From Bradyrhizobium sp. LHD-71 (GTDB lineage: Bacteria; Pseudomonadota; Alphaproteobacteria; Rhizobiales; Xanthobacteraceae): a DNA stretch of 64,000 nucleotides. A program made the position numbers and the translations under genes. Location of the stretch: contig NZ_JAVIFX010000010.1 in assembly GCF_031157255.1 (NCBI RefSeq), positions 124,001-188,000 of the forward strand, read 5' to 3'. How positions within the stretch are numbered: the first letter of the stretch is position 1; every line of letters starts with the position of its first letter. This document shows, piece by piece, positions 1 to 64,000 of the stretch. The notes beneath the pieces were generated by a model that was not told the origin of the DNA, ran no database searches, and worked only from the letters and a program-made list of their open reading frames with translations.

Positions 1-1650
1 GCTGCCGAAGGCGCCGACCTGATCGTCTTTCCCGAGCTGTATATCTGCGGCTACCCGCCGGAAGACTTGGTTCTGAAACCGGCCCTGCAAGCCGCTTGCC
101 GGACGGAGATCGAAACGTTGGCGCGGGAAACCGCGGATGGCGGGCCGGCGATGCTGATCGGGACACCGTGGGTCGACGGCGGAAAGCTCTACAACGCCTG
201 TGCGCTGCTTGAGGGCGGACGGATTGCGGCGATCCGCTACAAGGTCAACTTGCCGAACTACGGCGTGTTCGACGAACGGCGCGTGTTCGCGCCTGGTCGG
301 CCCTCGGGACCGATGACGCTCAAGGGGGTGCGCATCGGTGTGCCCGTCTGCGAGGATATTTGGACCGACGAGTCACCCGCTTACGAGAATGTCGTCGAAT
401 GTCTTGCCGAGACTGGCGCGGAAATTCTCATCGTGCCGAACGGCTCCCCGTACTACCGCGACAAGGACGACGTGCGCACCAATGTCGCAGTTGCGCGGGT
501 CACCGAGTGCCATCTGCCGCTGATCTACGTCAATCAGCTCGGCGGCCAGGACGAGCTGGTGTTTGACGGCGCGTCGTTCGCGCTGAACGGCGACCGTTCG
601 CTGGCTGCGCAGCTGCCGGCGTTCCAGGAGAGCCTCACCACCTTGCATTGGGTGCGTACGGCAACCGGGTGGCAATGCAAGGGGCCGGTCGCGCAACTCG
701 TCGATGGCGACAAGGGCGATTACGCTGCGTGCGTGCTGGGCCTGCGCGACTATGTCCGCAAGAACGGATTTCCAGGTGTGCTGCTCGGCGTATCGGGCGG
801 CATCGATTCCGCCCTGTGTGCAGCGATCGCGGTGGATGCGCTTGGTGCAGACCGCGTGCGCGGCGTGATGCTGCCGTTTCGCTTCACTGCGCAGATGTCG
901 CTGGACGACGCCGCCGAACTCTCCAGGAATCTCGGCATTCGCCACGATGTGCTGCCAATTGCGGATGCCGTGAACGGCATCGAGGCCTCGCTCGGCAGCA
1001 TTTTCGAGGGCCGTGCACGTGATATCGCCGAAGAGAACATCCAGGCACGTGCTCGCGGTACGATCCTGATGGCGGTATCGAACAAGTTCAACCTGATGGT
1101 TGTGACCACCGGCAACAAGTCGGAGATGTCGGTAGGTTATGCGACGCTCTACGGCGACATGAATGGCGGCTTCAATCCGATCAAGGATATCTACAAGACG
1201 GAGGTGTTTCGCCTTTCGGCCCTGCGCAACACATGGAAGCCCGACGGTGCGCTCGGTCCTTCCGGCGTCGTCATCCCGCCGAACATCATCACCCGGCCGC
1301 CGAGCGCAGAATTGCGCGAAGATCAGACCGATCAGGATTCGCTGCCGCCCTACGAGGTGCTGGACGCTATCCTCGAGCGGCTGGTCGAGCACGAGGATTC
1401 GCTGGCCGCGATCGTCGCCGACGGTTTCGACCGCGAGACGGTTGCGCGCGTCGATCGACTGCTCAACATCGCCGAATACAAACGGCGCCAATCGGCGCCG
1501 GGCGTGAAGGTGACGTTGAAGAATTTCGGCCGCGATCGTCGCTATCCGATCACCAATCGTTTCCGTGACTCCGGCAAGCCGTTGCCCAAGCCGGATGAGT
1601 CGCTGGCAGTGCGCGCCAACCGCGCGTCAACCGAGGCCATCGACGTCTGA
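1..1650 (+). CDS. nadE: Glutamine-dependent NAD+ synthetase, 5' end outside window
   Basis: This enzyme makes NAD+ from deamido-NAD+ and ATP, using ammonia released from glutamine, in the cytoplasm. The frame is open from base 1, so the true start lies before the window; the TTG at 67 is internal. The 549 visible residues begin in a nitrilase-fold glutaminase domain (VFPELYICGYPPEDL). The catalytic Cys is in VPVCEDIW at about visible residue 117. The C-terminal synthetase domain carries the PP-loop GVSGGIDS at about residue 263 and the TTGNKSE motif. Only a few dozen residues are probably missing. A strong hairpin terminator lies about 80 bases after the stop, and the next gene is convergent. 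Confidence 0.96.
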   Translation, partial: AAEGADLIVFPELYICGYPPEDLVLKPALQAACRTEIETLARETADGGPAMLIGTPWVDGGKLYNACALLEGGRIAAIRYKVNLPNYGVFDERRVFAPGRPSGPMTLKGVRIGVPVCEDIWTDESPAYENVVECLAETGAEILIVPNGSPYYRDKDDVRTNVAVARVTECHLPLIYVNQLGGQDELVFDGASFALNGDRSLAAQLPAFQESLTTLHWVRTATGWQCKGPVAQLVDGDKGDYAACVLGLRDYVRKNGFPGVLLGVSGGIDSALCAAIAVDALGADRVRGVMLPFRFTAQMSLDDAAELSRNLGIRHDVLPIADAVNGIEASLGSIFEGRARDIAEENIQARARGTILMAVSNKFNLMVVTTGNKSEMSVGYATLYGDMNGGFNPIKDIYKTEVFRLSALRNTWKPDGALGPSGVVIPPNIITRPPSAELREDQTDQDSLPPYEVLDAILERLVEHEDSLAAIVADGFDRETVARVDRLLNIAEYKRRQSAPGVKVTLKNFGRDRRYPITNRFRDSGKPLPKPDESLAVRANRASTEAIDV

Positions 1651-1728
1651 GGAGAGACGTCGCGGCTGTCATATATGCGCAAGTGACAGCTACGCGCCTT
1701 TAAACTTCTCCCCGGACCGATATGCGAC

Positions 1729-1750
1729 AGCCCCGAGAGGGGCTTTACTT
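1729..1750 (+). terminator. Rho-independent terminator after nadE
   Basis: A perfect 6-bp stem, AGCCCC / GGGGCT with a GAGA loop, is followed by TTACTT. It sits between the convergent ends of nadE and the DUF2865 gene and overlaps the stop codon of the latter. The T-rich side favours termination of plus-strand transcription. A second, weaker dyad (GCTGTCA / TGACAGC) lies at about 1665-1690. Confidence 0.7.
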
Positions 1751-2866
1751 CGTCGCCGGAATGAAAGGCGGGCCGACGGTGCGGATCGGACGGTCCGCGG
1801 GCGGCGGCGTTGCCGGCGCTGTTGCCGCCGGAGCCTCCGACGCTTGTGCTGGGCTGCCTGTCGCCTGCTGGGCGGGGATGCGGACCGGCCGACCCTGGGC
1901 GTCGCGCGACTGCAACATCTGCCGGGCGCGCTCATCGGTGACGATGATGTCGCCCTGTTGGCCGCGATCGTCGATCCCCTTCAGCGCTTCCGCCCAGGTC
2001 TGGCCCTGCGCCTTGCAGGAGCAGGCGGGATTGAACGCCTGGCGGTACTTGAATGCGTTCGGAAGCGCAGTATAGGGCTGGCCGTTGATCGACACGGCGC
2101 GCGTCATGTCTTCGTTGCTGTGGAAGGTGAACAGTGTCGCCTCGGCCGCCGGACACAGGCTCTTGCAGGCCTGCTCGTCGTCGGCGAAGCGGGCGGGCGT
2201 GGTCGCGTATGAGACCGGGAAATAGAAGCCGTCACAGGTGCGCACGCAAACCGTCTTGTAGGTTGATGCCGGCGCGCCAAACTCCTCCGGAGGAGGGGTG
2301 GTGACGTTATTGTTGCCGCCGCCGAACAGCGTGTCGAAGAAGCCGCCGCCTTGGTTGGCATGGCTCGCGTATTGCGGCCCGCAGTTGTTCTGCGCGAGCG
2401 CGGCCAGCACCGAGCGGCGTTGCTGGTCTCGTTCGAAGCTGCCTGCGCCGCCGCGACCGCGCAGGCGCTCGATCGAGGTCGTGATCTGGTCCAGATTGGC
2501 GCGCATCTGCTGGATCTGGCTGTTCACCGGGCCGCACTGCGCCGACTGGTTGCTAAACAGCGCAAAGAATCCGGAACTGTCGCAGCCCATGCGTTTGGCG
2601 TGGTTGGTGACGCGCTCGAGTTCGCCGGCCTGGCGTGATGCCGCATCTTCGTAGCGCCTGATCTGCTCGGCGCGTGCGGGATCGGTGGTGCCGCGGTCCA
2701 CCATGGCCAGCTGCGCTTCAAGCCGCTGGCAAACCGGGTTGGCGGCAACGCCCCCCTGCGGCGGGGGAAAATTCTGCGCACGCGACGGCGAAACCAACGT
2801 CAGTACGCTGGCGAGTGAGACGAGCGCGATGGCGAAGCGGAAACGCAAGAAGTAAGGTTCAGTCAT
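1745..2866 (-). CDS. DUF2865 family secreted protein
   Basis: This is a predicted exported protein of unknown function, 373 residues from the ATG at 2866. A longer open frame reaches 3184, but the ATG at 2866 begins a clear signal peptide (RFRFAIALVSLASVLTLVSPSRAQ), so the extension is rejected. Residues of about 50-180 are rich in Arg, Gln and Ala and probably helical. The conserved block near residue 220 contains CVRTCDGFYFPVSY, then CKSLCPAAEATLFTF and CSCKAQGQTW, with several Cys that could form disulfides in the periplasm. The C-terminus is Pro/Ala-rich. The family is recognised from this Cys pattern and is common in Bradyrhizobium relatives. Confidence 0.85.
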   Translation of the reverse strand: MTEPYFLRFRFAIALVSLASVLTLVSPSRAQNFPPPQGGVAANPVCQRLEAQLAMVDRGTTDPARAEQIRRYEDAASRQAGELERVTNHAKRMGCDSSGFFALFSNQSAQCGPVNSQIQQMRANLDQITTSIERLRGRGGAGSFERDQQRRSVLAALAQNNCGPQYASHANQGGGFFDTLFGGGNNNVTTPPPEEFGAPASTYKTVCVRTCDGFYFPVSYATTPARFADDEQACKSLCPAAEATLFTFHSNEDMTRAVSINGQPYTALPNAFKYRQAFNPACSCKAQGQTWAEALKGIDDRGQQGDIIVTDERARQMLQSRDAQGRPVRIPAQQATGSPAQASEAPAATAPATPPPADRPIRTVGPPFIPATK

Positions 2867-2988
2867 CAGCCGCAGCCAGGAGGCCGCGATGCGGCCGGAT
2901 GCAGTGACATAGCTTCTTCCCGCGGCGAGGTCACGCCGTTTCCGCGGCAGCGATGTGGCGGTCTGCACAAGCCTTCGCGACCAGACGA

Positions 2989-3327
2989 TCACCGCTCGCA
3001 GGTGATTGCAACGTATGCGAGGGCGCACGCTTGACCGAGACACGTTTCGCGGGTGGACGCCGGCGTCGAGTCGGCAACTTCGCCCGGATCGACGCGACGA
3101 TAGGCTGATGCAGCCTTGAATTCTCGTGAGCGGCAGTAAGCCCGTGCGGCCGATGCGCCGCAGGGCTCGCCGTCGGCGAGGCACTGGTCGATTCCGTACC
3201 CATCCGGCTGATTGGCAATGATGAACACCCGACTATCGGCCGTCGCCGAAACCGGCACCATAAGCGCGAGAGCCAGCATTTCGAGGGCCAGTATTTCGAG
3301 GGCCAAGATATATGGCGCAAGCTTCAT
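2989..3327 (-). CDS. Hypothetical secreted Cys-containing protein
   Basis: This 112-residue protein of unknown function starts with an apparent signal sequence (about residues 1-30, ending VSATADS). It continues with RVFIIANQPDGYGIDQCLA, GASAARAYCRSREF and a C-terminal pair of Cys. The spacing suggests a small disulfide-bonded periplasmic protein. The signal region contains a duplicated ILALEILALEM stretch, encoded by a short imperfect direct repeat. It lies upstream of and co-oriented with the DUF2865 gene, with a 122-base gap, so the two may be related in regulation. Similar small proteins are, from memory, found in Bradyrhizobium relatives. Confidence 0.72.
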   Translation of the reverse strand: MKLAPYILALEILALEMLALALMVPVSATADSRVFIIANQPDGYGIDQCLADGEPCGASAARAYCRSREFKAASAYRRVDPGEVADSTPASTRETCLGQACALAYVAITCER

Positions 3328-3622
3328 GGGTCACCGGACGGGATCGAAACTATCCGCCCGGAAAGCCTGAAGCGGTTAATCTTCGTTAAGGAAGGACGCG
3401 ATGATTGGCGCACTTTCAAGGCAATGCGTAGAGCAAATCAGCCACAGTCCGGCCTTTTTCCTTGACGAAATGCCCGCTCTCCGCCATTTGTGGCTGCATG
3501 AACGGTCTCCTCGCCATTTGCGGCATCTGCCGCGAGATTACGAGCTAGCGATTCGCTGGCTGAGGCCGTCTTTTTTCTCAAGGCAGAGATAAACCGACGC
3601 CCGGCCATAGGGGCTAAAAGCT
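3328..3622. other. Intergenic region before cysS
   Basis: This is 295 bases between divergent genes. It should hold the promoter of cysS and that of the small secreted protein. A 63-codon open frame at 3401-3592 has no recognisable product and no good ribosome site. I see no RNA gene or clear T-box-like structure. Confidence 0.4.
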
Positions 3623-5059
3623 ATGGAATTGCGTCTTTACGATACGATGACCAAGGAGAAGCAGCCGTTCCGGCCGCTCGATCCCGCGCATGTGCGTATG
3701 TATGTCTGCGGACCCACGGTCTACGACTTTGCGCATATCGGCAACGCCCGCCCGGTGATCGTCTTCGACGTGCTTTTCCGCCTGCTGCGGCACCTGTACG
3801 GCGAGACGCACGTGACCTACGTCCGCAACATCACCGACGTGGACGACAAGATCAACGACCGCGCGGCGCGCGACTATCCCGAATTGCCGCTGAACGAAGC
3901 GATCCGCAAGGTCACTGAACAGACGGGCGCCCAGTTCCACGCGGACGTGGACGCGCTCGGCGCATTGCGGCCGACGGTCGAGCCACGGGCAACCGAGCAC
4001 ATCGAAGAGATGCGGGCGATCATCGAAAGGCTGATCGCGAACGGCAACGCCTATGTCGAGCAGAACCACGTGCTGTTCGCGGTCGGGACGATGCCGGAGT
4101 ACGGCCGCCTGTCACGACGCTCGCTTGACGAGATGATCGCCGGAGCGCGTGTCGACGTCGCGCCGTACAAGCGCGACGCGATGGATTTCGTGCTCTGGAA
4201 GCCGTCGAAGCCGGGCGAGCCGTCGTGGCCGTCGCCCGGCGGCATCAAGGTCGAAGGACGTCCGGGCTGGCATATCGAGTGCTCGGCGATGGCCTGGAAG
4301 CATCTCGGTGAACAGTTCGACATCCATGGCGGCGGAATCGACCTCGTATTCCCGCATCACGAGAACGAGGTCGCGCAGACGTGCTGCGCATTTCATTCCG
4401 ACCGCATGGCGCAGGTCTGGATGCACAACGGGTTCCTGCAGGTCGAAGGCGACAAGATGTCGAAGAGCCTCGGCAACTTCGTCACGATCCGCGAGTTGCT
4501 TGGCACGGATACGTTTGGCGAACGCCGGTGGCCGGGCGAAGTGCTGCGGCTTGCGATGCTGAGAACGCATTACCGGTCGCCGCTGGACTGGACGGTTGCC
4601 GCGCTGGAGGAGAGCAAGAAGACTCTCGACTCCTGGTACGACATCATCGGCGACGATACGCCGGCGACAGGCGCGCTGGACGAGAGTGTTGCCGCGGCGT
4701 TGGGGGACGACCTCAACACCGCGGGCGCGATTGCGCGCCTGCATGCCTTGGCGTCGGAGATACGGGCAGCGTCGGGACCGGTTGCGACCGACCTGAGGCG
4801 CAAGTTCAAACAGTCTGCGATGCTGATGGGCTTGCTGCACGGAACGCAGAAGGAGTACCGGGCAAGCGATCCGCAGGCGCTGCTGATCGATCGATCTGCT
4901 GTCGACGCGCTGATCGATGCGCGCAAGGCCGCCCGCACGCGAAAGGATTTCAAGGAATCCGATCGCATCCGCGACGAGCTCGCCGCGATGGGGGTCGTCG
5001 TGAAAGACGGCAAGGACGCTAACGGCAACCCGGTGACAACGTGGGAGGTCGCGCGATGA
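3623..5059 (+). CDS. cysS: Cysteinyl-tRNA synthetase
   Basis: This enzyme charges tRNA-Cys in the cytoplasm. It is a class I synthetase of 478 residues, a normal length. The HIGH motif appears as HIGN at residues 38-41, preceded by the zinc-ligand Cys29 in [10 protein letters not shown]. Further metal-site elements are [10 protein letters not shown] and [19 protein letters not shown] is at residues 278-282. The C-terminal helical DALR-type domain ends in a [12 protein letters not shown] stretch typical of CysS. The stop overlaps the start of a 38-residue open frame (ATGA), so it probably heads an operon that runs through the GNAT gene into cimA. Confidence 0.97.
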
Positions 5060-5172
5060 AGAAACCCGATACTCCGTTCCCGAGGCACTGGCTCTACTAC
5101 ATCGCGATCAAGTTCATCGTGCTGGCCGGCGCGGCAGCGCTTGCGCTGACACTCCTGTTCCGCGTCTGGTGA
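5056..5172 (+). CDS. Small single-pass membrane peptide, 38 aa
   Basis: This short frame overlaps the cysS stop as ATGA, and its own TGA overlaps a GTG start of the next gene. The peptide starts [19 protein letters not shown] and then has about 20 hydrophobic residues ending RVW. That is a basic, Pro-containing head plus one transmembrane helix. Overlapping starts on both sides suggest translational coupling and a real gene. The function is unknown. The alternative is that it is only a spacer between cysS and the GNAT gene. Confidence 0.6.
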
Positions 5173-5684
5173 GCATCATGGGTCAGTCTATGCCGAAGCC
5201 AGGTCTCAGGCCGTATCTGCCGGCAGATGCCGCGGTGTGTGCAGCGATTGCCGAAGCGAGCATCACTGAACTGACCGGAGACGACTACACCGAGGCGCAG
5301 CAGGAAGCCTGGGTTGCGGCGCTCGGTGACGACGACCTCGGTCGCAGGCTCGGCGGTCAGCTGACGCTGATTGCGACGCTGCGAGAGGCACCGGTCGGCT
5401 TTGCGTCCCTGAAAGACGGTAACCATATCGACCTTTTGTTCGTGCATCCGGCGGCCGTCGGGCAGGGAGTGGCGACAGCCCTCTTGGACGCGCTGGAGAA
5501 ACTCGCGGGTGCGCGTGGAGCAACCCAGCTTACGGCGGACGTCAGCGACACGGCACTGCGTTTCTTCACCCGGCGCGGCTACGCGGCGCAGCGTCGCAAC
5601 ACTGTGCCGCTCGGCGACGAGTGGCTCGGCAATACCACCATGCAGAAAACATTCAACGAGACCTCGAAAGGGGCGACCCAATGA
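5169..5684 (+). CDS. GNAT family N-acetyltransferase
   Basis: This is a predicted acetyl-CoA-dependent N-acyltransferase of up to 171 residues. The core contains the beta4 strand HIDLLFVHPAAVGQGVATAL, in which VGQGVA is the acetyl-CoA pyrophosphate loop. It then has LTADVSDTALRFFTRRGY, a typical GNAT beta5-alpha4 region. The start could be GTG 5169, ATG 5178 or ATG 5190, and the sequence does not settle this. The stop overlaps the ATG of cimA, so it is translationally coupled between cysS and cimA. The substrate cannot be told. Confidence 0.88.
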   Translation: MSIMGQSMPKPGLRPYLPADAAVCAAIAEASITELTGDDYTEAQQEAWVAALGDDDLGRRLGGQLTLIATLREAPVGFASLKDGNHIDLLFVHPAAVGQGVATALLDALEKLAGARGATQLTADVSDTALRFFTRRGYAAQRRNTVPLGDEWLGNTTMQKTFNETSKGATQ

Positions 5685-7279
5685 GCCGCGAACGGCTTTA
5701 CCTGTTCGATACGACACTGCGCGATGGTGCGCAGACGAATGGCGTCGACTTCACGGTGCACGACAAGAAGCTGATCGCGAGCATGCTCGACGACCTCGGC
5801 GTCGACTATGTCGAAGGCGGCTATCCGGGCGCGAATCCGACCGATACGGAGTTCTTCTCGACCGAACCGAAGCTCGAGACCACGACCTTCACCGCCTTCG
5901 GCATGACACGCCGTCCCGGGCGTTCGGCCGCGAACGATCCGGGCATCGCCGCGCTGCTCGAGGCCAAGGCGAATGCGATCTGTTTCGTTGCAAAGTCGTC
6001 CGAATATCACGTGAAAGTGGCGCTGGAGACGACCAACGAGGAGAACCTCGCCTCGATCCGTGACAGCGTTGCCGCAGTGAACGCAAAGGGACGCGAGGTG
6101 CTGGTTGACTGCGAGCACTTCTTCGACGGTTACAAGGCGAACCCTGATTATACGCTGGCCTGCGCAAAGGCCGCATACGAGGCCGGCGCACGCTGGGTCG
6201 TCCTGTGCGACACCAATGGCGGTACGCTGCCGCACGAGGTCGAGCGCATCGTCGGCGAGGTTGCCAAGCATGTGCCGGGCGCGAATCTTGGCATTCACGC
6301 GCACAACGACACTGAGCAGGCAGTGGCAAATTCGCTTGCGGCGGTGCGCGCCGGGGCGCGGCAGATCCAGGGAACCCTGAACGGCATCGGCGAGCGCTGT
6401 GGCAACGCCAATCTCTGCTCGATCATTCCGACGCTGAAGCTCAAGCGTGAGTTCTCGGACAGGTTCGAGATCGGTATCCCGGATGACAAGCTCTCGTCAC
6501 TGGTGCATGTGTCGCGCGCGCTGGACGATATGCTGAACCGCGCGCCGGACAGGCATGCGCCATATGTCGGCGAGAGCGCGTTCGCGACCAAGGCGGGCAT
6601 CCACGCGTCGGCGATCGTCAAGGATCCGGCAACCTACGAGCATGTGGCGCCCGAAGCGGTCGGTAACCATCGGAAAGTTCTCGTCTCCGACCAGGCCGGG
6701 CGCTCGAATCTCCTGTCCGAGCTTGAGCGGATGAAGATTCCCTACAGCAAGGACGACAGCAAGCTGGTGCGGCTTCTGGAGGTGGTCAAGGAACGCGAGG
6801 CGATCGGTTACGCTTACGAGTCGGCGGATGCCTCGTTCGAGCTGCTGGCGCGGCGAACGCTCGGCCGCGTTCCGGAATACTTCAGCGTCGAGCAGTTCGA
6901 CGTGAACGTCGAGCAACGGTTCAATGCGCTCGGCAACCGGGTGACGGTTGCGCTTGCGGTTGTGAAAGTGAACGTTGCGGGAGAGATGCTGATTTCCGCC
7001 GCGGAAGGCAACGGTCCGGTCAACGCCCTTGACGTCGCGCTGCGCAAGGATCTCGGCAAGTACCAGAAGTTCATCGAGGGGCTGAAGCTGACGGACTACC
7101 GCGTGCGTATCCTCAATGGCGGCACCGAGGCCGTCACACGCGTGCTGATTGAAAGCGAGGACGAGGCGGGCGAGCGCTGGACCACCATCGGTGTGTCGCC
7201 GAACATCATCGATGCCTCGTTCCAGGCGCTGATGGATTCAGTCGTCTACAAGCTGGTGAAGTCCAACGCACCGGCATGA
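5681..7279 (+). CDS. cimA: (R)-citramalate synthase
   Basis: This enzyme condenses pyruvate and acetyl-CoA to citramalate, the threonine-independent entry to isoleucine synthesis. It has 532 residues from ATG 5681, which overlaps the preceding TGA. The HMGL-like TIM barrel starts LYLFDTTLRDGAQTNGVDFT, with the catalytic Arg and metal-binding Asp in the first motif. The metal-binding GIHAHNDTEQAVAN and GTLNGIGERCGNANL follow. The C-terminal 130 residues form a LeuA-type allosteric domain (NVEQRFNALGNRVTVAL). I prefer citramalate synthase over isopropylmalate synthase because of overall sequence and length, but substrate choice cannot be proved from motifs alone. Confidence 0.88.
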   Translation: MSRERLYLFDTTLRDGAQTNGVDFTVHDKKLIASMLDDLGVDYVEGGYPGANPTDTEFFSTEPKLETTTFTAFGMTRRPGRSAANDPGIAALLEAKANAICFVAKSSEYHVKVALETTNEENLASIRDSVAAVNAKGREVLVDCEHFFDGYKANPDYTLACAKAAYEAGARWVVLCDTNGGTLPHEVERIVGEVAKHVPGANLGIHAHNDTEQAVANSLAAVRAGARQIQGTLNGIGERCGNANLCSIIPTLKLKREFSDRFEIGIPDDKLSSLVHVSRALDDMLNRAPDRHAPYVGESAFATKAGIHASAIVKDPATYEHVAPEAVGNHRKVLVSDQAGRSNLLSELERMKIPYSKDDSKLVRLLEVVKEREAIGYAYESADASFELLARRTLGRVPEYFSVEQFDVNVEQRFNALGNRVTVALAVVKVNVAGEMLISAAEGNGPVNALDVALRKDLGKYQKFIEGLKLTDYRVRILNGGTEAVTRVLIESEDEAGERWTTIGVSPNIIDASFQALMDSVVYKLVKSNAPA

Positions 7280-7329
7280 TGACGGGTGCACAGGGAAGAC
7301 CGTAGCGCCACGGGGCGATCGGCCGAAGA

Positions 7330-7926
7330 CTACAGCTTCTCGACGACTTCGCGCACCTTGCCGTTGCCATCGAGTTGCGCAGCCGCGTTGAGCTTCGGCA
7401 GGATGTCGGCCACCTTATCTGTGGTGAGCAGGTTGACGCTCAGTCCGGCGCGGATGAACGCCATGTCGCGCATGTGGTCGATCAGCTTCAGGAATGGTTC
7501 CCAGAAGCCGTCGATATTGGCGATCAGGATCGGCTTTTTGTGGCGGCCAAGTTGGGCCCAGGTGAGCTGTTCGACCAGCTCCTCCAGCGTGCCGACGCCG
7601 CCGGGGAGCGCAACGAACGCGTCCGCGCGGTCGAACATGATCTGCTTGCGCGTGTGCATGTCGGGCGTGACGATCAGCTCATGCGCTTCCGCCATGGCAT
7701 GCTCGCGGGCGATAAGGAACTCGGGGATTACGCCGGTGACTTCGCCGTTGTGCTGCAATACGGACTGCGCCAGCGCTCCCATCAATCCGATGGAGCCGCC
7801 GCCGTAGACGAGTCTGATGCCATTGTCGGCGAGGAGTTTGCCGAATGTTTTGGCCGCTTCGACGAAGCGGGGATTTGCGCCCGGGCCGGAACCGCAATAG
7901 ACGCAAACACTGCGGATATCATTCAT
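7330..7926 (-). CDS. LOG family protein (nucleoside 5'-monophosphate phosphoribohydrolase)
   Basis: This protein belongs to the Lonely Guy / TIGR00730 Rossmann-fold family, which removes ribose phosphate from cytokinin nucleotides or other nucleoside monophosphates. It has 198 residues from ATG 7926; a longer frame to 7962 lacks support. The N-terminus has VCVYCGSGPGANP. The family signature PGGVGTLEE is at residues 108-116, and the Arg-Lys pair before it is in MHTRKQIMF at about 94-95. It is convergent with cimA and divergent from the Atm1-type exporter. Whether it makes cytokinin or acts in nucleotide housekeeping cannot be told. Confidence 0.9.
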   Translation of the reverse strand: MNDIRSVCVYCGSGPGANPRFVEAAKTFGKLLADNGIRLVYGGGSIGLMGALAQSVLQHNGEVTGVIPEFLIAREHAMAEAHELIVTPDMHTRKQIMFDRADAFVALPGGVGTLEELVEQLTWAQLGRHKKPILIANIDGFWEPFLKLIDHMRDMAFIRAGLSVNLLTTDKVADILPKLNAAAQLDGNGKVREVVEKL

Positions 7927-8048
7927 TCTCCGGAATGTGGCGTCGCACCAAGGCAGGATCAAGGCCTTCGGTGGCTGTTCTCGCGCAGGGTTAATGCTTC
8001 GAAATCTGCTCGCAACTGCAAAACAACTCCCGGGCGAGGTGCGCCGGG

Positions 8049-8065
8049 TTTAGAAACACTCTATA
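8049..8065 (+). promoter_or_regulatory. Possible Irr/ICE-like palindrome upstream of Atm1-type exporter
   Basis: The bases TTTAGAA ACA CTCTATA lie 68 bases upstream of the exporter start. They resemble two TTTAGAA / TTCTAAA half-sites with a 3-base spacer, matching 7/7 and 5/7 by eye. The consensus is from memory. The segment also overlaps a CTATAT that could be a -10 element. Confidence 0.25.
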
Positions 8066-8133
8066 TGGAAGGCGACATCTTAACTTAAGGCCGCTTCCGC
8101 GGACGCCAGGTCGTTCGCAGCAGACATTCATGA

Positions 8134-10122
8134 ATGACGCAAGCTGATACCGCGCCTAACGTCCAGCACGCACAGGCGGCCTCCCGCCGCTTTACCGACA
8201 TCTCCGACCGCGGCTCGCTCGTAAGGACGCTCGTGCACCTGTGGCCGTATATCTGGCCGGGGGATCGGCGCGACCTGAAGATGCGCGTGCTTGCGGCCAC
8301 GCTGGTGCTGCTGGTCGCCAAGCTCGCGACCATCGCCGTTCCGTTCACCTACAAATGGGCAGTCGACGGGCTCACCGGAGAGAGTTCGGGACCGATCGAA
8401 ACCGAATGGTGGGTCTGGCTGATCGCTTCGCCGCTGATCATGACGATCGCCTATGGCGGCATGCGCATCATCATGGCGGTGCTGACGCAATTCCGTGACG
8501 GCATCTTCGCCAAGGTGGCGATGCACGCCGTCCGCCGGCTCGCCTATCTCACCTTCGTCCATATGCACGAGTTGTCACTGCGCTTTCACCTGGAGCGCAA
8601 GACCGGCGGGCTGACCCGCATCCTCGAGCGCGGCCGCACCGGCATCGAGGTGATGGTGCGGATGGTGATCCTGCAGCTCTTGCCGACGCTGGTCGAGGTC
8701 GCACTCGTCGCAGCCGTTCTGTTCTATCAATTCGACTGGCGCTACGTCATGGTCATTCTCGTGACGGTGGCGCTCTACATGTACTTCACCTACGTCGCCA
8801 CCGAATGGCGGATTGAGATCCGCCGCCGGATGAACGAGTCCGATACGGAAGCCAACACCAAGGCAATCGACTCGCTCTTGAACTACGAGACGGTGAAATA
8901 CTTCGGAGCGGAGGCGAGGGAGGCCTCGCGCTACGATCGCTCGATGGAAAGTTACGAGCGCGCCAGCGTCCGCACCTATACGTCGCTTGCGGTGCTGAAC
9001 GCCGGACAAGCGGTGATCTTCACCATTGGCCTTGCCGCGGTGATGGTGATGTGCGCGATCGGCGTTCGCAATCGCACGCACACGGTCGGCGATTTCGTGA
9101 TGATCAACGCGATGATGATCCAGCTCTATCAGCCGCTGAACTTCATGGGCATGGTCTATCGCGAGATCAAGCAGGCGGTGGTGGACATCGAGAAGATGTT
9201 CGGCGTGCTGGCGCGCGAGACGGAGGTAAAGGACGTCCCTGGCGCGAAGCCGCTCAAGATCGTCAACGGCGCGATCCGCTTCGACGACGTGAAATTCGCC
9301 TACGATCCGGATCGTCCAATCCTGCAAGGGCTCACTTTCGAGGTGCCCGCCGGCAAGACGGTCGCCGTCGTCGGTCCGTCGGGCGCGGGAAAGTCGACGC
9401 TCTCGCGGCTGCTCTATCGTCTCTACGATGTGGGAGAGGGGCGCATCACCATCGACGGCCAGGACATTGCCGGCGTTACCCAGCAGTCGCTGCGTGCGGC
9501 GATCGGCATGGTGCCGCAGGACACCGTGCTGTTCAACGATACCATTCGCTACAACATCCGCTATGGCCGCTGGGGCGCCACTGACGCCGAGGTCGAGGAA
9601 GCGGCGCGGCTTGCGCAGATCGACGGCTTCATCCGCATGTCGCCCAAGGGCTACGAGACCGAGGTCGGCGAACGCGGCTTGAAGCTGTCCGGCGGCGAGA
9701 AGCAGCGCGTTGCGATCGCCCGCACCATCCTGAAAGGTCCGCCAATTCTTCTGCTCGACGAGGCAACCTCGGCGCTCGACAGCCACACCGAGAAGGAAAT
9801 CCAGGACGCGCTGGAACGGGTGTCTGAGAACCGCACATCGCTTGTGATTGCGCACCGGCTGTCGACCATCGTCAACGCCGACGAGATCATCGTGCTCAGC
9901 CAGGGCCGCATCGTCGAGCGCGGCACCCATGCGCGGCTGCTCGCGACGGACGGCCTCTACGCCAGCATGTGGAACAGGCAGCGCGAGGCGGAGGCTGCAC
10001 GCGAGAAGCTGGCGCGGGTCGGCGACAGCACTGTAGCGTCTGCGCCGGCTCGTGTGGATGACACGGACGACGATGCGCCGGCCGAGCGCATACCGCTGGT
10101 CACGCCGAATGCGGCAGAGTAG
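8134..10122 (+). CDS. Atm1-type ABC transporter (permease-ATPase fusion)
   Basis: This half-transporter, which would act as a homodimer, probably exports glutathione-linked iron-sulfur or heavy-metal species across the inner membrane. It has 662 residues with an N-terminal cytoplasmic stretch and six membrane helices at about 55-350. The middle block LLNYETVKYFGAEAREASRY is characteristic of the Atm1/ABCB7 group. The nucleotide-binding domain has Walker A GPSGAGKST, signature LSGGEKQR, Walker B ILLLDEATSALD and H-loop IAHRLST. The C-terminus is an acidic tail. It is followed 38 bases later by psd. Confidence 0.92.
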   Translation: MTQADTAPNVQHAQAASRRFTDISDRGSLVRTLVHLWPYIWPGDRRDLKMRVLAATLVLLVAKLATIAVPFTYKWAVDGLTGESSGPIETEWWVWLIASPLIMTIAYGGMRIIMAVLTQFRDGIFAKVAMHAVRRLAYLTFVHMHELSLRFHLERKTGGLTRILERGRTGIEVMVRMVILQLLPTLVEVALVAAVLFYQFDWRYVMVILVTVALYMYFTYVATEWRIEIRRRMNESDTEANTKAIDSLLNYETVKYFGAEAREASRYDRSMESYERASVRTYTSLAVLNAGQAVIFTIGLAAVMVMCAIGVRNRTHTVGDFVMINAMMIQLYQPLNFMGMVYREIKQAVVDIEKMFGVLARETEVKDVPGAKPLKIVNGAIRFDDVKFAYDPDRPILQGLTFEVPAGKTVAVVGPSGAGKSTLSRLLYRLYDVGEGRITIDGQDIAGVTQQSLRAAIGMVPQDTVLFNDTIRYNIRYGRWGATDAEVEEAARLAQIDGFIRMSPKGYETEVGERGLKLSGGEKQRVAIARTILKGPPILLLDEATSALDSHTEKEIQDALERVSENRTSLVIAHRLSTIVNADEIIVLSQGRIVERGTHARLLATDGLYASMWNRQREAEAAREKLARVGDSTVASAPARVDDTDDDAPAERIPLVTPNAAE

Positions 10123-10160
10123 TAGTTTGGCTTCACGTATCTCGCTGCATCCGGTGACCA

Positions 10161-10859
10161 ATGTCGATTGTTGATTCCATTCGCGGGCAGGTGCCGAAGA
10201 TTCACCCTGAAGGCTATCCCTTCATCGGCGGCTTCGCGCTCGCGAGCCTCGTCCTGTTCCTGATCTGGACGCCGCTTGGCTGGATCGGCACTATTCTCAC
10301 CGTCTGGTGCGCGCTGTTCTTTCGTGATCCGGAGCGGGTCACACCGTTGCGCGAAGGCCTCGTGGTCGCCCCCGCCGATGGCCGCGTCTCGATGGTCGTT
10401 CAGGCGGTGCCGCCGCCGGAGCTTGGACTTGGCAACAAGCCGTTGCCGCGCGTCTCCATCTTCATGAGCGTGTTCAACTGTCACGTGAATCGGAGCCCGG
10501 CCACCGGCCGCGTCGACCTTATCGCCTATCGTCCGGGCAAATTCATCAACGCCGAGCTCGACAAGGCAAGCGAGGACAACGAGCGTAACTCGCTGGTCAT
10601 CGCGACGCCGTCCGGCCAGATCGGGGTGATCCAGATCGCCGGCCTCGTAGCGCGGCGGATCGTCTGCTTTGTCCGCGAGGGCCAGTCCATGACGGCGGGC
10701 GAGCGTTTCGGCCTCATACGGTTTGGTTCGCGGCTCGACATCTTCCTGCCCGAGGGAGCCAAGCCGCTGGTCGCGGAAGGTCAAACCGCCGTCGCCGGTG
10801 AAACCGTGCTGGCCGATTTCCGGATCGGCGACGGTGGACGCAGCTACCGTGCCGACTGA
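10161..10859 (+). CDS. psd: Phosphatidylserine decarboxylase
   Basis: This enzyme converts phosphatidylserine to phosphatidylethanolamine at the inner membrane. It has 232 residues and belongs to the short archaeal/alphaproteobacterial Psd type. Residues 20-55 are hydrophobic and anchor the protein. The self-cleavage site that creates the pyruvoyl group is Gly189-Ser190 in [25 protein letters not shown] and [12 protein letters not shown] are conserved catalytic-domain motifs. It is followed by the synthase pssA, so the pair makes PE from CDP-diacylglycerol in two steps. Confidence 0.96.
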
Positions 10860-10935
10860 GCAGCGCAAGCCGATGCAAGGGGCTTGTACGGAACCGGCCA
10901 TGGCGCAACCGGCGTCCTGCAGCTATATCTAGGCG

Positions 10936-11805
10936 ATGGTCCCGACCCCCAATTCTTCCGATGCCCGCCGGCGCCGCTTTCGCCCCATTCCGGTGCGCAT
11001 GCTGGTGCCCAACATCATCACCCTGCTGGCGCTCTGCGCCGGGCTGACGGCGATCCGTCTGACGATCGAGGGACGGATCGAGCTTGCGCTGGGCGCCATC
11101 GTGTTCGCGGTCGTCCTCGACGGCCTGGACGGGCGGGTCGCGCGCCTGATCAAAGGTCAGTCCCGCTTCGGCGCCGAACTCGACAGCCTCGCCGATTTCG
11201 TGAACTTCGGCGTGACGCCCGGCCTGATCCTGTACTTCTGGAAGCTGAATGAGCTCAGCAATGTCGGCTGGATCGCCACCATTGTCTTCGCCATCAGCAT
11301 GGGCTTGCGGCTCGCGCGCTTCAACGCGACGATGGACGATCCGAACAAGCCTGCCTATGCGGAGAATTTCTTCACCGGCGTGCCGGCGCCCGCCGGTGCC
11401 GTCTGCGTCCTGCTGCCGATCTACCTGGCCTTGCTCGGGGCTCCGGCAATTCCCGCGATCATCATCGCGATCTACGTGCTCGTCATCGCGTTTCTGATGG
11501 TCTCGCGGCTGCCGGTGTTCTCGGGCAAGAAGGTCGGCGCACGTGTGCCGCGTGAGATGGTGCTGCCGGTCATTGTTTTCGTCATCCTCCTGATCGCTCT
11601 GCTGATCAGCTATCCGTGGCACGTACTCAGCGCGGCTACGCTGCTGTTCCTCTGCAGCCTGCCGGTTGGCTGGCACTCATATCGCCAGTATGAACGACGC
11701 GCCGCGGAAGCCGCCGCAGGCCATGTGGCGGCAGAACACCCGGCGTCGTTCACAGCCTCGCCGCCGGAGGCGACCCAAGACAACCGCCCGCAACGGCTGA
11801 ACTAG
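10936..11805 (+). CDS. pssA: CDP-diacylglycerol-serine O-phosphatidyltransferase
   Basis: This integral membrane enzyme makes phosphatidylserine from CDP-diacylglycerol and serine. It has 289 residues and about eight hydrophobic segments. The CDP-alcohol phosphotransferase signature is perfect: D65-G66, A69-R70, G79, D83 and D87, within DGRVARLIKGQSRFGAELD. The C-terminal 45 residues are hydrophilic and Pro-rich. It follows psd by 76 bases, which fits an operon for phosphatidylethanolamine synthesis. Confidence 0.96.
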   Translation: MVPTPNSSDARRRRFRPIPVRMLVPNIITLLALCAGLTAIRLTIEGRIELALGAIVFAVVLDGLDGRVARLIKGQSRFGAELDSLADFVNFGVTPGLILYFWKLNELSNVGWIATIVFAISMGLRLARFNATMDDPNKPAYAENFFTGVPAPAGAVCVLLPIYLALLGAPAIPAIIIAIYVLVIAFLMVSRLPVFSGKKVGARVPREMVLPVIVFVILLIALLISYPWHVLSAATLLFLCSLPVGWHSYRQYERRAAEAAAGHVAAEHPASFTASPPEATQDNRPQRLN

Positions 11806-12022
11806 CGACGTTGCCGGCATTCGACCGTTCGCGTGCAGCTGAATGGTTAGCGAACCGTTGATGCTTCGACGCGGCTGCGGCGTGCCGACAATTGTCACTG
11901 TGCCGCATAGCTTCACGCAACTTTAATGGCGCGCGCGCTAGGGTTTTTCCGCACGGGCCAGAAGGGTCCGCGCCGCCGCGCCCGCGCCGCCGGCGAATAG
12001 TGCGTATGCGTCGGAGCCTTCC

Positions 12023-12796
12023 ATGGATATCGCCACCAGTCTCGGGCTGCTTGCCGGCCTGATCGTCGTATCGACCTTGATCCTGATGGGCGGCGATTTC
12101 CGGATGTTCTACGACATCCATGCCATCATCGTTATTTTCGGCGGCTCGTTCGCCGCGACGCTGATCCGCTTTCCGCTGTCCTCGATCCTGCACGGCTTGC
12201 CGCTTGGCGCGAAATTCGCCTTTACCTTGCGTCGTTCCACCGCACGCGATCTCGTCGACGAACTGGCCTCGGTGGCGGAGATCGCCCGCAAGCAGGGGCC
12301 CGTAGGATTGGAGAAGGTGGAGACGGACGACGTCTTTCTGGCGAAGGGCATCCGCTACGTCGCGGACGGCTACGACGCCACGTTCATCCGCGACAATCTG
12401 GAGCGTGACCGGGACAACTTCCTGATGCACCTCGACGAGGGCTCGAAGATCTATCGCTCCATCGGCGATTGTGCGCCGGCATTCGGCATGGTCGGCACGC
12501 TGATCGGCATGGTGCAGATGTTTTCCAACATGTCCGATCCGTCCAAGCTCGGTCCGTTCATGGCTGTGGCGCTGCTGGCGACCCTCTACGGCGCGCTGGT
12601 CGCGAACCTGATTTGCCTGCCGATCGCCGACAAGCTTCATGTGAAACTGATCGACGAAGAGACCAACCGCACGTTGATCATCGACGGGATTTTGATGATC
12701 CGCGACTCGAAGAGCCCGGCGCTCGTTCGCGAAATGCTGCTGGCCTATCTGCCGGAAAAGCATCGCGAGGAACAAGGCGAGCCGGTTCCCGCCTGA
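12023..12796 (+). CDS. MotA/TolQ/ExbB-type proton channel subunit (MotA-like)
   Basis: This 257-residue, four-helix inner-membrane protein is the channel subunit of a MotAB-type stator. It starts MDIATSLGLLAGLIVV and has the family block IGDCAPAFGMVGTLIGMVQMF, with the conserved Pro near the third helix, followed by the fourth helix MAVALLATLYGALVANL. The length fits MotA/PomA rather than ExbB, which usually carries a signal peptide. The MotB-like partner begins 28 bases later. No flagellar genes are nearby, so the role could be motility or another proton-driven envelope process. Confidence 0.86.
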   Translation: MDIATSLGLLAGLIVVSTLILMGGDFRMFYDIHAIIVIFGGSFAATLIRFPLSSILHGLPLGAKFAFTLRRSTARDLVDELASVAEIARKQGPVGLEKVETDDVFLAKGIRYVADGYDATFIRDNLERDRDNFLMHLDEGSKIYRSIGDCAPAFGMVGTLIGMVQMFSNMSDPSKLGPFMAVALLATLYGALVANLICLPIADKLHVKLIDEETNRTLIIDGILMIRDSKSPALVREMLLAYLPEKHREEQGEPVPA

Positions 12797-12824
12797 CCCA
12801 ACCGCACTTTCCGGACCATAGAAC

Positions 12825-13649
12825 ATGGCCAAGAAAAAGCGCGCCGCCGTACACGGAGGGCACGGCTGGTTCGTGACCTTCGCCGATCTCATGGCACTGC
12901 TCGTCAGCTTCTTCGTGATGCTGGTGGCGTTTTCGAGCCAGGACCAGGCGAAGTTGAAGATCGTCGCCGGCTCGATGCGCGAGGCCTTCGGCGTGCAGAC
13001 CGAGTCGCGCTTCTCCGGCGTGGTCGAGACGGAGGGATTGCCGACGCGGACGCGGCTGAAGCAGATCCAGCAGAATCCGGACGAAGCGAGGAATCCGGTT
13101 CTGCCGGAGATGATCGAGCGCGGCAAACTGGACGGCGCGCGGCTGAAGATCGATCGGGAATTTGCGCTTGCGTCAGCCTCGCTGCGCCAAGCGTTGCAGG
13201 ATATGCCCGAACTGACCGAGATGTCGAAGCACATCATGTTCGAGGAGACCAAGGAGGGTCTGAACCTCGAAATCGTCGACCAGGACGGCCGCTCGATGTT
13301 TCCTGATGGCGCCAAGGAGCCGTACGAGCGAACGCGGCTCTTGATCCAGAAACTTGCCGGCCCGCTGCGGGCGACGCCGCTGCGGGTCGCGGTTATCGGA
13401 CACACGGCGGCCAGCGTTGTTTCGCAGCGCTCGGACTACAACGCTTTCGATCTGTCCGCAGATCGCGCGAACGCGGTGCGGCAGATCCTGCAGAAGGAGG
13501 GGTTGCCTGCGGCGCACTTCTTCATGGTTGCCGGTAAGGCGGATACGCAGCCCCTGTTTCCGGACGATCCCAGTCTGGCTGCTAACCGCCGCGTAACCAT
13601 CACGCTGATGCGTGAGGATCCTCCGCTGCCGCCAAACCTGAAGCCGTAG
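12825..13649 (+). CDS. MotB-like OmpA-domain protein
   Basis: This 274-residue stator partner has one N-terminal membrane helix and a periplasmic peptidoglycan-binding domain. The helix region GWFVTFADLMALLVSFFVML keeps the proton-binding Asp21. The C-terminal OmpA-like domain includes VAVIGHTAASV, FDLSADRANAVRQIL and the terminal NRRVTITLMRE. A hydrophilic linker of about 100 residues separates the two. It follows the MotA-like gene with a short gap and is probably co-transcribed. Flagellar function is not proven by the context. Confidence 0.86.
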   Translation: MAKKKRAAVHGGHGWFVTFADLMALLVSFFVMLVAFSSQDQAKLKIVAGSMREAFGVQTESRFSGVVETEGLPTRTRLKQIQQNPDEARNPVLPEMIERGKLDGARLKIDREFALASASLRQALQDMPELTEMSKHIMFEETKEGLNLEIVDQDGRSMFPDGAKEPYERTRLLIQKLAGPLRATPLRVAVIGHTAASVVSQRSDYNAFDLSADRANAVRQILQKEGLPAAHFFMVAGKADTQPLFPDDPSLAANRRVTITLMREDPPLPPNLKP

Positions 13650-13664
13650 TTTTTGTCGGCCGGA

Positions 13665-13680
13665 AGGTATTAAAATACCT
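13665..13680. repeat. Perfect 16-bp palindrome upstream of kup
   Basis: AGGTATTAAAATACCT is a perfect dyad, AT-rich compared with its surroundings. It sits 15 bases after the motB-like stop and about 130 bases before kup. It could be a regulator binding site or a weak hairpin. No T-tract follows. Confidence 0.4.
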
Positions 13681-13808
13681 CGAAATGGGTTGCCAGCGAC
13701 ACTGGTGTTTGAAAATCCGGGTGTATAAGGCACAGCCGATTCCGGCCGTCGAGAGTTGACGAGTGCGCCTTTACGGACGACGGGACACGCGGAGAATTTT
13801 CTTCCATC

Positions 13809-15713
13809 ATGGCTGTCAGTGATACAACCGCCGACGCGCCGCCGGCAGAGCCTCGCGCCCATGCGAGCTTTGCCGCGCTGACCGTCGGCAGCATCGGCGT
13901 CGTTTACGGCGATATCGGCACCTCGCCGCTCTACGCGTTCCGCGAAGCCGCGCACGCCGCGGCGCATGGCGGGGAGGTGACCCGCGAGATCGTGCTCGGC
14001 GTGCTGTCGATGATCGTGTGGGCCCTCCTGATCGTCGTCACTGCGAAGTACGTGCTGCTGCTTCTGCGCGCCGACAACAACGGCGAGGGCGGTTCGCTCT
14101 CCCTGATGGCGCTTGGCGGGCGCGCGCTCGGACGCCGCACCTTGCCATTGCTTGTGCTCGGCATCGTCGGGGCCTCGATGTTCATCGGCGATTCGATGAT
14201 CACGCCGGCGATCTCGGTGCTGTCGGCGATGGAGGGCTTGAAGATTGTCACGCCTGCCTTGCAGGATTACGTGGTTCCACTGACCGTGATCATTCTCGTC
14301 ACGCTGTTTTCGGTGCAAAGCCACGGGACGGCGAGGGTCGCAGCGGCCTTTGGGCCTGTGATGATCGTCTGGTTCCTGACGCTCGCTGTGCTCGGCTTGA
14401 TGCACATCAGCGACGATCCGGGGGTGCTGGCGGCAATCAACCCTTGGTATGCGATCCAGTTCGTCGGCTCCCATGGAAAGATCGCGCTCGTGACGCTCGG
14501 CGCCGTGTTCCTGGTCGTGACCGGTGGCGAGGCCCTTTACGCCGATCTCGGTCACTTCGGGCGCAAACCGATCCAGTTCGCGTGGTTGTTCTTCGTCCTG
14601 CCGGCGCTGCTGCTGAACTACTTCGGGCAGGGCGCCCTGGTGCTGGCGCATCCGGAAACGATCGAAAATCCGTTCTACAAGCTGGCCCCGAGCTGGCTTC
14701 TGTTGCCACTGATCGTGCTCGCCACGGCCGCCACCGTGATCGCCAGCCAGGCCGTGATCACTGGCGCGTTCTCGATCGTCCGGCAGGCGGTGCAACTCGG
14801 GCTGCTGCCGCGCTTCGAGGTGCGCTACACGTCCGCTGCGCACGCGGGCCAGATCTACCTGCCGCGCGTCAATTTGATGTTGCTGATCGGCGTGCTGTTG
14901 CTGGTCGGCCTGTTCCGGACCTCGAGCGGCCTCGCGGGCGCTTACGGAATCGCCGTTTCGACCACCATGGTCGCCGACGCGATCATGGCCTTCTTCGTTG
15001 TGTGGAAGCTGTGGAACTGGCGTGCAGCCGCAGCCGCGGCGTTGGTCGTTCCGTTCGCTGTGGTTGATCTCACCTTCTTCGCTGCAAACCTTCTGAAGCT
15101 GTTCGAAGGCGCGTGGTTGCCGCTGCTGTTCGGACTGTTGATGGCGGTCATCATTTGGACGTGGCTGCGAGGCGCGGCGATCCTGATCAAGAAGACCCGC
15201 AAGATCGAGGTGCCAATGCAGGACCTCGTTCGCAGTCTCGAGAAACGTCCGCCGCATATCGTCCCGGGCACCGCCGTGTTCCTCACCAGCGACCCGGACT
15301 TCGTACCGACCTCGCTGATGCACAATCTCAAGCACAACAAGGTGCTGCATCAGAACAACGTCATTCTGACGGTCGAGACGGACAACCTGCCACGCGTTGA
15401 TCTTTCCGACCGCGTCAGGCTGAACAAGATCAGTGACCGGTTCACCCAGGTGACCCTTCGGTTCGGCTTCATGGAATCGCCCAACGTGCCCGTGGCGCTC
15501 GCGCATGCCCGCAAGCTCGGTTGGGAGTTCGACATGATGTCGACCTCGTTCTTCGTCTCGCGGCGCTCGCTGAAGCCCGCGCCGCATTCCTTCATGCCGC
15601 GCTGGCAGGACAGCCTGTTCATCAGGCTCAGCCAGTCGGCCAACGACGCCACCGACTATTTCCACATTCCGACCGGGCGGGTGGTCGAGGTCGGAACACA
15701 GGTCACGATCTAG
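13809..15713 (+). CDS. kup: Kup potassium uptake transporter
   Basis: This inner-membrane K+/H+ symporter has 634 residues, a normal Kup length. The family N-terminus is clear: [20 protein letters not shown]. About 12 membrane helices extend to residue 460, with [19 protein letters not shown] and [16 protein letters not shown] as further family motifs. The C-terminal cytoplasmic domain of about 170 residues contains [20 protein letters not shown]. An AT-rich palindrome lies upstream. Confidence 0.96.
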
Positions 15714-15830
15714 GGCCGAGGGTGCCGAGAAGCACAGCGAACTTCGGGTTCGGGACACTGGCGAACGGCTTGATTTTCGACGTGCCAAGGGCGACCTTGG
15801 CCGCAGAGTTAGAGACTTTGGAGGCTTTGA

Positions 15831-16166
15831 GTGGCGGATCAAAACCATAGCGTCGAGGATTTGACGCCGGCTGATGTCGCAAACGGCATCGCGGAAGGAA
15901 AATATCTCCTTGTCGACGTGCGCGAGCCGAATGAGGTTGCTGCGGAAGCCTATCCGGACGCAGAGATCGTTCCTCTCTCGAGCTTCGACCCGGCGAGCAT
16001 TCCCGACCCGAAAGGCAAGCAGGTGGTGTTCGCCTGCCGGTCCGGAAAGCGGTCAGTGACGGCCTCGCTCGCGGCCCAGGCGGCCGGGCTTCCGTACGAC
16101 AAGCATCTGGCCGGTGGAATTATCGGCTGGAAGGCTGCAGGCCTTCCAACCAAGACCGGCGGCTGA
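15831..16166 (+). CDS. Single-domain rhodanese-like protein
   Basis: This is a predicted cytoplasmic sulfurtransferase of 111 residues. It starts at GTG 15831, with GGAGG six bases upstream. The domain has LLVDVREPNEVAAEAYPDAE and the active loop VVFACRSGKRSVTA, in which Cys is the persulfide carrier and Arg-Ser-Gly-Lys-Arg-Ser is the six-residue loop. GGIIGWKAAGLP is the typical C-terminal motif. The aminotransferase gene starts eight bases after the stop, so the two are probably co-transcribed. Confidence 0.9.
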   Translation: MADQNHSVEDLTPADVANGIAEGKYLLVDVREPNEVAAEAYPDAEIVPLSSFDPASIPDPKGKQVVFACRSGKRSVTASLAAQAAGLPYDKHLAGGIIGWKAAGLPTKTGG

Positions 16167-16174
16167 CCGGTGCG

Positions 16175-17332
16175 ATGAACCCAGTCTACGCGAATCTTCC
16201 GACCACCGTCTTCGAGGTGATGTCGCAGCTCGCGCGCGAGCACGACGCCATCAATCTCGGGCAGGGGTTTCCAGACGACCCGGGTCCGGAGGACGTTCGC
16301 CGCAAGGCCGCTGAAGCCTCGATCGACGGTTACAACCAATATCCGCCGATGATGGGCACCTCGGAGTTGCGTGAGGCGGTCGCCCGTCACTACGCGCACT
16401 GGCAGGGCCTGAAGCTCGATCCGCAGAGCGAGGTCATGGTGACGTCCGGGGCAACCGAAGCCGTCGCCAGCGCGCTGTTCGGGCTGATCGAGCCGGGCGA
16501 CGAGGTCGTGGTGTTTGCGCCCGCTTATGACGCCTATCTCCCGTTGATCCGGCGAGCCGGCGGCATCGTCCGGGTGGTGCGATTGCAGCCGCCGGACTGG
16601 CGGTTGACCGAAGAGGCGTTGCGCGCCGTGTTCAGCCGGAAGACGAAGGTGGTCGTCTTCAACAGCCCGCAGAATCCGGCGGCGGTCGTCTATCCGCGCG
16701 CAGACCTGGAACTGCTCGCGCGCTTTTGTCAGGAGTTCGACACGATCGCGGTGTGTGACGAGGTGTGGGAGCATGTCGTGTTCGACGGCCGCGAACACAT
16801 TCCGCTCATCACCCTGCCGGGGATGCGCGATCGCGCAGTGAAAATCGGATCCGCAGGAAAGATTTTCTCGCTGACGGGCTGGAAGGTCGGCTTCGTGTGT
16901 GCGGCACCGCATATCCTGCGCGTGCTTGCGAAGGCGCACCAGTTTCTCACCTTCACGACACCGCCGAACCTGCAGGCCGCAGTGGCCTACGGTCTCGACA
17001 AGGCCGACGCTTATTTCGTCGGCATGCGATCCGAACTGACGCGCAGCCGCGACCGGCTGGCAAGCGGGCTGACGTCGATCGGCTTCCCGGTGCTGCCGTC
17101 GCAGGGCACGTATTTTCTCAATGTCGACCTGAAACCGCTTGGCCTCAACGAGACGGACGAGGCCTTTTGCAAGCGCCTGGTGGTGGACCACAAGGTCGCG
17201 GCAATTCCGGTGTCAGCACTCTACGAGGGCGACCCGGTGACATCGGTCGTTCGTTTCTGTTTCGCAAAGAAGGACGCGACCATCGATCAGGCACTGGAAC
17301 GGATGTCGCGCGTGGTGAGCGGCGGACGATGA
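16175..17332 (+). CDS. Fold-type I PLP-dependent aminotransferase
   Basis: This 385-residue class I/II aminotransferase resembles the kynurenine/methionine aminotransferase (YbdL) group. It has INLGQGFPDDPGPEDV and the substrate-loop YNQYPPMMGTSELREAVA. The cofactor lysine is K229 in SAGKIFSLTGWKVGF, and the pyridine-nitrogen Asp is in VCDEVWEH near residue 195. The usual NPHNPTG motif appears as NSPQNPAAVV, slightly divergent. Methionine or aromatic keto-acid transamination is likely but unproven. The stop overlaps an ATG of the following binding-protein frame. Confidence 0.9.
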   Translation: MNPVYANLPTTVFEVMSQLAREHDAINLGQGFPDDPGPEDVRRKAAEASIDGYNQYPPMMGTSELREAVARHYAHWQGLKLDPQSEVMVTSGATEAVASALFGLIEPGDEVVVFAPAYDAYLPLIRRAGGIVRVVRLQPPDWRLTEEALRAVFSRKTKVVVFNSPQNPAAVVYPRADLELLARFCQEFDTIAVCDEVWEHVVFDGREHIPLITLPGMRDRAVKIGSAGKIFSLTGWKVGFVCAAPHILRVLAKAHQFLTFTTPPNLQAAVAYGLDKADAYFVGMRSELTRSRDRLASGLTSIGFPVLPSQGTYFLNVDLKPLGLNETDEAFCKRLVVDHKVAAIPVSALYEGDPVTSVVRFCFAKKDATIDQALERMSRVVSGGR

Positions 17333-17343
17333 AGGAGAGGATG

Positions 17344-18444
17344 ATGCGGCTTGCTCGTCTGCTTGTGGCGGCGCTCACCGTCGTTCCGTTCGCAGCCGAA
17401 GGACAGGAGCGCAAGGTCAACTTCTACAACTGGTCGAACTATATCGCGCCGGGCGTGCTCGAGGACTTCACCAGGGAGACCGGCATCAAGGTCGTCTACG
17501 ACACCTTCGATGCGAACGAGACGCTGGAGACACGTCTTCTGGCTGGCCGGTCCGGTTACGACCTCGTCGTGCCGGGCGCCTATTTCCTTGAGCGGCAGAT
17601 CAGGGCCAACGTCTTTCAGAAGCTCGACAAGTCGAAGCTGCCGAACCTCGTTCACGCCTGGCCGGAGGTTACCCAGAAGCTCGCCGTCTACGATCCCGGC
17701 AACCAGTACGGCGCGAACTACATGTGGGGGACCACCGGCGTCGGCTACAATGTCAAGAAGGCGAGGGAGGTGCTGGGCCCGAACGTCCGGCTCGAGGAGG
17801 CGATGGGGACCCTCGATATCGTGTTCAAGCCGGAGAATCTCTCGAAGTTCAAGGACTGCGGCATCCAGATGCTCGATTCCGCCGACGATATCCTGCCCGC
17901 GGCGCTGACCTATCTGAAGCTCGATCCGAATTCATCGAAGCAGGCGGACCTGGAGAAGGCGGCGGAATTGATCGGCAAGATCAGGCCCTTCGTGCGCAAG
18001 TTCCATTCGTCGGAATACCTTGCGGCGCTCGCCGGCGGTGAGATCTGCTTCGTGTTCGGCTGGTCGGGAGACATCAAGCAGGCGCAGAGCCGTGCCGAAG
18101 AAGCAAAGAACGGCGTCGAGATCGCCTACGCCATTCCGAAGGAAGGCGCGCAGATGTTCTTTGACAATCTCGCGGTTCCTGCGGACGCGAGGAATGTCGC
18201 TGAGGCGCACGAATTGATCAATTACCTCTATCGGCCGGAGGTCGCGGCGAGGAACTCCGATTTCCTGTCCTATGCCAACGGCAATCTGGCGAGCCAGAAG
18301 TTGATCAGTGCGAAGGTGATCAACGACAAGACGATCTACCCCGACGAAGCCACATTGAAGCAGCTGTTCGTGATCACTGCCCGAGATCAGGCGGCGCAGC
18401 GTGTCGTCAACCGGATCTGGACGCGGGTGAAGACGGGCAGGTAG
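17344..18444 (+). CDS. Polyamine-type ABC transporter substrate-binding protein
   Basis: This periplasmic binding protein of the PotD/PotF family has 366 residues from ATG 17344. I chose this start because AAGGAG lies six bases upstream and the signal peptide (RLARLLVAALTVVPFAAEG) then begins directly. ATGs at 17329 and 17341 are also in frame. Mature-protein motifs include VNFYNWSNYIAPGVLEDF, GYDLVVPGAYFLERQI and YMWGTTGVGYN, all typical of spermidine/putrescine binders. No permease or ATPase genes are next to it, so it must use a distant transporter or act as a sensor. Confidence 0.9.
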   Translation: MRLARLLVAALTVVPFAAEGQERKVNFYNWSNYIAPGVLEDFTRETGIKVVYDTFDANETLETRLLAGRSGYDLVVPGAYFLERQIRANVFQKLDKSKLPNLVHAWPEVTQKLAVYDPGNQYGANYMWGTTGVGYNVKKAREVLGPNVRLEEAMGTLDIVFKPENLSKFKDCGIQMLDSADDILPAALTYLKLDPNSSKQADLEKAAELIGKIRPFVRKFHSSEYLAALAGGEICFVFGWSGDIKQAQSRAEEAKNGVEIAYAIPKEGAQMFFDNLAVPADARNVAEAHELINYLYRPEVAARNSDFLSYANGNLASQKLISAKVINDKTIYPDEATLKQLFVITARDQAAQRVVNRIWTRVKTGR

Positions 18445-18461
18445 CGGTCAGAATCGGCCGG

Positions 18462-19388
18462 CTAACGCCATCGTCGATGGAGCCACAGCCACTGTTCGGG
18501 ATGCTCGCGAATCCATCCCTCGATGATCGCGTTGATCTTCTGCGTCGTGCCCTGCACGTCGATCGCGCCGTTCGCATCGCGTACCGGCTCGACCTCGTCG
18601 GTGATCTCGGCACGAAAGCGGTCCCCGGGCAGGCGGACGATGCGCGTGCCGTGGATCGGGCACTCGATCTGGCGCGCGAGGCGGGCGAGCAGGGGATTGG
18701 CCTTCGCCGGCCGGCCGAAGAAGGTGACGTCGACGCCCTTGGAATAGTGCTGGTCCACCAGCATGCCGACATGAAGGCCCCGCTGCAGAGCGTCGGCCAG
18801 GCGCACCGGTGCGTCGAGCGATGTGGCGATCATCTGGCCCATGTTGACGGCGCGGATGTCCTGCACGGCGCGGTCGACGGCAGCGATGTTTGGCCGCCGG
18901 AAAAGCACGGCGGAGTCGAGCCCGTAGGCGGGGGCGGCCAGCGCCGGCAATTCCCAGTTGCCGAGGTGAGCCGAGAAGATCAGTGCGCCTTTGCCGTCCG
19001 CGAGCAGTTTTTCAAAGGTCGCGATGCTTTCTTGCGGGAGTTCGATGCGGCTTTTTTCCGGATGCGCGGGATCGAAATCCCAGATCCGGTCAAGGTGTGC
19101 GAACTCGCCGCCGAAGCGGCCGAGATTGTCCCAGACCTTGGCCAGGATCGCATCGATTTCGGCATCCGTTTTCTCAGGGAAGGCCGCTCGCAGATTGGTG
19201 CGGCCGATACGTTGCTCCTTCAGCAGCGGTCCGAACATGCGGGCGCAACGCGCACCGAAGTTCGCCGTCTTATGCGGATCAAACCGGCGCACGCCTCGCA
19301 GCACGGAAACGGTGGCCGCGCCGAGCACGGCATGCACGACCGGCTTGAGCGCTTTGCCAACGCGGGCAGCGGCGCGGGAGCGGCGCAT
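18462..19388 (-). CDS. lpxXL: Very-long-chain lipid A acyltransferase LpxXL
   Basis: This LpxL/HtrB-family inner-membrane acyltransferase should transfer the 27-hydroxyoctacosanoyl-type chain from AcpXL to lipid A. It has 308 residues from ATG 19388, which overlaps the dehydrogenase stop by one base. A TTG at 19391 is less likely. The HX4E catalytic motif is H141 to E146 in SAHLGNWELPAL, and VGMLVDQHYSKGVDVTFFG is a second family motif. It is the last gene of the acpXL cluster. The specific assignment rests on cluster position; the family itself is certain. Confidence 0.88.
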   Translation of the reverse strand: MRRSRAAARVGKALKPVVHAVLGAATVSVLRGVRRFDPHKTANFGARCARMFGPLLKEQRIGRTNLRAAFPEKTDAEIDAILAKVWDNLGRFGGEFAHLDRIWDFDPAHPEKSRIELPQESIATFEKLLADGKGALIFSAHLGNWELPALAAPAYGLDSAVLFRRPNIAAVDRAVQDIRAVNMGQMIATSLDAPVRLADALQRGLHVGMLVDQHYSKGVDVTFFGRPAKANPLLARLARQIECPIHGTRIVRLPGDRFRAEITDEVEPVRDANGAIDVQGTTQKINAIIEGWIREHPEQWLWLHRRWR

Positions 19389-20410
19389 CAAAAGTGGACG
19401 ATGATCTTGCCGAACAGCTGCCGGCTTTCCATCCGTTCCAGCGCCGCGTCGACGTTGGACAGCGGGAGTTCGCTGTCAATCACGGGCTTCATGCCGGCGG
19501 CCATCTTGTCGAGACTGTCGACGATGTTCTGCATGGTCTGACCGAACGAGCCGAAGATCCGGTACTGCCGCTGAAACAGCTGCATCAGGTTGATGGTCGT
19601 CGTCGGCCCCGAGGTCGAGCCGCAGGTGACCAGCCGTCCACCGCGCTTCAGCACCAGCAGCGAACCGTTGAACGTATCGGCGCCCACATGCTCGAACACG
19701 ACGTCGACGCCCTTCTTCTTGGTCAGCTTGCGGACTTCGTGCTCGAAACGGTCCTTGCGGTAATTGATCGCGTGATCGGCGCCGAGCGCCTTTGCACGGT
19801 CGATCTTCGAGTCATCGCCGACGGTGGTGATCACGGTGCAGCCGATCGCCTTCGCCATCATGATGGCGACGGTGCCGATGCCACCCCCTCCAGCATGGAC
19901 AAGGATGGTCTCGCCGGGTTTGAGCTTTGCGTTGTCGAACAGCATGTGCTGCACCGTGCCGAACGCGATCGGCGCGCAGGCGGCGTCGCGCAGGCTGACG
20001 CCCTCCGGTACCGGGATGACCAGCCGTTCCGGCATGTTAAGCAGTTCGCGCGCGAAGCCGTCGATGTGAAAGCCCAGCACGCCGCCGACGTTCTCGCACA
20101 GGTTGTCGCGCCCCTCGCGGCAGGCGGGGCAGGTGCCGCAGGTCAAGGCGCCGAACATGACGACCGGCTGACCAGGCCTGAAACGCGTGACGCCTGCGCC
20201 GACGGCGGCGATCTCGCCGGAGGCTTCGGCGCCGACGATCAGGGGAAACTTGCGCTTGGCGAACGCCATGCCGCGGAAGCCCCATAGATCGAGGTGGTTG
20301 AGTGCAACCGCGCGAACGCGAACCTGCACTTCGCCGGCCTCAGGCGGAGGCGGGTCGGCGACCTCCAGCACTTCGAGCTGGCGTTCCTTGACGAGGCTGA
20401 GCGTGCGCAT
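19388..20410 (-). CDS. adhXL: Zinc-type alcohol dehydrogenase / quinone-reductase-like protein of the VLCFA cluster
   Basis: This MDR-family NAD(P)H-dependent oxidoreductase has 340 residues. It has VALNHLDLWGFRGM and a structural-zinc-like Cys series GALTCGTCPACREGRDNLCE at about residues 88-105. The nucleotide-binding loop is VHAGGGGIGTVAIMMA at about 172-187. A homologue occupies the same place in the rhizobial acpXL-lpxXL clusters, so it probably helps form or modify the very-long-chain hydroxy acid. Its exact reaction is not established there. It overlaps lpxXL by one base and lies 78 bases after fabF1XL. Confidence 0.85.
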   Translation of the reverse strand: MRTLSLVKERQLEVLEVADPPPPEAGEVQVRVRAVALNHLDLWGFRGMAFAKRKFPLIVGAEASGEIAAVGAGVTRFRPGQPVVMFGALTCGTCPACREGRDNLCENVGGVLGFHIDGFARELLNMPERLVIPVPEGVSLRDAACAPIAFGTVQHMLFDNAKLKPGETILVHAGGGGIGTVAIMMAKAIGCTVITTVGDDSKIDRAKALGADHAINYRKDRFEHEVRKLTKKKGVDVVFEHVGADTFNGSLLVLKRGGRLVTCGSTSGPTTTINLMQLFQRQYRIFGSFGQTMQNIVDSLDKMAAGMKPVIDSELPLSNVDAALERMESRQLFGKIIVHF

Positions 20411-20488
20411 CGGTTGGCGTTGGCAAGACCTGATTATGACGATTGCGTATCGCCGGTCCGGACCGTTGCGTCAACCGGCAAGCCGGCC

Positions 20489-21769
20489 TCAGGCCGGCTC
20501 GCGGGTCATTATCATCGAGGCGTTCTGGCCGCCGAAGCCGAACGAATTCGACATGGCGGCGGTCACGCGGGCGTCACGCGCCTTGTTCGGCACGACGTCG
20601 AACGGAATTCCAGGGTCGGGGACGTCGTAGTTGATGGTCGGCGGAATCCGCTGGTGCTCCAGCGTCAGCAGCGAGAAGATCGCCTCCACGGCACCGGCCG
20701 CGGACAGCGTATGCCCGATCATCGACTTGTTGGATGAAACCGGAATTTGCTTCGCTCGTTCGCCGAATACTGTCGAGATGCCGAGGTACTCCATCTTGTC
20801 GTTCTCGGGCGTCGAGGTGCCGTGGGCGTTGATGTAGTCGATCTGCTCTGGCGCCAGACCCGCGTCAGCAAGTGCATTGCGCACACAGCCGATAATCGGC
20901 TTGCCGTCCGGGCTCGAGCGGGTGCGGTGGAACGAGTCGGCAAGCTCGCCGCATCCAGCGATCACGCCAAGAACACGCGCGCCGCGGGCAGTTGCCGCTT
21001 CCAGGCTCTCCAACACCAGTGTGCCGGCTCCCTCGGCCAGCACGAAGCCATCGCGATTCTTCGAGAACGGCTTCGATGCCTTCGCCGGAACCTCGTTCTG
21101 TGTCGATAGCGCCGACAACAGCGAGAAGCGGACCAGCGCCTCGACGTTCACCGACGAGTCGGTTGCGACACACAAGGCGGCATCGGTTTCGCCACGACGG
21201 ATCGCCTCGACACCGAGCTGAATAGCGCTGACGCCGGATGCGCAAGCCGTTGAGATCGAAATAGGAGATCCCTTTGTGCCGTACTTGTCCGCAAGTTGAT
21301 CAGCAGACGAACCAAACAGGAAGCGGCGATGCATGTCCTTGTATTTGCCGCCGCCGCACAGTTTCAGCATCGCATCATAGTCGATCGCCGCGTCCTTACC
21401 GATCGTGAAGGCAAGCTCGTCGCGCATCGGCCAATCCAACTCGACCGGCGCGACCGCGAGAAAGAGCGGTCCGGGAAAGCTTCCGGGTGAGCCGATGCCG
21501 GATTGCGCGACGGCTTCCTCAGTGGCGACGTCCGCAAAGCGGTCGGCGAATTCGGGCGCCGAATTGCGCGCGGCGGGCAGAAAGTCGATCGCGCCCGCCA
21601 TCGTCGTCCGCAAGCCATCGGTCGGAAAACGCGTGATCGCACGGATGCCGGATTCGCCGGCGGTCAGCTTTGACCAGTTCTCGGTCTTTCCCGCACCCAG
21701 CGAGGTGACGATGCCCATGCCGGTGACAACGACGATCGGCCGGCCTGCATGATCGCGCATATTCCCCAT
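20489..21769 (-). CDS. fabF1XL: Beta-ketoacyl-ACP synthase, active FabF1XL subunit
   Basis: This condensing enzyme elongates acyl chains on AcpXL. It has 426 residues and a complete catalytic triad: Cys176 in STACASG, His316 in NAHGTSTP and His353 in MIGHTLSAAG. The C-terminus has SNSFGFGGQNAS. Upstream, GGGGAGAA lies before ATG 21769. It follows fabF2XL by 18 bases and is in the same minus-strand operon as acpXL. Working with the Cys-free neighbour as a heterodimer is an inference. Confidence 0.92.
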   Translation of the reverse strand: MGNMRDHAGRPIVVVTGMGIVTSLGAGKTENWSKLTAGESGIRAITRFPTDGLRTTMAGAIDFLPAARNSAPEFADRFADVATEEAVAQSGIGSPGSFPGPLFLAVAPVELDWPMRDELAFTIGKDAAIDYDAMLKLCGGGKYKDMHRRFLFGSSADQLADKYGTKGSPISISTACASGVSAIQLGVEAIRRGETDAALCVATDSSVNVEALVRFSLLSALSTQNEVPAKASKPFSKNRDGFVLAEGAGTLVLESLEAATARGARVLGVIAGCGELADSFHRTRSSPDGKPIIGCVRNALADAGLAPEQIDYINAHGTSTPENDKMEYLGISTVFGERAKQIPVSSNKSMIGHTLSAAGAVEAIFSLLTLEHQRIPPTINYDVPDPGIPFDVVPNKARDARVTAAMSNSFGFGGQNASMIMTREPA

Positions 21770-21787
21770 CGGCGTTCTCCCCGCAGC

Positions 21788-22978
21788 CTAGTTCACCGCT
21801 TCGACGAGCGCGATGCCTTCACCGCGCCAATGACCCGTCCCAACCACCACAATCTGGGTGGGCGCAGCCGTCATTGCAATCTCAAAGCCGGATGGATCTG
21901 CCGGGGGAAAGAGTCCCCCTCTTGAAAGGGCGAGGGCGGCCAGCGCGACGCCCAGGGGAAACTGTGCTTCCATGGCGTGCCCGAACCGCGTGCCGGTCGC
22001 GCGTACGGGAAGCGCCTTGTGCTTTTCGAGAAACTGGCGCTCCTCGGCGGTCACAGGCTCCGCGCCGGTTGCCCCGGTAATGATCGCAACGTCGTCGCGC
22101 GCGCCGGAGGCCTTCCAGAGGGATTCCAGCGTCTCGGTGGTCGCGCCTTGCGTCTTGCGCGCCGCGCGATCGGCGCTCACATGCGACAGCTTCGCGTAAG
22201 GCTTGGCGCCGCGCGCCACGGCATGCTCCTTCGACTCGATCACAAGGAACACGCCGCCGGATCCCAGCGCGAAGCCGCCGCTCGGCCCGCGCGACCACAC
22301 GGGCGAGAACTTTTCCTTGAGGTTGAAGTCGCCGAACTCATAGAGCATGAGCATGTCTTTCCGCTCGCCGTTGTGCGCGGCACCGACCAGTGCGATGTCG
22401 CTCTGGCCCGATGCAATGCGCGCCAGGGCGATCCGCACGGCGTCGATGCCGGCGGCTTCTTCGCCCATGAAGGTACGGGAGGAGCCGGTCACACCGTGAA
22501 CGATCGAGATGTTGCCGGCCAAGAGATTGGAGAGCTGGGCAAGGAACAGCGTCGGGCGCAGATCGCTCATCAGCCGTTCGTTCAGGAAGTTCGGCGCCGC
22601 GTTACCCTGCACCTTGGCGTTGAGAATGCCGCTGTCGACCGCGAGATCGCGCTCGCCGCCGCCGGCGGCGACGATCATGTCCGTGCGGCCGAGGATGTCG
22701 GTCTTGCCCTTGATACCGGCGGTGTCCAGCGCAAGACCGGCAGCGTAGGTGCCGATGCGCTGCCACGCCTCCATCTGGCGCTGATCGCCCTTCTTCGGAA
22801 TCTGCTGATCGAAGTTCACGGGTATGAGCGGATGAACCACGTAGGGCGCGAACGTCTTTTCGTCGACGTTGATCGTGCCCTTTTGCAAAGCGTCCCAGTG
22901 GGCATCGAGACCTTCGCCGAGCGAAGAGACGATGCCAATTCCTGTGATCCAGGCCTCGGATTTGCGGGAGGAGGGCAC
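21788..22978 (-). CDS. fabF2XL: Ketosynthase-like subunit FabF2XL lacking the active-site Cys
   Basis: This 396-residue protein has a thiolase-like ketosynthase fold (AWITGIGIVSSLGEGLDAHW), but the nucleophile region reads SIVHGVTGSSRTFMGEE with no Cys. The whole protein contains no Cys residue. The first catalytic His motif is replaced by ITGATGAEP near residue 300; the second His is kept in RFGHAMEAQF (His334). It therefore looks like a chain-length-factor or structural partner for FabF1XL rather than a condensing enzyme. The start is GTG 22978, with AAGGTGA upstream and 10 bases after the fabZXL stop. A longer frame to 23035 overlaps fabZXL. Confidence 0.85.
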   Translation of the reverse strand: MPSSRKSEAWITGIGIVSSLGEGLDAHWDALQKGTINVDEKTFAPYVVHPLIPVNFDQQIPKKGDQRQMEAWQRIGTYAAGLALDTAGIKGKTDILGRTDMIVAAGGGERDLAVDSGILNAKVQGNAAPNFLNERLMSDLRPTLFLAQLSNLLAGNISIVHGVTGSSRTFMGEEAAGIDAVRIALARIASGQSDIALVGAAHNGERKDMLMLYEFGDFNLKEKFSPVWSRGPSGGFALGSGGVFLVIESKEHAVARGAKPYAKLSHVSADRAARKTQGATTETLESLWKASGARDDVAIITGATGAEPVTAEERQFLEKHKALPVRATGTRFGHAMEAQFPLGVALAALALSRGGLFPPADPSGFEIAMTAAPTQIVVVGTGHWRGEGIALVEAVN

Positions 22979-22988
22979 GCGATCACCT

Positions 22989-23462
22989 TCAGTCTTGAGT
23001 GCCTGCCGATTGCGGCAGGCCGATCCGCTTCGCAACGGTCGCCATGTGCCTGCGGAATTCCTCGTTCGGGAATGGCACGTGGCTGAACGTCAGCGACGCG
23101 TTGCACGTCTTCTTGCCGGCGATCGTGATTTCCGCGATCGTCATCGCGAAGCCTGAGCCCTCGTGGGTCACCTTTGCGGCGATCTCAAGTTTGGCTCCTG
23201 GTTGGACAAAGCTGCGCATCTTCGCGTCCTTGACCGCGGCGAGGAACGGCATCCGCTCAAAGTTCATCGAGGCGATCAAGAGAAATCCTGACGCCTGCGC
23301 CATCGCTTCGATCAAAAGGACGCCAGGCATCAGCGGGCGACCGGGAAAATGTCCTTCGAAGATCGTGCTGGTGAGAGGAACTTCAGCTTCGACCTTGATG
23401 CTGCGACCCTCGAGATCAAGCGAGGCGATCCGGTCGATGAGCTGGAAGTACTCGAGGTGCAT
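22989..23462 (-). CDS. fabZXL: 3-hydroxyacyl-ACP dehydratase FabZXL
   Basis: This hot-dog-fold dehydratase of 157 residues acts on hydroxyacyl-AcpXL during very-long-chain fatty acid synthesis. The catalytic His is in STIFEGHFPGRPLMPGVLL, followed by LIEAMAQASGFL with the catalytic Glu in place. I use ATG 23462 (MHLEYFQLIDRI); the longer frame to 23498 overlaps acpXL. It sits 16 bases after acpXL and 10 before fabF2XL, in the order known from Rhizobium. Confidence 0.92.
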   Translation of the reverse strand: MHLEYFQLIDRIASLDLEGRSIKVEAEVPLTSTIFEGHFPGRPLMPGVLLIEAMAQASGFLLIASMNFERMPFLAAVKDAKMRSFVQPGAKLEIAAKVTHEGSGFAMTIAEITIAGKKTCNASLTFSHVPFPNEEFRRHMATVAKRIGLPQSAGTQD

Positions 23463-23478
23463 GGGGGTGCTGGCGCGG

Positions 23479-23757
23479 TCAGGCGCTCTTGGCGGCAACC
23501 AGTTCGTCGATCCGCGCGCTCAGATTGCCGAGGACGAAATATTGCTCGGTCGTTGCCTTGCCGTCGTTGACCTCCTGCGTCCACTTTTCCAGCGGTAGCT
23601 TGATCCCGAACGCCTTATCGATTGCAAAGGCGATGTCGAGGAAGTCCAGGCTGTCGATACCGAGATCGTCGATCGCGTGACTTTGCGGCGTGATGGTATC
23701 GCGCGGAATGTCGCAAGTCTCGGCGATGATGTTGGCAACTTGATCGAAGGTCGACAT
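23479..23757 (-). CDS. acpXL: Specialised acyl carrier protein AcpXL
   Basis: This 92-residue carrier holds the growing 28-carbon-type acyl chain for lipid A. The phosphopantetheine attachment serine is Ser36 in [18 protein letters not shown]. The length and the C-terminal ARIDELVAA helix fit AcpXL and not the 78-residue housekeeping AcpP. The start is ATG 23757; a longer frame to 23835 is unsupported. It is the first gene of the six-gene minus-strand cluster, so the operon promoter should lie in 23758-23944. Confidence 0.93.
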
Positions 23758-23944
23758 CGTAAGCCTTTGATTTGACGCCTGTATTTGGTGGGGCGTAGGC
23801 GGGGGAATAGCCGGGCCAGCCCATCGCCCGCGCATGATTCAGGGTCGTATATCGGAGCGAGGCATTTAATTCAATGGCGGCAGGGCCGCGCGACAAGGAC
23901 CGCCAAAAGCTGCATTCCTCTGGCGCGGGACGGACTTGCCGTTA

Positions 23945-24277
23945 CTACCGGCTCGGCTGAGGTATGACCGCGCAATCGCGCCGGCCATACAGGATGCAAT
24001 CCTGGGTGCGGCGCAAGTCGGCAATGCTCATGGCGAGCCAGACCCCGAAACCGATCAGCGCCACCGTGAACAGTCCGGCGGCAATATTCATCCGCATCCG
24101 ATGCCGATAGTCGTCAGGCTCGCTTGATTGCTCGTACCGCGAGAGGTCAGGAGGTGGTGGCCGGAGCGGCGATACCTGCGCGGTCCGGGTTTTGGGGGCT
24201 TCGGCACTGGTCCGCGGGCGAAACTTAATGACGACATGATCGCCGTCATCTGCGGGTTTCGGTTGTTCCTTGGTCAT
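23945..24277 (-). CDS. Hypothetical single-pass membrane protein
   Basis: This 110-residue protein of unknown function has a hydrophilic, Pro-rich N-terminus (residues 1-60). One membrane helix follows at about 63-85 (MNIAAGLFTVALIGFGVWLA). The short C-terminal tail has two Cys in RRTQDCILYGRRDCAVI, which could form a disulfide outside the membrane. It is upstream of acpXL on the same strand but 187 bases away. Similar small proteins with this tail seem common in Bradyrhizobium relatives, from memory. Confidence 0.68.
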   Translation of the reverse strand: MTKEQPKPADDGDHVVIKFRPRTSAEAPKTRTAQVSPLRPPPPDLSRYEQSSEPDDYRHRMRMNIAAGLFTVALIGFGVWLAMSIADLRRTQDCILYGRRDCAVIPQPSR

Positions 24278-24421
24278 TGACGCTGTCCCTGGCAGGGCCC
24301 AACACCAAAGATATTATCATGCCGCGCATGTCCAGCCAGATGCTCCAAGCATGGCCGCCAAGCATGGCTCAACTGCGTCCCGGTGGTCGGCATTGCCGCC
24401 TGACGGTCCGATGCCGCTCCG

Positions 24422-25006
24422 TCAGGCCTGCTTCGGCAGCCGGCCCATGAGGTAGAATTCGTCATTCGGACGCATATTGGTGACGTTGGCCATCCGGTTG
24501 GAGAGGGCGAAGAAGGCGGCGATCGCTGTTATGTCCCACACGTCGTCGTCCGTGAAGCCGTGCTTCTTCAGCGCCGCGAGGTCGGCGTCGTTTACCGTCT
24601 GCGCTGAAAGGCTGACCTTCATTGCGAAATCAAGCATCGCCTTCTGGCGTTCGGTGATATCGGCCTTGCGGTAGTTGATTGCGACCTGGTCGGCGACAAG
24701 AGGATTCTTCGCGCGGATCCGCAGGATCGCGCCGTGTGCTACCACGCAGTATTGACACTGGTTGGCGTTTGAGGTGGCCACAACGATCATCTCGCGCTCG
24801 GCCTTGGTCAGGCCTCCGTCCTTCTCCATCAACGCGTCGTGATAGGCGAAGAAGGCGCGGAACTCGTCCGGCCGGTGTGCCAGCACCAGGAAGACGTTCG
24901 GTACGAAGCCGGATTTTTCCTGAACCGCCAGAATGCGTTCGCGGATGTCGTCCGGCATCGACTTTAAAGACGGTACGGGGAAACGGCTGATGGCGGGCGC
25001 GGTCAT
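24422..25006 (-). CDS. AhpD-like peroxidase-related protein (carboxymuconolactone decarboxylase fold)
   Basis: This 194-residue protein has the AhpD-type active site Cys84-x-x-Cys87 with His91, in ANQCQYCVVAHG. It belongs to the uncharacterised peroxidase-related group (TIGR01926-like), which often has VPNVFLVLAHRPDEFRAFF at the N-terminus, as here. It is likely a cytoplasmic thiol-dependent antioxidant or redox protein. The start is ATG 25006; a frame to 25033 adds nothing recognisable. No alkyl hydroperoxide reductase gene is next to it. Confidence 0.9.
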   Translation of the reverse strand: MTAPAISRFPVPSLKSMPDDIRERILAVQEKSGFVPNVFLVLAHRPDEFRAFFAYHDALMEKDGGLTKAEREMIVVATSNANQCQYCVVAHGAILRIRAKNPLVADQVAINYRKADITERQKAMLDFAMKVSLSAQTVNDADLAALKKHGFTDDDVWDITAIAAFFALSNRMANVTNMRPNDEFYLMGRLPKQA

Positions 25007-25081
25007 GCTGGTCCTCGAGCTTTGCGGAAGCATGGGACCCTAAAGTATCGGGCGCGCAACGAAAAGCTTGCGCGGATCCGA

Positions 25082-26845
25082 TCAGCGCAGCGGTTTCTTC
25101 AACAGCGAGAACCGGTCAGGGTCGAGCCCCATCGACGGTTGCAGCAAGGGCGAGTCAGTCGTTCGCGGAACCGGCGCACGCTCTGGCAAGACCGGGTCGG
25201 CGGCATGAGCCTCGCGATGGGTTGTGGCGCCGCGCCAACGCGCCAGCACCGAACTCACAAACGCCAGATCATGGCCGCTCGACGAGCTTGAAACCGATGC
25301 GATCGTCGCTTCGCTGCGCGGCAATTGCTGCTGCGACAGCTCCTTGAAGCGAAGCCGCGTCGGCAGCGCGACACCCTCGCCGAACGCAAGTACCTCGCGG
25401 GTGCCGAGCGAGGGCACAAAAGACAGCAGGTTGGCTGCCGCATCCGACACAGCGGAGCGCAACAACCCCTGATCGCGATCGTTGGCAAGGCGCATCGTGA
25501 ACAGTGTCGAGCACTGGGAAATGATCGTGGCGTCGAGCTCGGCCGGACGCTGTGTCACAAGTCCAAGGAAAACGCCGTACTTGCGCCCTTCCTTGGCGAT
25601 GCGGGAAATCGCCTTGCGGGTCGGCCCGAAGCCGATGTTGCGGTCGGCGGAGGCATAGCGATGCGCTTCTTCGCAGACGAACAGCAGTGGCGAGGCGCCG
25701 TCGCTCCACAGGCCGAAGTCGAACGCCATGCGGCAAAGCACCGACACGACGGAATCGACGACCTCGACGGGAAAGCCCGCGAGTTGCATCACCGTCATCG
25801 GCCGGCCGCTGGCAGGCATGCGGAACAAGTGGCTGATCACCTCCGCCATTGTGTCGCCGCCGACATTGGCGTTCTCGAACATGAAAGCGTAGCGCGGATC
25901 GTTGCGGACGGTATCGATCCGCGAAAGCAACTTGTTGTAGATGACGCGCGAGGAGCGGTTCTCCAGCTTGCCCATGCGTTCGTCGATCAAGGAGATCATG
26001 TCCGTCAGCCGGTATGGCACCGGCGTGTCGACGGTGTAACCGACCGTCTTCGGATCGACCCGCTTGAGCCCGACGCGATCCGCCGCCTGGTACTGCGTGT
26101 AGATCGCCTTGGCATATGGAATGACCTCGGAAAGAATTTCGAGCTCTTCCGGCACGCCGGGCCGGCCGGCGAAGATCACGTCGACGAACTCTTCGTAATT
26201 GAACAGCCAGAACGGCAGCTTCAGATTGCGCGGGTTCAGCACCAGTGCGCGCTCGCCAAAGCAGCGCCCATACTCATTGTGCACATCAAGCAGGAAAAGG
26301 CGCAGGTTTGGGCGCCGCCCTAGAATTTCATTGAGCAGCAGCGACACGCCACTGGACTTGCCGACGCCGGTCGAGCCAAGGACAGCGAAGTGCTTGTTGA
26401 GCATCTCATCGACGTCGACGTATGCGCCGACGCTTGGATCCTGCTGCAGGTGGCCGACATGGATCGCGTCCTTGTGTGCTGGCGCGTACACCGTCCGCAG
26501 TTCCTGGCTGGTGATCGGATCGACCTCGTCGTTAATCGCCGGATAGACCGTTACGCCACGCCGGAACCGCGGGCCCGAACCGGTCGTGTTGATCTCGCCG
26601 AGCAGATCAGCCGATGCAGTCGCTATGGTGTGATCGCGGTCGGCGGGCGACAGCCCCTCGCAGGAAACCTCAGTGATCATCGCGACCACGTTCGACGAGC
26701 TGCAGCGGATCGAGACCAGGCGGCCCACTGTCGCGCGAGCTTCGAACTGGCCCATCTGCGGCGCAGCATGAATCCCGATACGCGCGAGAGATCCCTTCAC
26801 CGAAATGATGCGACCGAAACGCGCGCCGGAAGGTGAATTCGGCAT
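25082..26845 (-). CDS. HerA-type DUF87 ATPase
   Basis: This 587-residue ATPase of the HerA/FtsK superfamily starts at ATG 26845; TTG 26854 is also open. Residues 1-120 form a HerA-like barrel (HAS) domain. Walker A is at about 157-165 in VLGSTGVGKSSGVSLLLNE. Walker B is in LLFVCEEAHRYAS, and the sensor/arginine-finger region includes FLGLVTQRPAELDATIISQC. It probably forms a hexameric DNA-pumping or helicase ring. No NurA nuclease or other partner is adjacent, so its task (repair, conjugation-like or defence) is open. The C-terminal 60 residues are less conserved in appearance. Confidence 0.88.
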   Translation of the reverse strand: MPNSPSGARFGRIISVKGSLARIGIHAAPQMGQFEARATVGRLVSIRCSSSNVVAMITEVSCEGLSPADRDHTIATASADLLGEINTTGSGPRFRRGVTVYPAINDEVDPITSQELRTVYAPAHKDAIHVGHLQQDPSVGAYVDVDEMLNKHFAVLGSTGVGKSSGVSLLLNEILGRRPNLRLFLLDVHNEYGRCFGERALVLNPRNLKLPFWLFNYEEFVDVIFAGRPGVPEELEILSEVIPYAKAIYTQYQAADRVGLKRVDPKTVGYTVDTPVPYRLTDMISLIDERMGKLENRSSRVIYNKLLSRIDTVRNDPRYAFMFENANVGGDTMAEVISHLFRMPASGRPMTVMQLAGFPVEVVDSVVSVLCRMAFDFGLWSDGASPLLFVCEEAHRYASADRNIGFGPTRKAISRIAKEGRKYGVFLGLVTQRPAELDATIISQCSTLFTMRLANDRDQGLLRSAVSDAAANLLSFVPSLGTREVLAFGEGVALPTRLRFKELSQQQLPRSEATIASVSSSSSGHDLAFVSSVLARWRGATTHREAHAADPVLPERAPVPRTTDSPLLQPSMGLDPDRFSLLKKPLR

Positions 26846-26950
26846 GTCGAACAAGGTGTTTCCCGGAAAAGTTCGCCAGGACTATGCACGGCCCTGCTGG
26901 ACAAACTGTTAAGCCACGTCCGGGTGAGCTGAACGATACCGCCTGCCGTG

Positions 26951-27100
26951 TCAGCTTCGTGGGGCGGCCATCTGAATCTCGATGCCGGGGGCTTGATTCT
27001 TGCGCAGCACGAAGCCGCCTGCCTGAGAAGCAAGCAGCACGAAACTCGTCATCGCGACAGGGATCGCGAGAAACCGGCAGACGAGCGTGAAGTTGAGCAT
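26951..27100 (-). CDS. Possible small membrane protein, 49 aa
   Basis: The frame starts MLNFTLVCRFLAIPVAMTSF and continues with VLLASQAGGFVLRKNQAPG. That gives one membrane helix with a basic turn and a short tail. The upstream ribosome site is weak. It is compact, ends cleanly before the HerA gene and has no competing gene, but it could be chance. Confidence 0.35.
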   Translation of the reverse strand: MLNFTLVCRFLAIPVAMTSFVLLASQAGGFVLRKNQAPGIEIQMAAPRS

Positions 27101-27186
27101 GGCATGATTCTCATCATAAGGCCGCCGCCATGCTCGTCAATTACGGTTAATGGAAGCTTAATATCGTGCGTTCATCGATGCTGGCG

Positions 27187-27294
27187 TCACGGACTGTTGC
27201 GCGAATATCGCGAACGCGGCTGTCCTGAGGAATGTGCCAGCGCACACAAGCTCAGACCGATAAGGGCGACGCCTACGCCCAGGATTGTGAACAT
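27187..27294 (-). CDS. Possible small membrane protein, 35 aa
   Basis: ATG 27294 is preceded by GGAGGGGGC, a strong Shine-Dalgarno. The peptide begins MFTILGVGVALIGLSLCALA, one hydrophobic helix, then a basic tail (HSSGQPRSRYSRNSP). The function is unknown. The ribosome site makes it more credible than the neighbouring 49-residue frame. Confidence 0.42.
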   Translation of the reverse strand: MFTILGVGVALIGLSLCALAHSSGQPRSRYSRNSP

Positions 27295-27467
27295 GCCCCC
27301 TCCACAAATCTTAACAATGCGCGAACAATTTCCGTCGGAATTGATTGACGAGATCTGAACAAGGTCTGGGGCGAAGGGGGCCGCCTCAGCAAATGGTTAG
27401 CGCGAGCCTAACCCGGGCCGGTGCAACGTGCCGCGCCTTGCTAAATGGGACGCGCGGAAGTCGAGGC

Positions 27468-28415
27468 TCAGCTCGAGACTCTCGCATACTCGCTCGGGTT
27501 GACGCCATGAAGCTCGCGAAAGGCTTTGCTGAAGTGGCTGAGGTTTGCGAACCCGACGCTCAATGCAACGTCGGTGACGGAATGACCTTCGTTCAGCATG
27601 GTGGCGGCCGCGGTCAGCCGCACCTCGCGCAGATAGGAATGGACCGAGCGGCCGATGATCTGCCGAAAGCCGGCTTTGAGCTTCTTTTCACTGATGCCGG
27701 TTGCCTTTGCGAGACCGGAGATCGTCCATGCTTCTTCAAAGCGATCTTGCAGCAGCTGTCTTGCATCGATGAGCCGTTGGCGATCGCGTGCACTGATTGA
27801 CTGCCGCTGTCGTTGCTCCTCGCTCAGATAGGCAATGGAAAGAGCAAGCGCCTCCAGCGCCTTTGCCTGAAGATAAAGATTTCTCAGATTGCCCTGCGGA
27901 TATCCGCACTCGATGAGCTGTCTGCCGGTCTCGAGCAGGTTTTTCGAGGCCGCGAAGCTGATGAACACGGTCCTCTGGTCGACGAGGCTGCGATCCACGA
28001 ACAGTTCGCGCGCGAAGCGCGACAGCTCGAGGCCGCCTGCGCGGTCGAGCAGGGCCCTGTCGAACCGCATATCGACGAGGCGGATCCGCTGCTTGGCGCG
28101 CGCAAAGTTCTGCCCGGAGGAGCCGTTCTCTGACGCGAAGATGATCGCGCTGCCTGCGGTCAATGTCACCGGCTCGCCATCGGCCAACTGACTGACGCAT
28201 TCACCGTCAAGCAGGAGCGACAGCGAGACGGTGGGGGGGCCGGCGACGGCGACCGAAAGATCCTGGTCGAGCCAGATATCCGTGCTGCTGATCCTGATGT
28301 CGCCGAGATCGTCCAGCCTGTGGCTGCCGCGATGAGCGGCGAGGCCGTCCAGCGCATCCGATGAAGCCCGGTAGTCGATGCTCCAGACGGATCCTTCCAC
28401 GGATGGCTCAGGCAT
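27468..28415 (-). CDS. AraC-family transcriptional regulator
   Basis: This 315-residue regulator is transcribed away from a TonB-dependent receptor gene. The N-terminal 200 residues form a sensor domain of the kind found in siderophore-responsive AraC proteins such as PchR/AlcR. The C-terminal double helix-turn-helix includes ISGLAKATGISEKKLKAGF and VTDVALSVGFANLSHFSKAF, both well kept. It probably senses an imported ferric-siderophore and activates the receptor-transporter-monooxygenase operon from the shared 151-base promoter region. The ligand is unknown. Confidence 0.9.
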   Translation of the reverse strand: MPEPSVEGSVWSIDYRASSDALDGLAAHRGSHRLDDLGDIRISSTDIWLDQDLSVAVAGPPTVSLSLLLDGECVSQLADGEPVTLTAGSAIIFASENGSSGQNFARAKQRIRLVDMRFDRALLDRAGGLELSRFARELFVDRSLVDQRTVFISFAASKNLLETGRQLIECGYPQGNLRNLYLQAKALEALALSIAYLSEEQRQRQSISARDRQRLIDARQLLQDRFEEAWTISGLAKATGISEKKLKAGFRQIIGRSVHSYLREVRLTAAATMLNEGHSVTDVALSVGFANLSHFSKAFRELHGVNPSEYARVSS

Positions 28416-28425
28416 TTGCGTGCAA

Positions 28426-28440
28426 TTCTAGATCGATTCC
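28426..28440. promoter_or_regulatory. Possible iron-responsive operator in araC-receptor promoter region
   Basis: The complementary strand reads GGAATCGATCTAGAA. It shares GRAATCGWTCTAR with a site upstream of the second receptor (52308-52323), and both resemble the Irr/ICE palindrome known from Bradyrhizobium. It lies 127 bases before the receptor start and 11 bases before the AraC start. The match is by eye. Confidence 0.3.
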
Positions 28441-28566
28441 GAAGATCGAAAGGCGATTTGTCCCCGATCGCGTCAATTTGGCCCCCGGCAACGTTAGCGA
28501 ACAATCGCCTTTGAAAAGGATAACCGCCGCTACGGAAAATCAAGGGCGCTCGGGGGTTCTTTAGAA

Positions 28567-30540
28567 ATGTTCTCATTCAGGTGGCGGCTGCTCGTCGCGG
28601 CTTGTGTCGCAGGCAGCGCGACAGAAGCTTTGGCACAGGCGGTTCAGACGCTCGACACACTGGTCGTTACGGCAAACAAGAGAGAGCAGGAGCTTGAGAA
28701 GATCGACGGTGCGGTTTCGGTTCAAACCGCCGAACAGCTTCGTCAGGCCAACATAACCAACGTGTCTGATCTTGAGAGGGTGTTTCCGGGGCTCGTCATC
28801 CGCCAGCGCGGAAACCGCGCCTACTCGAACTTCACCGTCAGAGGGATGTCATCGCCCGATTTCTACAATCCGAGCGTGCAAGTCTACGTCGACGGCGTTC
28901 CGCAAGGTGACTCGTTTCTGACGCAGGAGTTGCTCGATGTGGATCGTGTCGAGTTTCTGCGCGGCCCGCAGGGCACGCTGTATGGTCGTAACGCCTTCGG
29001 CGGCGTTCTCAACATCGTCACCCGGCGGGCGAGAGAGAACCGCGTCGCGGGCGCGATCACCGGAACGAACCGGACGATCGGCGGCGAGCTAGCAGCGACC
29101 GGCGTGCTCGCCACCGACATGTGGTTCACGGATATCGCGGTGCGTGGGCTACACGACAGCGGCCAGATCACCGATCTGACGACCGGACGGAAGGTCGACA
29201 CCTCCGAAGTCTGGAGCGGCAGGGCCCAACTACGATATGCGCCGGCCGGTGGTCCATTCGATGCGACACTTAGCGTCGCCAAAGAACGGCTGGATTCGCG
29301 GGAGGAAGTCTATGTGCTGGATACGCAGCTTGACCAGCGCATCTACCCGGTTGGCGTTCCGTACCCGGATCTGCAGCGCGATACGCTGTCCAGCGCGTTC
29401 TCGTGGAATTACGTTGCCGGTCCTTTCAAGATCTCCGGCGTATCGTCGTACCAGGACATCGATCTGCAGCGGCGGTTGTTCGGATTCTCCACCCCTGAAG
29501 CGACAAGGCTGTGGTCGCAGGAACTCAAGGCGGTCTACGACAACGCGGGACCGCTCACCGCTCTGTTCGGCATCTACTATCAAGACACGGATTTTACGCG
29601 CTGGACCCCGGCTGCCAATGCGCGAAACGACGTCAATGCCCGTGCGGCGGCCGCCTTCACGGAGCTGAGCTATCAACTGACGGATCGACTGACGCTGACC
29701 GGCGGCGCGCGACTGTCTTATGATGCGTCGGAGATCAGCTTTCGCGGTCCGTTCGCGTTCACCAACAGCGTTGACTTCACGAGCCTCCAGCCTAAGCTGT
29801 CGCTCGGCTACCAGATCACCGAGGCCGTGCGGCTCTACGGACTCGTGTCGCGAGGCTACAAGGCAGGCGGCTTCAACCATGCGGTCTCCACCCCGCTGGA
29901 TGCCAATCCATATCGTCCCGAGAAGGCGCTGAACTTTGAAATTGGCGCGAGAAGCGCCTTCCTCGGCGGCCGTTTGCTGTTGTCCGGCGCCGTCTATCAC
30001 ATCAAGTCCGAGGACAAGCAGATCTATGTGGGAGTCGTCCCGAACCTGGTGATCCGCAATGTTGGCGAGGCCACCAGCACGGGAATTGAGATCGAAACGG
30101 CGCTTCGTCCGACTGAGTTGCTGACGTTGAATGCATCCGTGAGCTACGGAGTGTCGCGCTTTGAGGATTACGTCGATCCGGTCACGGGCATCGACTTCAG
30201 CGGCAACCGGGTCCCTTACGCGCCTGACCTGACGCTGCACGCGGCGTTCAGGCAAGTGATCCCGCAGTCTGTCTTTAGCGGCACGGTCGCATTGACCGGA
30301 GCCGTTCATGTCTTCAGCCGAACCTATTTCGACGAGGCGAACTCTCTCGGGCAGCCCGCCTATGCAACTCTGGACGCAGGACTGGAAGCGGAATTCAGAC
30401 AGGGCTGGTCGTTGAAGATCTTCGGCACAAATCTCACGGACGAAATCTACCGCACCTACAGCTTCCGATCCGGCCCGGCGGTCTTCAGCAACATCGGGCA
30501 GGGACGGATTTTCGGTGTCACACTGCGGGGCGCGCTGTAA
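28567..30540 (+). CDS. TonB-dependent outer-membrane receptor, probably for a siderophore
   Basis: This 657-residue receptor has a signal peptide of about 24 residues (ending TEALAQA) and a TonB-box-like LDTLVVTANKRE. The plug domain is at about 45-160, with VFPGLVIRQRG, SVQVYVDGVPQG and VEFLRGPQGTLYGRNAFGG. A 22-strand-type beta-barrel ends in IGQGRIFGVTLRGAL. It is divergent from an AraC regulator. A siderophore-type MFS importer and a flavin monooxygenase follow with short or overlapping junctions. Ferric-siderophore uptake is inferred from this context; vitamin or sugar uptake cannot be excluded. Confidence 0.92.
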   Translation: MFSFRWRLLVAACVAGSATEALAQAVQTLDTLVVTANKREQELEKIDGAVSVQTAEQLRQANITNVSDLERVFPGLVIRQRGNRAYSNFTVRGMSSPDFYNPSVQVYVDGVPQGDSFLTQELLDVDRVEFLRGPQGTLYGRNAFGGVLNIVTRRARENRVAGAITGTNRTIGGELAATGVLATDMWFTDIAVRGLHDSGQITDLTTGRKVDTSEVWSGRAQLRYAPAGGPFDATLSVAKERLDSREEVYVLDTQLDQRIYPVGVPYPDLQRDTLSSAFSWNYVAGPFKISGVSSYQDIDLQRRLFGFSTPEATRLWSQELKAVYDNAGPLTALFGIYYQDTDFTRWTPAANARNDVNARAAAAFTELSYQLTDRLTLTGGARLSYDASEISFRGPFAFTNSVDFTSLQPKLSLGYQITEAVRLYGLVSRGYKAGGFNHAVSTPLDANPYRPEKALNFEIGARSAFLGGRLLLSGAVYHIKSEDKQIYVGVVPNLVIRNVGEATSTGIEIETALRPTELLTLNASVSYGVSRFEDYVDPVTGIDFSGNRVPYAPDLTLHAAFRQVIPQSVFSGTVALTGAVHVFSRTYFDEANSLGQPAYATLDAGLEAEFRQGWSLKIFGTNLTDEIYRTYSFRSGPAVFSNIGQGRIFGVTLRGAL

Positions 30541-30544
30541 CGAT

Positions 30545-31825
30545 ATGCAGAGTCACTCGCAAGCCATCTCCGCTGATGCCGTGCCGACTCGGCAAGCCGA
30601 TGCATCGCTGCCGCTCTATCGTGTTCTGCTTGCTATTGGCGGCGTCTACCTGGTTCAGAGCCTGATCTCGGGACTGACGTTCAACGGCGTTCCGGCCGCC
30701 CTGCGATCGAGCGGGGCCTCACTGGATTCGATCGGGCTGGTGTCGCTCGTCATGGTGCCCTGGGCGCTCAAGTTCATCTGGGCGCCTGCGATCGAACGAT
30801 ATCGATTGCCGCACGGGCGACCGCGACGGTCGCGGCAAGTCGTCGCCATGTGCCAGGTTGTGGCGATGCTTAGCCTCGTCGCGCTAGCGTTCGTGGGACC
30901 ACTGTCGGTAACGATGGTTCTGGCGTGCCTTGCGGTCATGGCCTTTGCTTCCGCGACGGCGGACATCGCCTGCGACGGCTTTGCCATTCAGCAACTTTCA
31001 CCCGCCGATCGTGGCTGGGGCAATACCGCTCAGGTGGGTGGCGGTTATCTCGGCATCGTTGTCGGCGGCGGCCTTTTCCTTATTCTGATTCCGTCCTTTG
31101 GCTGGACCGCAGCCTGCCTGGCGATGAGTGCGCTTGTCGTCGTTCTGACGCTTCCGTTCCTTGCGACGCCTGAACCGGGCCATAGCATCGGAGACCATGC
31201 TCCGCACAGGCCAAGCCTCGGCTATGCGTTGCGTCGTTCGGAGGTGCAGGCGGGCCTGGTTGTCGTTACCTGCTTCGAGATCGGTGTTCGCCTCACGCAG
31301 GGTATCAGCGCGCCGTTTCTGGTCGATCGCGGGTTCGATCTGGCGACGCTCGGCTACCTGACCGGTGGCGGCGCGATCGTCTCGGCGGTGCTGGGCACCG
31401 TGTTGGGCGGTCTGGCGATCCGCAGGCACGGACCTCGACGCAGCGTCGTCGCCGCCGTGGGCCTGCAGACGCTGGCGGTCGTCGTGCTGGCCAGCGTCAG
31501 CCTCGTGCCCACTGCGCCGCTGTGGTGTCTCGGAACCGTCGTCGTGCTGAAGTCGGTCGCCATGGCGTTCGGCTTTGTCTGTCTTTACTCGCTGTTGATG
31601 GGCTACGCGTCGCCGCGGCAGGCCGGTGTCGACTTCACGCTCTTCCAGTGTGCGGACGCCTTGGTTGCTGCACTTGCAGGCTTCGCCGGAGGGGTCGTGG
31701 CACAGCGCACCGGCTATCCGATCGCCTTCTGGATCGCCGCAGTGCTGGGCATCGGCGCCTGTGCTGCGCTGCCGCTTCTCCTCAGGCGCGCCGGTGCGGC
31801 GGAACGGTCCGGAGCAGCCGAATGA
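30545..31825 (+). CDS. MFS transporter, probable siderophore importer (RhtX/FptX-like)
   Basis: This 426-residue protein has about 12 membrane helices and starts at ATG 30545, four bases after the receptor stop. It has the layout of AmpG/RhtX-type importers: a short N-terminus, LYRVLLAIGGVYLVQSLISG, then PWALKFIWAPAIERYRLPHGR between helices 2 and 3. Single-protein MFS permeases of this type carry ferric-siderophores through the inner membrane where no ABC transporter is present. None is found here. Its stop overlaps the next ATG, which supports one operon. Confidence 0.82.
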   Translation: MQSHSQAISADAVPTRQADASLPLYRVLLAIGGVYLVQSLISGLTFNGVPAALRSSGASLDSIGLVSLVMVPWALKFIWAPAIERYRLPHGRPRRSRQVVAMCQVVAMLSLVALAFVGPLSVTMVLACLAVMAFASATADIACDGFAIQQLSPADRGWGNTAQVGGGYLGIVVGGGLFLILIPSFGWTAACLAMSALVVVLTLPFLATPEPGHSIGDHAPHRPSLGYALRRSEVQAGLVVVTCFEIGVRLTQGISAPFLVDRGFDLATLGYLTGGGAIVSAVLGTVLGGLAIRRHGPRRSVVAAVGLQTLAVVVLASVSLVPTAPLWCLGTVVVLKSVAMAFGFVCLYSLLMGYASPRQAGVDFTLFQCADALVAALAGFAGGVVAQRTGYPIAFWIAAVLGIGACAALPLLLRRAGAAERSGAAE

Positions 31826-32988
31826 GCGAGCGGACAGCGGTTATTGTCGGTGCGGGTGTAGCAGGGCTTTCCTCCGCCTTCTGGCTTAAGGAAATCGGGT
31901 GGACGCCGATTGTCGTCGAGCGGGCTGCGAGCGTCCGATCGAACGGCTACATGATGAGCCTGTCCGGCCCGGGCCACGCGGCTGCCAAACGGATGGGCAT
32001 CCTCGATCGGCTGGAGGCAATAAGGCGTCCGGCGGCGGAGACAATCTATCGCGACAGGCATGGGAGCGAGCTGCTACGGCTGCAACATGCGCACCTGATC
32101 GAAAGCTTTCCCTACATTGTCCTGCGCAGGACCGATCTTTTGAAGGTGTTGTTCGAGCGCGCTTCGCAGCATGCCGAGTTTCGCTTCTCCACCGAAGTGG
32201 CGTCGATCAACAATGGCGAACATTTCGCGCGCGTGACCCTGACGGATGGCTCGATCATCGACGCGGCGCTCGTCATTGGCGCCGACGGATTCAGGTCCCC
32301 AACGCGGAGGATGCTGTTCGGGCCGGACGATCGGTTCGTCAAACCTCTCGGCTACCGCTTTGCGGCCTACGACGTCGACGATCGCGTGTCTCTCGGGGCC
32401 AACTTTCTGGCCTATGCGGCTCCCGCACGAATTAGCGAGTTCTATTCGCTCGACGAAGGGCGGCTTGCGGCGCTCCACGTCTGGAGATCGGGAAATCTGC
32501 AGGAATCCCTGCCGGCGTATGCGGAGCTGGAGAAGGTCTTTAGCGATGAGCACGATCAGGTGCGTGCCGTGATGGGACTTGCGCGGCAAAGTGGGGTGCT
32601 GCCGATACTGGATGACCTTGCGATCGTCGACATGGACCGCTGGTCTTTGAAGCGGGTCGTTCTGCTCGGCGATGCTGCACATTGCTTCAGCTTGATCTCG
32701 GGGCAGGGGGCGGGCATGGCCATGACTGGCGCTTGCGTGCTGGCCGAAGAGTTGGCGAGAACGACGAGCCAGGCTGAGGCGCTGACTGCATATGAGGCGC
32801 GCATGCGCGGCCCGGCACAGCGGCTGCAGACGCGAAGTAGAAATGTTGCGAGATGGTTCGTTCCAAAAACGACCATTGGCTTCAAGCTGCGAAATCTCAT
32901 CCTGCAGAACATGCCGGCATCCATGCTTCGAAACTATCTGCGAAAGTCGGTTCAGTCGGACGTGCTTGCGGCGGAGGGCGCGCTGTAG
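31822..32988 (+). CDS. FAD-dependent monooxygenase (PHBH/TetX-like fold)
   Basis: This 388-residue flavoprotein begins with the FAD-binding motif GAGVAG at residues 10-15, followed by VVERA. The second FAD motifs are VIGADGFRS at about 152-160 and GDAAHCFSLISGQGAGMAM from about residue 283. The C-terminal helix bundle resembles class A monooxygenases such as TetX. Its ATG overlaps the stop of the siderophore-importer gene, so its substrate is likely the imported compound. It may oxidise a siderophore to release iron or detoxify a siderophore-like antibiotic. The substrate itself is unknown. Confidence 0.86.
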   Translation: MSERTAVIVGAGVAGLSSAFWLKEIGWTPIVVERAASVRSNGYMMSLSGPGHAAAKRMGILDRLEAIRRPAAETIYRDRHGSELLRLQHAHLIESFPYIVLRRTDLLKVLFERASQHAEFRFSTEVASINNGEHFARVTLTDGSIIDAALVIGADGFRSPTRRMLFGPDDRFVKPLGYRFAAYDVDDRVSLGANFLAYAAPARISEFYSLDEGRLAALHVWRSGNLQESLPAYAELEKVFSDEHDQVRAVMGLARQSGVLPILDDLAIVDMDRWSLKRVVLLGDAAHCFSLISGQGAGMAMTGACVLAEELARTTSQAEALTAYEARMRGPAQRLQTRSRNVARWFVPKTTIGFKLRNLILQNMPASMLRNYLRKSVQSDVLAAEGAL

Positions 32989-33036
32989 GCGATCACGGAT
33001 GCAGGCAAACCAGCGTTCGTGCAGTTTCGAGCATGA

Positions 33037-34017
33037 TTAGACGCTGGCGGGCTGAATCCGCTCCGCCAGAACGCAGCGCGCCATTCGTCCGTCGCCGACA
33101 TCGATGGCCGGCGGCAGCGCTTCCGTGCAGCGGGCCTCCGCTAGCGCGCATCGAGGCGCGAACGAGCAGCCGGTGGGCGCCTTGTCCAGCGATGGCGGCG
33201 TGCCGGGGATCGTCTCCAGCCGCTGGCCGCGCTTTGCGCCGTGCGTCGTCGAAGCGAGCAGGCCGCGCGGGTAGGGGTGCAGTGGCGAGCGTACGATCTG
33301 GCGGAGCGTGCCGGTCTCGACGATCTGTCCTGCATACATCACCGCGACCCGGTCGCAGATCTCGATGGCGACACCGATGTCATGGGTCACGAAGATGACC
33401 GACATGCCGAACTCGCGCTGCAGTTCGCGCAGCAACAGAAGGATCTGGATCTGCACGGTGGCGTCGAGCGCCGTCGTCGGCTCGTCGGCCAACAGGATCT
33501 TCGGCTTGCAGGCGAGCGCCAGCGCGATCATCGCACGCTGGCGCATGCCGCCCGACATTTCATGCGGGTAGGCATCGAGGCGCCGCTTCGCAGAGGGAAT
33601 GCGCACGACCTCCAGCATCTCCAGCGCTCGAGCCGTTGCCTCGCGCTGGCTTTTGCCTTCGTGGCGGATCACCGCCTCGGAAATCTGCTGGCCGATGGTA
33701 TAGACGGGATCGAGCGCAAGCGCCGGCTCCTGAAAGATCATCGAGACAGTGGCGCCGCGAAACATCGAGAGCTCATCGTCGTCAAGGGCGAGCACATCGC
33801 GTCCCGCGACCCGAATGCTGCCGTTGATCACGGTTCGCTTCTTCGGCAGCAGCCGCATCAACGCGCGCAAGGTGACGCTCTTGCCAGAGCCGGATTCCCC
33901 GAGCAGCCCGAGCACTTCACCTTCGCCAAGCGAAAAGCTCACACCGTTGATCGCATGGACCGTGCGCTCGCCGGTAAAGCGGACGTTGAGGTTCTCCACC
34001 TCGACGAGTTTAGTCAT
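33037..34017 (-). CDS. Peptide ABC transporter ATP-binding protein, DppD-like
   Basis: This 326-residue ATPase drives oligopeptide-type import. Walker A is GESGSGKS, the signature is MSGGMRQR, and Walker B is [12 protein letters not shown], followed by the H-loop in [11 protein letters not shown]. The C-terminal oligopeptide-type Cys cluster (oligo_HPY) is in [16 protein letters not shown] use ATG 34017, which overlaps the DppF-like stop as ATGA; the longer frame to 34173 is unsupported. It is the last gene of a five-gene minus-strand operon. Confidence 0.93.
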
Positions 34018-35078
34018 GCAGCCTTCTCCGCGGCGGATGCGCGGCTGTGTCCTGAGCCAGGGATTGCCATGTAACAGGCAGCCTGGTGTCCGGCGCCGTC
34101 GAGGTCGGTGAGTGTCGGGCTTGCCGCCGAGCACATCGGTTCGGCGGAGGCACAGCGGGTGTGGAACCGGCAACCGGGTGGAGGATCAATCGGGTTCGGC
34201 GGATCCCCGGTGATCGGCGGTGTCTCTGTGCGGTTGTCGGGATCGGCAGCCGGCATCGCGGCGAGCAGGGCGCGGGTATAGGGATGCGCCGGCGCGTCCC
34301 AGACCTGGTCCACGGGACCGAGCTCGACGACCTCGCCAAGATACATCACCAGCACGCGATCGGAGATGTAGCGCACGACATTGAGGTCGTGGCTGATGAA
34401 CAGGTAAGTCAGCCCGAACTCGCTCTTCAGGTCCGCAAGCAGGTTCAACACCTGTGCCTCCACCGACTTGTCGAGTGCCGAGACCGCTTCGTCGAGGATC
34501 ACCAGGCGCGGCGATAGCGCCAGGGCGCGGGCAATGTTGACGCGCTGGCGCTGGCCGCCGGAGATTTCGTGCGGATAGCGGTTGGCGAAGGTTTCAGGAC
34601 GCAGTCCCACCTTGTCGAGCAGCTCGCGTGCGAGCTTGCGTGCCGGCGCATCGTCCATTCCGTGCACCTTGGGCCCGAACGCGATCGACTCTTCGATGGT
34701 CAGGCGCGGGTTGAGCGAAGCGTAGCTGTCCTGGAACACCATCTGCATGCCGCGTCGCAACTCGCGCAGCGACAGCGCGCGGCCGACCTGCATGCCATCG
34801 TAGAGGATCTCGCCGGCGTCGCGGGTCATCAGATGCATCAGCAGGCGCGCGGTCGTCGATTTGCCGCAACCGGATTCGCCGACGATGCCGACGGTCTCGC
34901 CTTTGGCGATCTCGAACGAGACGTTGTCCACGGCGCGCACGGTCCTGGCCTTGGAAAGCAATCCGCCGCGGACCGGGAAGTGCTTGGTAAGGCCGACGAC
35001 CTTGAGCAACGGCTGGGCTGCCCCGCCGAAGTCCTCAATTCGCTCGAGCATGGCCTTTGGCAATGTGGCTTCGCTCAT
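34014..35078 (-). CDS. Peptide ABC transporter ATP-binding protein, DppF-like
   Basis: This second ATPase of the transporter has 354 residues. Walker A is GESGCGKST, the signature is ISGGQRQR, and Walker B is LVILDEAVSALD, with Ala-Val in place of the usual Pro-Thr. The C-terminal Cys-containing block is GCRFHTRCASAEPMC. It starts four bases after the DppC-like stop and overlaps the DppD-like start. In many such operons the DppD gene comes first; here the order is reversed. Confidence 0.93.
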   Translation of the reverse strand: MSEATLPKAMLERIEDFGGAAQPLLKVVGLTKHFPVRGGLLSKARTVRAVDNVSFEIAKGETVGIVGESGCGKSTTARLLMHLMTRDAGEILYDGMQVGRALSLRELRRGMQMVFQDSYASLNPRLTIEESIAFGPKVHGMDDAPARKLARELLDKVGLRPETFANRYPHEISGGQRQRVNIARALALSPRLVILDEAVSALDKSVEAQVLNLLADLKSEFGLTYLFISHDLNVVRYISDRVLVMYLGEVVELGPVDQVWDAPAHPYTRALLAAMPAADPDNRTETPPITGDPPNPIDPPPGCRFHTRCASAEPMCSAASPTLTDLDGAGHQAACYMAIPGSGHSRASAAEKAA

Positions 35079-35082
35079 GGGG

Positions 35083-35970
35083 TCACTCCCGGATATCCAT
35101 GGCGCTGCGCAAGCCGTCGCTCAAAAGGTTGAAGCAGATCGACACCGCGAAGATCATCACACCTGGCAGGGCGGCAACCCATGGATTGACGTAGATCGCC
35201 GTCCGCAGCGTGTTGAGCATCAGTCCCCATTCCGGCTCCGGCGGTTTGGTGCCCAGGCCAAGGAACGACAGGCCTGCGGCGAGGATCATTGAAACGGAGA
35301 TCAGGCCGGTCGAGTAGACGAAGATCGGCCCGAGCACGTTGCCGAGGATGTGCACCCGCATGATCGTCAGCGCGCCTGCGCCGGACGCCCGCGCGGCATC
35401 GACGAAGTCCATGTTGCGCACGCCGGTAGTGACGCTCTCGGCGACGCGGGTAATCTGCGGTACGAAAACGATCGTCAGCGACACAATGGAGTTGACGATG
35501 CCGGCGCCGAGCGCGCCCGAAATGGCAATCGCCAGCAGCACGGAGGGGAAGGCGAAGAACACGTCGACCGTGCGCATGATCGCCGTGTTGAGCTTGCCGC
35601 CGACATAGCCCGCGACGATCCCAAGCACCGTGCCGATCATGAACGCGAAGACCACCGGCAGGATGCCGATGATCAGCGAGAGCCGACCGCCATAGATCAG
35701 GCGCGCCAGCATGTCGCGTCCGAGTTCGTCCGAGCCGAGCGGATAGTTGGGCGTGCCGATCGGCCGGAGGCGGCGGATCATCGATCCCTGATAGGGATCG
35801 GCAAGCCCGAGCCAGGGTGCAAACAGCGCGGAGAGAAAGATCGCGATCAGCACACATGCGCAGATCAAGCTCACCTTGTCGCGCAGAATGCGCCGGCCGA
35901 CCGTTCCCCAGTAGCCGCGCGTCTTGGTGACGGGGGCGGCTTGCAGCACGGATTCGGTGATCACGGTCAT
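35083..35970 (-). CDS. Peptide ABC transporter permease, DppC-like
   Basis: This 295-residue inner-membrane permease has a cytoplasmic N-terminus, a first helix at about 30-55 and five further helices. The DppC-type block IRRLRPIGTPNYPLGSDELG precedes RDMLARLIYGGRLSLIIGIL. The ATPase-contact EAA-like loop is DAARASGAGALTIMRVHILG. It is 18 bases downstream of the DppB-like gene and forms the membrane channel with it. Confidence 0.94.
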   Translation of the reverse strand: MTVITESVLQAAPVTKTRGYWGTVGRRILRDKVSLICACVLIAIFLSALFAPWLGLADPYQGSMIRRLRPIGTPNYPLGSDELGRDMLARLIYGGRLSLIIGILPVVFAFMIGTVLGIVAGYVGGKLNTAIMRTVDVFFAFPSVLLAIAISGALGAGIVNSIVSLTIVFVPQITRVAESVTTGVRNMDFVDAARASGAGALTIMRVHILGNVLGPIFVYSTGLISVSMILAAGLSFLGLGTKPPEPEWGLMLNTLRTAIYVNPWVAALPGVMIFAVSICFNLLSDGLRSAMDIRE

Positions 35971-35988
35971 GGCGGTGTCCTCATGGGC

Positions 35989-36942
35989 TTACCCTCGCTT
36001 GATGCGCGGATCGATCGACGCCTGTGCGATGTCGACCATGAGGTTGAGGAAAACGAAGAACAGCGCCAGCACCAAAATCGTGCCCTGCAGCAATGGCAGG
36101 TCGCGCTGGAAGATGGCCGAGTTCAGAAGCAGCCCCGAGCCCGGCCACGAAAACACCGTTTCGATCAGGATCGAGCCGCCGAGCATATAACCGAGCTGAA
36201 GGCCCATGACCGCGAGTGCGGTCGGCGCGGCGTTCTTGATGACGTGGCGGAACACGTGAGTTTCGCTGAGGCCCTTGGCGCGCAACGCTTCGACGAAATC
36301 CTGCGAAAGGATATCGCCGGTCAGCGCCCGTACGGTGCGGGTGACGATACCCATTGGAATGACAGACGTGGTGATGGCGGGAAGAACGAGGTAGCTTAAG
36401 TGCGCCCAATCCCATTTCCATTCGCCGGAGCCGCCGGGCCCGGCACCGACCGCGGGCAGCCAGTTCAGTTGCACGGAAAAGATGATGACCAGCACCATGC
36501 CGAGCCAGTAGTGCGGCAGTGAAACGCCGGCGATCGCGACCGACGTGGCGACCTTGTCGATCCAGGTGTTGCGGAAGTAGCCGGCGACGATGCCGAAGAA
36601 CAGGCCGAGCGTGAAGCCGATCACTGCTGCGACAACGGCGAGTGTGACGGTGTTGGCAACCGCACGGATCACTTCCGACAGCACCGGCCGGCCGGTCGCA
36701 ATCGAGTTGCCAAGGTCGCCATGCACTGCCTTCCAGAGCCAAAGGCCGAACTGAACCGGCAGCGGACGGTCGAAGCCGTAGGCTGTGCGCAGTTGCGCGG
36801 CGAGCTCTTGCGACGCGTCGGCCGGAAGCACGGCAACGAGAGGGTCGCCGGGCGTGATGTGGACGAGCAGGAAGCAAACCAGTGCGACGCTCAAAACAAT
36901 TGGAACTGCGTAGACGAAACGCCGCGCAACATAGGCAAGCAC
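35989..36942 (-). CDS. Peptide ABC transporter permease, DppB-like
   Basis: This 317-residue permease starts at GTG 36942. The N-terminus has the family stretch HITPGDPLVAVLP, and about six helices follow. The ATPase-contact loop is VEALRAKGLSETHVFRHVIK. It is separated from the upstream binding-protein gene by 106 bases that carry a strong hairpin, so translation and message level may differ between the binding protein and the membrane parts. Confidence 0.94.
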   Translation of the reverse strand: MLAYVARRFVYAVPIVLSVALVCFLLVHITPGDPLVAVLPADASQELAAQLRTAYGFDRPLPVQFGLWLWKAVHGDLGNSIATGRPVLSEVIRAVANTVTLAVVAAVIGFTLGLFFGIVAGYFRNTWIDKVATSVAIAGVSLPHYWLGMVLVIIFSVQLNWLPAVGAGPGGSGEWKWDWAHLSYLVLPAITTSVIPMGIVTRTVRALTGDILSQDFVEALRAKGLSETHVFRHVIKNAAPTALAVMGLQLGYMLGGSILIETVFSWPGSGLLLNSAIFQRDLPLLQGTILVLALFFVFLNLMVDIAQASIDPRIKRG

Positions 36943-37004
36943 GAGTCACCCTTTGGTCATGCGAATTGCTGTGCCCTTTGAAAGGCCGAGTGACGAAAGT
37001 TGCA

Positions 37005-37032
37005 GGCCCGGATGCGCGGGGGCATCCGGGCC
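37005..37032 (-). terminator. Strong intercistronic hairpin between binding protein and permeases
   Basis: A perfect 11-bp stem, GGCCCGGATGC / GCATCCGGGCC, with a 6-base loop lies between the binding-protein stop and the DppB-like start. It has no T-tract, so it is more likely an mRNA-stabilising or attenuating hairpin than a full terminator. Confidence 0.55.
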
Positions 37033-37048
37033 GCCATCCCTGTTGAGC

Positions 37049-38788
37049 TTACGGTGTCATCGACATGGTCGAGAAATCGACGAACCAGCTTTTCGGTTGC
37101 ACGAGGCCCTTGATTTTTGCCGTCATCGCGCGCGGGCCGACGTCGTGGGCGACATAGAGGAACGCCGCATCATCCACCGAGGCGGCGTGCAGTTCGGCGA
37201 GCGCGGCATCGCGTTCCTTCGGATCGAAGGTCTCGCGCGCCTTTTTCACCAGAGCATCAAATTTGGGATCGTTGATGAAGCCCCAGTTGTTCGACACCGG
37301 CGGTGCCATCGATGACTGCAGGAAACGGACCATGGCAAAGAACGGGTCCATTGCGGCGTAGGTCACGTTGGTCGCGTGAGCGCCGTTTGCAGACGGATCC
37401 TTTGCGCCGCGACGCCAGTTGGTGAAGAGCGTATTCCACTCGATTACGTCGAGCTGGACGTCGAAGTAGCATTCCGCCAGCGCCTGCTGCAGGTATTCGT
37501 TCATGGGCAGCGGCTGCATCTGCCCCGAACCGGATGCCGAGGTCTGAGTCTTCACCGTCAGCTTCTTTGAAGGGCCGTAGCCGGCTTCCTGCATCAGCTT
37601 CTGGGCGGCCGCCTTGTCGTACTTGATCTCGAAGGTCGGTTTGCCGCGCCAGGGATGTCCTGGCTCGAAGGTGCCGGTCGCGGGCACCATGAGCCCAGCA
37701 AGGAGTCCGTCCTTCATGCCTTCGCGATCGACGCACAGGTTGGCGGCCTTGCGAACGCGGATGTCGTTCCAGGGCGAGCCCTCGATGCGTGAGAACTGCC
37801 ACGGCCAGACGTGCGGCTGCTCGTTCGAATAGATCGTGAACCCGCGCTGCTTGAGTTGTGGGACGGCATCAGGCGCCGGCGCCTCGATCCAGTCGACCTG
37901 GCCTGAGAGCAGGGCGGCGGTGCGTGCGTTCGCCTCCGGCATCGGCAACATGACCATGCGGTCAACTTTCGGCACGCGTGCCTTGTCCCAATACTCAGGG
38001 TTCTTCACCACCTCGAGCCGTTCGCGCGGCGTGAATTTCGACATCTTCCACGGCCCGGTGCCGGAGGCATCGGCGGCAAAGGCCGCCCAGGCAGCCTGCG
38101 ATTTCGCTTTGGCGTCGGCGCCCGGGGCGCTCTCGTAGAGCTTCTGCCACTTCGAAGGGCTCGCCATGAACAGATTGGTCAGATTGATCGGCAGGAAGCT
38201 GTCCGGCTCTTTGGTCGAAAGTTCCACCGTGAGATCATCGATCTTGCGCGCGGACGCCAGGGTCGGCATGCGCGATGCGGTCACGCCGACCTGGCTGGCG
38301 TCGAATTGCGGCGCGTCCTGCTTGAGCACCTTCTCGACATTCCAGACGACCGCGTCGGCATTGAACGGCGAGCCGTCATGGAATTTGACGCCGGGTCGAA
38401 GCTTGAACACCCACTTGGTCTTGTCGTCGGGATTGACGGCCCACTCGGTCGCCAGGCCGGGAACGACAACACTCGCCTTGTCCGATGACGAGAGGTCCCA
38501 TCCGGTCAGGGCGTCATACATTGTGAGGCCCGTGAAACGGTTGCCTTCGAAGCCCTGATCCGGCTGGCCAAGCGTCCGCGGAATATCCGCGGCGGTCATG
38601 CCGATCCGCACCACGGTTTCGGCGACCGCGGCCTGCGCCAAAACGAACGACGCGGCGACTGCCATCATTGCCAGCGCCATAGGCGAGCGAAGCGACGCCG
38701 TTCTTCGAACGATTACGGGCGAGCGAAGCGACGCCGTCCCCTTAACGGCTGTGGCAGGTTCTTGTGTTGCGGACTTGATTGTATGCAT
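37049..38788 (-). CDS. Peptide ABC transporter substrate-binding protein (SBP_bac_5)
   Basis: This periplasmic binding protein of the DppA/OppA family has 579 residues from ATG 38788, which has GGAG eight bases upstream. GTG 38797 is also possible. Family blocks include VPGLATEWAVNPDDKTKWVF and LRPGVKFHDGSPFNADAVVW. The N-terminus before the signal helix contains TASLRSP twice, 12 residues apart, encoded by a 19-base direct repeat; it is unusually long and basic. The hydrophobic signal segment is MALAMMAVAASFVLAQAAVA. It heads the dpp-like operon and is a paralogue of the divergent gene at 39180. Confidence 0.92.
   Translation of the reverse strand: MHTIKSATQEPATAVKGTASLRSPVIVRRTASLRSPMALAMMAVAASFVLAQAAVAETVVRIGMTAADIPRTLGQPDQGFEGNRFTGLTMYDALTGWDLSSSDKASVVVPGLATEWAVNPDDKTKWVFKLRPGVKFHDGSPFNADAVVWNVEKVLKQDAPQFDASQVGVTASRMPTLASARKIDDLTVELSTKEPDSFLPINLTNLFMASPSKWQKLYESAPGADAKAKSQAAWAAFAADASGTGPWKMSKFTPRERLEVVKNPEYWDKARVPKVDRMVMLPMPEANARTAALLSGQVDWIEAPAPDAVPQLKQRGFTIYSNEQPHVWPWQFSRIEGSPWNDIRVRKAANLCVDREGMKDGLLAGLMVPATGTFEPGHPWRGKPTFEIKYDKAAAQKLMQEAGYGPSKKLTVKTQTSASGSGQMQPLPMNEYLQQALAECYFDVQLDVIEWNTLFTNWRRGAKDPSANGAHATNVTYAAMDPFFAMVRFLQSSMAPPVSNNWGFINDPKFDALVKKARETFDPKERDAALAELHAASVDDAAFLYVAHDVGPRAMTAKIKGLVQPKSWFVDFSTMSMTP
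38682..38736. repeat. 19-bp direct repeat inside a signal-peptide coding region
   Basis: The 19-mer GGCGAGCGAAGCGACGCCG occurs exactly at 38682-38700 and 38718-38736, with a 36-base period. It keeps the reading frame and adds two TASLRSP units to the binding protein. The core GAGCGAAGCGA also occurs in the palindromic elements at 42422-42510 and, as GAGCGAAGCGAT, at 61665-61746. This suggests part of a dispersed repeat family has entered a gene. Confidence 0.75.
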
Positions 38789-39179
38789 CGACTTCACTCC
38801 AGCTTCATTGTGGCTAAGAGTTATGCAACGGCTGTGCCAGCGTTCCTGGCCGCTGCGATGACGCTGCGTCGGCGGGCCTGCCGCGAAGCAATCAAAAAGT
38901 TTATGATGCTGCAGGCGGTTATTGGCCGCTCTTGAAAAGATTGTCCTCGTTGCCCTGCGTCATTAGACGAAAGCACGGGAGAGTGCGTCATCGCGACGCG
39001 CGGACTGAGCGGTCGATCATGCGGGCGGTGTGGCGCGAGAAGCGGCAACGCTGCTGCAGATTGCATCAGGCGTTATCCGTCGTGTCAATCGAAAGTCGAA
39101 CACTGCGCACCTGAGGGCTTTGCTGGCACTCGGCTTGCTTCAATGCAGCGTCAACATGCCGCTGACTTGGAGCTCCTCA
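38789..39179. promoter_or_regulatory. Divergent promoter region of two binding-protein genes
   Basis: This 391-base region separates the two paralogous binding-protein genes. It must contain promoters for both directions. I see no convincing gene, RNA or clear operator in it; an 81-codon minus-strand frame at 38821-39066 lacks recognisable features. Confidence 0.5.
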
Positions 39180-40778
39180 ATGCGTTTCCGGAATCTGATT
39201 GTTCTTACCATGGCGGCGGTGGCGCCGTGCGCCATGAGCCCCGCCAAAGCCGAGACCGTGGTTAGATACGGCATCTCGATGGCCGATATCCCGCTGACGA
39301 CCGGCCAGCCGGATCGTGGCGCGGGCGGGTATCAATTCACCGGCTACACGCTCTACGACCCGCTGGTCGCATGGGAAATGGATGTGGCTGAGCGGCCGGG
39401 CAAGCTGGTGCCCGGGCTGGCCACCGAATGGAAAGTCGACGCGGCCGACAAGAAGAAGTGGATCTTTGCTCTGCGACGCGGCGTCAAGTTCCACGACGGT
39501 AGCGACTTCAACGCGGATGCCGTGATCTGGAATCTTGACAAGGTCCTGAACGAGAAGGCGCCGCAGTTCGACAAGCGGCAAAGCGCGCAGGTCCGTACGC
39601 GCCTGCCGTCGATCGCAGGCTACGCCAAGCTCGACGACTTCACCGTCGAGATCACGACCAAAGAGGTGGACTCCTTTTTCCCATACCAGATGCTCTGGTT
39701 CCTCGTCTCGAGCCCGGCGCAGTATGAGAATGTCGGCAAGGACTGGGACAAATTCGCCTCGCAGCCATCCGGCACGGGTCCCTTCAAGCTGGGCAAGCTG
39801 GTGCCGCGCGAACTGGCGGAGCTGGTGAAGAACCCTGATTACTGGAACAAGAGTCGGCTGGCGAAATCGGACAGGCTGGTGCTGGTGCCGATGCCGGAAG
39901 CGTTGACGCGCACCAACGCGCTGCTGTCGGGACAGGTCGACCTGATCGAAACGCCGGCGCCCGATGCCGTGCCGCAACTGAAGTCTGCCGGTATGAAGAT
40001 CGTCGACAATGTCACGCCGCACGTCTGGAACTATCACTTGAGCGTGCTGCCCGGCTCGCCGTGGACCGACATCCGCCTGCGCAAGGCCCTGAACCTTGCT
40101 ATCGATCGCGAGGCGGTGGTCGGCCTGATGAACGGGCTCGCAAAACCGGCCAAGGGGCAGGTCGACCCGTCGAGCCCGTGGTTCGGCAAGCCGACGTTCG
40201 ACATCAAGTACGACCTCGCTGCAGCCAAGAAGCTGGTCGAGGAGGCGGGATATTCGAAAGCGAAGCCGCTGAAGACGACATTCGTCATCGCCCAGGGCGG
40301 CACCGGGCAGATGTTGTCGCTGCCGATGAACGAGTTTCTGCAGCAGAGTTTCAAGGAGATCGGCATCGACGTCGATTTCAAGGTGGTCGAGCTCGAGACG
40401 CTGTACACGCACTGGCGCAAGGGCGCCAAGGACGAAATGAACGCCAATATCACGTCGAACAACATCGCCTACGTCACCTCTGATCCGCTGTATGCGATCG
40501 TCCGGTTCTTTCACTCCGGCCAGGCGGCCCCGGTCGGCGTGAATTGGGGCTTCTACGCAAATCCCAAGGTGGATGCGCTGATCGATGCTGCGAAGCAGAA
40601 CTTCGATCCGGTGAGGCAGGACGAACTGCTGGCCGAGGCCCATCAGCAGATCGTCGACGATGCGGTGCTGGTGTGGGTGGTGCACGACACCAATCCGCAT
40701 GCCCTGTCGCCGAAGGTCAAGAAGTTCATGCAGGCGCAGCACTGGTTTCAGGATTTGACGACGATCGGGCTGGAGTGA
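39180..40778 (+). CDS. Peptide ABC transporter substrate-binding protein, paralogue
   Basis: This 532-residue DppA/OppA-family periplasmic protein starts at ATG 39180 with GGAG eight bases upstream. The signal peptide is about 27 residues (RFRNLIVLTMAAVAPCAMSPAKA). It closely resembles the divergent protein: LVPGLATEWKVDAADKKKWI and LRRGVKFHDGSDFNADAVIW match it almost position by position. No permease genes follow; a gamma-glutamyltransferase does. It probably feeds the same DppBCFD channel with a different peptide. A hairpin follows the stop. Confidence 0.92.
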   Translation: MRFRNLIVLTMAAVAPCAMSPAKAETVVRYGISMADIPLTTGQPDRGAGGYQFTGYTLYDPLVAWEMDVAERPGKLVPGLATEWKVDAADKKKWIFALRRGVKFHDGSDFNADAVIWNLDKVLNEKAPQFDKRQSAQVRTRLPSIAGYAKLDDFTVEITTKEVDSFFPYQMLWFLVSSPAQYENVGKDWDKFASQPSGTGPFKLGKLVPRELAELVKNPDYWNKSRLAKSDRLVLVPMPEALTRTNALLSGQVDLIETPAPDAVPQLKSAGMKIVDNVTPHVWNYHLSVLPGSPWTDIRLRKALNLAIDREAVVGLMNGLAKPAKGQVDPSSPWFGKPTFDIKYDLAAAKKLVEEAGYSKAKPLKTTFVIAQGGTGQMLSLPMNEFLQQSFKEIGIDVDFKVVELETLYTHWRKGAKDEMNANITSNNIAYVTSDPLYAIVRFFHSGQAAPVGVNWGFYANPKVDALIDAAKQNFDPVRQDELLAEAHQQIVDDAVLVWVVHDTNPHALSPKVKKFMQAQHWFQDLTTIGLE

Positions 40779-40790
40779 ATAAGAGGGGGC

Positions 40791-40808
40791 GGCATCCGGC
40801 CGGATGCC
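40791..40808. terminator. 18-bp perfect palindrome after the second binding-protein gene
   Basis: GGCATCCGGCCGGATGCC is fully palindromic and flanked by GC-rich sequence. Its arm GGCATCCGG repeats that of the hairpin at 37005-37032, which follows the paralogous binding-protein gene. It has no T-tract; mRNA stabilisation or attenuation before the transferase gene is likely. Confidence 0.45.
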
Positions 40809-40832
40809 CCTCGCTCTCACCGGATTTGTGCA

Positions 40833-42422
40833 ATGCTGAATACTCCGCGTTCCCGCCGTGGCATGGTGACATCGCCGCACCATCTCGCCAGCGAAGCGGG
40901 CGTTCGCGTGCTGCGTGAAGGCGGTAACGCCATCGAGGCGGCGGTCGCCATGGCCGCGAGCCTTGCGGTGGTCTATCCGCACATGACGTCAATCGGCGGC
41001 GATGGCTTCTGGCTGATCGCGCCGAAGGGGCGTCAGCCGATCGCTGTCGATGCTTGTGGCGGCGCTGCCGCGCTTGCGACCGCGCCGATGTATGCCTCGC
41101 AGGGGCACGCAGCGATACCGCAGCGCGGGCCACTTGCAGCCAACACGGTGGCCGGCACCTTGTCCGGATGGGCGGAGGCGCTTGCGATCAGCAGCGAACT
41201 CGGCGGCAGGCTGCCGCTGTCGCGCCTCGTCGAGGACGCGGTGTGGTCCGGCGAGCATGGCTTCGCCGTCACCGCGAGCCAGCAGGAATTGACCGAAAGC
41301 AAGCTGCCGGAATTGAAGGATGCGCCGAATTTCGTTGCGACGTTCCTTCTCGATGGCAAGCTGCCGCGTGAAGGCGAGGTGATGAAGCTGCCGGCGCTGG
41401 CGCGCACCCTGAAGCGCATCGGCGCCAAAGGACCGATGGATTTCTACACCGGCGAGCTGTCCCGCGAGATCGCCGCCGATCTCACGCGCTGCAAGTCCCC
41501 CGTCTCGGCCGAAGACCTTGCGGCCCATCGCGCACAGCGGCGCGAACCGCTCTCCGTCGGCGTCAAGGGCGCGGAGCTGTTCAACTTCCCACCGCCGACG
41601 CAAGGCCTGTCATCGCTGATGATCCTGGCACTGTTCGAACGCCTTGGGGTCGGCGAGGCCGAAGGCTTCGACTACGTGCATGGGCTGGTCGAGGCAGCAA
41701 AGCAGGCGTTCATCGTGCGCGACCGCATCATCGGCGATCCGGGATCAATGACCGAACGCGCAGAAGATTTCCTTGGCGCGACAATTCTCGATAAGCTCGC
41801 CGCGCGGATCGATCGCAGGCGCGCGCTGCCGTGGCCGCATGTGGCGCAGCCGGGCGACACCATCTGGCTCGGCGCGATCGATGCCAGCGGGCTTGCTGTC
41901 AGCTTCATCCAGAGCATCTTCTTCGAGTTCGGCTCGGGCTGCGTGCTGGAGAACTCCGGCATCGTCTGGCAGAACCGCGGGGCGAGCTTCGCGCTCGATG
42001 GCAGCGGACCTCGCGTCATTGGCGCAGGGCGAAAGCCATTTCACACCCTCAATCCTGCGATGGCATTGTTCGCCGACGGTCGACGCATGGTCTACGGCAC
42101 CATGGGCGGGGAGGGACAGCCGCAGACGCAGTCGGCTGTATTCTCCCGCTATGCGATGTTCGGACAGAAGCTGCAGGCTGCGGTAACAGCCCCGCGCTGG
42201 CTGCTCGGCAAGACCTGGGGCGAGGAGACGATGACGCTGAAGCTCGAAAGCCGCTTCGATCCTCACTTGATTGCGCAACTGCGCGACGCCGGCCACAATG
42301 TCGAGGTGCTGCCCGCGTTCACGTCGACGATGGGGCACGCCGGCGCGATCGTGCTGCACGCCGATGGCACGTTCGAGGGCGCAACCGACCCGCGCAGCGA
42401 CGGAGCGGCGGCGGGATTTTAG
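40833..42422 (+). CDS. Gamma-glutamyltransferase family protein
   Basis: This 529-residue Ntn-hydrolase precursor should cleave itself before Thr343, in PGDTIWLGAIDASGLAVSF, to make the two subunits. The N-terminal block MVTSPHHLASEAGVRVLREGG and the later YGTMGGEGQPQ are typical of the family. No signal peptide is evident, so it is probably cytoplasmic. It lies 54 bases after a peptide-binding-protein gene, which suggests it breaks down imported gamma-glutamyl peptides or glutathione-like compounds. Closer resemblance to cephalosporin acylase-like members is possible. Confidence 0.88.
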   Translation: MLNTPRSRRGMVTSPHHLASEAGVRVLREGGNAIEAAVAMAASLAVVYPHMTSIGGDGFWLIAPKGRQPIAVDACGGAAALATAPMYASQGHAAIPQRGPLAANTVAGTLSGWAEALAISSELGGRLPLSRLVEDAVWSGEHGFAVTASQQELTESKLPELKDAPNFVATFLLDGKLPREGEVMKLPALARTLKRIGAKGPMDFYTGELSREIAADLTRCKSPVSAEDLAAHRAQRREPLSVGVKGAELFNFPPPTQGLSSLMILALFERLGVGEAEGFDYVHGLVEAAKQAFIVRDRIIGDPGSMTERAEDFLGATILDKLAARIDRRRALPWPHVAQPGDTIWLGAIDASGLAVSFIQSIFFEFGSGCVLENSGIVWQNRGASFALDGSGPRVIGAGRKPFHTLNPAMALFADGRRMVYGTMGGEGQPQTQSAVFSRYAMFGQKLQAAVTAPRWLLGKTWGEETMTLKLESRFDPHLIAQLRDAGHNVEVLPAFTSTMGHAGAIVLHADGTFEGATDPRSDGAAAGF

Positions 42423-42510
42423 TCATTGCGAGCGAAGCGAAGCAATCCAGTCTGAGTCTATCGTAACCGCCGCGCTGGATTGCTTCGTCGCTTGCGCTCC
42501 TCGCAATGAC
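42422..42510. repeat. Dispersed palindromic element
   Basis: The arm beginning GTCATTGCGAGCGAAGCGAA (42422-42450) is the inverted partner of 42475-42510, which ends CTCCTCGCAATGAC; the second arm has a 7-base insertion. The ends GTCATTGCGAG / CTCGCAATGAC are exact. The left arm starts in the transferase stop codon. This type of hairpin element is widespread in Bradyrhizobium-like genomes. Confidence 0.8.
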
Positions 42511-42527
42511 GTAAGGAGACGTGACGC

Positions 42528-43253
42528 ATGCGTATCCTTCTGATCAATCCGAACACGACGGGGGCGATCACCGATCGCATGGGCGCGTATGTCGACGAGG
42601 TTGCGGGCACCACGGCAACCTTCGTACCGGTGACCGGCAGGTTCGGCGCCCGCTATATCTCCAGCCGCGCGGCGGCTGCGATCGCCGCTCACGCGGCACT
42701 GGAGGCGCTCGCCGAGCACGTCGATGGCTGCGATGCAGTCTATCTCGCCTGCTTCGGCGATCCGGGGTTGGCGGCCTTGAAGGAAGTTTCGCCCGTTCCG
42801 GTGGTCGGGATGGCGGAAGCCGCGTGTGTTGAGGCGGCCCGCGGCGGCCGGCGTTTTGCGATCGTGACCGGCGGCGTCTTGTGGAAGCCGATGCTCACGG
42901 AGTTCGTCGCGACGCTTGGCCTGTCGCGAGAGCTGGCTGCGATCAGGACCATTGCACCGACCGGCGACCAGATCGCGAGCGATCCGGAGGCCGCACTCTC
43001 GCTGCTCGCGGACGCGTGCATGGCGTGCGCAAGGGAGGACGGCGCCGAGGTTGTCATTCTCGGTGGAGCCGCCCTCGCAGGACTGGCGCGGCGCATTCAA
43101 CCCCGCGTGACGGCGCCGCTATTGTGTTCGGTCGAGGTCGGCGCAAAGGCAACGCTCGCCGCAGCCGAGAGCAGGCCTCGTGGCAGGCGGGAAGCGCCTG
43201 CACTTGAGAGCACCGGCCTCAGCCTGCCGCTGGCGAAACTGATTGGCGCGTGA
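42528..43253 (+). CDS. Asp/Glu/hydantoin racemase family protein, second Cys missing
   Basis: This 241-residue protein belongs to the Asp/Glu/hydantoin racemase superfamily, starting MRILLINPNTTGAITDRM. The first catalytic Cys is present as Cys75 in LACFGDPG. The second, normally LGCAGM, reads LGGAALAG (Gly180), so a two-base Cys/Cys racemase mechanism seems impossible. Family members with one Cys include decarboxylases. Neighbouring ureide genes suggest an allantoin- or hydantoin-type substrate, but this is inference. It ends exactly where the convergent DUF3830 gene ends. Confidence 0.84.
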   Translation: MRILLINPNTTGAITDRMGAYVDEVAGTTATFVPVTGRFGARYISSRAAAAIAAHAALEALAEHVDGCDAVYLACFGDPGLAALKEVSPVPVVGMAEAACVEAARGGRRFAIVTGGVLWKPMLTEFVATLGLSRELAAIRTIAPTGDQIASDPEAALSLLADACMACAREDGAEVVILGGAALAGLARRIQPRVTAPLLCSVEVGAKATLAAAESRPRGRREAPALESTGLSLPLAKLIGA

Positions 43254-43667
43254 TCAGGCCGCTTCGAACAGGATTTCCTGGGCGCCTTCCCACAGCGTCA
43301 TCTTGCCGAGCGCGAGCAGGTTCTCGCGCCCCTTGGTGATTGTCAGGAAGTGGTTGCCTGCGAGCTGACCGACCTTGCTGGCAAACCGTACGCCGCCATA
43401 CGCCAGCAGGATTTCCGTTTCGCTGATGCCGCCGGGATAGACGATGATATCGCCCGGCGCCGGAAAGCTCGTGTGATTTTCGTAGGTCAGGCCGAGATCG
43501 AGATCGCCGAGCGGGATCCAGCAACCTTCGCCGCTCCAGCGGACATGGATGATCTTGCTCTTGAAAGGGAGCATGCTCTTGAACTTGGCGCAGGTCTTCG
43601 GCGCGAGCTCTTCTTCGAGCTTAGCTTCGAACGCGAAGGGGCCGGCCTTGATGCGGAGATGGGTCAT
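43254..43667 (-). CDS. DUF3830 family protein (cyclophilin-like fold)
   Basis: This 137-residue cytoplasmic protein belongs to DUF3830. It starts HLRIKAGPFAFEAKLEEELA and keeps SMLPFKSKIIHVRWSGEGCW and FPAPGDIIVYPGG. The function is not established; the family tends to sit next to amidohydrolase and ureide/hydantoin genes. Its stop directly abuts that of the racemase-like gene (TGATCA), so the two are strictly convergent. It is divergent from the PuuE-like gene with a 127-base gap. Confidence 0.83.
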   Translation of the reverse strand: MTHLRIKAGPFAFEAKLEEELAPKTCAKFKSMLPFKSKIIHVRWSGEGCWIPLGDLDLGLTYENHTSFPAPGDIIVYPGGISETEILLAYGGVRFASKVGQLAGNHFLTITKGRENLLALGKMTLWEGAQEILFEAA

Positions 43668-43794
43668 GAGGATAAGCAGTCTCGGGTTTCAGGTTTCAGG
43701 GGGAGGATTTCGCATTCCGATGTCACGCTGCGCTTGACCTGCGCAAGGCAACACGTTGAATGCGGGGCGAAGCTTTCCGCTTGGTGCGAACATC

Positions 43795-44730
43795 ATGACA
43801 GGCGCCGGCTACCCGCGCGATCTCAAAGGCTACGGCCGCAATCCGCCTGATCCCAAGTGGCCGGACGGTGCACGGATTGCCGTGCAGTTCGTGGTCAATT
43901 TCGAGGAGGGCGGCGAGAACAGCATCCTGCATGGCGATGCCGGATCCGAGGCGTTCCTCTCGGATGTGCTCGGCGCCAAATCCTGGGCCGGGCGCCGACA
44001 TCCCAATGTGGAGTCGATGTTCGAATACGGTTCGCGCGCGGGCTTTTGGCGGCTTTGGCGCGGCTTTGCGGCCCGCAACATCAAGCCCACGGTCTTTGCT
44101 GTCGCAACCGCGCTGACGCGCAATCCGGAAGCCGTGGCGGCCATGAACGAGGCCGGCTGGGATATCGCCTCGCACGGCTTGAAGTGGGTCGAGCACAAGG
44201 ACATGACCGACATCGACGAGCGTGCCGCCGTCGCAGAGGCGGTCAGCGTCCACACGCAGGCGACGGGACGGCGGCCGCTCGGCTGGTACACCGGCCGAAC
44301 GTCGGAGAACACGCTGAAACTTGTGATCGAACAGGGCGGATTCCTTTACTCGTGCGACTCCTATGCGGACGACCTGCCGTATTGGGTCAGGCACCGCGGC
44401 GTGCCGCATCTGATTATTCCCTACAGCCTTGATGCCAACGACATGCGCTTCATCAACGCGCAAGGGTTCGGCGACGGCGAGCAGTTCTTCCAATACCTGA
44501 AGGACAGCTTCGATGTGCTTTATGCCGAAGGGGAAACGGCGCCCAAGATGATGTCGATCGGGCTGCATTGCCGTCTGGTCGGCCGCCCGGGCCGGTATGC
44601 GGCGCTGGCGCGCTTTCTCGACTATGTCGAAAAGCACGATCGGGTCTGGGTGCCGACCCGGCTCGAGATCGCCGAGCACTGGCACAGGGAACACCGCGCG
44701 CTTGCCAGAAACGCCCATGTGATCAGCTAG
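43795..44730 (+). CDS. puuE: PuuE-like allantoinase (polysaccharide deacetylase fold)
   Basis: This 311-residue enzyme should open the ring of allantoin to give allantoate without a metal cofactor. The N-terminal FVVNFEEGGENSILHGDAGS is the PuuE signature, and EYGSRAGFWRLWRGF, WDIASHGLKWVEHKDM and GWYTGRTSENTLKL are further family motifs. I use ATG 43795; an upstream TTG at 43756 is also open. Its last eight bases overlap the end of the convergent amidohydrolase gene. It may be a paralogue with a related substrate. Confidence 0.83.
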   Translation: MTGAGYPRDLKGYGRNPPDPKWPDGARIAVQFVVNFEEGGENSILHGDAGSEAFLSDVLGAKSWAGRRHPNVESMFEYGSRAGFWRLWRGFAARNIKPTVFAVATALTRNPEAVAAMNEAGWDIASHGLKWVEHKDMTDIDERAAVAEAVSVHTQATGRRPLGWYTGRTSENTLKLVIEQGGFLYSCDSYADDLPYWVRHRGVPHLIIPYSLDANDMRFINAQGFGDGEQFFQYLKDSFDVLYAEGETAPKMMSIGLHCRLVGRPGRYAALARFLDYVEKHDRVWVPTRLEIAEHWHREHRALARNAHVIS

Positions 44731-45982
44731 CCGCCGTCTTGGGCTGGAACTGCTCGATGACGTCGAGCAGCACGCTGGCGCCGGCAGCTGCATCTTCCAG
44801 CGTGACATGTTCATCCGGATGATGACTGACGCCGCCGCGGCAGCGCACGAAGATCATGCCGATGTCGGTCAAGTCGGCGACCGCCATGCCGTCATGGCCG
44901 GCGCCGCTCGGCAGGGCCGTCGCACGATATCCGCGCCGGGCGATCGCCGCTGAAATCTGCGCCTGCAGCCAGGGAGCGCACGGCGTCGTGCGTCCTTCGT
45001 GCTTGATCTCGATCCGCGGCACGAGGCGCCGCCGCCCTGCGATGCGTTCGATCGAGCCAATCGCAGCCTTGACGGCGAATTGGCGATGTTCATCGGAGGC
45101 CGAACGCATGTCGATCGAAAACGTGCAGCGGCCGGGGATGACGTTGCTTGCTCCGGGCTCGACGCGGATTGTGCCGACGGTACCGAAGAGGCCGGGGTCA
45201 TCGCGGCATTGTTTTTCGATGGCGACGATGCACTCGGCCACGCCGCTCAATGCATCGCGCCGCATCGCCATCGGCACCGTCCCTGCGTGCCCGGCCATGC
45301 CCTCGAGCGTGACCGCCAACCGCGTCGCGCCGCTGATGGCCGTCACAACTCCGACCGGAACGCCTTCCGCCTCCAGCACCGGGCCTTGCTCGATGTGCAG
45401 TTCGAGATAGGCGAGGTAGTCGGACGGCGCGCGAGCAGCGGTGCCGATATTCTGCGGATCGAGCCCGAAGCCGGTTAACGCTTCACGCAGGCTCACGCCG
45501 TCGCTGTCACGGCCGGCGAGGGCGCTTTCATCGAAGGTGCCGGCCAGGGCACGGCTGCCGAGCAGTGTCGAGGCAAAACGTACGCCCTCCTCGTCGGCGA
45601 AGCCGATCACCTCGACGGCGAACGGCAGCCGCTTGTGTTGACGGTTGAGCTCCGCCACGCAGGCGATTGCGGTGATGATGCCGAGCGGGCCGTCCCACTT
45701 GCCGGCGTTGCGCACAGTGTCGAAGTGCGAGCCGAGCAGAAGGGCGGGTTGATCGGGTTTGGCCCCCTCATAGCGTCCGATCACATTGCCGATGGCGTCC
45801 GTGCGCGCCGACATGCCGGCCTCGCGCATCCACGTCAGCAGCAGCTCGGCCGCGTTCCGATGCTCAGCCGACAGGAAGAGACGGGTGAGGCCGGTCGCAC
45901 TCTCGGAGATCGAGGCGAGTTGATCGATGCGCTGTGCAATCGCCTCGCCCGTCGTTTGACCGGTCATGCTGGTCGTTGCCAT
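44723..45982 (-). CDS. M20-family amidohydrolase, allantoate amidohydrolase-like
   Basis: This 419-residue zinc hydrolase belongs to the allantoate amidohydrolase / N-carbamoyl amino acid hydrolase group. Metal ligands and catalytic residues are present: His86 in GSHFDTV, Asp97 in GKWDGPLG, Glu131-Glu132 in FADEEGVRF, His196 in LELHIEQGP and a C-terminal His in SHHPDEHV. I use ATG 45982, four bases after the ABC ATPase stop; a frame to 46066 is unsupported. Allantoate cleavage follows logically from the PuuE-like neighbour, but a carbamoylase role is possible. Confidence 0.88.
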   Translation of the reverse strand: MATTSMTGQTTGEAIAQRIDQLASISESATGLTRLFLSAEHRNAAELLLTWMREAGMSARTDAIGNVIGRYEGAKPDQPALLLGSHFDTVRNAGKWDGPLGIITAIACVAELNRQHKRLPFAVEVIGFADEEGVRFASTLLGSRALAGTFDESALAGRDSDGVSLREALTGFGLDPQNIGTAARAPSDYLAYLELHIEQGPVLEAEGVPVGVVTAISGATRLAVTLEGMAGHAGTVPMAMRRDALSGVAECIVAIEKQCRDDPGLFGTVGTIRVEPGASNVIPGRCTFSIDMRSASDEHRQFAVKAAIGSIERIAGRRRLVPRIEIKHEGRTTPCAPWLQAQISAAIARRGYRATALPSGAGHDGMAVADLTDIGMIFVRCRGGVSHHPDEHVTLEDAAAGASVLLDVIEQFQPKTAAS

Positions 45983-45986
45983 GATG

Positions 45987-46715
45987 TCAGTGCTGCATTC
46001 CAATGAACTGGGCGAGCTCCGGCGTGCCCGGACTGGCGAACAACGGCTTCGGCGGTCCCTCCTCATGGACCTTGCCCTGGTGCATGAACACCAGCTTGGT
46101 GCCGACGTCGCGGGCGAACCGCATCTCGTGGGTGACGAGGATCAGCGTCATGCCGTCGCTGGCCAGCCGTTCGACCACCCGCAGCACCTCGCTGACGAGC
46201 TCTGGGTCGAGCGCCGAGGTGATCTCGTCGCACAACAGCACGTTTGGCCGCATCGCCAGCGCGCGGGCGATGGCGACGCGCTGTTGCTGGCCCCCGGAGA
46301 GCTGGGAGGGGTAGCTGTCAGCCTTGTCCGACAGTCCGACCTTCGCGAGCGTCTCTTTGGCCAATGCTTTGGTGATGTGCGCGCTCTCGCGGTTGACGAC
46401 CTTCGGCGCGAGCATCACGTTCTCGGCCGCGGTCAGGTGCGGAAACAGGTTGAACTGCTGGAATACCATGCCGACATTTCGGCGCAGATCGCGAAGGTTG
46501 CCCCGGGTTTTGCCGACGTCGATACCGTCGACGCTGATGCAGCCGGCGTCGTAAGTCTCAAGCCCGTTGATGCAACGGAGCAGGGTGCTCTTGCCCGAAC
46601 CGGATTTGCCGATGATGGCGACCACATCGCCACGGCCGACCTCGATCGAGACGCCTTTCAGCACCTCGACGCTGCCGAAACTCTTGCGCACGTCCTTGAT
46701 GCTAACGAGCGACAT
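45987..46715 (-). CDS. Polar amino-acid-type ABC transporter ATP-binding protein
   Basis: This 242-residue ATPase of the GlnQ/HisP type powers an importer. Walker A is GKSGSGKST, the signature is LSGGQQQR, and Walker B is VLLCDEITSALD. The H-loop is in LVTHEMRFARDV. The gene overlaps the upstream permease by 14 bases and precedes the amidohydrolase gene, all in one minus-strand operon. The imported solute is likely an amino acid or ureide. Confidence 0.95.
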   Translation of the reverse strand: MSLVSIKDVRKSFGSVEVLKGVSIEVGRGDVVAIIGKSGSGKSTLLRCINGLETYDAGCISVDGIDVGKTRGNLRDLRRNVGMVFQQFNLFPHLTAAENVMLAPKVVNRESAHITKALAKETLAKVGLSDKADSYPSQLSGGQQQRVAIARALAMRPNVLLCDEITSALDPELVSEVLRVVERLASDGMTLILVTHEMRFARDVGTKLVFMHQGKVHEEGPPKPLFASPGTPELAQFIGMQH

Positions 46716-47352
46716 TGAACTGCCTTTCGAGCCGGTGCGCGTACCACGATAATGGGTAGCAGAGCGCGAAGTAGATCAGCGCGACCAGCGAATAGACGAG
46801 GAACGGACGGAAGGTCGCGTTGTTCAGCATGGTTCCTGCCTTGGTCAGATCGACGAAGCCGATGATCGAAGCAAGAGCGGTGCCCTTGATGACTTGCACC
46901 GAGAAGCCGACGGTCGGTGGAATGGCGATGCGTAGCGCCTGGGGAAGGATCACATAGCGCATCTGCTCGATATAGGAGAGCGCCAGCGTTTCGGCGGCCT
47001 CCCATTGGCCCTTGGGTAGCGACTCCACGCAGCCGCGCCAGATCTCGGCGAGGAACGCGCTGGTCCAGAACGTCAGCGCCAGCGAAGCTGCGAGCCACGG
47101 ACTGACCTCGATGCCCAGCAGCGCCACGCCGAAGAAGAAGAGGAACAGCTGCATCAGCAGCGGCGTGCCCTGAAAAAACTCGATGTAGGCGCGCGTTGCG
47201 GTGTCGAGCCATCGGATCTTCGAAACACGGGCGAACAGCAGTGCCAGCCCGACGGCGCCGCCGCACACGAAGGCAACCAGTGACAGCAGCACGGTCCAGC
47301 GCGTCGCCAGCAGCAGGTTCGAAAGGATCACCCAGAAGCTGAAATCGTTCAT
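46702..47352 (-). CDS. Polar amino-acid-type ABC transporter permease (second)
   Basis: This 216-residue inner-membrane permease of the HisMQ type has about five helices. It has IEFFQGTPLLMQLFLFFFG and the ATPase-contact region LPKGQWEAAETLALSYIEQM, then the signature VIKGTALASIIGFVDL. It overlaps the ATPase gene by 14 bases and lies three bases after the first permease. With that partner it should form a heterodimeric channel. Confidence 0.94.
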   Translation of the reverse strand: MNDFSFWVILSNLLLATRWTVLLSLVAFVCGGAVGLALLFARVSKIRWLDTATRAYIEFFQGTPLLMQLFLFFFGVALLGIEVSPWLAASLALTFWTSAFLAEIWRGCVESLPKGQWEAAETLALSYIEQMRYVILPQALRIAIPPTVGFSVQVIKGTALASIIGFVDLTKAGTMLNNATFRPFLVYSLVALIYFALCYPLSWYAHRLERQFNVAR

Positions 47353-47355
47353 GGG

Positions 47356-48018
47356 TCAGGCCTTCGGGAAGATCACGCGCCCGATGCCGCGAAGAACTGC
47401 ACGCGCGGCGATCGCAAGCAGCAGGTAGAGCAGGGCGACGACGAGGTAGACCTCGAAGGCGCGGAAGTTGCGCGACTGGATGTAGTTCGCAGCGTAGGTC
47501 AGGTCTTCCGCGGAAATCTGCGACACCACCGCCGAGCCGAGCATGACGATGATGATCTGCGACGCCAGCGCCGGATAGATCTTCTGAAACGCCTGCTTGA
47601 GCACGACATGGCGCAGGATCTGCATGCGGGTCATCGCCAGGCTTTCGGCGGCTTCGAGATGCCCCTTCGGCACCGCCTCGATGCCGGCGCGGATGATCTC
47701 GGTCGAATAGGCGCCCAGGTTGACGACCATCGCCAGGAATGCCGCGGCAGTCTCCGAGAGTTTGACGCCCGCGGCAGGCAGGCCGAAGAAGATGAAGAAG
47801 AGCTGCACGATGAACGGCGTATTGCGGATGATCTCCACATAGGCTGCGACGATCGGATCGAGCCATTTCGGCCCGAAGGTGCGGGCGGCGGCGCCCGCCG
47901 TGCCGACCGCGATGCCGCCTATGGTCGAGACGATCGTCAGGACGATCGTGAAGATCAGCCCGTGCAGCAGAACGTCCCAGTAGGGCAGGAGCTCGGCGAA
48001 CTGCAGCTTGTAAGTCAT
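47356..48018 (-). CDS. Polar amino-acid-type ABC transporter permease (first)
   Basis: This 220-residue HisMQ-type permease begins MTYKLQFAELLPYWDVLLHG. It contains YVEIIRNTPFIVQLFFIFFG, the contact loop VPKGHLEAAESLAMTRMQIL and LGSAVVSQISAEDLTYAANY. It is 22 bases after the binding-protein gene and three bases before the second permease. Sequence motifs point to amino-acid or opine-type solutes but do not fix the substrate. Confidence 0.94.
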   Translation of the reverse strand: MTYKLQFAELLPYWDVLLHGLIFTIVLTIVSTIGGIAVGTAGAAARTFGPKWLDPIVAAYVEIIRNTPFIVQLFFIFFGLPAAGVKLSETAAAFLAMVVNLGAYSTEIIRAGIEAVPKGHLEAAESLAMTRMQILRHVVLKQAFQKIYPALASQIIIVMLGSAVVSQISAEDLTYAANYIQSRNFRAFEVYLVVALLYLLLAIAARAVLRGIGRVIFPKA

Positions 48019-48040
48019 GGCCGCGCGCGCCGCCGGGCAG

Positions 48041-48871
48041 TTAGAAGCCTGCGGGCAGTGACGCCTTCAGCCACTTCTGTGACAGCTTCTCCAGCTCGCC
48101 GCTGCTCTTCGCCTTGGCGATGATCTCGTTCACTTTTGCGAGGAGCGCGGGCTCGTCCTTGTTGAGGCCGATGTAGCAGGGGGAATCCTTGACGACGAAT
48201 TTCAGCACCGGCGGTCGTGCCGTGCTTTTCTCCGCGATTGCGGCTGCGACGGTGTTGCCGGTGGCGATCAGGTCGACCTGGCCGGAGACAAACGCTGCGA
48301 TGGTGGCGTTGTTGTCCTCATAGCGTTTGACCACGGTCGAGGTCGGCACGCTCTTCGACAGCTCCTGCTCCTCGATCGAACCGCGGGTCGCGCCGATGGT
48401 CTTGCCGGCGAGGTCCTCGACCTTGGCCGCTTCGATTGCCTTGGTGCCATAGACACCGGAGAAGAACGGCGCGTAGGCGACCGTGAAATCGATCACCTTT
48501 TCACGTTCCGCATTCTTGCCGAGGCTCGAAATGACGAGGTCGGCCTTCTTGGTCTGCAGATAAGGAATGCGGTTGGCACTGGTGACGGCAATGATCTCCG
48601 CCTTTACGCCGAGTTCCCTGGCGATCACGTTGGCCATGTCGATATCGTAGCCCTGTGGCTTGAGATCGGCGCCGGCCGAGCCGAACGGTGCAAAGTCCTG
48701 TGGGACTGCCACCTTGATGACCTTGGCCTTCGTGATGCCGGCGAGCGCGTCCGCGCGCGCAGTCACGGCCGTCAGCGCGACAGCGGCTGCAATGACAGCC
48801 GCGGTAAGTCCAAGTCCAAGCCCAAGCCCAGGTCGTGTGGCTGCAGGCGAAATCCGGCGACGCGCAAACAT
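48041..48871 (-). CDS. ABC transporter substrate-binding protein (family 3)
   Basis: This 276-residue periplasmic protein of the amino-acid-binding family 3 starts at ATG 48871, with GAGGGGA upstream. The signal peptide includes four tandem Gly-Leu units (PGLGLGLGLTAAV), encoded by four AAGYCC hexamers on the plus strand. Mature motifs are VAVPQDFAPFGSAGADL, GYDIDMANVIARELG and LVISSLGKNAEREKVIDF. It heads the importer operon and is divergent from a LysR gene. A frame extending to 49687 in the sequence is a shadow of the LysR gene. Confidence 0.93.
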   Translation of the reverse strand: MFARRRISPAATRPGLGLGLGLTAAVIAAAVALTAVTARADALAGITKAKVIKVAVPQDFAPFGSAGADLKPQGYDIDMANVIARELGVKAEIIAVTSANRIPYLQTKKADLVISSLGKNAEREKVIDFTVAYAPFFSGVYGTKAIEAAKVEDLAGKTIGATRGSIEEQELSKSVPTSTVVKRYEDNNATIAAFVSGQVDLIATGNTVAAAIAEKSTARPPVLKFVVKDSPCYIGLNKDEPALLAKVNEIIAKAKSSGELEKLSQKWLKASLPAGF

Positions 48872-48983
48872 GATGAAATATCCCCTCTCGAATGCCCGGC
48901 AACGGGGCGCGTCCGTCGCCTCGCTGCATGTTCTGGGCCAGTCCCGGCCAGTGCATGGTTGCAAGGCGGGATTCATCCGTCCA

Positions 48984-49008
48984 ATATATTGTTCGTATTG
49001 ATTTATAT
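48984..49008. promoter_or_regulatory. AT-rich dyad in the LysR / ABC-operon promoter region
   Basis: A 25-base AT-rich stretch with ATATA and TATAT ends lies 14-38 bases before the LysR start in the 150-base divergent region. It stands out from the GC-rich surroundings and could be a LysR operator or the promoter core. No exact T-N11-A dyad is claimed. Confidence 0.3.
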
Positions 49009-49021
49009 CCGAGAGATATGG

Positions 49022-49927
49022 ATGAGCCTGGAGCTTCGGCATCTTCGATACTTCGTCACCGTGGCCGATGAACTGAGCTTCACACGTGCCGCGCAGCGGC
49101 TGCGTATCTCCCAACCGCCGCTCAGCCAGCAGATCCAGGATCTGGAGGCAGTCCTGAAGACGCAGCTGTTGTTGCGCACCAGTCGTCGGGTCGAGCTGAC
49201 TGCGGCTGGCGAGGCGCTGCATGCTCGGGCGAAATCGATCCTCGAGCAGGTCGATGCAGCGGTGCAGGAGGCTGCCTCGATCGGCCGTGGCGAGCGAGGC
49301 CGCATCCTCATCGGCGCCACCGGTTCGATCCTGAGCGGCGGGCTGGCCGACCTGCTCGCGGGCTACCGGCACGAGTTTCCGGAGGTCACGACGACCCTGT
49401 TCGAACAGGCGCCTCGGCTGCAAATGCGCGCGCTGCAGGACAAGAAGACCGACATCAGCTTCATCCGACTGCGGCCTGAGAGCGACGATTTCGCAAGCGA
49501 ACTCGCCTGGCGCGAGGATGTGGTCGTGGCGATGTCGAGCATCCACCGTCTGGCCGGCCGCAAGCGGATCGCGCTGAAGGATTTGCGCGACGAGGAATAC
49601 GTTGCGCTCGCGCCCGAAAGTTCGGAGTTCGCCGCCTCGATCCGCGACAGCTGCGTCGCCGCCGGCTTTCTGCCGCGGATCGCCCATGAGGTGGTTGATG
49701 CGCAGTCGATCACCGGTCTGCTTGCCGCCGGCTTCGGCGTGGCACTGGTGCCGTCGTCGATTGCGCGCTTCACAACCGGCGAAATCAGGTTTCGCTCGCT
49801 CGGCGCATCAGCGCCCGCGGCTGACGTCTACATCGTCCACCGCAACGGCGACCAGTCGACGGCACTGCGCGCGTTCATGGCCTTTGCGAGGAGGTTCTTC
49901 CAGTCGCGGCTGAAGCCGCGGGATTGA
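49022..49927 (+). CDS. LysR-family transcriptional regulator
   Basis: This 301-residue regulator has the N-terminal winged HTH at residues 1-60 (LRHLRYFVTVADELSFTRAA, then QRLRISQPPLSQQIQDLE). A linker helix and an effector-binding domain follow (RILIGATGSILSGGLADLLAG onward). It is transcribed away from the amino-acid-type importer and amidohydrolase operon, so it most likely controls that operon in response to a ureide or amino acid. The start is ATG 49022; the upstream in-frame extension has no support. Confidence 0.92.
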   Translation: MSLELRHLRYFVTVADELSFTRAAQRLRISQPPLSQQIQDLEAVLKTQLLLRTSRRVELTAAGEALHARAKSILEQVDAAVQEAASIGRGERGRILIGATGSILSGGLADLLAGYRHEFPEVTTTLFEQAPRLQMRALQDKKTDISFIRLRPESDDFASELAWREDVVVAMSSIHRLAGRKRIALKDLRDEEYVALAPESSEFAASIRDSCVAAGFLPRIAHEVVDAQSITGLLAAGFGVALVPSSIARFTTGEIRFRSLGASAPAADVYIVHRNGDQSTALRAFMAFARRFFQSRLKPRD

Positions 49928-49954
49928 GTCGTAGGAGGCTGACGGCACGACGCC

Positions 49955-50761
49955 CTATCGCCTCCCGCCAACGCGGAACATGACGGGGAGCGAGAAGGTC
50001 AGGCCTTCGTCGGCGACGAGCGGTGGCGGCGGCGGGACGGGATCTGAGCGTTGGACCATAGCGATGGCCGCGGCGTCGAAGGCCTCGTCGCCCGAGCTCT
50101 TGGCGACGCTCACGGCGACGACGCGGCCCATCCGGTCGAGTTCGAGCGCCAGCAGGATCTCGGCGGCCTTCTGGTTGCGGTCGTTCGGGTAGCGCTTGTG
50201 CTTGTCGAGATGGGCCAGCAGTTCCTTCTGCCAGGTGACCCGAACGCGCCGGCGGCTTTCGCCGGTGCCTTGATCGACGGTCACCGACTTCTCGCCCTGC
50301 GGGGCGTCCTGGATCGAGGGGGCAGCCTTGGCTTCCTGCGCGACGGATGCCTCGGAGGCTTTGGTTTCCTTCTCCTTGAGCTCGGCATCCTCTTCGACCG
50401 GCTTGTCGGTCTTCTGCTGCGTGACGAGCCGGTCCGGATTCTCGGATTCGACCGGTGTTTCTTCCGGAAGGTCGACCTCTTTGTCCGGCGCTTTCTGTTC
50501 GGCAACGGCGGCAGAAGCCGCTGACGCCTCACTCTCGGGGCCTGGCGGCAGCGCCGAAGGCGGCGTCTGCGGGGACGTCAGTTCGAGGCCGATCTCGATC
50601 CCGGGCGCTCCGAGATCTTCGTCCTCCATCTCCTGCATGCGCATGAAGGCGAAGGCCGCGACCGTTGCGTGCAGCATCAGGGCAACGACGGCGGCAAAGA
50701 TCCATAACCCCTTGCCGGTCGAGGGATGAGGCGGCGAAACTGCCGGATCGTCGCGCTTCAT
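49955..50761 (-). CDS. tonB: TonB energy transducer
   Basis: This 268-residue protein links the proton-motive force to outer-membrane receptors. One N-terminal membrane helix (IFAAVVALMLHATVAAFAF) is followed by an acidic, Glu/Lys/Pro-rich linker of about 120 residues spanning the periplasm. The C-terminal TonB domain has LLAHLDKHKRYPNDRNQKAA and VAKSSGDEAFDAAAIAMVQR. Its ATG overlaps the exbD stop. It belongs to an exbB-exbD-tonB operon divergent from a siderophore receptor and may also serve the receptor at 28567. Confidence 0.93.
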   Translation of the reverse strand: MKRDDPAVSPPHPSTGKGLWIFAAVVALMLHATVAAFAFMRMQEMEDEDLGAPGIEIGLELTSPQTPPSALPPGPESEASAASAAVAEQKAPDKEVDLPEETPVESENPDRLVTQQKTDKPVEEDAELKEKETKASEASVAQEAKAAPSIQDAPQGEKSVTVDQGTGESRRRVRVTWQKELLAHLDKHKRYPNDRNQKAAEILLALELDRMGRVVAVSVAKSSGDEAFDAAAIAMVQRSDPVPPPPPLVADEGLTFSLPVMFRVGGRR

Positions 50762-51225
50762 TGTGCTTGGGGCGCCGGGCGCGGCGCAGCTTGATCCGCT
50801 GCGTCGGGCCGGCCTTCCAGCGCGACGAGGGCGACCTTGGTGTAGCCGCCGCTCCGCAGGAGCTCGAGCACATCCATCATGTCGCCATAGGGAACGAGAC
50901 GATCAGCGCGTAGGAAGATGCGGCGTTCCTTGTTGGAGTCGGCCGCATCGAGCGTGCTGACCAGGTCCTGGCGCCTTACAGGCGTCTCGCCGATGGCAAC
51001 GGCGAGATCCGATTTGATCGAGACGTAGGTCGGCTTGTCTGGCTTCTTTTGCGGCGCGGCGCTCGACGTCGGCAGGTCGACGGGAAGATCGACGGTCGAG
51101 AGCGGCGCTGCGACCATGAAGATGATGAGCAGCACCAGCATCACGTCGATGAACGGCGTGACGTTGATTTCGTGCGTTTCGCCGAAATCATCCTCGTCGT
51201 CGACATCGTTGAAGGTGACGCCCAT
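50758..51225 (-). CDS. exbD: ExbD biopolymer transport protein
   Basis: This 155-residue protein of the proton-driven TonB motor has one helix containing the essential Asp in INVTPFIDVMLVLLIIFMVA. A periplasmic domain follows (YVSIKSDLAVAIGETPV). It starts four bases after the ExbB stop and overlaps tonB at its end. With ExbB it forms the channel that energises TonB. Confidence 0.95.
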   Translation of the reverse strand: MGVTFNDVDDEDDFGETHEINVTPFIDVMLVLLIIFMVAAPLSTVDLPVDLPTSSAAPQKKPDKPTYVSIKSDLAVAIGETPVRRQDLVSTLDAADSNKERRIFLRADRLVPYGDMMDVLELLRSGGYTKVALVALEGRPDAADQAAPRPAPQAQ

Positions 51226-51229
51226 GGTG

Positions 51230-52114
51230 CTACTCCGCGGCGCGCCGAAGGTGGGCGCCCTGAAGCCGGTCGAGGTCGCGTGAGAGCTGGCGGCCGGTGG
51301 CGCCGCTGGCCTTGCCGACCAGGTCCATGTAGCCCTTCGTCATCCGCGAGAAGTGGTTGTAGATGATCACGGCCGGAATGGCGGCAACGAGACCGATCGC
51401 GGTTGCGAGCAGCGCCTCGGCGATGCCGGGGGCCACGACCGCGAGGTTCGTTGTCTGCGTCTTCGAGATGCCGATGAAGCTGTTCATGATGCCCCAGACC
51501 GTGCCGAACAGTCCGACGAACGGCGACGTGGCGCCGATGGTCGCGAGCAGCCCCATGCCGACGCGGATGCGGCGTGCCTCGGTGCGGGTCACCTCCGAGA
51601 AGCGCGAGGCCGCGCGCTCCTTGATGCCGGCGTCGTTGTCGATGCCGGCGGAAACGCGCACTTCATTGATCGCCGTCGCCATGAAGCTGCGCAGCACGCT
51701 CTTGTCGCTGCGCAATATCTCAAGTGACTGTTGCAGCGAGCCGGCCTGAGCTGTCGCCTTCAGAGCTTGCGCCAGCCGTCGCTGGACAATGGAAAGCTCC
51801 AGGAATTTGGCGACGAAGATCGTCCAGGTCAGAAGCGATGCAAAGGCAAGCCCGATCATGATCGCTTTGACGACGATGTCGGCCGAAAGGAACATCGACC
51901 ACGGTGAGAGGTCGTGGATTCCGACTTGCACGCTGCCCTTCGCAGGAGCCGCAGCGTCGGTCGTCGCGGTGGTCGGCGGGATCGCCGCCGGTGCCTGCGT
52001 CTCCGACACGGCCGGTCCGCTGGATTGCGGCTCCTGGGCCGCGACGGGAGTTAGCGCAACGATCAGGAGCAGGGGGAGGAGCGCAACTATTGCGGCGCGT
52101 CGCAAGCAAGTCAT
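51230..52114 (-). CDS. exbB: ExbB proton channel subunit with signal peptide
   Basis: This 294-residue ExbB starts at ATG 52114 with a cleavable signal peptide (AAIVALLPLLLIVALTPVAAQ). A Pro/Thr/Ala-rich periplasmic region of about 50 residues follows, as is usual in alphaproteobacterial TonB systems. The three helices include GMGLLATIGATSPFVGLFGT and VVAPGIAEALLATAIGLVAA, the conserved MotA/TolQ/ExbB segments. A longer start at 52162 is possible but less typical. It heads the exbB-exbD-tonB operon. Confidence 0.93.
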   Translation of the reverse strand: MTCLRRAAIVALLPLLLIVALTPVAAQEPQSSGPAVSETQAPAAIPPTTATTDAAAPAKGSVQVGIHDLSPWSMFLSADIVVKAIMIGLAFASLLTWTIFVAKFLELSIVQRRLAQALKATAQAGSLQQSLEILRSDKSVLRSFMATAINEVRVSAGIDNDAGIKERAASRFSEVTRTEARRIRVGMGLLATIGATSPFVGLFGTVWGIMNSFIGISKTQTTNLAVVAPGIAEALLATAIGLVAAIPAVIIYNHFSRMTKGYMDLVGKASGATGRQLSRDLDRLQGAHLRRAAE

Positions 52115-52471
52115 GACATCGTCCAGGTAGGTCTGCACGCCGAGGCGTAACAAACGCCGCATCGGCAGCGCAAGCGGAATGCCGGAGCGCTGCTATCTGC
52201 CTTCAGTCGAGGCAAGGGACGTCGCCCGTGACAACATCCGATGCTTCAGTTCGCGCGCAAACTATTCGGTTATGTGGCGTTCGTGTGCACAAACAGCAGT
52301 TTGCAATTTGAAATCGTTCTAATCGTGCTGCTCTCTACGATCTGCGCAGAGGTGCGTCTGACATGTCCAAAACACAGCGAAGCGGTGCATGGCACATATC
52401 CGTCACCGCTCTTTTGAACGATTCCATTTCGAGCGTTGCTCCGGGGTCGGTATGAGAGGCCTTGAGATCGG
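52115..52471. promoter_or_regulatory. Divergent promoter region of exbB and receptor operons
   Basis: This 357-base region separates exbB from the second receptor gene. It contains an AT-richer stretch around 52260-52345 with an Irr-like palindrome (given separately). No gene or RNA is apparent. Both operons could be controlled together by iron from here. Confidence 0.5.
52306..52323 (+). promoter_or_regulatory. Possible Irr/ICE-like operator
   Basis: ATTTGAA ATCG TTCTAAT is a near-palindrome; its two halves match as ATTTGAA and ATTAGAA. It resembles the iron-control element bound by Irr, and shares GRAATCGWTCTAR with 28426-28440. It lies 149 bases before the receptor start and 192 before exbB. 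The consensus comparison is from memory. Confidence 0.35.
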
Positions 52472-54850
52472 ATGACGAATCCGACGGGGGCGATCGGACG
52501 TGGGACTTTGGGAATGGGGCGTAAGGTTAAGTTTGGTGTGGGAATTCGCTGCAAGGCGGTCCTGCTTGGTGGCGCAATGGCGATTGGTTTCGGAGTGTCG
52601 CCGACTTTGTCGCAGACATCGCAGGGTGGAACCGAAGCGCGCCCTGGCGCAGCTTTGCCGCCGGTGACGATTGATGCGCCTGCACGGCAGGCAACGCGGC
52701 GCACAGCGCCCCGGCGGGCTGCAACGCGGGTTCGATCCGCGCCGCGAAGCGTTCCTGCGCCCGCGGCGCCCGACGTCCAGCAGGCTGATCGCGGGACGGG
52801 TGCGCCTGAGCGTGCCACAGGTCCCGTCAACGGCTATGTCGCGAGTCAAAGCGCGACGGGAACCAAGACGGATACGCCGATCCTCGAAACGCCACAGGCG
52901 ATCTCGGTGGTGACGCGCGACCAGATGGTCGCCCAGCAGACGCAGAACATCGGTGAGGCACTTTATTATACGCCCGGTGTGAGCCTCGATTTGTACAGCG
53001 CGACCACATTCTTCGACGCGATCAAGGTGCGTGGCTTCGACGCGCCTCGCTATCTGGATGGGCTGCGGCTTCCGCTCGATCCGGGCACACAGTTCGCCTA
53101 TCCCCGTGTCGAACCGTACGGTCTCGAACGGCTGGAGGTTTTGCGCGGGCCGTCGTCCGGCCTTTACGGGCAGACGGAGCCCGGCGGCCTGATCAACATG
53201 GTCAGCAAGCGGCCGCTCTGGTATCCACACTATGAAGTCGAAGGCACGTTCGGATCGTTCGAGCGCTTTCAGGGCGCCTTCGATGTCGGCGGCCCGATCG
53301 ACAAGAACCGCGAGTTTCTCTACCGCGTGGTCGGTCTCGGCCGCTTAAGCGACTCGCAGCAGGATTTCGTCACTGACAACAAGATCTTCATCGCTCCGAG
53401 TTTCACGTGGGCGCCGACCGCGAACACCACGTTCACGCTCCTCAGCCATTATCAGAAAATAGACAACGACGGCATGCAGCAATACGTGCCCGGCGGCGTC
53501 GCGGGGCTGACGTTCAATCCGTTCGGGCGAATTCCATATAGCCGCTATCTCGGCGAACCGTCCGTTGACGGCTTCAAGCTTGAACAGGGCGCGGTCGGTT
53601 ATGCCTTCGACCACCGGTTCAATAACTTTCTCCAGTTCCGCCAGAACTTTCGCTACACCGATGTCACGAACGACCTGACGGGCGTGCGCAGCGAAGGGCT
53701 TACCGACTTCCGGAATGTGCAGCGATCGATCAACTACGTTTCGTCTTCGGCACGGAACATCGCGCTGGACAATCAACTGCAGGCGGATTTCGCCACCGGA
53801 CCGTTCGTGCACAAGGTGCTCGCCGGGCTGGATTATATTAACTCGGATAATCGCTCCGATTATCGCACTTCAGCGATCGCCAGCATCGATGCCTTTGCCC
53901 CAGTGTATGGCGCCTCCCTGCCTCCGGCGGACACGCTGGTGCCGTTCATCAAGGTCCACACGAAACAGGAGCAACTCGGTATCTATCTGCAAGACCAGAT
54001 CAAGTTCGACCGCTTTACCCTCTCGTTGACAGGCCGCCAAGATTGGGCGGATGCTGAAACCGTGAGCACAGGGATGTTCCCGCAGCCCGGGGTCTTCCCG
54101 CAAAACGACCGGGCAACGACCGGTCGAGTTGGCATCAACTACCTGTTCGATTTCGGTCTGGCGCCTTACGCCAGTTACACCACCTCATTCCAGCCTGTTG
54201 CGAATGTTGATCTCGCCGGTAACGTCTTCAAGCCGACGACTGGCGAAGGCAAGGAGATCGGCGTCAAGTTCAAGCCGTTCGGCATGAACCTGCTGTTGAC
54301 CGCCGCGGTGTTCGAGATCGTTCAGCAGAACGTGCTCACGCCGGATCCGATCAATCCCTTCTTCAGTGTGCAGACGGGCGAGGCGAAGGTCCGTGGCTTT
54401 GAGTTCGAGGTGCGCGGCAACGTCACACGCGAGCTCGAGATCGTTGGCGGTTACAGCAATCTCGATCCCAAGGTGACGAGTGCAAACGACGGCACGGTCG
54501 GCAATTACCTTCCCGGCGTAGCGCTGCAGCAGGCATCGCTCTGGGCGAAATATACCTGGTACGACGGCCCGCTCGCTGGCCTTGGGCTCGGTGCAGGCGT
54601 CCGCTATGTGGGCGAGAACTACGGCGATACGTTCAACACCATTCGTATTCCGTCCTACACGCTGTTCGATGCATCGATCAGCTACGACTTCCGCTACATG
54701 CGGCCCGACCTGAAGGGCTGGAGCGTCCAGGTGAATGCAACCAACCTTGGCGATCGCTACTACGTGGCATCGTGTGCAACCGGGCTTGCATATTGCGGCC
54801 TTGGCGCGTCGCGTCGCGTGCTCGGCACGCTGCGTTACGCCTGGAACTAG
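52472..54850 (+). CDS. TonB-dependent siderophore receptor (FhuA/FpvA-type)
   Basis: This 792-residue outer-membrane receptor has an N-terminal signal region and a TonB-box-like PPVTIDAPA. A low-complexity, Arg/Pro/Ala-rich spacer of about 50 residues precedes the plug. Plug motifs include ETPQAISVVTRDQMVAQQTQ and VEPYGLERLEVLRGPSSGLYG, typical of hydroxamate-type siderophore receptors. The barrel ends GLGASRRVLGTLRYAWN, with a terminal aromatic as needed for assembly. Start ATG 52472 or ATG 52514. A PepSY reductase gene follows 11 bases later. Confidence 0.93.
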   Translation: MTNPTGAIGRGTLGMGRKVKFGVGIRCKAVLLGGAMAIGFGVSPTLSQTSQGGTEARPGAALPPVTIDAPARQATRRTAPRRAATRVRSAPRSVPAPAAPDVQQADRGTGAPERATGPVNGYVASQSATGTKTDTPILETPQAISVVTRDQMVAQQTQNIGEALYYTPGVSLDLYSATTFFDAIKVRGFDAPRYLDGLRLPLDPGTQFAYPRVEPYGLERLEVLRGPSSGLYGQTEPGGLINMVSKRPLWYPHYEVEGTFGSFERFQGAFDVGGPIDKNREFLYRVVGLGRLSDSQQDFVTDNKIFIAPSFTWAPTANTTFTLLSHYQKIDNDGMQQYVPGGVAGLTFNPFGRIPYSRYLGEPSVDGFKLEQGAVGYAFDHRFNNFLQFRQNFRYTDVTNDLTGVRSEGLTDFRNVQRSINYVSSSARNIALDNQLQADFATGPFVHKVLAGLDYINSDNRSDYRTSAIASIDAFAPVYGASLPPADTLVPFIKVHTKQEQLGIYLQDQIKFDRFTLSLTGRQDWADAETVSTGMFPQPGVFPQNDRATTGRVGINYLFDFGLAPYASYTTSFQPVANVDLAGNVFKPTTGEGKEIGVKFKPFGMNLLLTAAVFEIVQQNVLTPDPINPFFSVQTGEAKVRGFEFEVRGNVTRELEIVGGYSNLDPKVTSANDGTVGNYLPGVALQQASLWAKYTWYDGPLAGLGLGAGVRYVGENYGDTFNTIRIPSYTLFDASISYDFRYMRPDLKGWSVQVNATNLGDRYYVASCATGLAYCGLGASRRVLGTLRYAWN

Positions 54851-54861
54851 GAGAGGCTGTC

Positions 54862-56025
54862 GTGTCGGCATCGCGCAAATCCTTCCGCCGATGGAACTGG
54901 GTCCACAAGTGGTCCAGCCTAGTTTGCACGGTGTTCATGCTGCTGCTTTGCATCACCGGGCTGCCGCTGATCTTTCATGAGGAGATCGACGAGCTCTTGC
55001 ACGAACAGGTGCCGGCCGCCCAGGTGGCCGCCGGTACGCCGAAAGCCGATCTCGACCGGGTCGTGGCCAATGGCCTCGCGCGCGAGCCGGGGCAGGTCGT
55101 GCATTTCCTCATCTGGGATCCGCACGATGCCAATTCGCTGCTGCTCAGCGTCGGCAAGTCCCTCGACGTTGATCCGTCCACCAATCGCTTCGTCCGCGTC
55201 GATGCGCATACCGGCGAGTACCTGGACGCGCCCGACGTCACCGGGCGGTTCACCTACATCATGTTCAAGCTGCACACGGACATGTTCGCCGGCCTGCCGG
55301 GCAAGCTCTTTCTCGGCCTGATGGGGATCCTGTTCTGCGTGGCGATCATCTCCGGCATCGTCGTCTATGCGCCGTCGATGCGGAAGCTCAGCTTCGGCGC
55401 CTACCGCCGGGACCGCAATCGGGCCGTCCGGTGGCTCGACGTGCACAATCTTGCAGGCATCGTTCTGGTGATGTGGGCGCTGGTGGTCGGCTTCACCGGC
55501 GTCATCAACACCTGGGCCGATCTCGTCATCAAGATGTGGCAGTACGGCCAGCTCGCCGAGATGACGTCGGCCTATAAGGACAAGCCGCTGGTGGTGCGGC
55601 CGTCGCCGATCGAGGCGGCCGTGCGCACGGCGCTCGAGACCGAGCGCGACATGAAGCCTTCGTTCGTTGCGTTTCCGGGCACGCTGTTCAGCAGCAAGAC
55701 CCACTATGCGATCTTCCTGCGCGGCGACACGCCGGTGACTTCGCGCATGCTCAAGCCGGCCCTGGTCGATGCGGAGAACGGACAACTGACCGACAGCCGC
55801 GAGATGCCCTGGTATGTGTCGACACTTCTGCTCTCGCAGCCGCTTCACTTCGGCGACTACGGCGGCATGCCCATGAAGATCATCTGGGCCATCCTCGACA
55901 TCTTCACCGTCGCGGTGCTTTGGACCGGCCTTTACCTCTGGTTCCGCCGCCTGCGATCTGCGCGCAGCGTCGCACGCATGGTCAGTTTATCCAACGCCTC
56001 GAAACGAGCATTGCACGCGTCATGA
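54862..56025 (+). CDS. PepSY-TM inner-membrane protein, probable siderophore-iron reductase
   Basis: This 387-residue membrane protein starts at GTG 54862, with AGGAGAGG upstream. Four membrane helices are expected: WSSLVCTVFMLLLCITGLPL near the N-terminus, two in the middle (LFLGLMGILFCVAIISGIVV, then a helix from LAGIVLVMWALVVGFTG) and one at the C-terminus. Periplasmic PepSY domains lie between. Conserved His in WVHKW, IFHE, KLHTDMF and DVHNL could hold heme. FoxB-type members of this family reduce ferric-siderophores. It sits between a receptor and an iron permease, which supports that role here. Confidence 0.86.
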   Translation: MSASRKSFRRWNWVHKWSSLVCTVFMLLLCITGLPLIFHEEIDELLHEQVPAAQVAAGTPKADLDRVVANGLAREPGQVVHFLIWDPHDANSLLLSVGKSLDVDPSTNRFVRVDAHTGEYLDAPDVTGRFTYIMFKLHTDMFAGLPGKLFLGLMGILFCVAIISGIVVYAPSMRKLSFGAYRRDRNRAVRWLDVHNLAGIVLVMWALVVGFTGVINTWADLVIKMWQYGQLAEMTSAYKDKPLVVRPSPIEAAVRTALETERDMKPSFVAFPGTLFSSKTHYAIFLRGDTPVTSRMLKPALVDAENGQLTDSREMPWYVSTLLLSQPLHFGDYGGMPMKIIWAILDIFTVAVLWTGLYLWFRRLRSARSVARMVSLSNASKRALHAS

Positions 56026-56213
56026 CCAGTTCGAATTCAACAAGCGCCAGGAAGTCGCTCTCGCGGATCTTCGCCGTTCCGGCAGTCCTGGGAGTCCTGA
56101 CCACGATCGGCCTCGTGTCGGCGCTTGTCGGTGACGGTATCTTCGACGGACTCTCGTGGCTGACGCTGGCAGCGCCGGTCGCGATCCCCGTCTATTGCAT
56201 CGCCCGCGCCTGA
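56022..56213 (+). CDS. Small two-helix membrane protein, 63 aa
   Basis: This short protein overlaps the PepSY stop as ATGA, showing translational coupling. A Ser/Thr/Arg-rich head of about 17 residues is followed by two hydrophobic segments: IFAVPAVLGVLTTIGLVSAL and LSWLTLAAPVAIPVYCI. The function is unknown. Small membrane proteins of this sort often accompany PepSY reductases in siderophore operons, so it may be an accessory subunit. Confidence 0.78.
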   Translation: MTSSNSTSARKSLSRIFAVPAVLGVLTTIGLVSALVGDGIFDGLSWLTLAAPVAIPVYCIARA

Positions 56214-56237
56214 ATCGGCAACTCCAGGACGTCTCCT

Positions 56238-57038
56238 ATGCTGGCCAGCATGACCCAAGCGGCAACCATCCTTTTTCGCGAAGGCCTCGAGGCAATGCTG
56301 GTCATCGCGGCGCTTGCTGGCTACCTCAGCAAGGTCGGCGCCGGCCATCGCATCAAGGCGCTCTATCTCGGCGCGCTCGCTGCGATCGCCGCGAGCTTCG
56401 TCGCGGCATGGATCTTCGCGGTCTTCAACTCCGGCCAGCATGACGATACGTCGGAAGGCATCGTCATCATTCTGGCGTCCGCCATCATGCTCTATGTCAG
56501 CGGCTGGCTGATGCTCAAGCAGGACCCCAAGTCCTGGAAAGACTTCGTCGCGGCCAAGGCCGAAGACGCCTTGGCCAAGGAAACGGCCTGGGCGATCGGT
56601 CTGCTGGCATTCCTGTCGGTGTTCAGGGAAGGGGCCGAGACGGTTCTCTTCATCACTGCGCTGGCGAACACCGAGGGCGGCTGGACGTTCGGTATTTTCG
56701 CCGGCCTGCTGGTCGGTACCGCGCTGCTTGCCGTGCTGTTCGTCTTGCTTAATCGCGTCGCCCGCCGGATCCCGTTGCGACCGCTGTTCATCATCACGTC
56801 GGCATTCCTGTTCCTGACCGCCTTGAAGTTCATCGGCGATGCCATCCTGGAATTCCAGGAGCAGCAATTCGTCACGACCACGCCGCTCGAACATGCCGGG
56901 TGGCTCGAAAACATCGGCCTGAATGCGACCGTCGAAGCCGTGTCGATCCAGTTCCTGGTCGGTCTGTTCGTGTTCGCAGCCTTCTCGCTGGCCAGACGCG
57001 AGCAGATGCTCTCGCGCCACCACCTGACGGCGGTCTAG
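56238..57038 (+). CDS. FTR1-family iron permease
   Basis: This 266-residue inner-membrane permease has about seven helices. The two iron-path motifs are present: REGLE at residues 14-18 and REGAE at 130-134. It follows the small membrane protein by 24 bases. Known FTR1/EfeU proteins carry iron together with an oxidase or EfeO/EfeB-type partners; none is here. The receptor and PepSY reductase upstream suggest it imports iron released from a ferric-siderophore in the periplasm. Confidence 0.9.
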   Translation: MLASMTQAATILFREGLEAMLVIAALAGYLSKVGAGHRIKALYLGALAAIAASFVAAWIFAVFNSGQHDDTSEGIVIILASAIMLYVSGWLMLKQDPKSWKDFVAAKAEDALAKETAWAIGLLAFLSVFREGAETVLFITALANTEGGWTFGIFAGLLVGTALLAVLFVLLNRVARRIPLRPLFIITSAFLFLTALKFIGDAILEFQEQQFVTTTPLEHAGWLENIGLNATVEAVSIQFLVGLFVFAAFSLARREQMLSRHHLTAV

Positions 57039-57186
57039 GCCGCTGCTTTTTTGGGTCCGGACAACCCGGTTGACGGCCTCAGAAGGGGTAGACCGCGCTC
57101 GTCCGTCCCATTATATGGTGCCCGGACAGGCTGGATTCTCGGAATCGGGCCGCTCTCGAGGCCGAAGCGGAGCCGCTCCGGCGCGA

Positions 57187-57260
57187 TGGGGAATGGTGTA
57201 ACGGTAGCACAACAGACTCTGACTCTGTTTGTCTTGGTTCGAATCCAGGTTCCCCAGCCA
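57187..57260 (+). tRNA. tRNA-Gln (anticodon CUG)
   Basis: The 74-base cloverleaf has a perfect 7-bp acceptor stem (TGGGGAA / TTCCCCA) and an encoded CCA end at 57258-57260. The D-loop region is GTGTAACGGTAGCAC. The anticodon stem is ACAGA / TCTGT with loop CTCTGAC, giving anticodon CUG. The T-loop is GGTTCGAATCC. The trhO gene ends 17 bases downstream on the other strand. Confidence 0.95.
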
Positions 57261-57276
57261 ATTCCAGTAAAATCGG

Positions 57277-58029
57277 CTATTCTCGCTCGTTTCCGCCGTC
57301 CGGACGCTCGGTCAGGTCGTGGCCGAGAGCCACGCGATCGTCGAACACGAAGCAGCTGCCTTTCCAGCGGCTTGTCTCTTCCGGGATCTGTTCGAGGTAC
57401 TTCAGGATGCCGCCCTTGAGGTGGTAGACCTCACCGAAGCCTTTCGCCAACAGGTAGCTGCTCGCCTTCTCGCAGCGGATGCCGCCGGTGCAGAACATGG
57501 CGATCTTCCGGTGCTTCGCCGGATCGAGCTCGCGCCGGACGAAGTCGCGAAACTCGCTGAAGCGCGAAATCTTCGGGTCGAGCGCGCCATCGAACGTCCC
57601 CATCGCCACCTCGAAGGCGTTGCGGGTGTCGATCACTAGCGTCTCGCCATCGCCGATCAGCTCGTTCCATGCAAATGGATCGACATAGACGCCGACGCGC
57701 CGGGCCGGATCGGCGGCCTGATCGCCCAGGGTGACGATCTCTTTCTTCAGCCGCACCTTCAAGCGTTGGAAGGGCATCGCTGCCGCGGTTGAGAACTTCA
57801 GCTCGAGATCGTCCAGCCGGCCGCCGAAAAGCACACCGCTTCTCAGTTCGGCGATGAAGGCATCGATCGCGTCGCTGCCGCCCGCCACCGTTCCGTTGAT
57901 GCCCTCGCTCGCAAGCAACAGCGTGCCCTTGAGGCCGAACTCGTGGCAGAGCACGCGCAAGGGCTCACTCAGCTCGCGATAGTCCGGCAGAGACACAAAC
58001 TGATAGAGGGCCGCAACCTTGTACGTCAT
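57277..58029 (-). CDS. trhO: tRNA uridine-34 hydroxylase TrhO (rhodanese family)
   Basis: This 250-residue enzyme introduces the 5-hydroxyl on uridine 34 of some tRNAs, using oxygen. The N-terminal domain has [19 protein letters not shown]. The rhodanese-like domain at about 120-215 has [16 protein letters not shown] and the active loop Cys180-TGGIR-Cys186 in [13 protein letters not shown]. The C-terminus has [10 protein letters not shown]. It is a typical length for YceA-type proteins and is convergent with tRNA-Gln, whose C34 would not be a substrate. Confidence 0.93.
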
Positions 58030-58086
58030 GGCGGGCGGTCTAGCAGGGACAGGGGTTGCGTGAAACCATGGAACTTGCCCGCAGTG

Positions 58087-59478
58087 TCACGCGCGCCCGT
58101 CTTTTCGGGCCCAGCCGCGGGCGAGCGCAAGCACGACCACAAGCAGCGAGATGCTTCCCGCGATGGCAAAGGCGCCGCTGAAGCCCGCGAGCAGTGATCC
58201 TTGGCCGGCGTCAGTGCTTCCGGCCTCGCTCAAGGCGCGGAAGGCCAGCATCAACACGCTCGCACCCATGACGATGCCGACCGTGCGTGTCATCAGCACC
58301 AGCGAGCCCGCGACCCCACGATCCTTCTTCGGCAGGGTCGCGGTCGCGATGTCGAAGTAGGCGACCTGGAACAGGCCGACGCCAAATCCTTGCAGCGATG
58401 ATGCCAGCACGAGAATCAGGAGGCTCAACCGGTCGCCAAGCAGGCTGATCGCGAGCAGCCCCGTCGCCGACAGCGCCGCGCCGATCAGCGCCATGCGGCG
58501 AGCATGGATTGCGCCGGCCAGCCGCGCGGCGGCCGGCGCGCCGAGGATCAGCCCGATCGGCGATGCGGCCAGCACCAGACCGGCGGCCGGCGCGGACAGG
58601 TTGCCGACCGCATGCAGATAGAACGGCGCCAGCAGGAAGATCGCAAAGCCGGCGAGATTGAGCAGCATGTGCGCCACGTTGAGCAGCGCGAAATCCGCGT
58701 CGCGGAAATACCTCACGTCGATGATCGGATGATCGACGCTGACCTCGCGCCACACAAATGCAGCCCCGAGCACGGCCGATCCGCCGAGCAGTGCGAGGCT
58801 CAAGAGAAGCTGGTCGCGGCCCTGCAGCTGGTTGAGGGCCAGAACGATCACCGCGATCGCGAGCACCAGCAGAGCTGCGCCCCAGCCGTCAAAACCCTCG
58901 CGCACCGCACGGGCCTTGCCTGCGGGCAGGGCGAAACCCGCAGCTAGCGCCGCGAGCGCGAGCGGCACGCGAAACGCAAACACCGCAGGCCAGCCCCACC
59001 GTTCGACCAGAAGTCCGCCGACCACCGGTGCGATCGCGCCGCCGAAACCGATCAGCAGGGTATAGAGGCTGAGCACCCTCGCGCGGTGCTCTTCCGCGTA
59101 GAGGCTGGTGATCAGCGCCGGCCCGCAGCTCAGAGCAAGCGCCGCGCCGACGCCTTGCAGCACGCGCGCCGCGAGCAGCCAGCCATAGGCGGTGGAGATC
59201 GCGCACAGGGCGAACGCAACGGCGCTGATCGCCGCGCCAAGCAGAAAGACCGCACGGTGGCCGAAAATGTCGCCGGCGCGGCCGAACACCAGCATCAGTG
59301 CTGCATAGGTGAGTGTGTAGGCAATGACGATCCACTGGATGTCCGGGATCGGCAACGCGAACGCGCGCACGAGATCGGGAAACGCGATGTTGACCGCCGA
59401 GTCGAACTGGACAGCGATCGTGCCGAAGCAAAGCGCCGCGACCGCGATCGCGCGGGTGGGACCGGGAGCAGGATCTAT
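58087..59478 (-). CDS. MFS drug/metabolite transporter with apparent ATA start
   Basis: This transporter of about 463 residues has roughly 14 hydrophobic segments and belongs to the DHA2-type major facilitator family. The first helix has IAVAALCFGTIAVQFDSAVN, then FGRAGDIFGHRAVFLLGA in loop 2-3 and RVLQGVGAALALS. No ATG, GTG or TTG is present near the expected N-terminus in this frame. An ATA at 59478 overlaps the TAG of the upstream FAH gene and has GGAGG seven bases before it. Longer upstream frames are shadows of FAH. It may export or import the compound degraded by the neighbouring enzymes. Confidence 0.84.
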   Translation of the reverse strand: MDPAPGPTRAIAVAALCFGTIAVQFDSAVNIAFPDLVRAFALPIPDIQWIVIAYTLTYAALMLVFGRAGDIFGHRAVFLLGAAISAVAFALCAISTAYGWLLAARVLQGVGAALALSCGPALITSLYAEEHRARVLSLYTLLIGFGGAIAPVVGGLLVERWGWPAVFAFRVPLALAALAAGFALPAGKARAVREGFDGWGAALLVLAIAVIVLALNQLQGRDQLLLSLALLGGSAVLGAAFVWREVSVDHPIIDVRYFRDADFALLNVAHMLLNLAGFAIFLLAPFYLHAVGNLSAPAAGLVLAASPIGLILGAPAAARLAGAIHARRMALIGAALSATGLLAISLLGDRLSLLILVLASSLQGFGVGLFQVAYFDIATATLPKKDRGVAGSLVLMTRTVGIVMGASVLMLAFRALSEAGSTDAGQGSLLAGFSGAFAIAGSISLLVVVLALARGWARKDGRA

Positions 59479-60263
59479 CGCGGTGCCTCCGCGACCAACT
59501 TGTTGCGAAGGGTGCCGATACCGGTGATGTCGATTTCCACCACGTCGCCGGCCTTGAGGTCCGGCGAGGAGCCGTCGGTGCCCATCCAGATCACGTCTCC
59601 GGGCCAGAGCGTAAAATACTTCGTCATGGCGGCAATGAACTGAGGAATGTTGAACACCATGTCGTTGGTCTTGAAATGGTTCGACTCCTTGCCGTTCAAC
59701 CGCACGGTGGTTTCCATGCTGTCGAGGTCGACGTCGGTCTCGATCCACGGGCCCATCGGCTTGAAGGTATCGGCGTTCTTGGCGCGCCACAGGCCGCGGT
59801 CAGCCTTCTGCCACGTGCGCTCGGATACATCGTTGCCGATGGTGTAGCCGAACACGCAGGACATCGCGTCCTTCTCGCTGAGGTGTTTTGCCTTCTTGCC
59901 GATCACGACCACGAGTTCGCCTTCGTAGTGGATCTTGCCGGTCGCATCGGCAGGAATGATCACGTCCTCGTCGTGCGCAATCAGGGCGTTCTGCGCGCGA
60001 TAGCCGATTTCGGCGCGGTCCGGCACGCTCGGCACTTCGCCGCGCCGGTCCGCCGCTTCCTTCAGGTGCTTCACATAGTTGAGGCCGGCGCAATAGAAGG
60101 TGCGGGGAACGAGCGGCAGCTCGATCTTGACGTCCTTCAGCTCGTGCCTGGTTTGCGTCTTCTGCCAGTCACCGAATGGCTCGCCGGAAATCTCCGTGGC
60201 GCGGTCGCCCTCGACCAATACCCAGTTGGTCTTTCCGTTCGCGGTGATCTTCGCAAAACGCAT
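59475..60263 (-). CDS. Fumarylacetoacetate hydrolase (FAH) family protein
   Basis: This 262-residue hydrolase or decarboxylase of the FAH fold probably cleaves a C-C bond in a ring-opened dicarbonyl compound. The metal-site stretch is IHYEGELVVVIGKKAKHLSE, preceded by RTFYCAGLNYVKHLKEAA. MGPWIETDVDLDSMETTVRL and WPGDVIWMGTDGSSPDLKAG are further family motifs. It starts 12 bases after the flavin-monooxygenase stop, and its own stop overlaps the ATA start of the MFS gene. Confidence 0.9.
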   Translation of the reverse strand: MRFAKITANGKTNWVLVEGDRATEISGEPFGDWQKTQTRHELKDVKIELPLVPRTFYCAGLNYVKHLKEAADRRGEVPSVPDRAEIGYRAQNALIAHDEDVIIPADATGKIHYEGELVVVIGKKAKHLSEKDAMSCVFGYTIGNDVSERTWQKADRGLWRAKNADTFKPMGPWIETDVDLDSMETTVRLNGKESNHFKTNDMVFNIPQFIAAMTKYFTLWPGDVIWMGTDGSSPDLKAGDVVEIDITGIGTLRNKLVAEAPR

Positions 60264-60274
60264 TTTTCGAACTC

Positions 60275-61642
60275 CTACTCCGCGGCCATTTGCGGCGGCA
60301 ATTTCCAGGCACCGACCGGCGGCACGGGTAGCCCAAGGTTCTCGCGCAGCGTCGTACCCTTGTAGTCCTTGTGGTACAAGCCACGCCTCTGCACCTCAGG
60401 CACCACGTGCTTGACGAAGTCGGCATAGGCGCCCGGCACATAGGTCGCGGCCACCACGAAGCCGTCACAGGCTCTGCGCTCGAACATTTCTTCCATGTGG
60501 TCGGCAATCTCCTTGGGTCCGCCGACGATGGCGCCTTCGACCTGACCGCGGCCGCTATGGACGATGAAATCCCGGGCCGACGGATTCTTGATGCCGCTCT
60601 TGCGGATGACGCCGTCGCGGATGCCGATGATGCCCGACATTCCGGTGAGCTCTTCGTCCGTGAGCGGCTCGTCGATCGGCTTTGCCGCGAAGTCGAAATT
60701 GAGGCCTTCCGCCAGCAGCGACAGCGCATCCATCTCGGTCGGCAGCTTCTGGATGAGCGCCATCTTGTCTTCGGCCTCGGTCTTGGTGGCGCCCGCAACA
60801 GTCAGCAGCATGTTGCAGATGAAGATGTGGTCCGGATTGCGGCCAAGCCGGGCGGCTTCACCCTTCACGGCATCATAGCCTTCCTTGGCGATGTCGGTGT
60901 TGCGGCCGGCTGCGAAGATCACTTCGCCCCAGCGCCCGGCAAAGCGCTGGCCGCGACCGCTCGCGCCGGCCTGGATAACCACCGGATGGCCCTGCGGTGA
61001 ACGCGGCACCGTGAACGGCCCGCGCGACTTGAACCATTTGCCCTTGTAGTCGAGCCGCTTCACCTTCGACGGATCGGCATAGCGGCCGTTCTTCTTGTCG
61101 TTCAGAATCGCGCCATCATCCCAGGCGTCCCAGTGGCCAAGCACCACTTCCATGAATTCGTCGGCGCGGTCGTAGCGGGCGTCGTGCTCCATGTGCGCGT
61201 CCTGGCCCATGTTCAACGCCTCGCCGTCGTTGACGGAGGTGACGACGTTCCAGGCCGCGCGACCGTTGCTCATCAGATCCAGCGTCTGGAAGCGCCGCGC
61301 GACGTCGAACGGCTCGAAGTAGGTGGTGGACGCGGTGGAGGCGAGGCCGAGCTTGGTCGTGACCGCGCCCATCATCGTCAGCACGACGATCGGGTCCATC
61401 TTCACGCAGCGGATGCCGTATTCGACCGTGTGCGCGTGATCGTTGCCGAGCCGGTCCGGCATCGCGAGCCGATCGTCGAAGAAGCCGATATGGAATTTAC
61501 CGGCTTCGAGGATGCGCGCGATCTCCTGATAGTAGTCGGCGGAGGTCGAATCGTCGCGGGACAAGGGATGGCGCCAGGAGGATGGCAGGTTGGTGCAGTT
61601 CTGTGCCTGCAGGAAGCCCACCATCACCATTTGCCGCGTCAT
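60275..61642 (-). CDS. LLM-class flavin-dependent monooxygenase (NtaA/DszA-like)
   Basis: This 455-residue FMN-dependent oxygenase belongs to the NtaA/SnaA/DszA branch of bacterial luciferase-like enzymes. It has HIGFFDDRLAMPDRLG, STASTTYFEPFDVARRF, SNGRAAWNVVTSVND and VVIQAGASGRGQRFAG, typical of that branch. It needs FMNH2 from a reductase, and none is adjacent. AGGAGA precedes ATG 61642. Family substrates include nitrilotriacetate, dibenzothiophene sulfone and N- or S-heterocycles; which one cannot be told. Confidence 0.9.
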   Translation of the reverse strand: MTRQMVMVGFLQAQNCTNLPSSWRHPLSRDDSTSADYYQEIARILEAGKFHIGFFDDRLAMPDRLGNDHAHTVEYGIRCVKMDPIVVLTMMGAVTTKLGLASTASTTYFEPFDVARRFQTLDLMSNGRAAWNVVTSVNDGEALNMGQDAHMEHDARYDRADEFMEVVLGHWDAWDDGAILNDKKNGRYADPSKVKRLDYKGKWFKSRGPFTVPRSPQGHPVVIQAGASGRGQRFAGRWGEVIFAAGRNTDIAKEGYDAVKGEAARLGRNPDHIFICNMLLTVAGATKTEAEDKMALIQKLPTEMDALSLLAEGLNFDFAAKPIDEPLTDEELTGMSGIIGIRDGVIRKSGIKNPSARDFIVHSGRGQVEGAIVGGPKEIADHMEEMFERRACDGFVVAATYVPGAYADFVKHVVPEVQRRGLYHKDYKGTTLRENLGLPVPPVGAWKLPPQMAAE

Positions 61643-61664
61643 GCTAATTCTCCTGTGCGCGTCC

Positions 61665-61746
61665 GTAGCCCGGGTGAGCGAAGCGATACCCGGGAAGTAC
61701 TTGCTGTGGAATCAGACCCGGATGTCGCTGCGCTCATCCGGGCTAC
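61665..61746. repeat. Large inverted repeat between catabolic genes
   Basis: Arms at 61665-61694 (starting GTAGCCCGGGTGAGCGAAGC) and 61717-61746 (ending CGCTCATCCGGGCTAC) are imperfect inverted copies with a 22-base centre. Each arm also contains a CCCGG / CCGGG dyad. Such GTAGCCCGGATGAGCG elements are common in Bradyrhizobium-like genomes. It sits between the Ldh-type and flavin-monooxygenase genes. Confidence 0.78.
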
Positions 61747-61760
61747 AGTCCTGTACGGTC

Positions 61761-62810
61761 CTACAGTCCGAGTTCGTCGGCGAGCTTGTACTCGCTGGCC
61801 AGCGTCTTGAGCTTGTCCCAGGTGGCATCCTCAACGTGGATGCCCGACTTGCTACGCTCCTTCTCGGTACGATTTTCGATCTCGCCCGGATACAGCACAC
61901 CCTTGGAGCCTTCCGAGGGCGGCGTAGCGTTGAGATAGCGCGCGAAGTCGGCGACCTCCTTCTTGAAATCCTTCAGCGGCCGGAACGCCTCGACATTGAA
62001 CACCGCCATGAACGTGCCGTCGTTGTGCCGCCCGGTCGGTTCGACGCCGAAGCCGAGACCGGTGAGAATGCCGCACATGATCTCGACCATCGCGGCGAGG
62101 CCTGAACCCTTGTAGCCCTCGGTGCCGCCGAGTGGCAGCAGCGCGCCGCCTTTACGAAGGTCGGTTGGATCGGTCGTCAGTTTGCCGTCCTTGCCGACCA
62201 CCCAACCCTGCGGGATCGGTTCGCCGCGGGCAGCGGCCAGCGCCACCTTGCCGGCGGCAACCGCCGACGTCGCCATGTCGAGATAGATCGGCCCGTCGAG
62301 ATCAGACGGCACGGCGATCGAGATCGGATTGGTGCCGAGCCGCGCCTCGCGGCCGCCAAAGGGCGCGACGACCTTGGTCGAACGGCCCGAATCCGCGGTC
62401 GCGATGCCGATCATGCCGGCGCGTGCTGCCATCAGCGGATAAGCGGCGAGCCGGCCGACGTGGCTTTGCCGGAAGACGGTGCAGGCGGCGACGTTTGATT
62501 TTTTGGCCTTCTCGATCGTCAGCTCCATCGCCTTGGCGTTGACGTAGAAGCCAAATCCCCAGTGGCCGTCGATGACTGTTGTCGCCGGGCTCTCCTGCAC
62601 GATCGTCCACTTCTCGCCGGGCACGATATGGCCGACCTTGATGCGGTCGATATAGGTCGGGATCGCAATGATCCCGTGCGAGTCGTGACCCGCGAGGTTG
62701 GCATTGATGCAGCCGACCGCAACCGCGTCGGATTCGTCCTTCGAGGCTCCCGCTGCGCGGAGGAGGGCAGCGCCGATTTTCGTGAGGCGGTCGGCTTGAA
62801 CGATGGGCAT
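61761..62810 (-). CDS. Ldh-family (malate/lactate-type) dehydrogenase
   Basis: This 349-residue NAD(P)H-dependent oxidoreductase belongs to the Ldh_2 family, distinct from Rossmann-type dehydrogenases. The catalytic His lies in NLAGHDSHGIIAIPTYI. Further motifs are VIDGHWGFGFYVNAKAM, FRQSHVGRLAAYPLMA and RLGTNPISIAVP. AGGAAG precedes ATG 62810. Family members reduce 2-keto acids, imines or ureidoglycolate. In this cluster it probably handles a keto or hydroxy acid made by the monooxygenases or FAH enzyme. Confidence 0.9.
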   Translation of the reverse strand: MPIVQADRLTKIGAALLRAAGASKDESDAVAVGCINANLAGHDSHGIIAIPTYIDRIKVGHIVPGEKWTIVQESPATTVIDGHWGFGFYVNAKAMELTIEKAKKSNVAACTVFRQSHVGRLAAYPLMAARAGMIGIATADSGRSTKVVAPFGGREARLGTNPISIAVPSDLDGPIYLDMATSAVAAGKVALAAARGEPIPQGWVVGKDGKLTTDPTDLRKGGALLPLGGTEGYKGSGLAAMVEIMCGILTGLGFGVEPTGRHNDGTFMAVFNVEAFRPLKDFKKEVADFARYLNATPPSEGSKGVLYPGEIENRTEKERSKSGIHVEDATWDKLKTLASEYKLADELGL

Positions 62811-62851
62811 GAAACTTCCTCAGGCTGGTTTAGTGAGATGAACGCGACTTG

Positions 62852-64000
62852 CTACCTGGCGCCGGCCTTCGCCATTTCCTTTTCCGCCATGCGCCTCTTC
62901 AGCTCCTCCGGTGTCATTCTTTGCTCGCCCGGATTCTGGTGTGCATAGATATCGTAACCGTCGGTCGCGAGATTCTCGAGCACGATCCGGCCTGCGAGAA
63001 CGTCGGCCTTCCACGTCTCATGGGCCGGCGTCAGTGCGTGGAATTCCGGCATCACGTCCTTTGCGAACAGCTCGAGACTGTTGCAGATCGCCTTGTGGGT
63101 GGTTTTGCCGGCCTGGTTGAGCAGAATCACCTGATCCACGTGCGACTCGGCGAACTGGTGCAGTTTCTTGCGCAGCGTTTCGGGTGAACCGACCAGGGCG
63201 GAGTTCAGCGCGGCCTGCGCCTTGTCGCTCTTGCGCCATGATTGATATGCGCTCCAGAGGTCGCTTTTGCCTGGCGCATCGACGCCGGCCCGACCGTAAT
63301 ACTGGAGCGCGAAGATGAAGAAGGTCCAGCCGGCGGCGAGCTCGCGCGCCTCCTCATCGGTCGGTGCACACATGAAGCCGGAGACGACGGCGATGTTCGG
63401 ATTATCTTTGTACTCCGTCAGCCGATTTCGGTTGTGCAGGAAGTTGTTGTAGTAGCGATGCACCCATGCGCGCGCGGCCTCGGGCGACACGAACGAGAAG
63501 CCGAGCGCGCCCATGCCCCATTCGCCGGCTTTCGCAATCGTCTGGATGTTGGAGCAGGCGACCCAGAGCGGCGGATGCGGCTTCTGGCGCGATTTCGGGA
63601 TCACGTTACGCGCCGGGAAATCGTGGTATTGACCGTGAAACTCCCAATCCTCCTTGGTGAACATCGGCAGGATCGCACGCACCGCTTCCTCCCAGCGATC
63701 GCGCTTGTCGCGGACGCGGGTCCCGAAGGGGTGCAGCTCGGCCGGCCCTGTGGCTTCTCCCATGCCGAACTCGACGCGACCGCCGGACAGTAGGTCGAGG
63801 GTGGAGACCTTTTCCGCCACACGCTGCGGCTGGTTCGTCGTGATCTGGACGACGCCGTGACCGAGGCGGATGTTCTTCGTGCGCTGGCTGGCGGCACCAA
63901 GAAAGACCTCGGGCGCCGAGGAGTGCGAATACTCTTCCAGGAAGTGATGCTCGACCACCCACGCGTAATCGTAGCCGAGCTTGTCGGCCAGCTCGAACTG
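62852..64000 (-). CDS. LLM-class flavin-dependent oxidoreductase, 5' end outside window
   Basis: This second luciferase-like FMN enzyme is open to the window edge. The frame continues upstream of the GTG at 63958 with QFELADKLGYDYAW, so the N-terminus is missing. Visible motifs are VVEHHFLEEYSHSSAPEVF, IRLGHGVVQITTNQPQRVAE and LDLLSGGRVEFGMGEATGPA. These resemble the alkanal/limonene-type luciferase group more than the NtaA group of its neighbour. The last 60 residues are charged. It is upstream of the Ldh-type gene by 41 bases, so the cluster probably starts beyond the window. Confidence 0.9.
   Translation of the reverse strand, partial: QFELADKLGYDYAWVVEHHFLEEYSHSSAPEVFLGAASQRTKNIRLGHGVVQITTNQPQRVAEKVSTLDLLSGGRVEFGMGEATGPAELHPFGTRVRDKRDRWEEAVRAILPMFTKEDWEFHGQYHDFPARNVIPKSRQKPHPPLWVACSNIQTIAKAGEWGMGALGFSFVSPEAARAWVHRYYNNFLHNRNRLTEYKDNPNIAVVSGFMCAPTDEEARELAAGWTFFIFALQYYGRAGVDAPGKSDLWSAYQSWRKSDKAQAALNSALVGSPETLRKKLHQFAESHVDQVILLNQAGKTTHKAICNSLELFAKDVMPEFHALTPAHETWKADVLAGRIVLENLATDGYDIYAHQNPGEQRMTPEELKRRMAEKEMAKAGAR

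Follow-up and report, generated by a model that had tools for sequence, protein, structure and literature searches.

FabF2XL, a putative non-catalytic, chain-length-factor-like partner of the ketosynthase FabF1XL in the very-long-chain fatty acid cluster of rhizobial lipid A

The acpXL cluster and published work on fabF2XL

The window, by which we mean the whole 64,000-nt stretch of DNA analysed, comes from Bradyrhizobium sp. LHD-71 (GCF_031157255.1, contig NZ_JAVIFX010000010.1, forward strand, positions 124,001 to 188,000). Tightly packed on its minus strand lie acpXL, fabZXL, fabF2XL, fabF1XL, a dehydrogenase gene and lpxXL. The gene acpXL (23479..23757; NF005079) encodes a dedicated acyl carrier protein (ACP), and fabZXL (22989..23462) a homologue of 3-hydroxyacyl-ACP dehydratases. 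It is followed by fabF2XL (21788..22978; NF005084; structural model of KAS type), which has a GTG start and encodes a ketosynthase (KS) homologue of 396 residues that appears to be non-catalytic and to resemble a chain-length factor (CLF). The product of fabF1XL (20489..21769; NF005076, 756.3 bits) is the predicted catalytic KS subunit, with C176, H316, K348, H353 and the GFGG gate all kept. The dehydrogenase gene of the cluster, adhXL (19388..20410), encodes a homologue of zinc-type dehydrogenases and quinone oxidoreductases, and overlaps by 4 bp with lpxXL (18462..19391; NF005120, 445.3 bits), the gene for the lipid A acyltransferase. No tRNA was found in a scan of window positions 15000-30000. 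FabF2XL scores 628.5 bits against NCBIfam NF005084 (PRK06519), the curated cut-off of which is 320 bits, and is thus an equivalog of that family; its ketoacyl-synt domain matches PF00109 with 58.3 bits.

FabF2XL of the acpXL clusters of Agrobacterium, Bradyrhizobium and Oligotropha is the same gene in the same cluster, and the available text of the reports terms its product a beta-ketoacyl-ACP synthase or a fatty acid elongation protein (PMC11901934, PMC5613085, PMC7663294). According to the available text, a fabF2XL insertion mutant of A. fabrum C58 makes lipid A without the very-long-chain acid, which fabF2XL on a plasmid partly restores (PMC11901934); polar effects on fabF1XL are therefore not the whole explanation of the phenotype. 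In Bradyrhizobium ORS278, neither fabF2XL nor fabF1XL could be disrupted, as stated in the accessible part of that report (PMC5613085). The very-long-chain acids given in these two sources are C26/C30 in ORS278 and C28/C30 in Agrobacterium C58 (PMC5613085, PMC11901934), and the chain length, which an earlier note on this DNA had put near C28, should be given as C26 to C30. The main text of PMC11901934 contains none of the terms ‘heterodimer’, ‘chain length factor’, ‘active site’ and ‘cysteine’, and ‘heterodimer’ is also absent from PMC5613085. None of the literature matches listed, a set that lies outside most subscription papers, founding rhizobial work among them, appears from its title, opening abstract lines or available text to propose a FabF1XL–FabF2XL heterodimer.

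Active-site positions of FabF2XL and FabF1XL

Column counts for FabF2XL refer to 207 sequences, the window protein and 206 homologues drawn from 200 loci (80 + 120), among which species may overlap and duplicates were kept. Relatives were found by a scan with the FabF2XL alignment; the best 80 of the 564 confirmed come mostly from Bradyrhizobium, Afipia, Nitrobacter and their neighbours.

In HMMER alignments, as with MAFFT, Cys163 of Escherichia coli FabF aligns with Glu174 of FabF2XL, within 168-RTFMGEEAAG-177 (codons M171 to G177, 22448..22468, minus strand; E174 at 22457-22459). The stretch GVTGSSRTF, which the earlier note had taken for the nucleophile region, just precedes the true site. 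In the structural model of FabF2XL a helix begins at residue 174, which fits the expectation for a nucleophile elbow. An intact Cys was sought at this column in all 207 sequences and found in none (Glu in 206, Asp in one), so that the absence of the nucleophile holds across the homologues. The GEE motif is near-invariant despite a mean pairwise difference of 0.44 of positions among 188 FabF2XL rows, and its conservation appears to exceed what chance would give. The window protein has no Cys anywhere in its 396 residues, as had been noticed, but this is not a property of the family, since only 74 of the 206 homologues are free of Cys and the remainder carry 1 to 8. What the family conserves is Glu in the column of the nucleophile, and the total absence of Cys is incidental.

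The column of the first active-site His, FabF His303, holds Ala in 191 sequences, Thr in eight, Ser in six, Arg in one and a gap in one (codon A303 of the window protein, 22070..22072, minus strand), and no FabF2XL row has a His in the adjoining column 304; the loss of this residue, first noticed in the window protein, thus extends to all 206 readable rows. The second His, that of FabF His340, was rightly said to be retained in the window protein (H334, codon 21977..21979, minus strand), but it is not universal, being present in 182 of the 207 and replaced elsewhere by Asn (8), Gln (7), Thr (4), Tyr (2), Ala (2), Ser (1) or a gap (1). None of the 207 has a Lys at the position of Lys335, and GFGG occurs near the C terminus of 5 of 206 FabF2XL proteins, compared with 204 of 206 FabF1XL proteins.

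The adjoining FabF1XL carries the full Cys-His-His triad that had been ascribed to it (Cys176, His316 and His353), together with Lys348, and all four are kept in every readable row (Cys in 205 of 205, His316 in 206 of 206, Lys348 in 205 of 205 and His353 in 205 of 205). Its residues 104-150 (gene at 20489-21769) include an unusual gate loop of its own, in which P108, E110, W113 and R116 are conserved. An insertion in FabF1XL precedes the region equivalent to the ACP-docking site of FabF.

FabF2XL thus departs from a catalytic FabF or FabB in that Cys, the first His and Lys are gone, with the second His left in 182 of 207. Our verdict, as far as sequences allow one, is that FabF2XL is probably a non-catalytic, CLF-like subunit in the lipid A fatty acid pathway, and records that name it ‘beta-ketoacyl-ACP synthase’ probably misstate its activity. 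That fabF2XL might be a pseudogene was also considered, and is ruled out by the strong conservation in 207 sequences and by the mutant phenotype in print.

Pairing, docking positions and presumed dimer interface

In surveys of the class, the order and the phylum, FabF2XL scored above the curated cut-off in 18 of 385, 111 of 397 and 28 of 299 genomes, respectively. All 28 of the last belong to the class; the cut-off was reached in none of the 213 rows of the phylum survey that lie outside it, nor in any of 14 control genomes. Scores in the class survey are bimodal, with a gap from 371 to 94 bits. The few intermediate scores among the matches listed in the order survey were taken for partial matches, that is, fragments of true copies. 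By the curated cut-offs, 112 of the 397 genomes in the order survey have FabF1XL, and there was no case of FabF2XL without FabF1XL among them; the sole genome with FabF1XL only (G604) holds FabF2XL in two pieces that fall below the cut-off (314.6 and 209.4 bits).

The two genes are also neighbours. FabF1XL starts within 1 kb downstream, on the same strand, of 205 of the 206 FabF2XL copies (the gap has a median of 31 bp and is at most 333 bp). In the exception (L183, 3995-5209), no FabF1XL follows on the contig; the genome concerned (G428) contains two FabF2XL and two FabF1XL, and this copy is of the KGEE type at residues 171-174. Six loci (L156, L157, L162, L163, L168 and L171) carry two FabF2XL–FabF1XL pairs, but only a single acpXL and a single fabZXL were detected in the stretch retrieved. 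Every copy read at these loci keeps GEE in FabF2XL and Cys in FabF1XL, and two of the twelve FabF2XL proteins are shortened (247 and 316 residues matched). A further pair is borne by a predicted conjugative plasmid of Bradyrhizobium sp. Ash2021 (L238, NZ_CP100605.1, 5246-8501), 13.2 kb of which yielded no homologue of AcpXL, FabZXL, AdhXL or LpxXL. The duplications and the plasmid-borne pair together indicate that FabF2XL–FabF1XL is a unit that has been duplicated and moved.

Two smaller observations concern these loci. In each of the six with doubled pairs, the FabF2XL copy adjoining acpXL-fabZXL reads KGEE at residues 171-174 and the other MGEE, a split that hints at specialised copies. On the Ash2021 plasmid, a gene for a class I SAM methyltransferase lies directly ahead of the pair, and its last base coincides with the first of fabF2XL.

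The ACP contacts of FabF are K65, R68, K69, R127, K128, I129-F132, A205, R206 and T270, and most of them, by the available text of the report, are made by the KS monomer other than the one crosslinked to the ACP (PMC7138838). A FabF1XL–FabF2XL dimer with one live site would then keep the docking surface conserved on FabF2XL and leave it free to decay on FabF1XL. We compared the mean consensus at 11 of these positions, T270 being omitted at first as part of the gate loop, with that of 20,000 random draws of as many positions. The value was 0.786 for FabF2XL (1.0% of random sets as high) and 0.411 for FabF1XL (0.02% as low), figures to be read with the facts that the choice of positions, though drawn from the paper, followed a partial view of the alignment, that neighbouring positions are not independent and that FabF1XL bears an insertion just ahead of 140-145. 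With T270 included, the values were 0.741 (3.1%) and 0.457 (0.16%), respectively. The catalytic and gate positions gave 0.971 for FabF1XL (0.01%) and 0.622 for FabF2XL (42%). Restricted to the four catalytic positions, the values were 0.971 (0.09%) and 0.717 (20%), the last being raised because Glu174 is conserved. As read from the alignments, conservation is reciprocal, with the catalytic residues kept on FabF1XL and most of the ACP-docking ones on FabF2XL, as a KS/CLF-like heterodimer predicts.

At single positions, the residue equivalent to FabF Arg68 is basic in 207 of 207 FabF2XL proteins, compared with 9 of 203 FabF1XL proteins (R67 of the window protein, in ACP-docking region 1; codons D65-Q-R67-Q-M69, 22772..22786, minus strand). 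The counterpart of the hydrophobic docking patch I129-S-P-F132, L140-R-P-T143 (22550..22561, minus strand), is identical in all 207. Among the basic docking residues of FabF, only Arg68 (and Arg64) has a basic counterpart in FabF2XL; the positions of K65, K69, R127, K128 and R206 mostly carry other residues, and that of R206 is rarely basic in FabF2XL and not basic in FabF1XL. The contact T270 runs the opposite way, being retained by FabF1XL but not by FabF2XL, and the positions of A205 and R206 are highly conserved in FabF1XL, as other residues.

The block comprising residues 103-176 of FabF2XL and 104-178 of FabF1XL is, we assume, the dimer interface, as in KS dimers. Its mean conservation is 0.743 in FabF2XL, compared with 0.596 for the whole protein, a modest excess that 21 of 323 blocks reach, and 0.541 in FabF1XL, compared with a mean of 0.678, a value for the block that 308 of 352 blocks equal or exceed. 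The single-chain model of FabF2XL has a KAS-type fold (pTM 0.86), and a fold search with it gave 50 entries among the matches listed, at Z 40.2 to 42.4, which include FabF, FabB and the Act CLF; with the Act CLF at Z 40.5, the search shows a KAS fold and does not separate FabF from CLF. The model of FabF1XL had a mean pLDDT of 38.8 and was discarded. Mean-field DCA on 188 FabF1XL–FabF2XL pairs over 330 columns, with an effective number of sequences of about 55, returned inter-protein pairs the top ones of which are mostly phylogenetic hubs (K259, E307 and L323 of FabF2XL; D399, D196 and A301 of FabF1XL).

Likeness to chain-length factors and a proposed heterodimer

We compared FabF2XL with three CLFs of type II polyketide synthases (PKSs), two annotated in Streptomyces (NZ_CP061282.1 and NZ_CP108163.1) and the Act CLF (PDB 1tqy, chain B). 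The elbow of FabF2XL, M-GEE-AAGIDA, corresponds to V-GEQ-AAGLDA and V-SEQ-AGGLDA in the annotated proteins and to V-AEQ-AGGLDA in the Act CLF. Common to both groups are the KAS fold, an intact KS gene adjoining (for 205 of the 206 FabF2XL copies), the absence of the nucleophilic Cys (0 of 207 for FabF2XL) and the loss of the first His and of the GFGG gate. They differ in that all three CLFs have Gln at the Cys position, where FabF2XL has Glu or, once, Asp, and in that the CLFs keep Lys335, which FabF2XL has lost. The gene order FabF2XL–FabF1XL is also the reverse of the KS–CLF order of type II PKSs, and FabF2XL, unlike their CLFs, is set in a fatty acid cluster with AcpXL, FabZ and a lipid A acyltransferase. 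A Streptomyces KS-beta without CLF annotation (L236, NZ_CP108465.1, 4974-6275) reads AGYADAG, with no EQ motif and neither Cys nor Gln at the elbow.

By mutagenesis, F109, T112 and F116 set chain length in the ActCLF, according to the available text (PMC4383371). In our mapping of that numbering, these residues correspond to R110, A113 and G117 of FabF2XL, in a loop that starts at G107-G-E-R-D111 (22646..22660, minus strand). R110, D111 and D115 are invariant in the 207 sequences; position 113 varies (Ala 95, Asn 46, Glu 24, others), as does 117 (Ala 81, Gly 44, Gln 30, others).

In phylogenetic trees, FabF2XL and FabF1XL each form one clade (100/100). The non-catalytic groups fall on one side of the free tree (92/95), on long branches. 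Constrained trees joining FabF2XL with the CLFs (p-AU 0.79) or with FabF1XL (p-AU 0.70) were both retained, in a set with only three CLFs. Both constraints gave a better likelihood than the free search, and with such long branches these trees are untrustworthy. That FabF2XL would work like a CLF is nevertheless well supported by sequence. The earlier suggestion that the pair resembles the KS/CLF heterodimers of type II PKSs gains from the loss of Cys, the pairing, the co-duplication, the elbow motif and the reciprocal conservation, but not from the residue at the elbow, which is not Gln. The stronger statement that FabF2XL is a CLF is not well supported, because Gln is lacking and because the trees accord with its union with either group.

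Two systems described in the available text of other reports offer parallels. ApeO–ApeC of aryl polyene synthesis is a KS/CLF heterodimer in a reducing pathway of Gram-negative bacteria, and is likened to the present pair by description only, ApeC having about half the size of a KS and one thiolase domain where FabF2XL is full length (396 residues) (PMC8358021). In cispentacin synthesis, the KS AmcF forms a heterodimer, shown in that report, with the cyclization factor AmcG, a KS partner lacking the motif; in S. albus, AmcG on its own was insoluble, and co-expression with AmcF gave soluble protein (PMC10698177). The system differs from that of FabF2XL in performing a single elongation with cyclisation and in having no lipid role (PMC10698177). 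The model for the KS, NF058662 (AmcF), matches FabF2XL weakly (46.8 bits).

We consider it probable that FabF2XL is the non-catalytic half of an obligate heterodimer with FabF1XL and works like the CLF of a type II PKS. Heterodimerization, the side on which the ACP docks and the role in tunnel and chain length are what we infer from the observations above. FabF1XL would perform the condensation chemistry with its Cys-His-His-Lys set and GFGG gate. FabF2XL would contribute the other half of the dimer with its interface wall, and would offer AcpXL a docking surface from which the active site of FabF1XL is fed; it would probably also form the distal end of the acyl tunnel, so that the chain can reach C26-C30. 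We attach equal belief and doubt to a more specific version, in which AcpXL docks on the dead subunit and a conserved charged loop (E109-R110-D111-D115, with R168 and E173-E174) takes the place of the hydrophobic gate found in ordinary CLFs and fixes the C26-C30 ruler, the pair being a fatty acid counterpart of KS/CLF that arose by convergence or ancient common descent.

The change of Cys to Gln is a hallmark of both CLFs and KSQ enzymes, and no residue is closer to Gln than Glu; FabF C163Q mutants, moreover, have been crystallised. FabF2XL might on these grounds be a KSQ-type homodimer that decarboxylates malonyl-ACP or serves in priming, its Glu acting like the KSQ Gln. We judge this very improbable, since a KSQ has the Gln replacement with both His kept, and FabF2XL has Glu, with Ala, Thr, Ser or Arg at the first-His position in all 206 readable rows, no second His in 24 of 206, no Lys at the Lys335 position in any of 207, and GFGG in only 5 of 206. 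The very-long chain is, besides, presumably built onto a preformed long acyl group, so that an acetyl primer is not obviously needed. A different objection is that the docking positions and the strict pairing require an interaction only, and not a dimer of KS type. FabF2XL could then be a non-catalytic scaffold or ACP recruiter that touches FabF1XL transiently, or otherwise than in a KS dimer, and shapes no acyl tunnel. This seems unlikely for a protein that has a complete KAS fold, by the 50 fold matches listed above, and the best-conserved 12-residue stretches of which lie at 140-175, presumably the interface, as in KS dimers.

The charged residues themselves invite another explanation. R110, D111, D115 and E173 are invariant in 207 sequences and E174 is present in 206, which seems more than a passive wall needs, and OleA makes use of a Glu contributed by its partner subunit. 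FabF2XL could on this basis be an enzyme with new chemistry at E109-R110-D111-D115 and E173-E174, or reach across the interface to give the active site of FabF1XL an acidic or basic group. CLFs, however, which are regarded as non-catalytic, share the E-Q elbow, the charged cluster may merely form salt bridges at the interface, and we know of no reaction that FabF2XL would need to supply; we find this explanation improbable as well, if a little less so than that of a KSQ-type enzyme.

If FabF2XL is a non-catalytic partner of FabF1XL, this would explain why the cluster retains two KS genes, and it fits the failed disruption of either gene in Bradyrhizobium ORS278 that is stated in the accessible part of PMC5613085. 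How the lipid A acid of rhizobia and their relatives comes to stop at C26-C30 goes unexplained in the available text of the papers cited here, and a dedicated non-catalytic ketosynthase would be a concrete candidate for the ruler. KS/CLF-type pairing would then extend from polyketide-type products to an outer-membrane lipid.

In PDB 9s5h, chains B and C are two different ketosynthase chains, of which B matches the FabF2XL profile with 82.8 bits.
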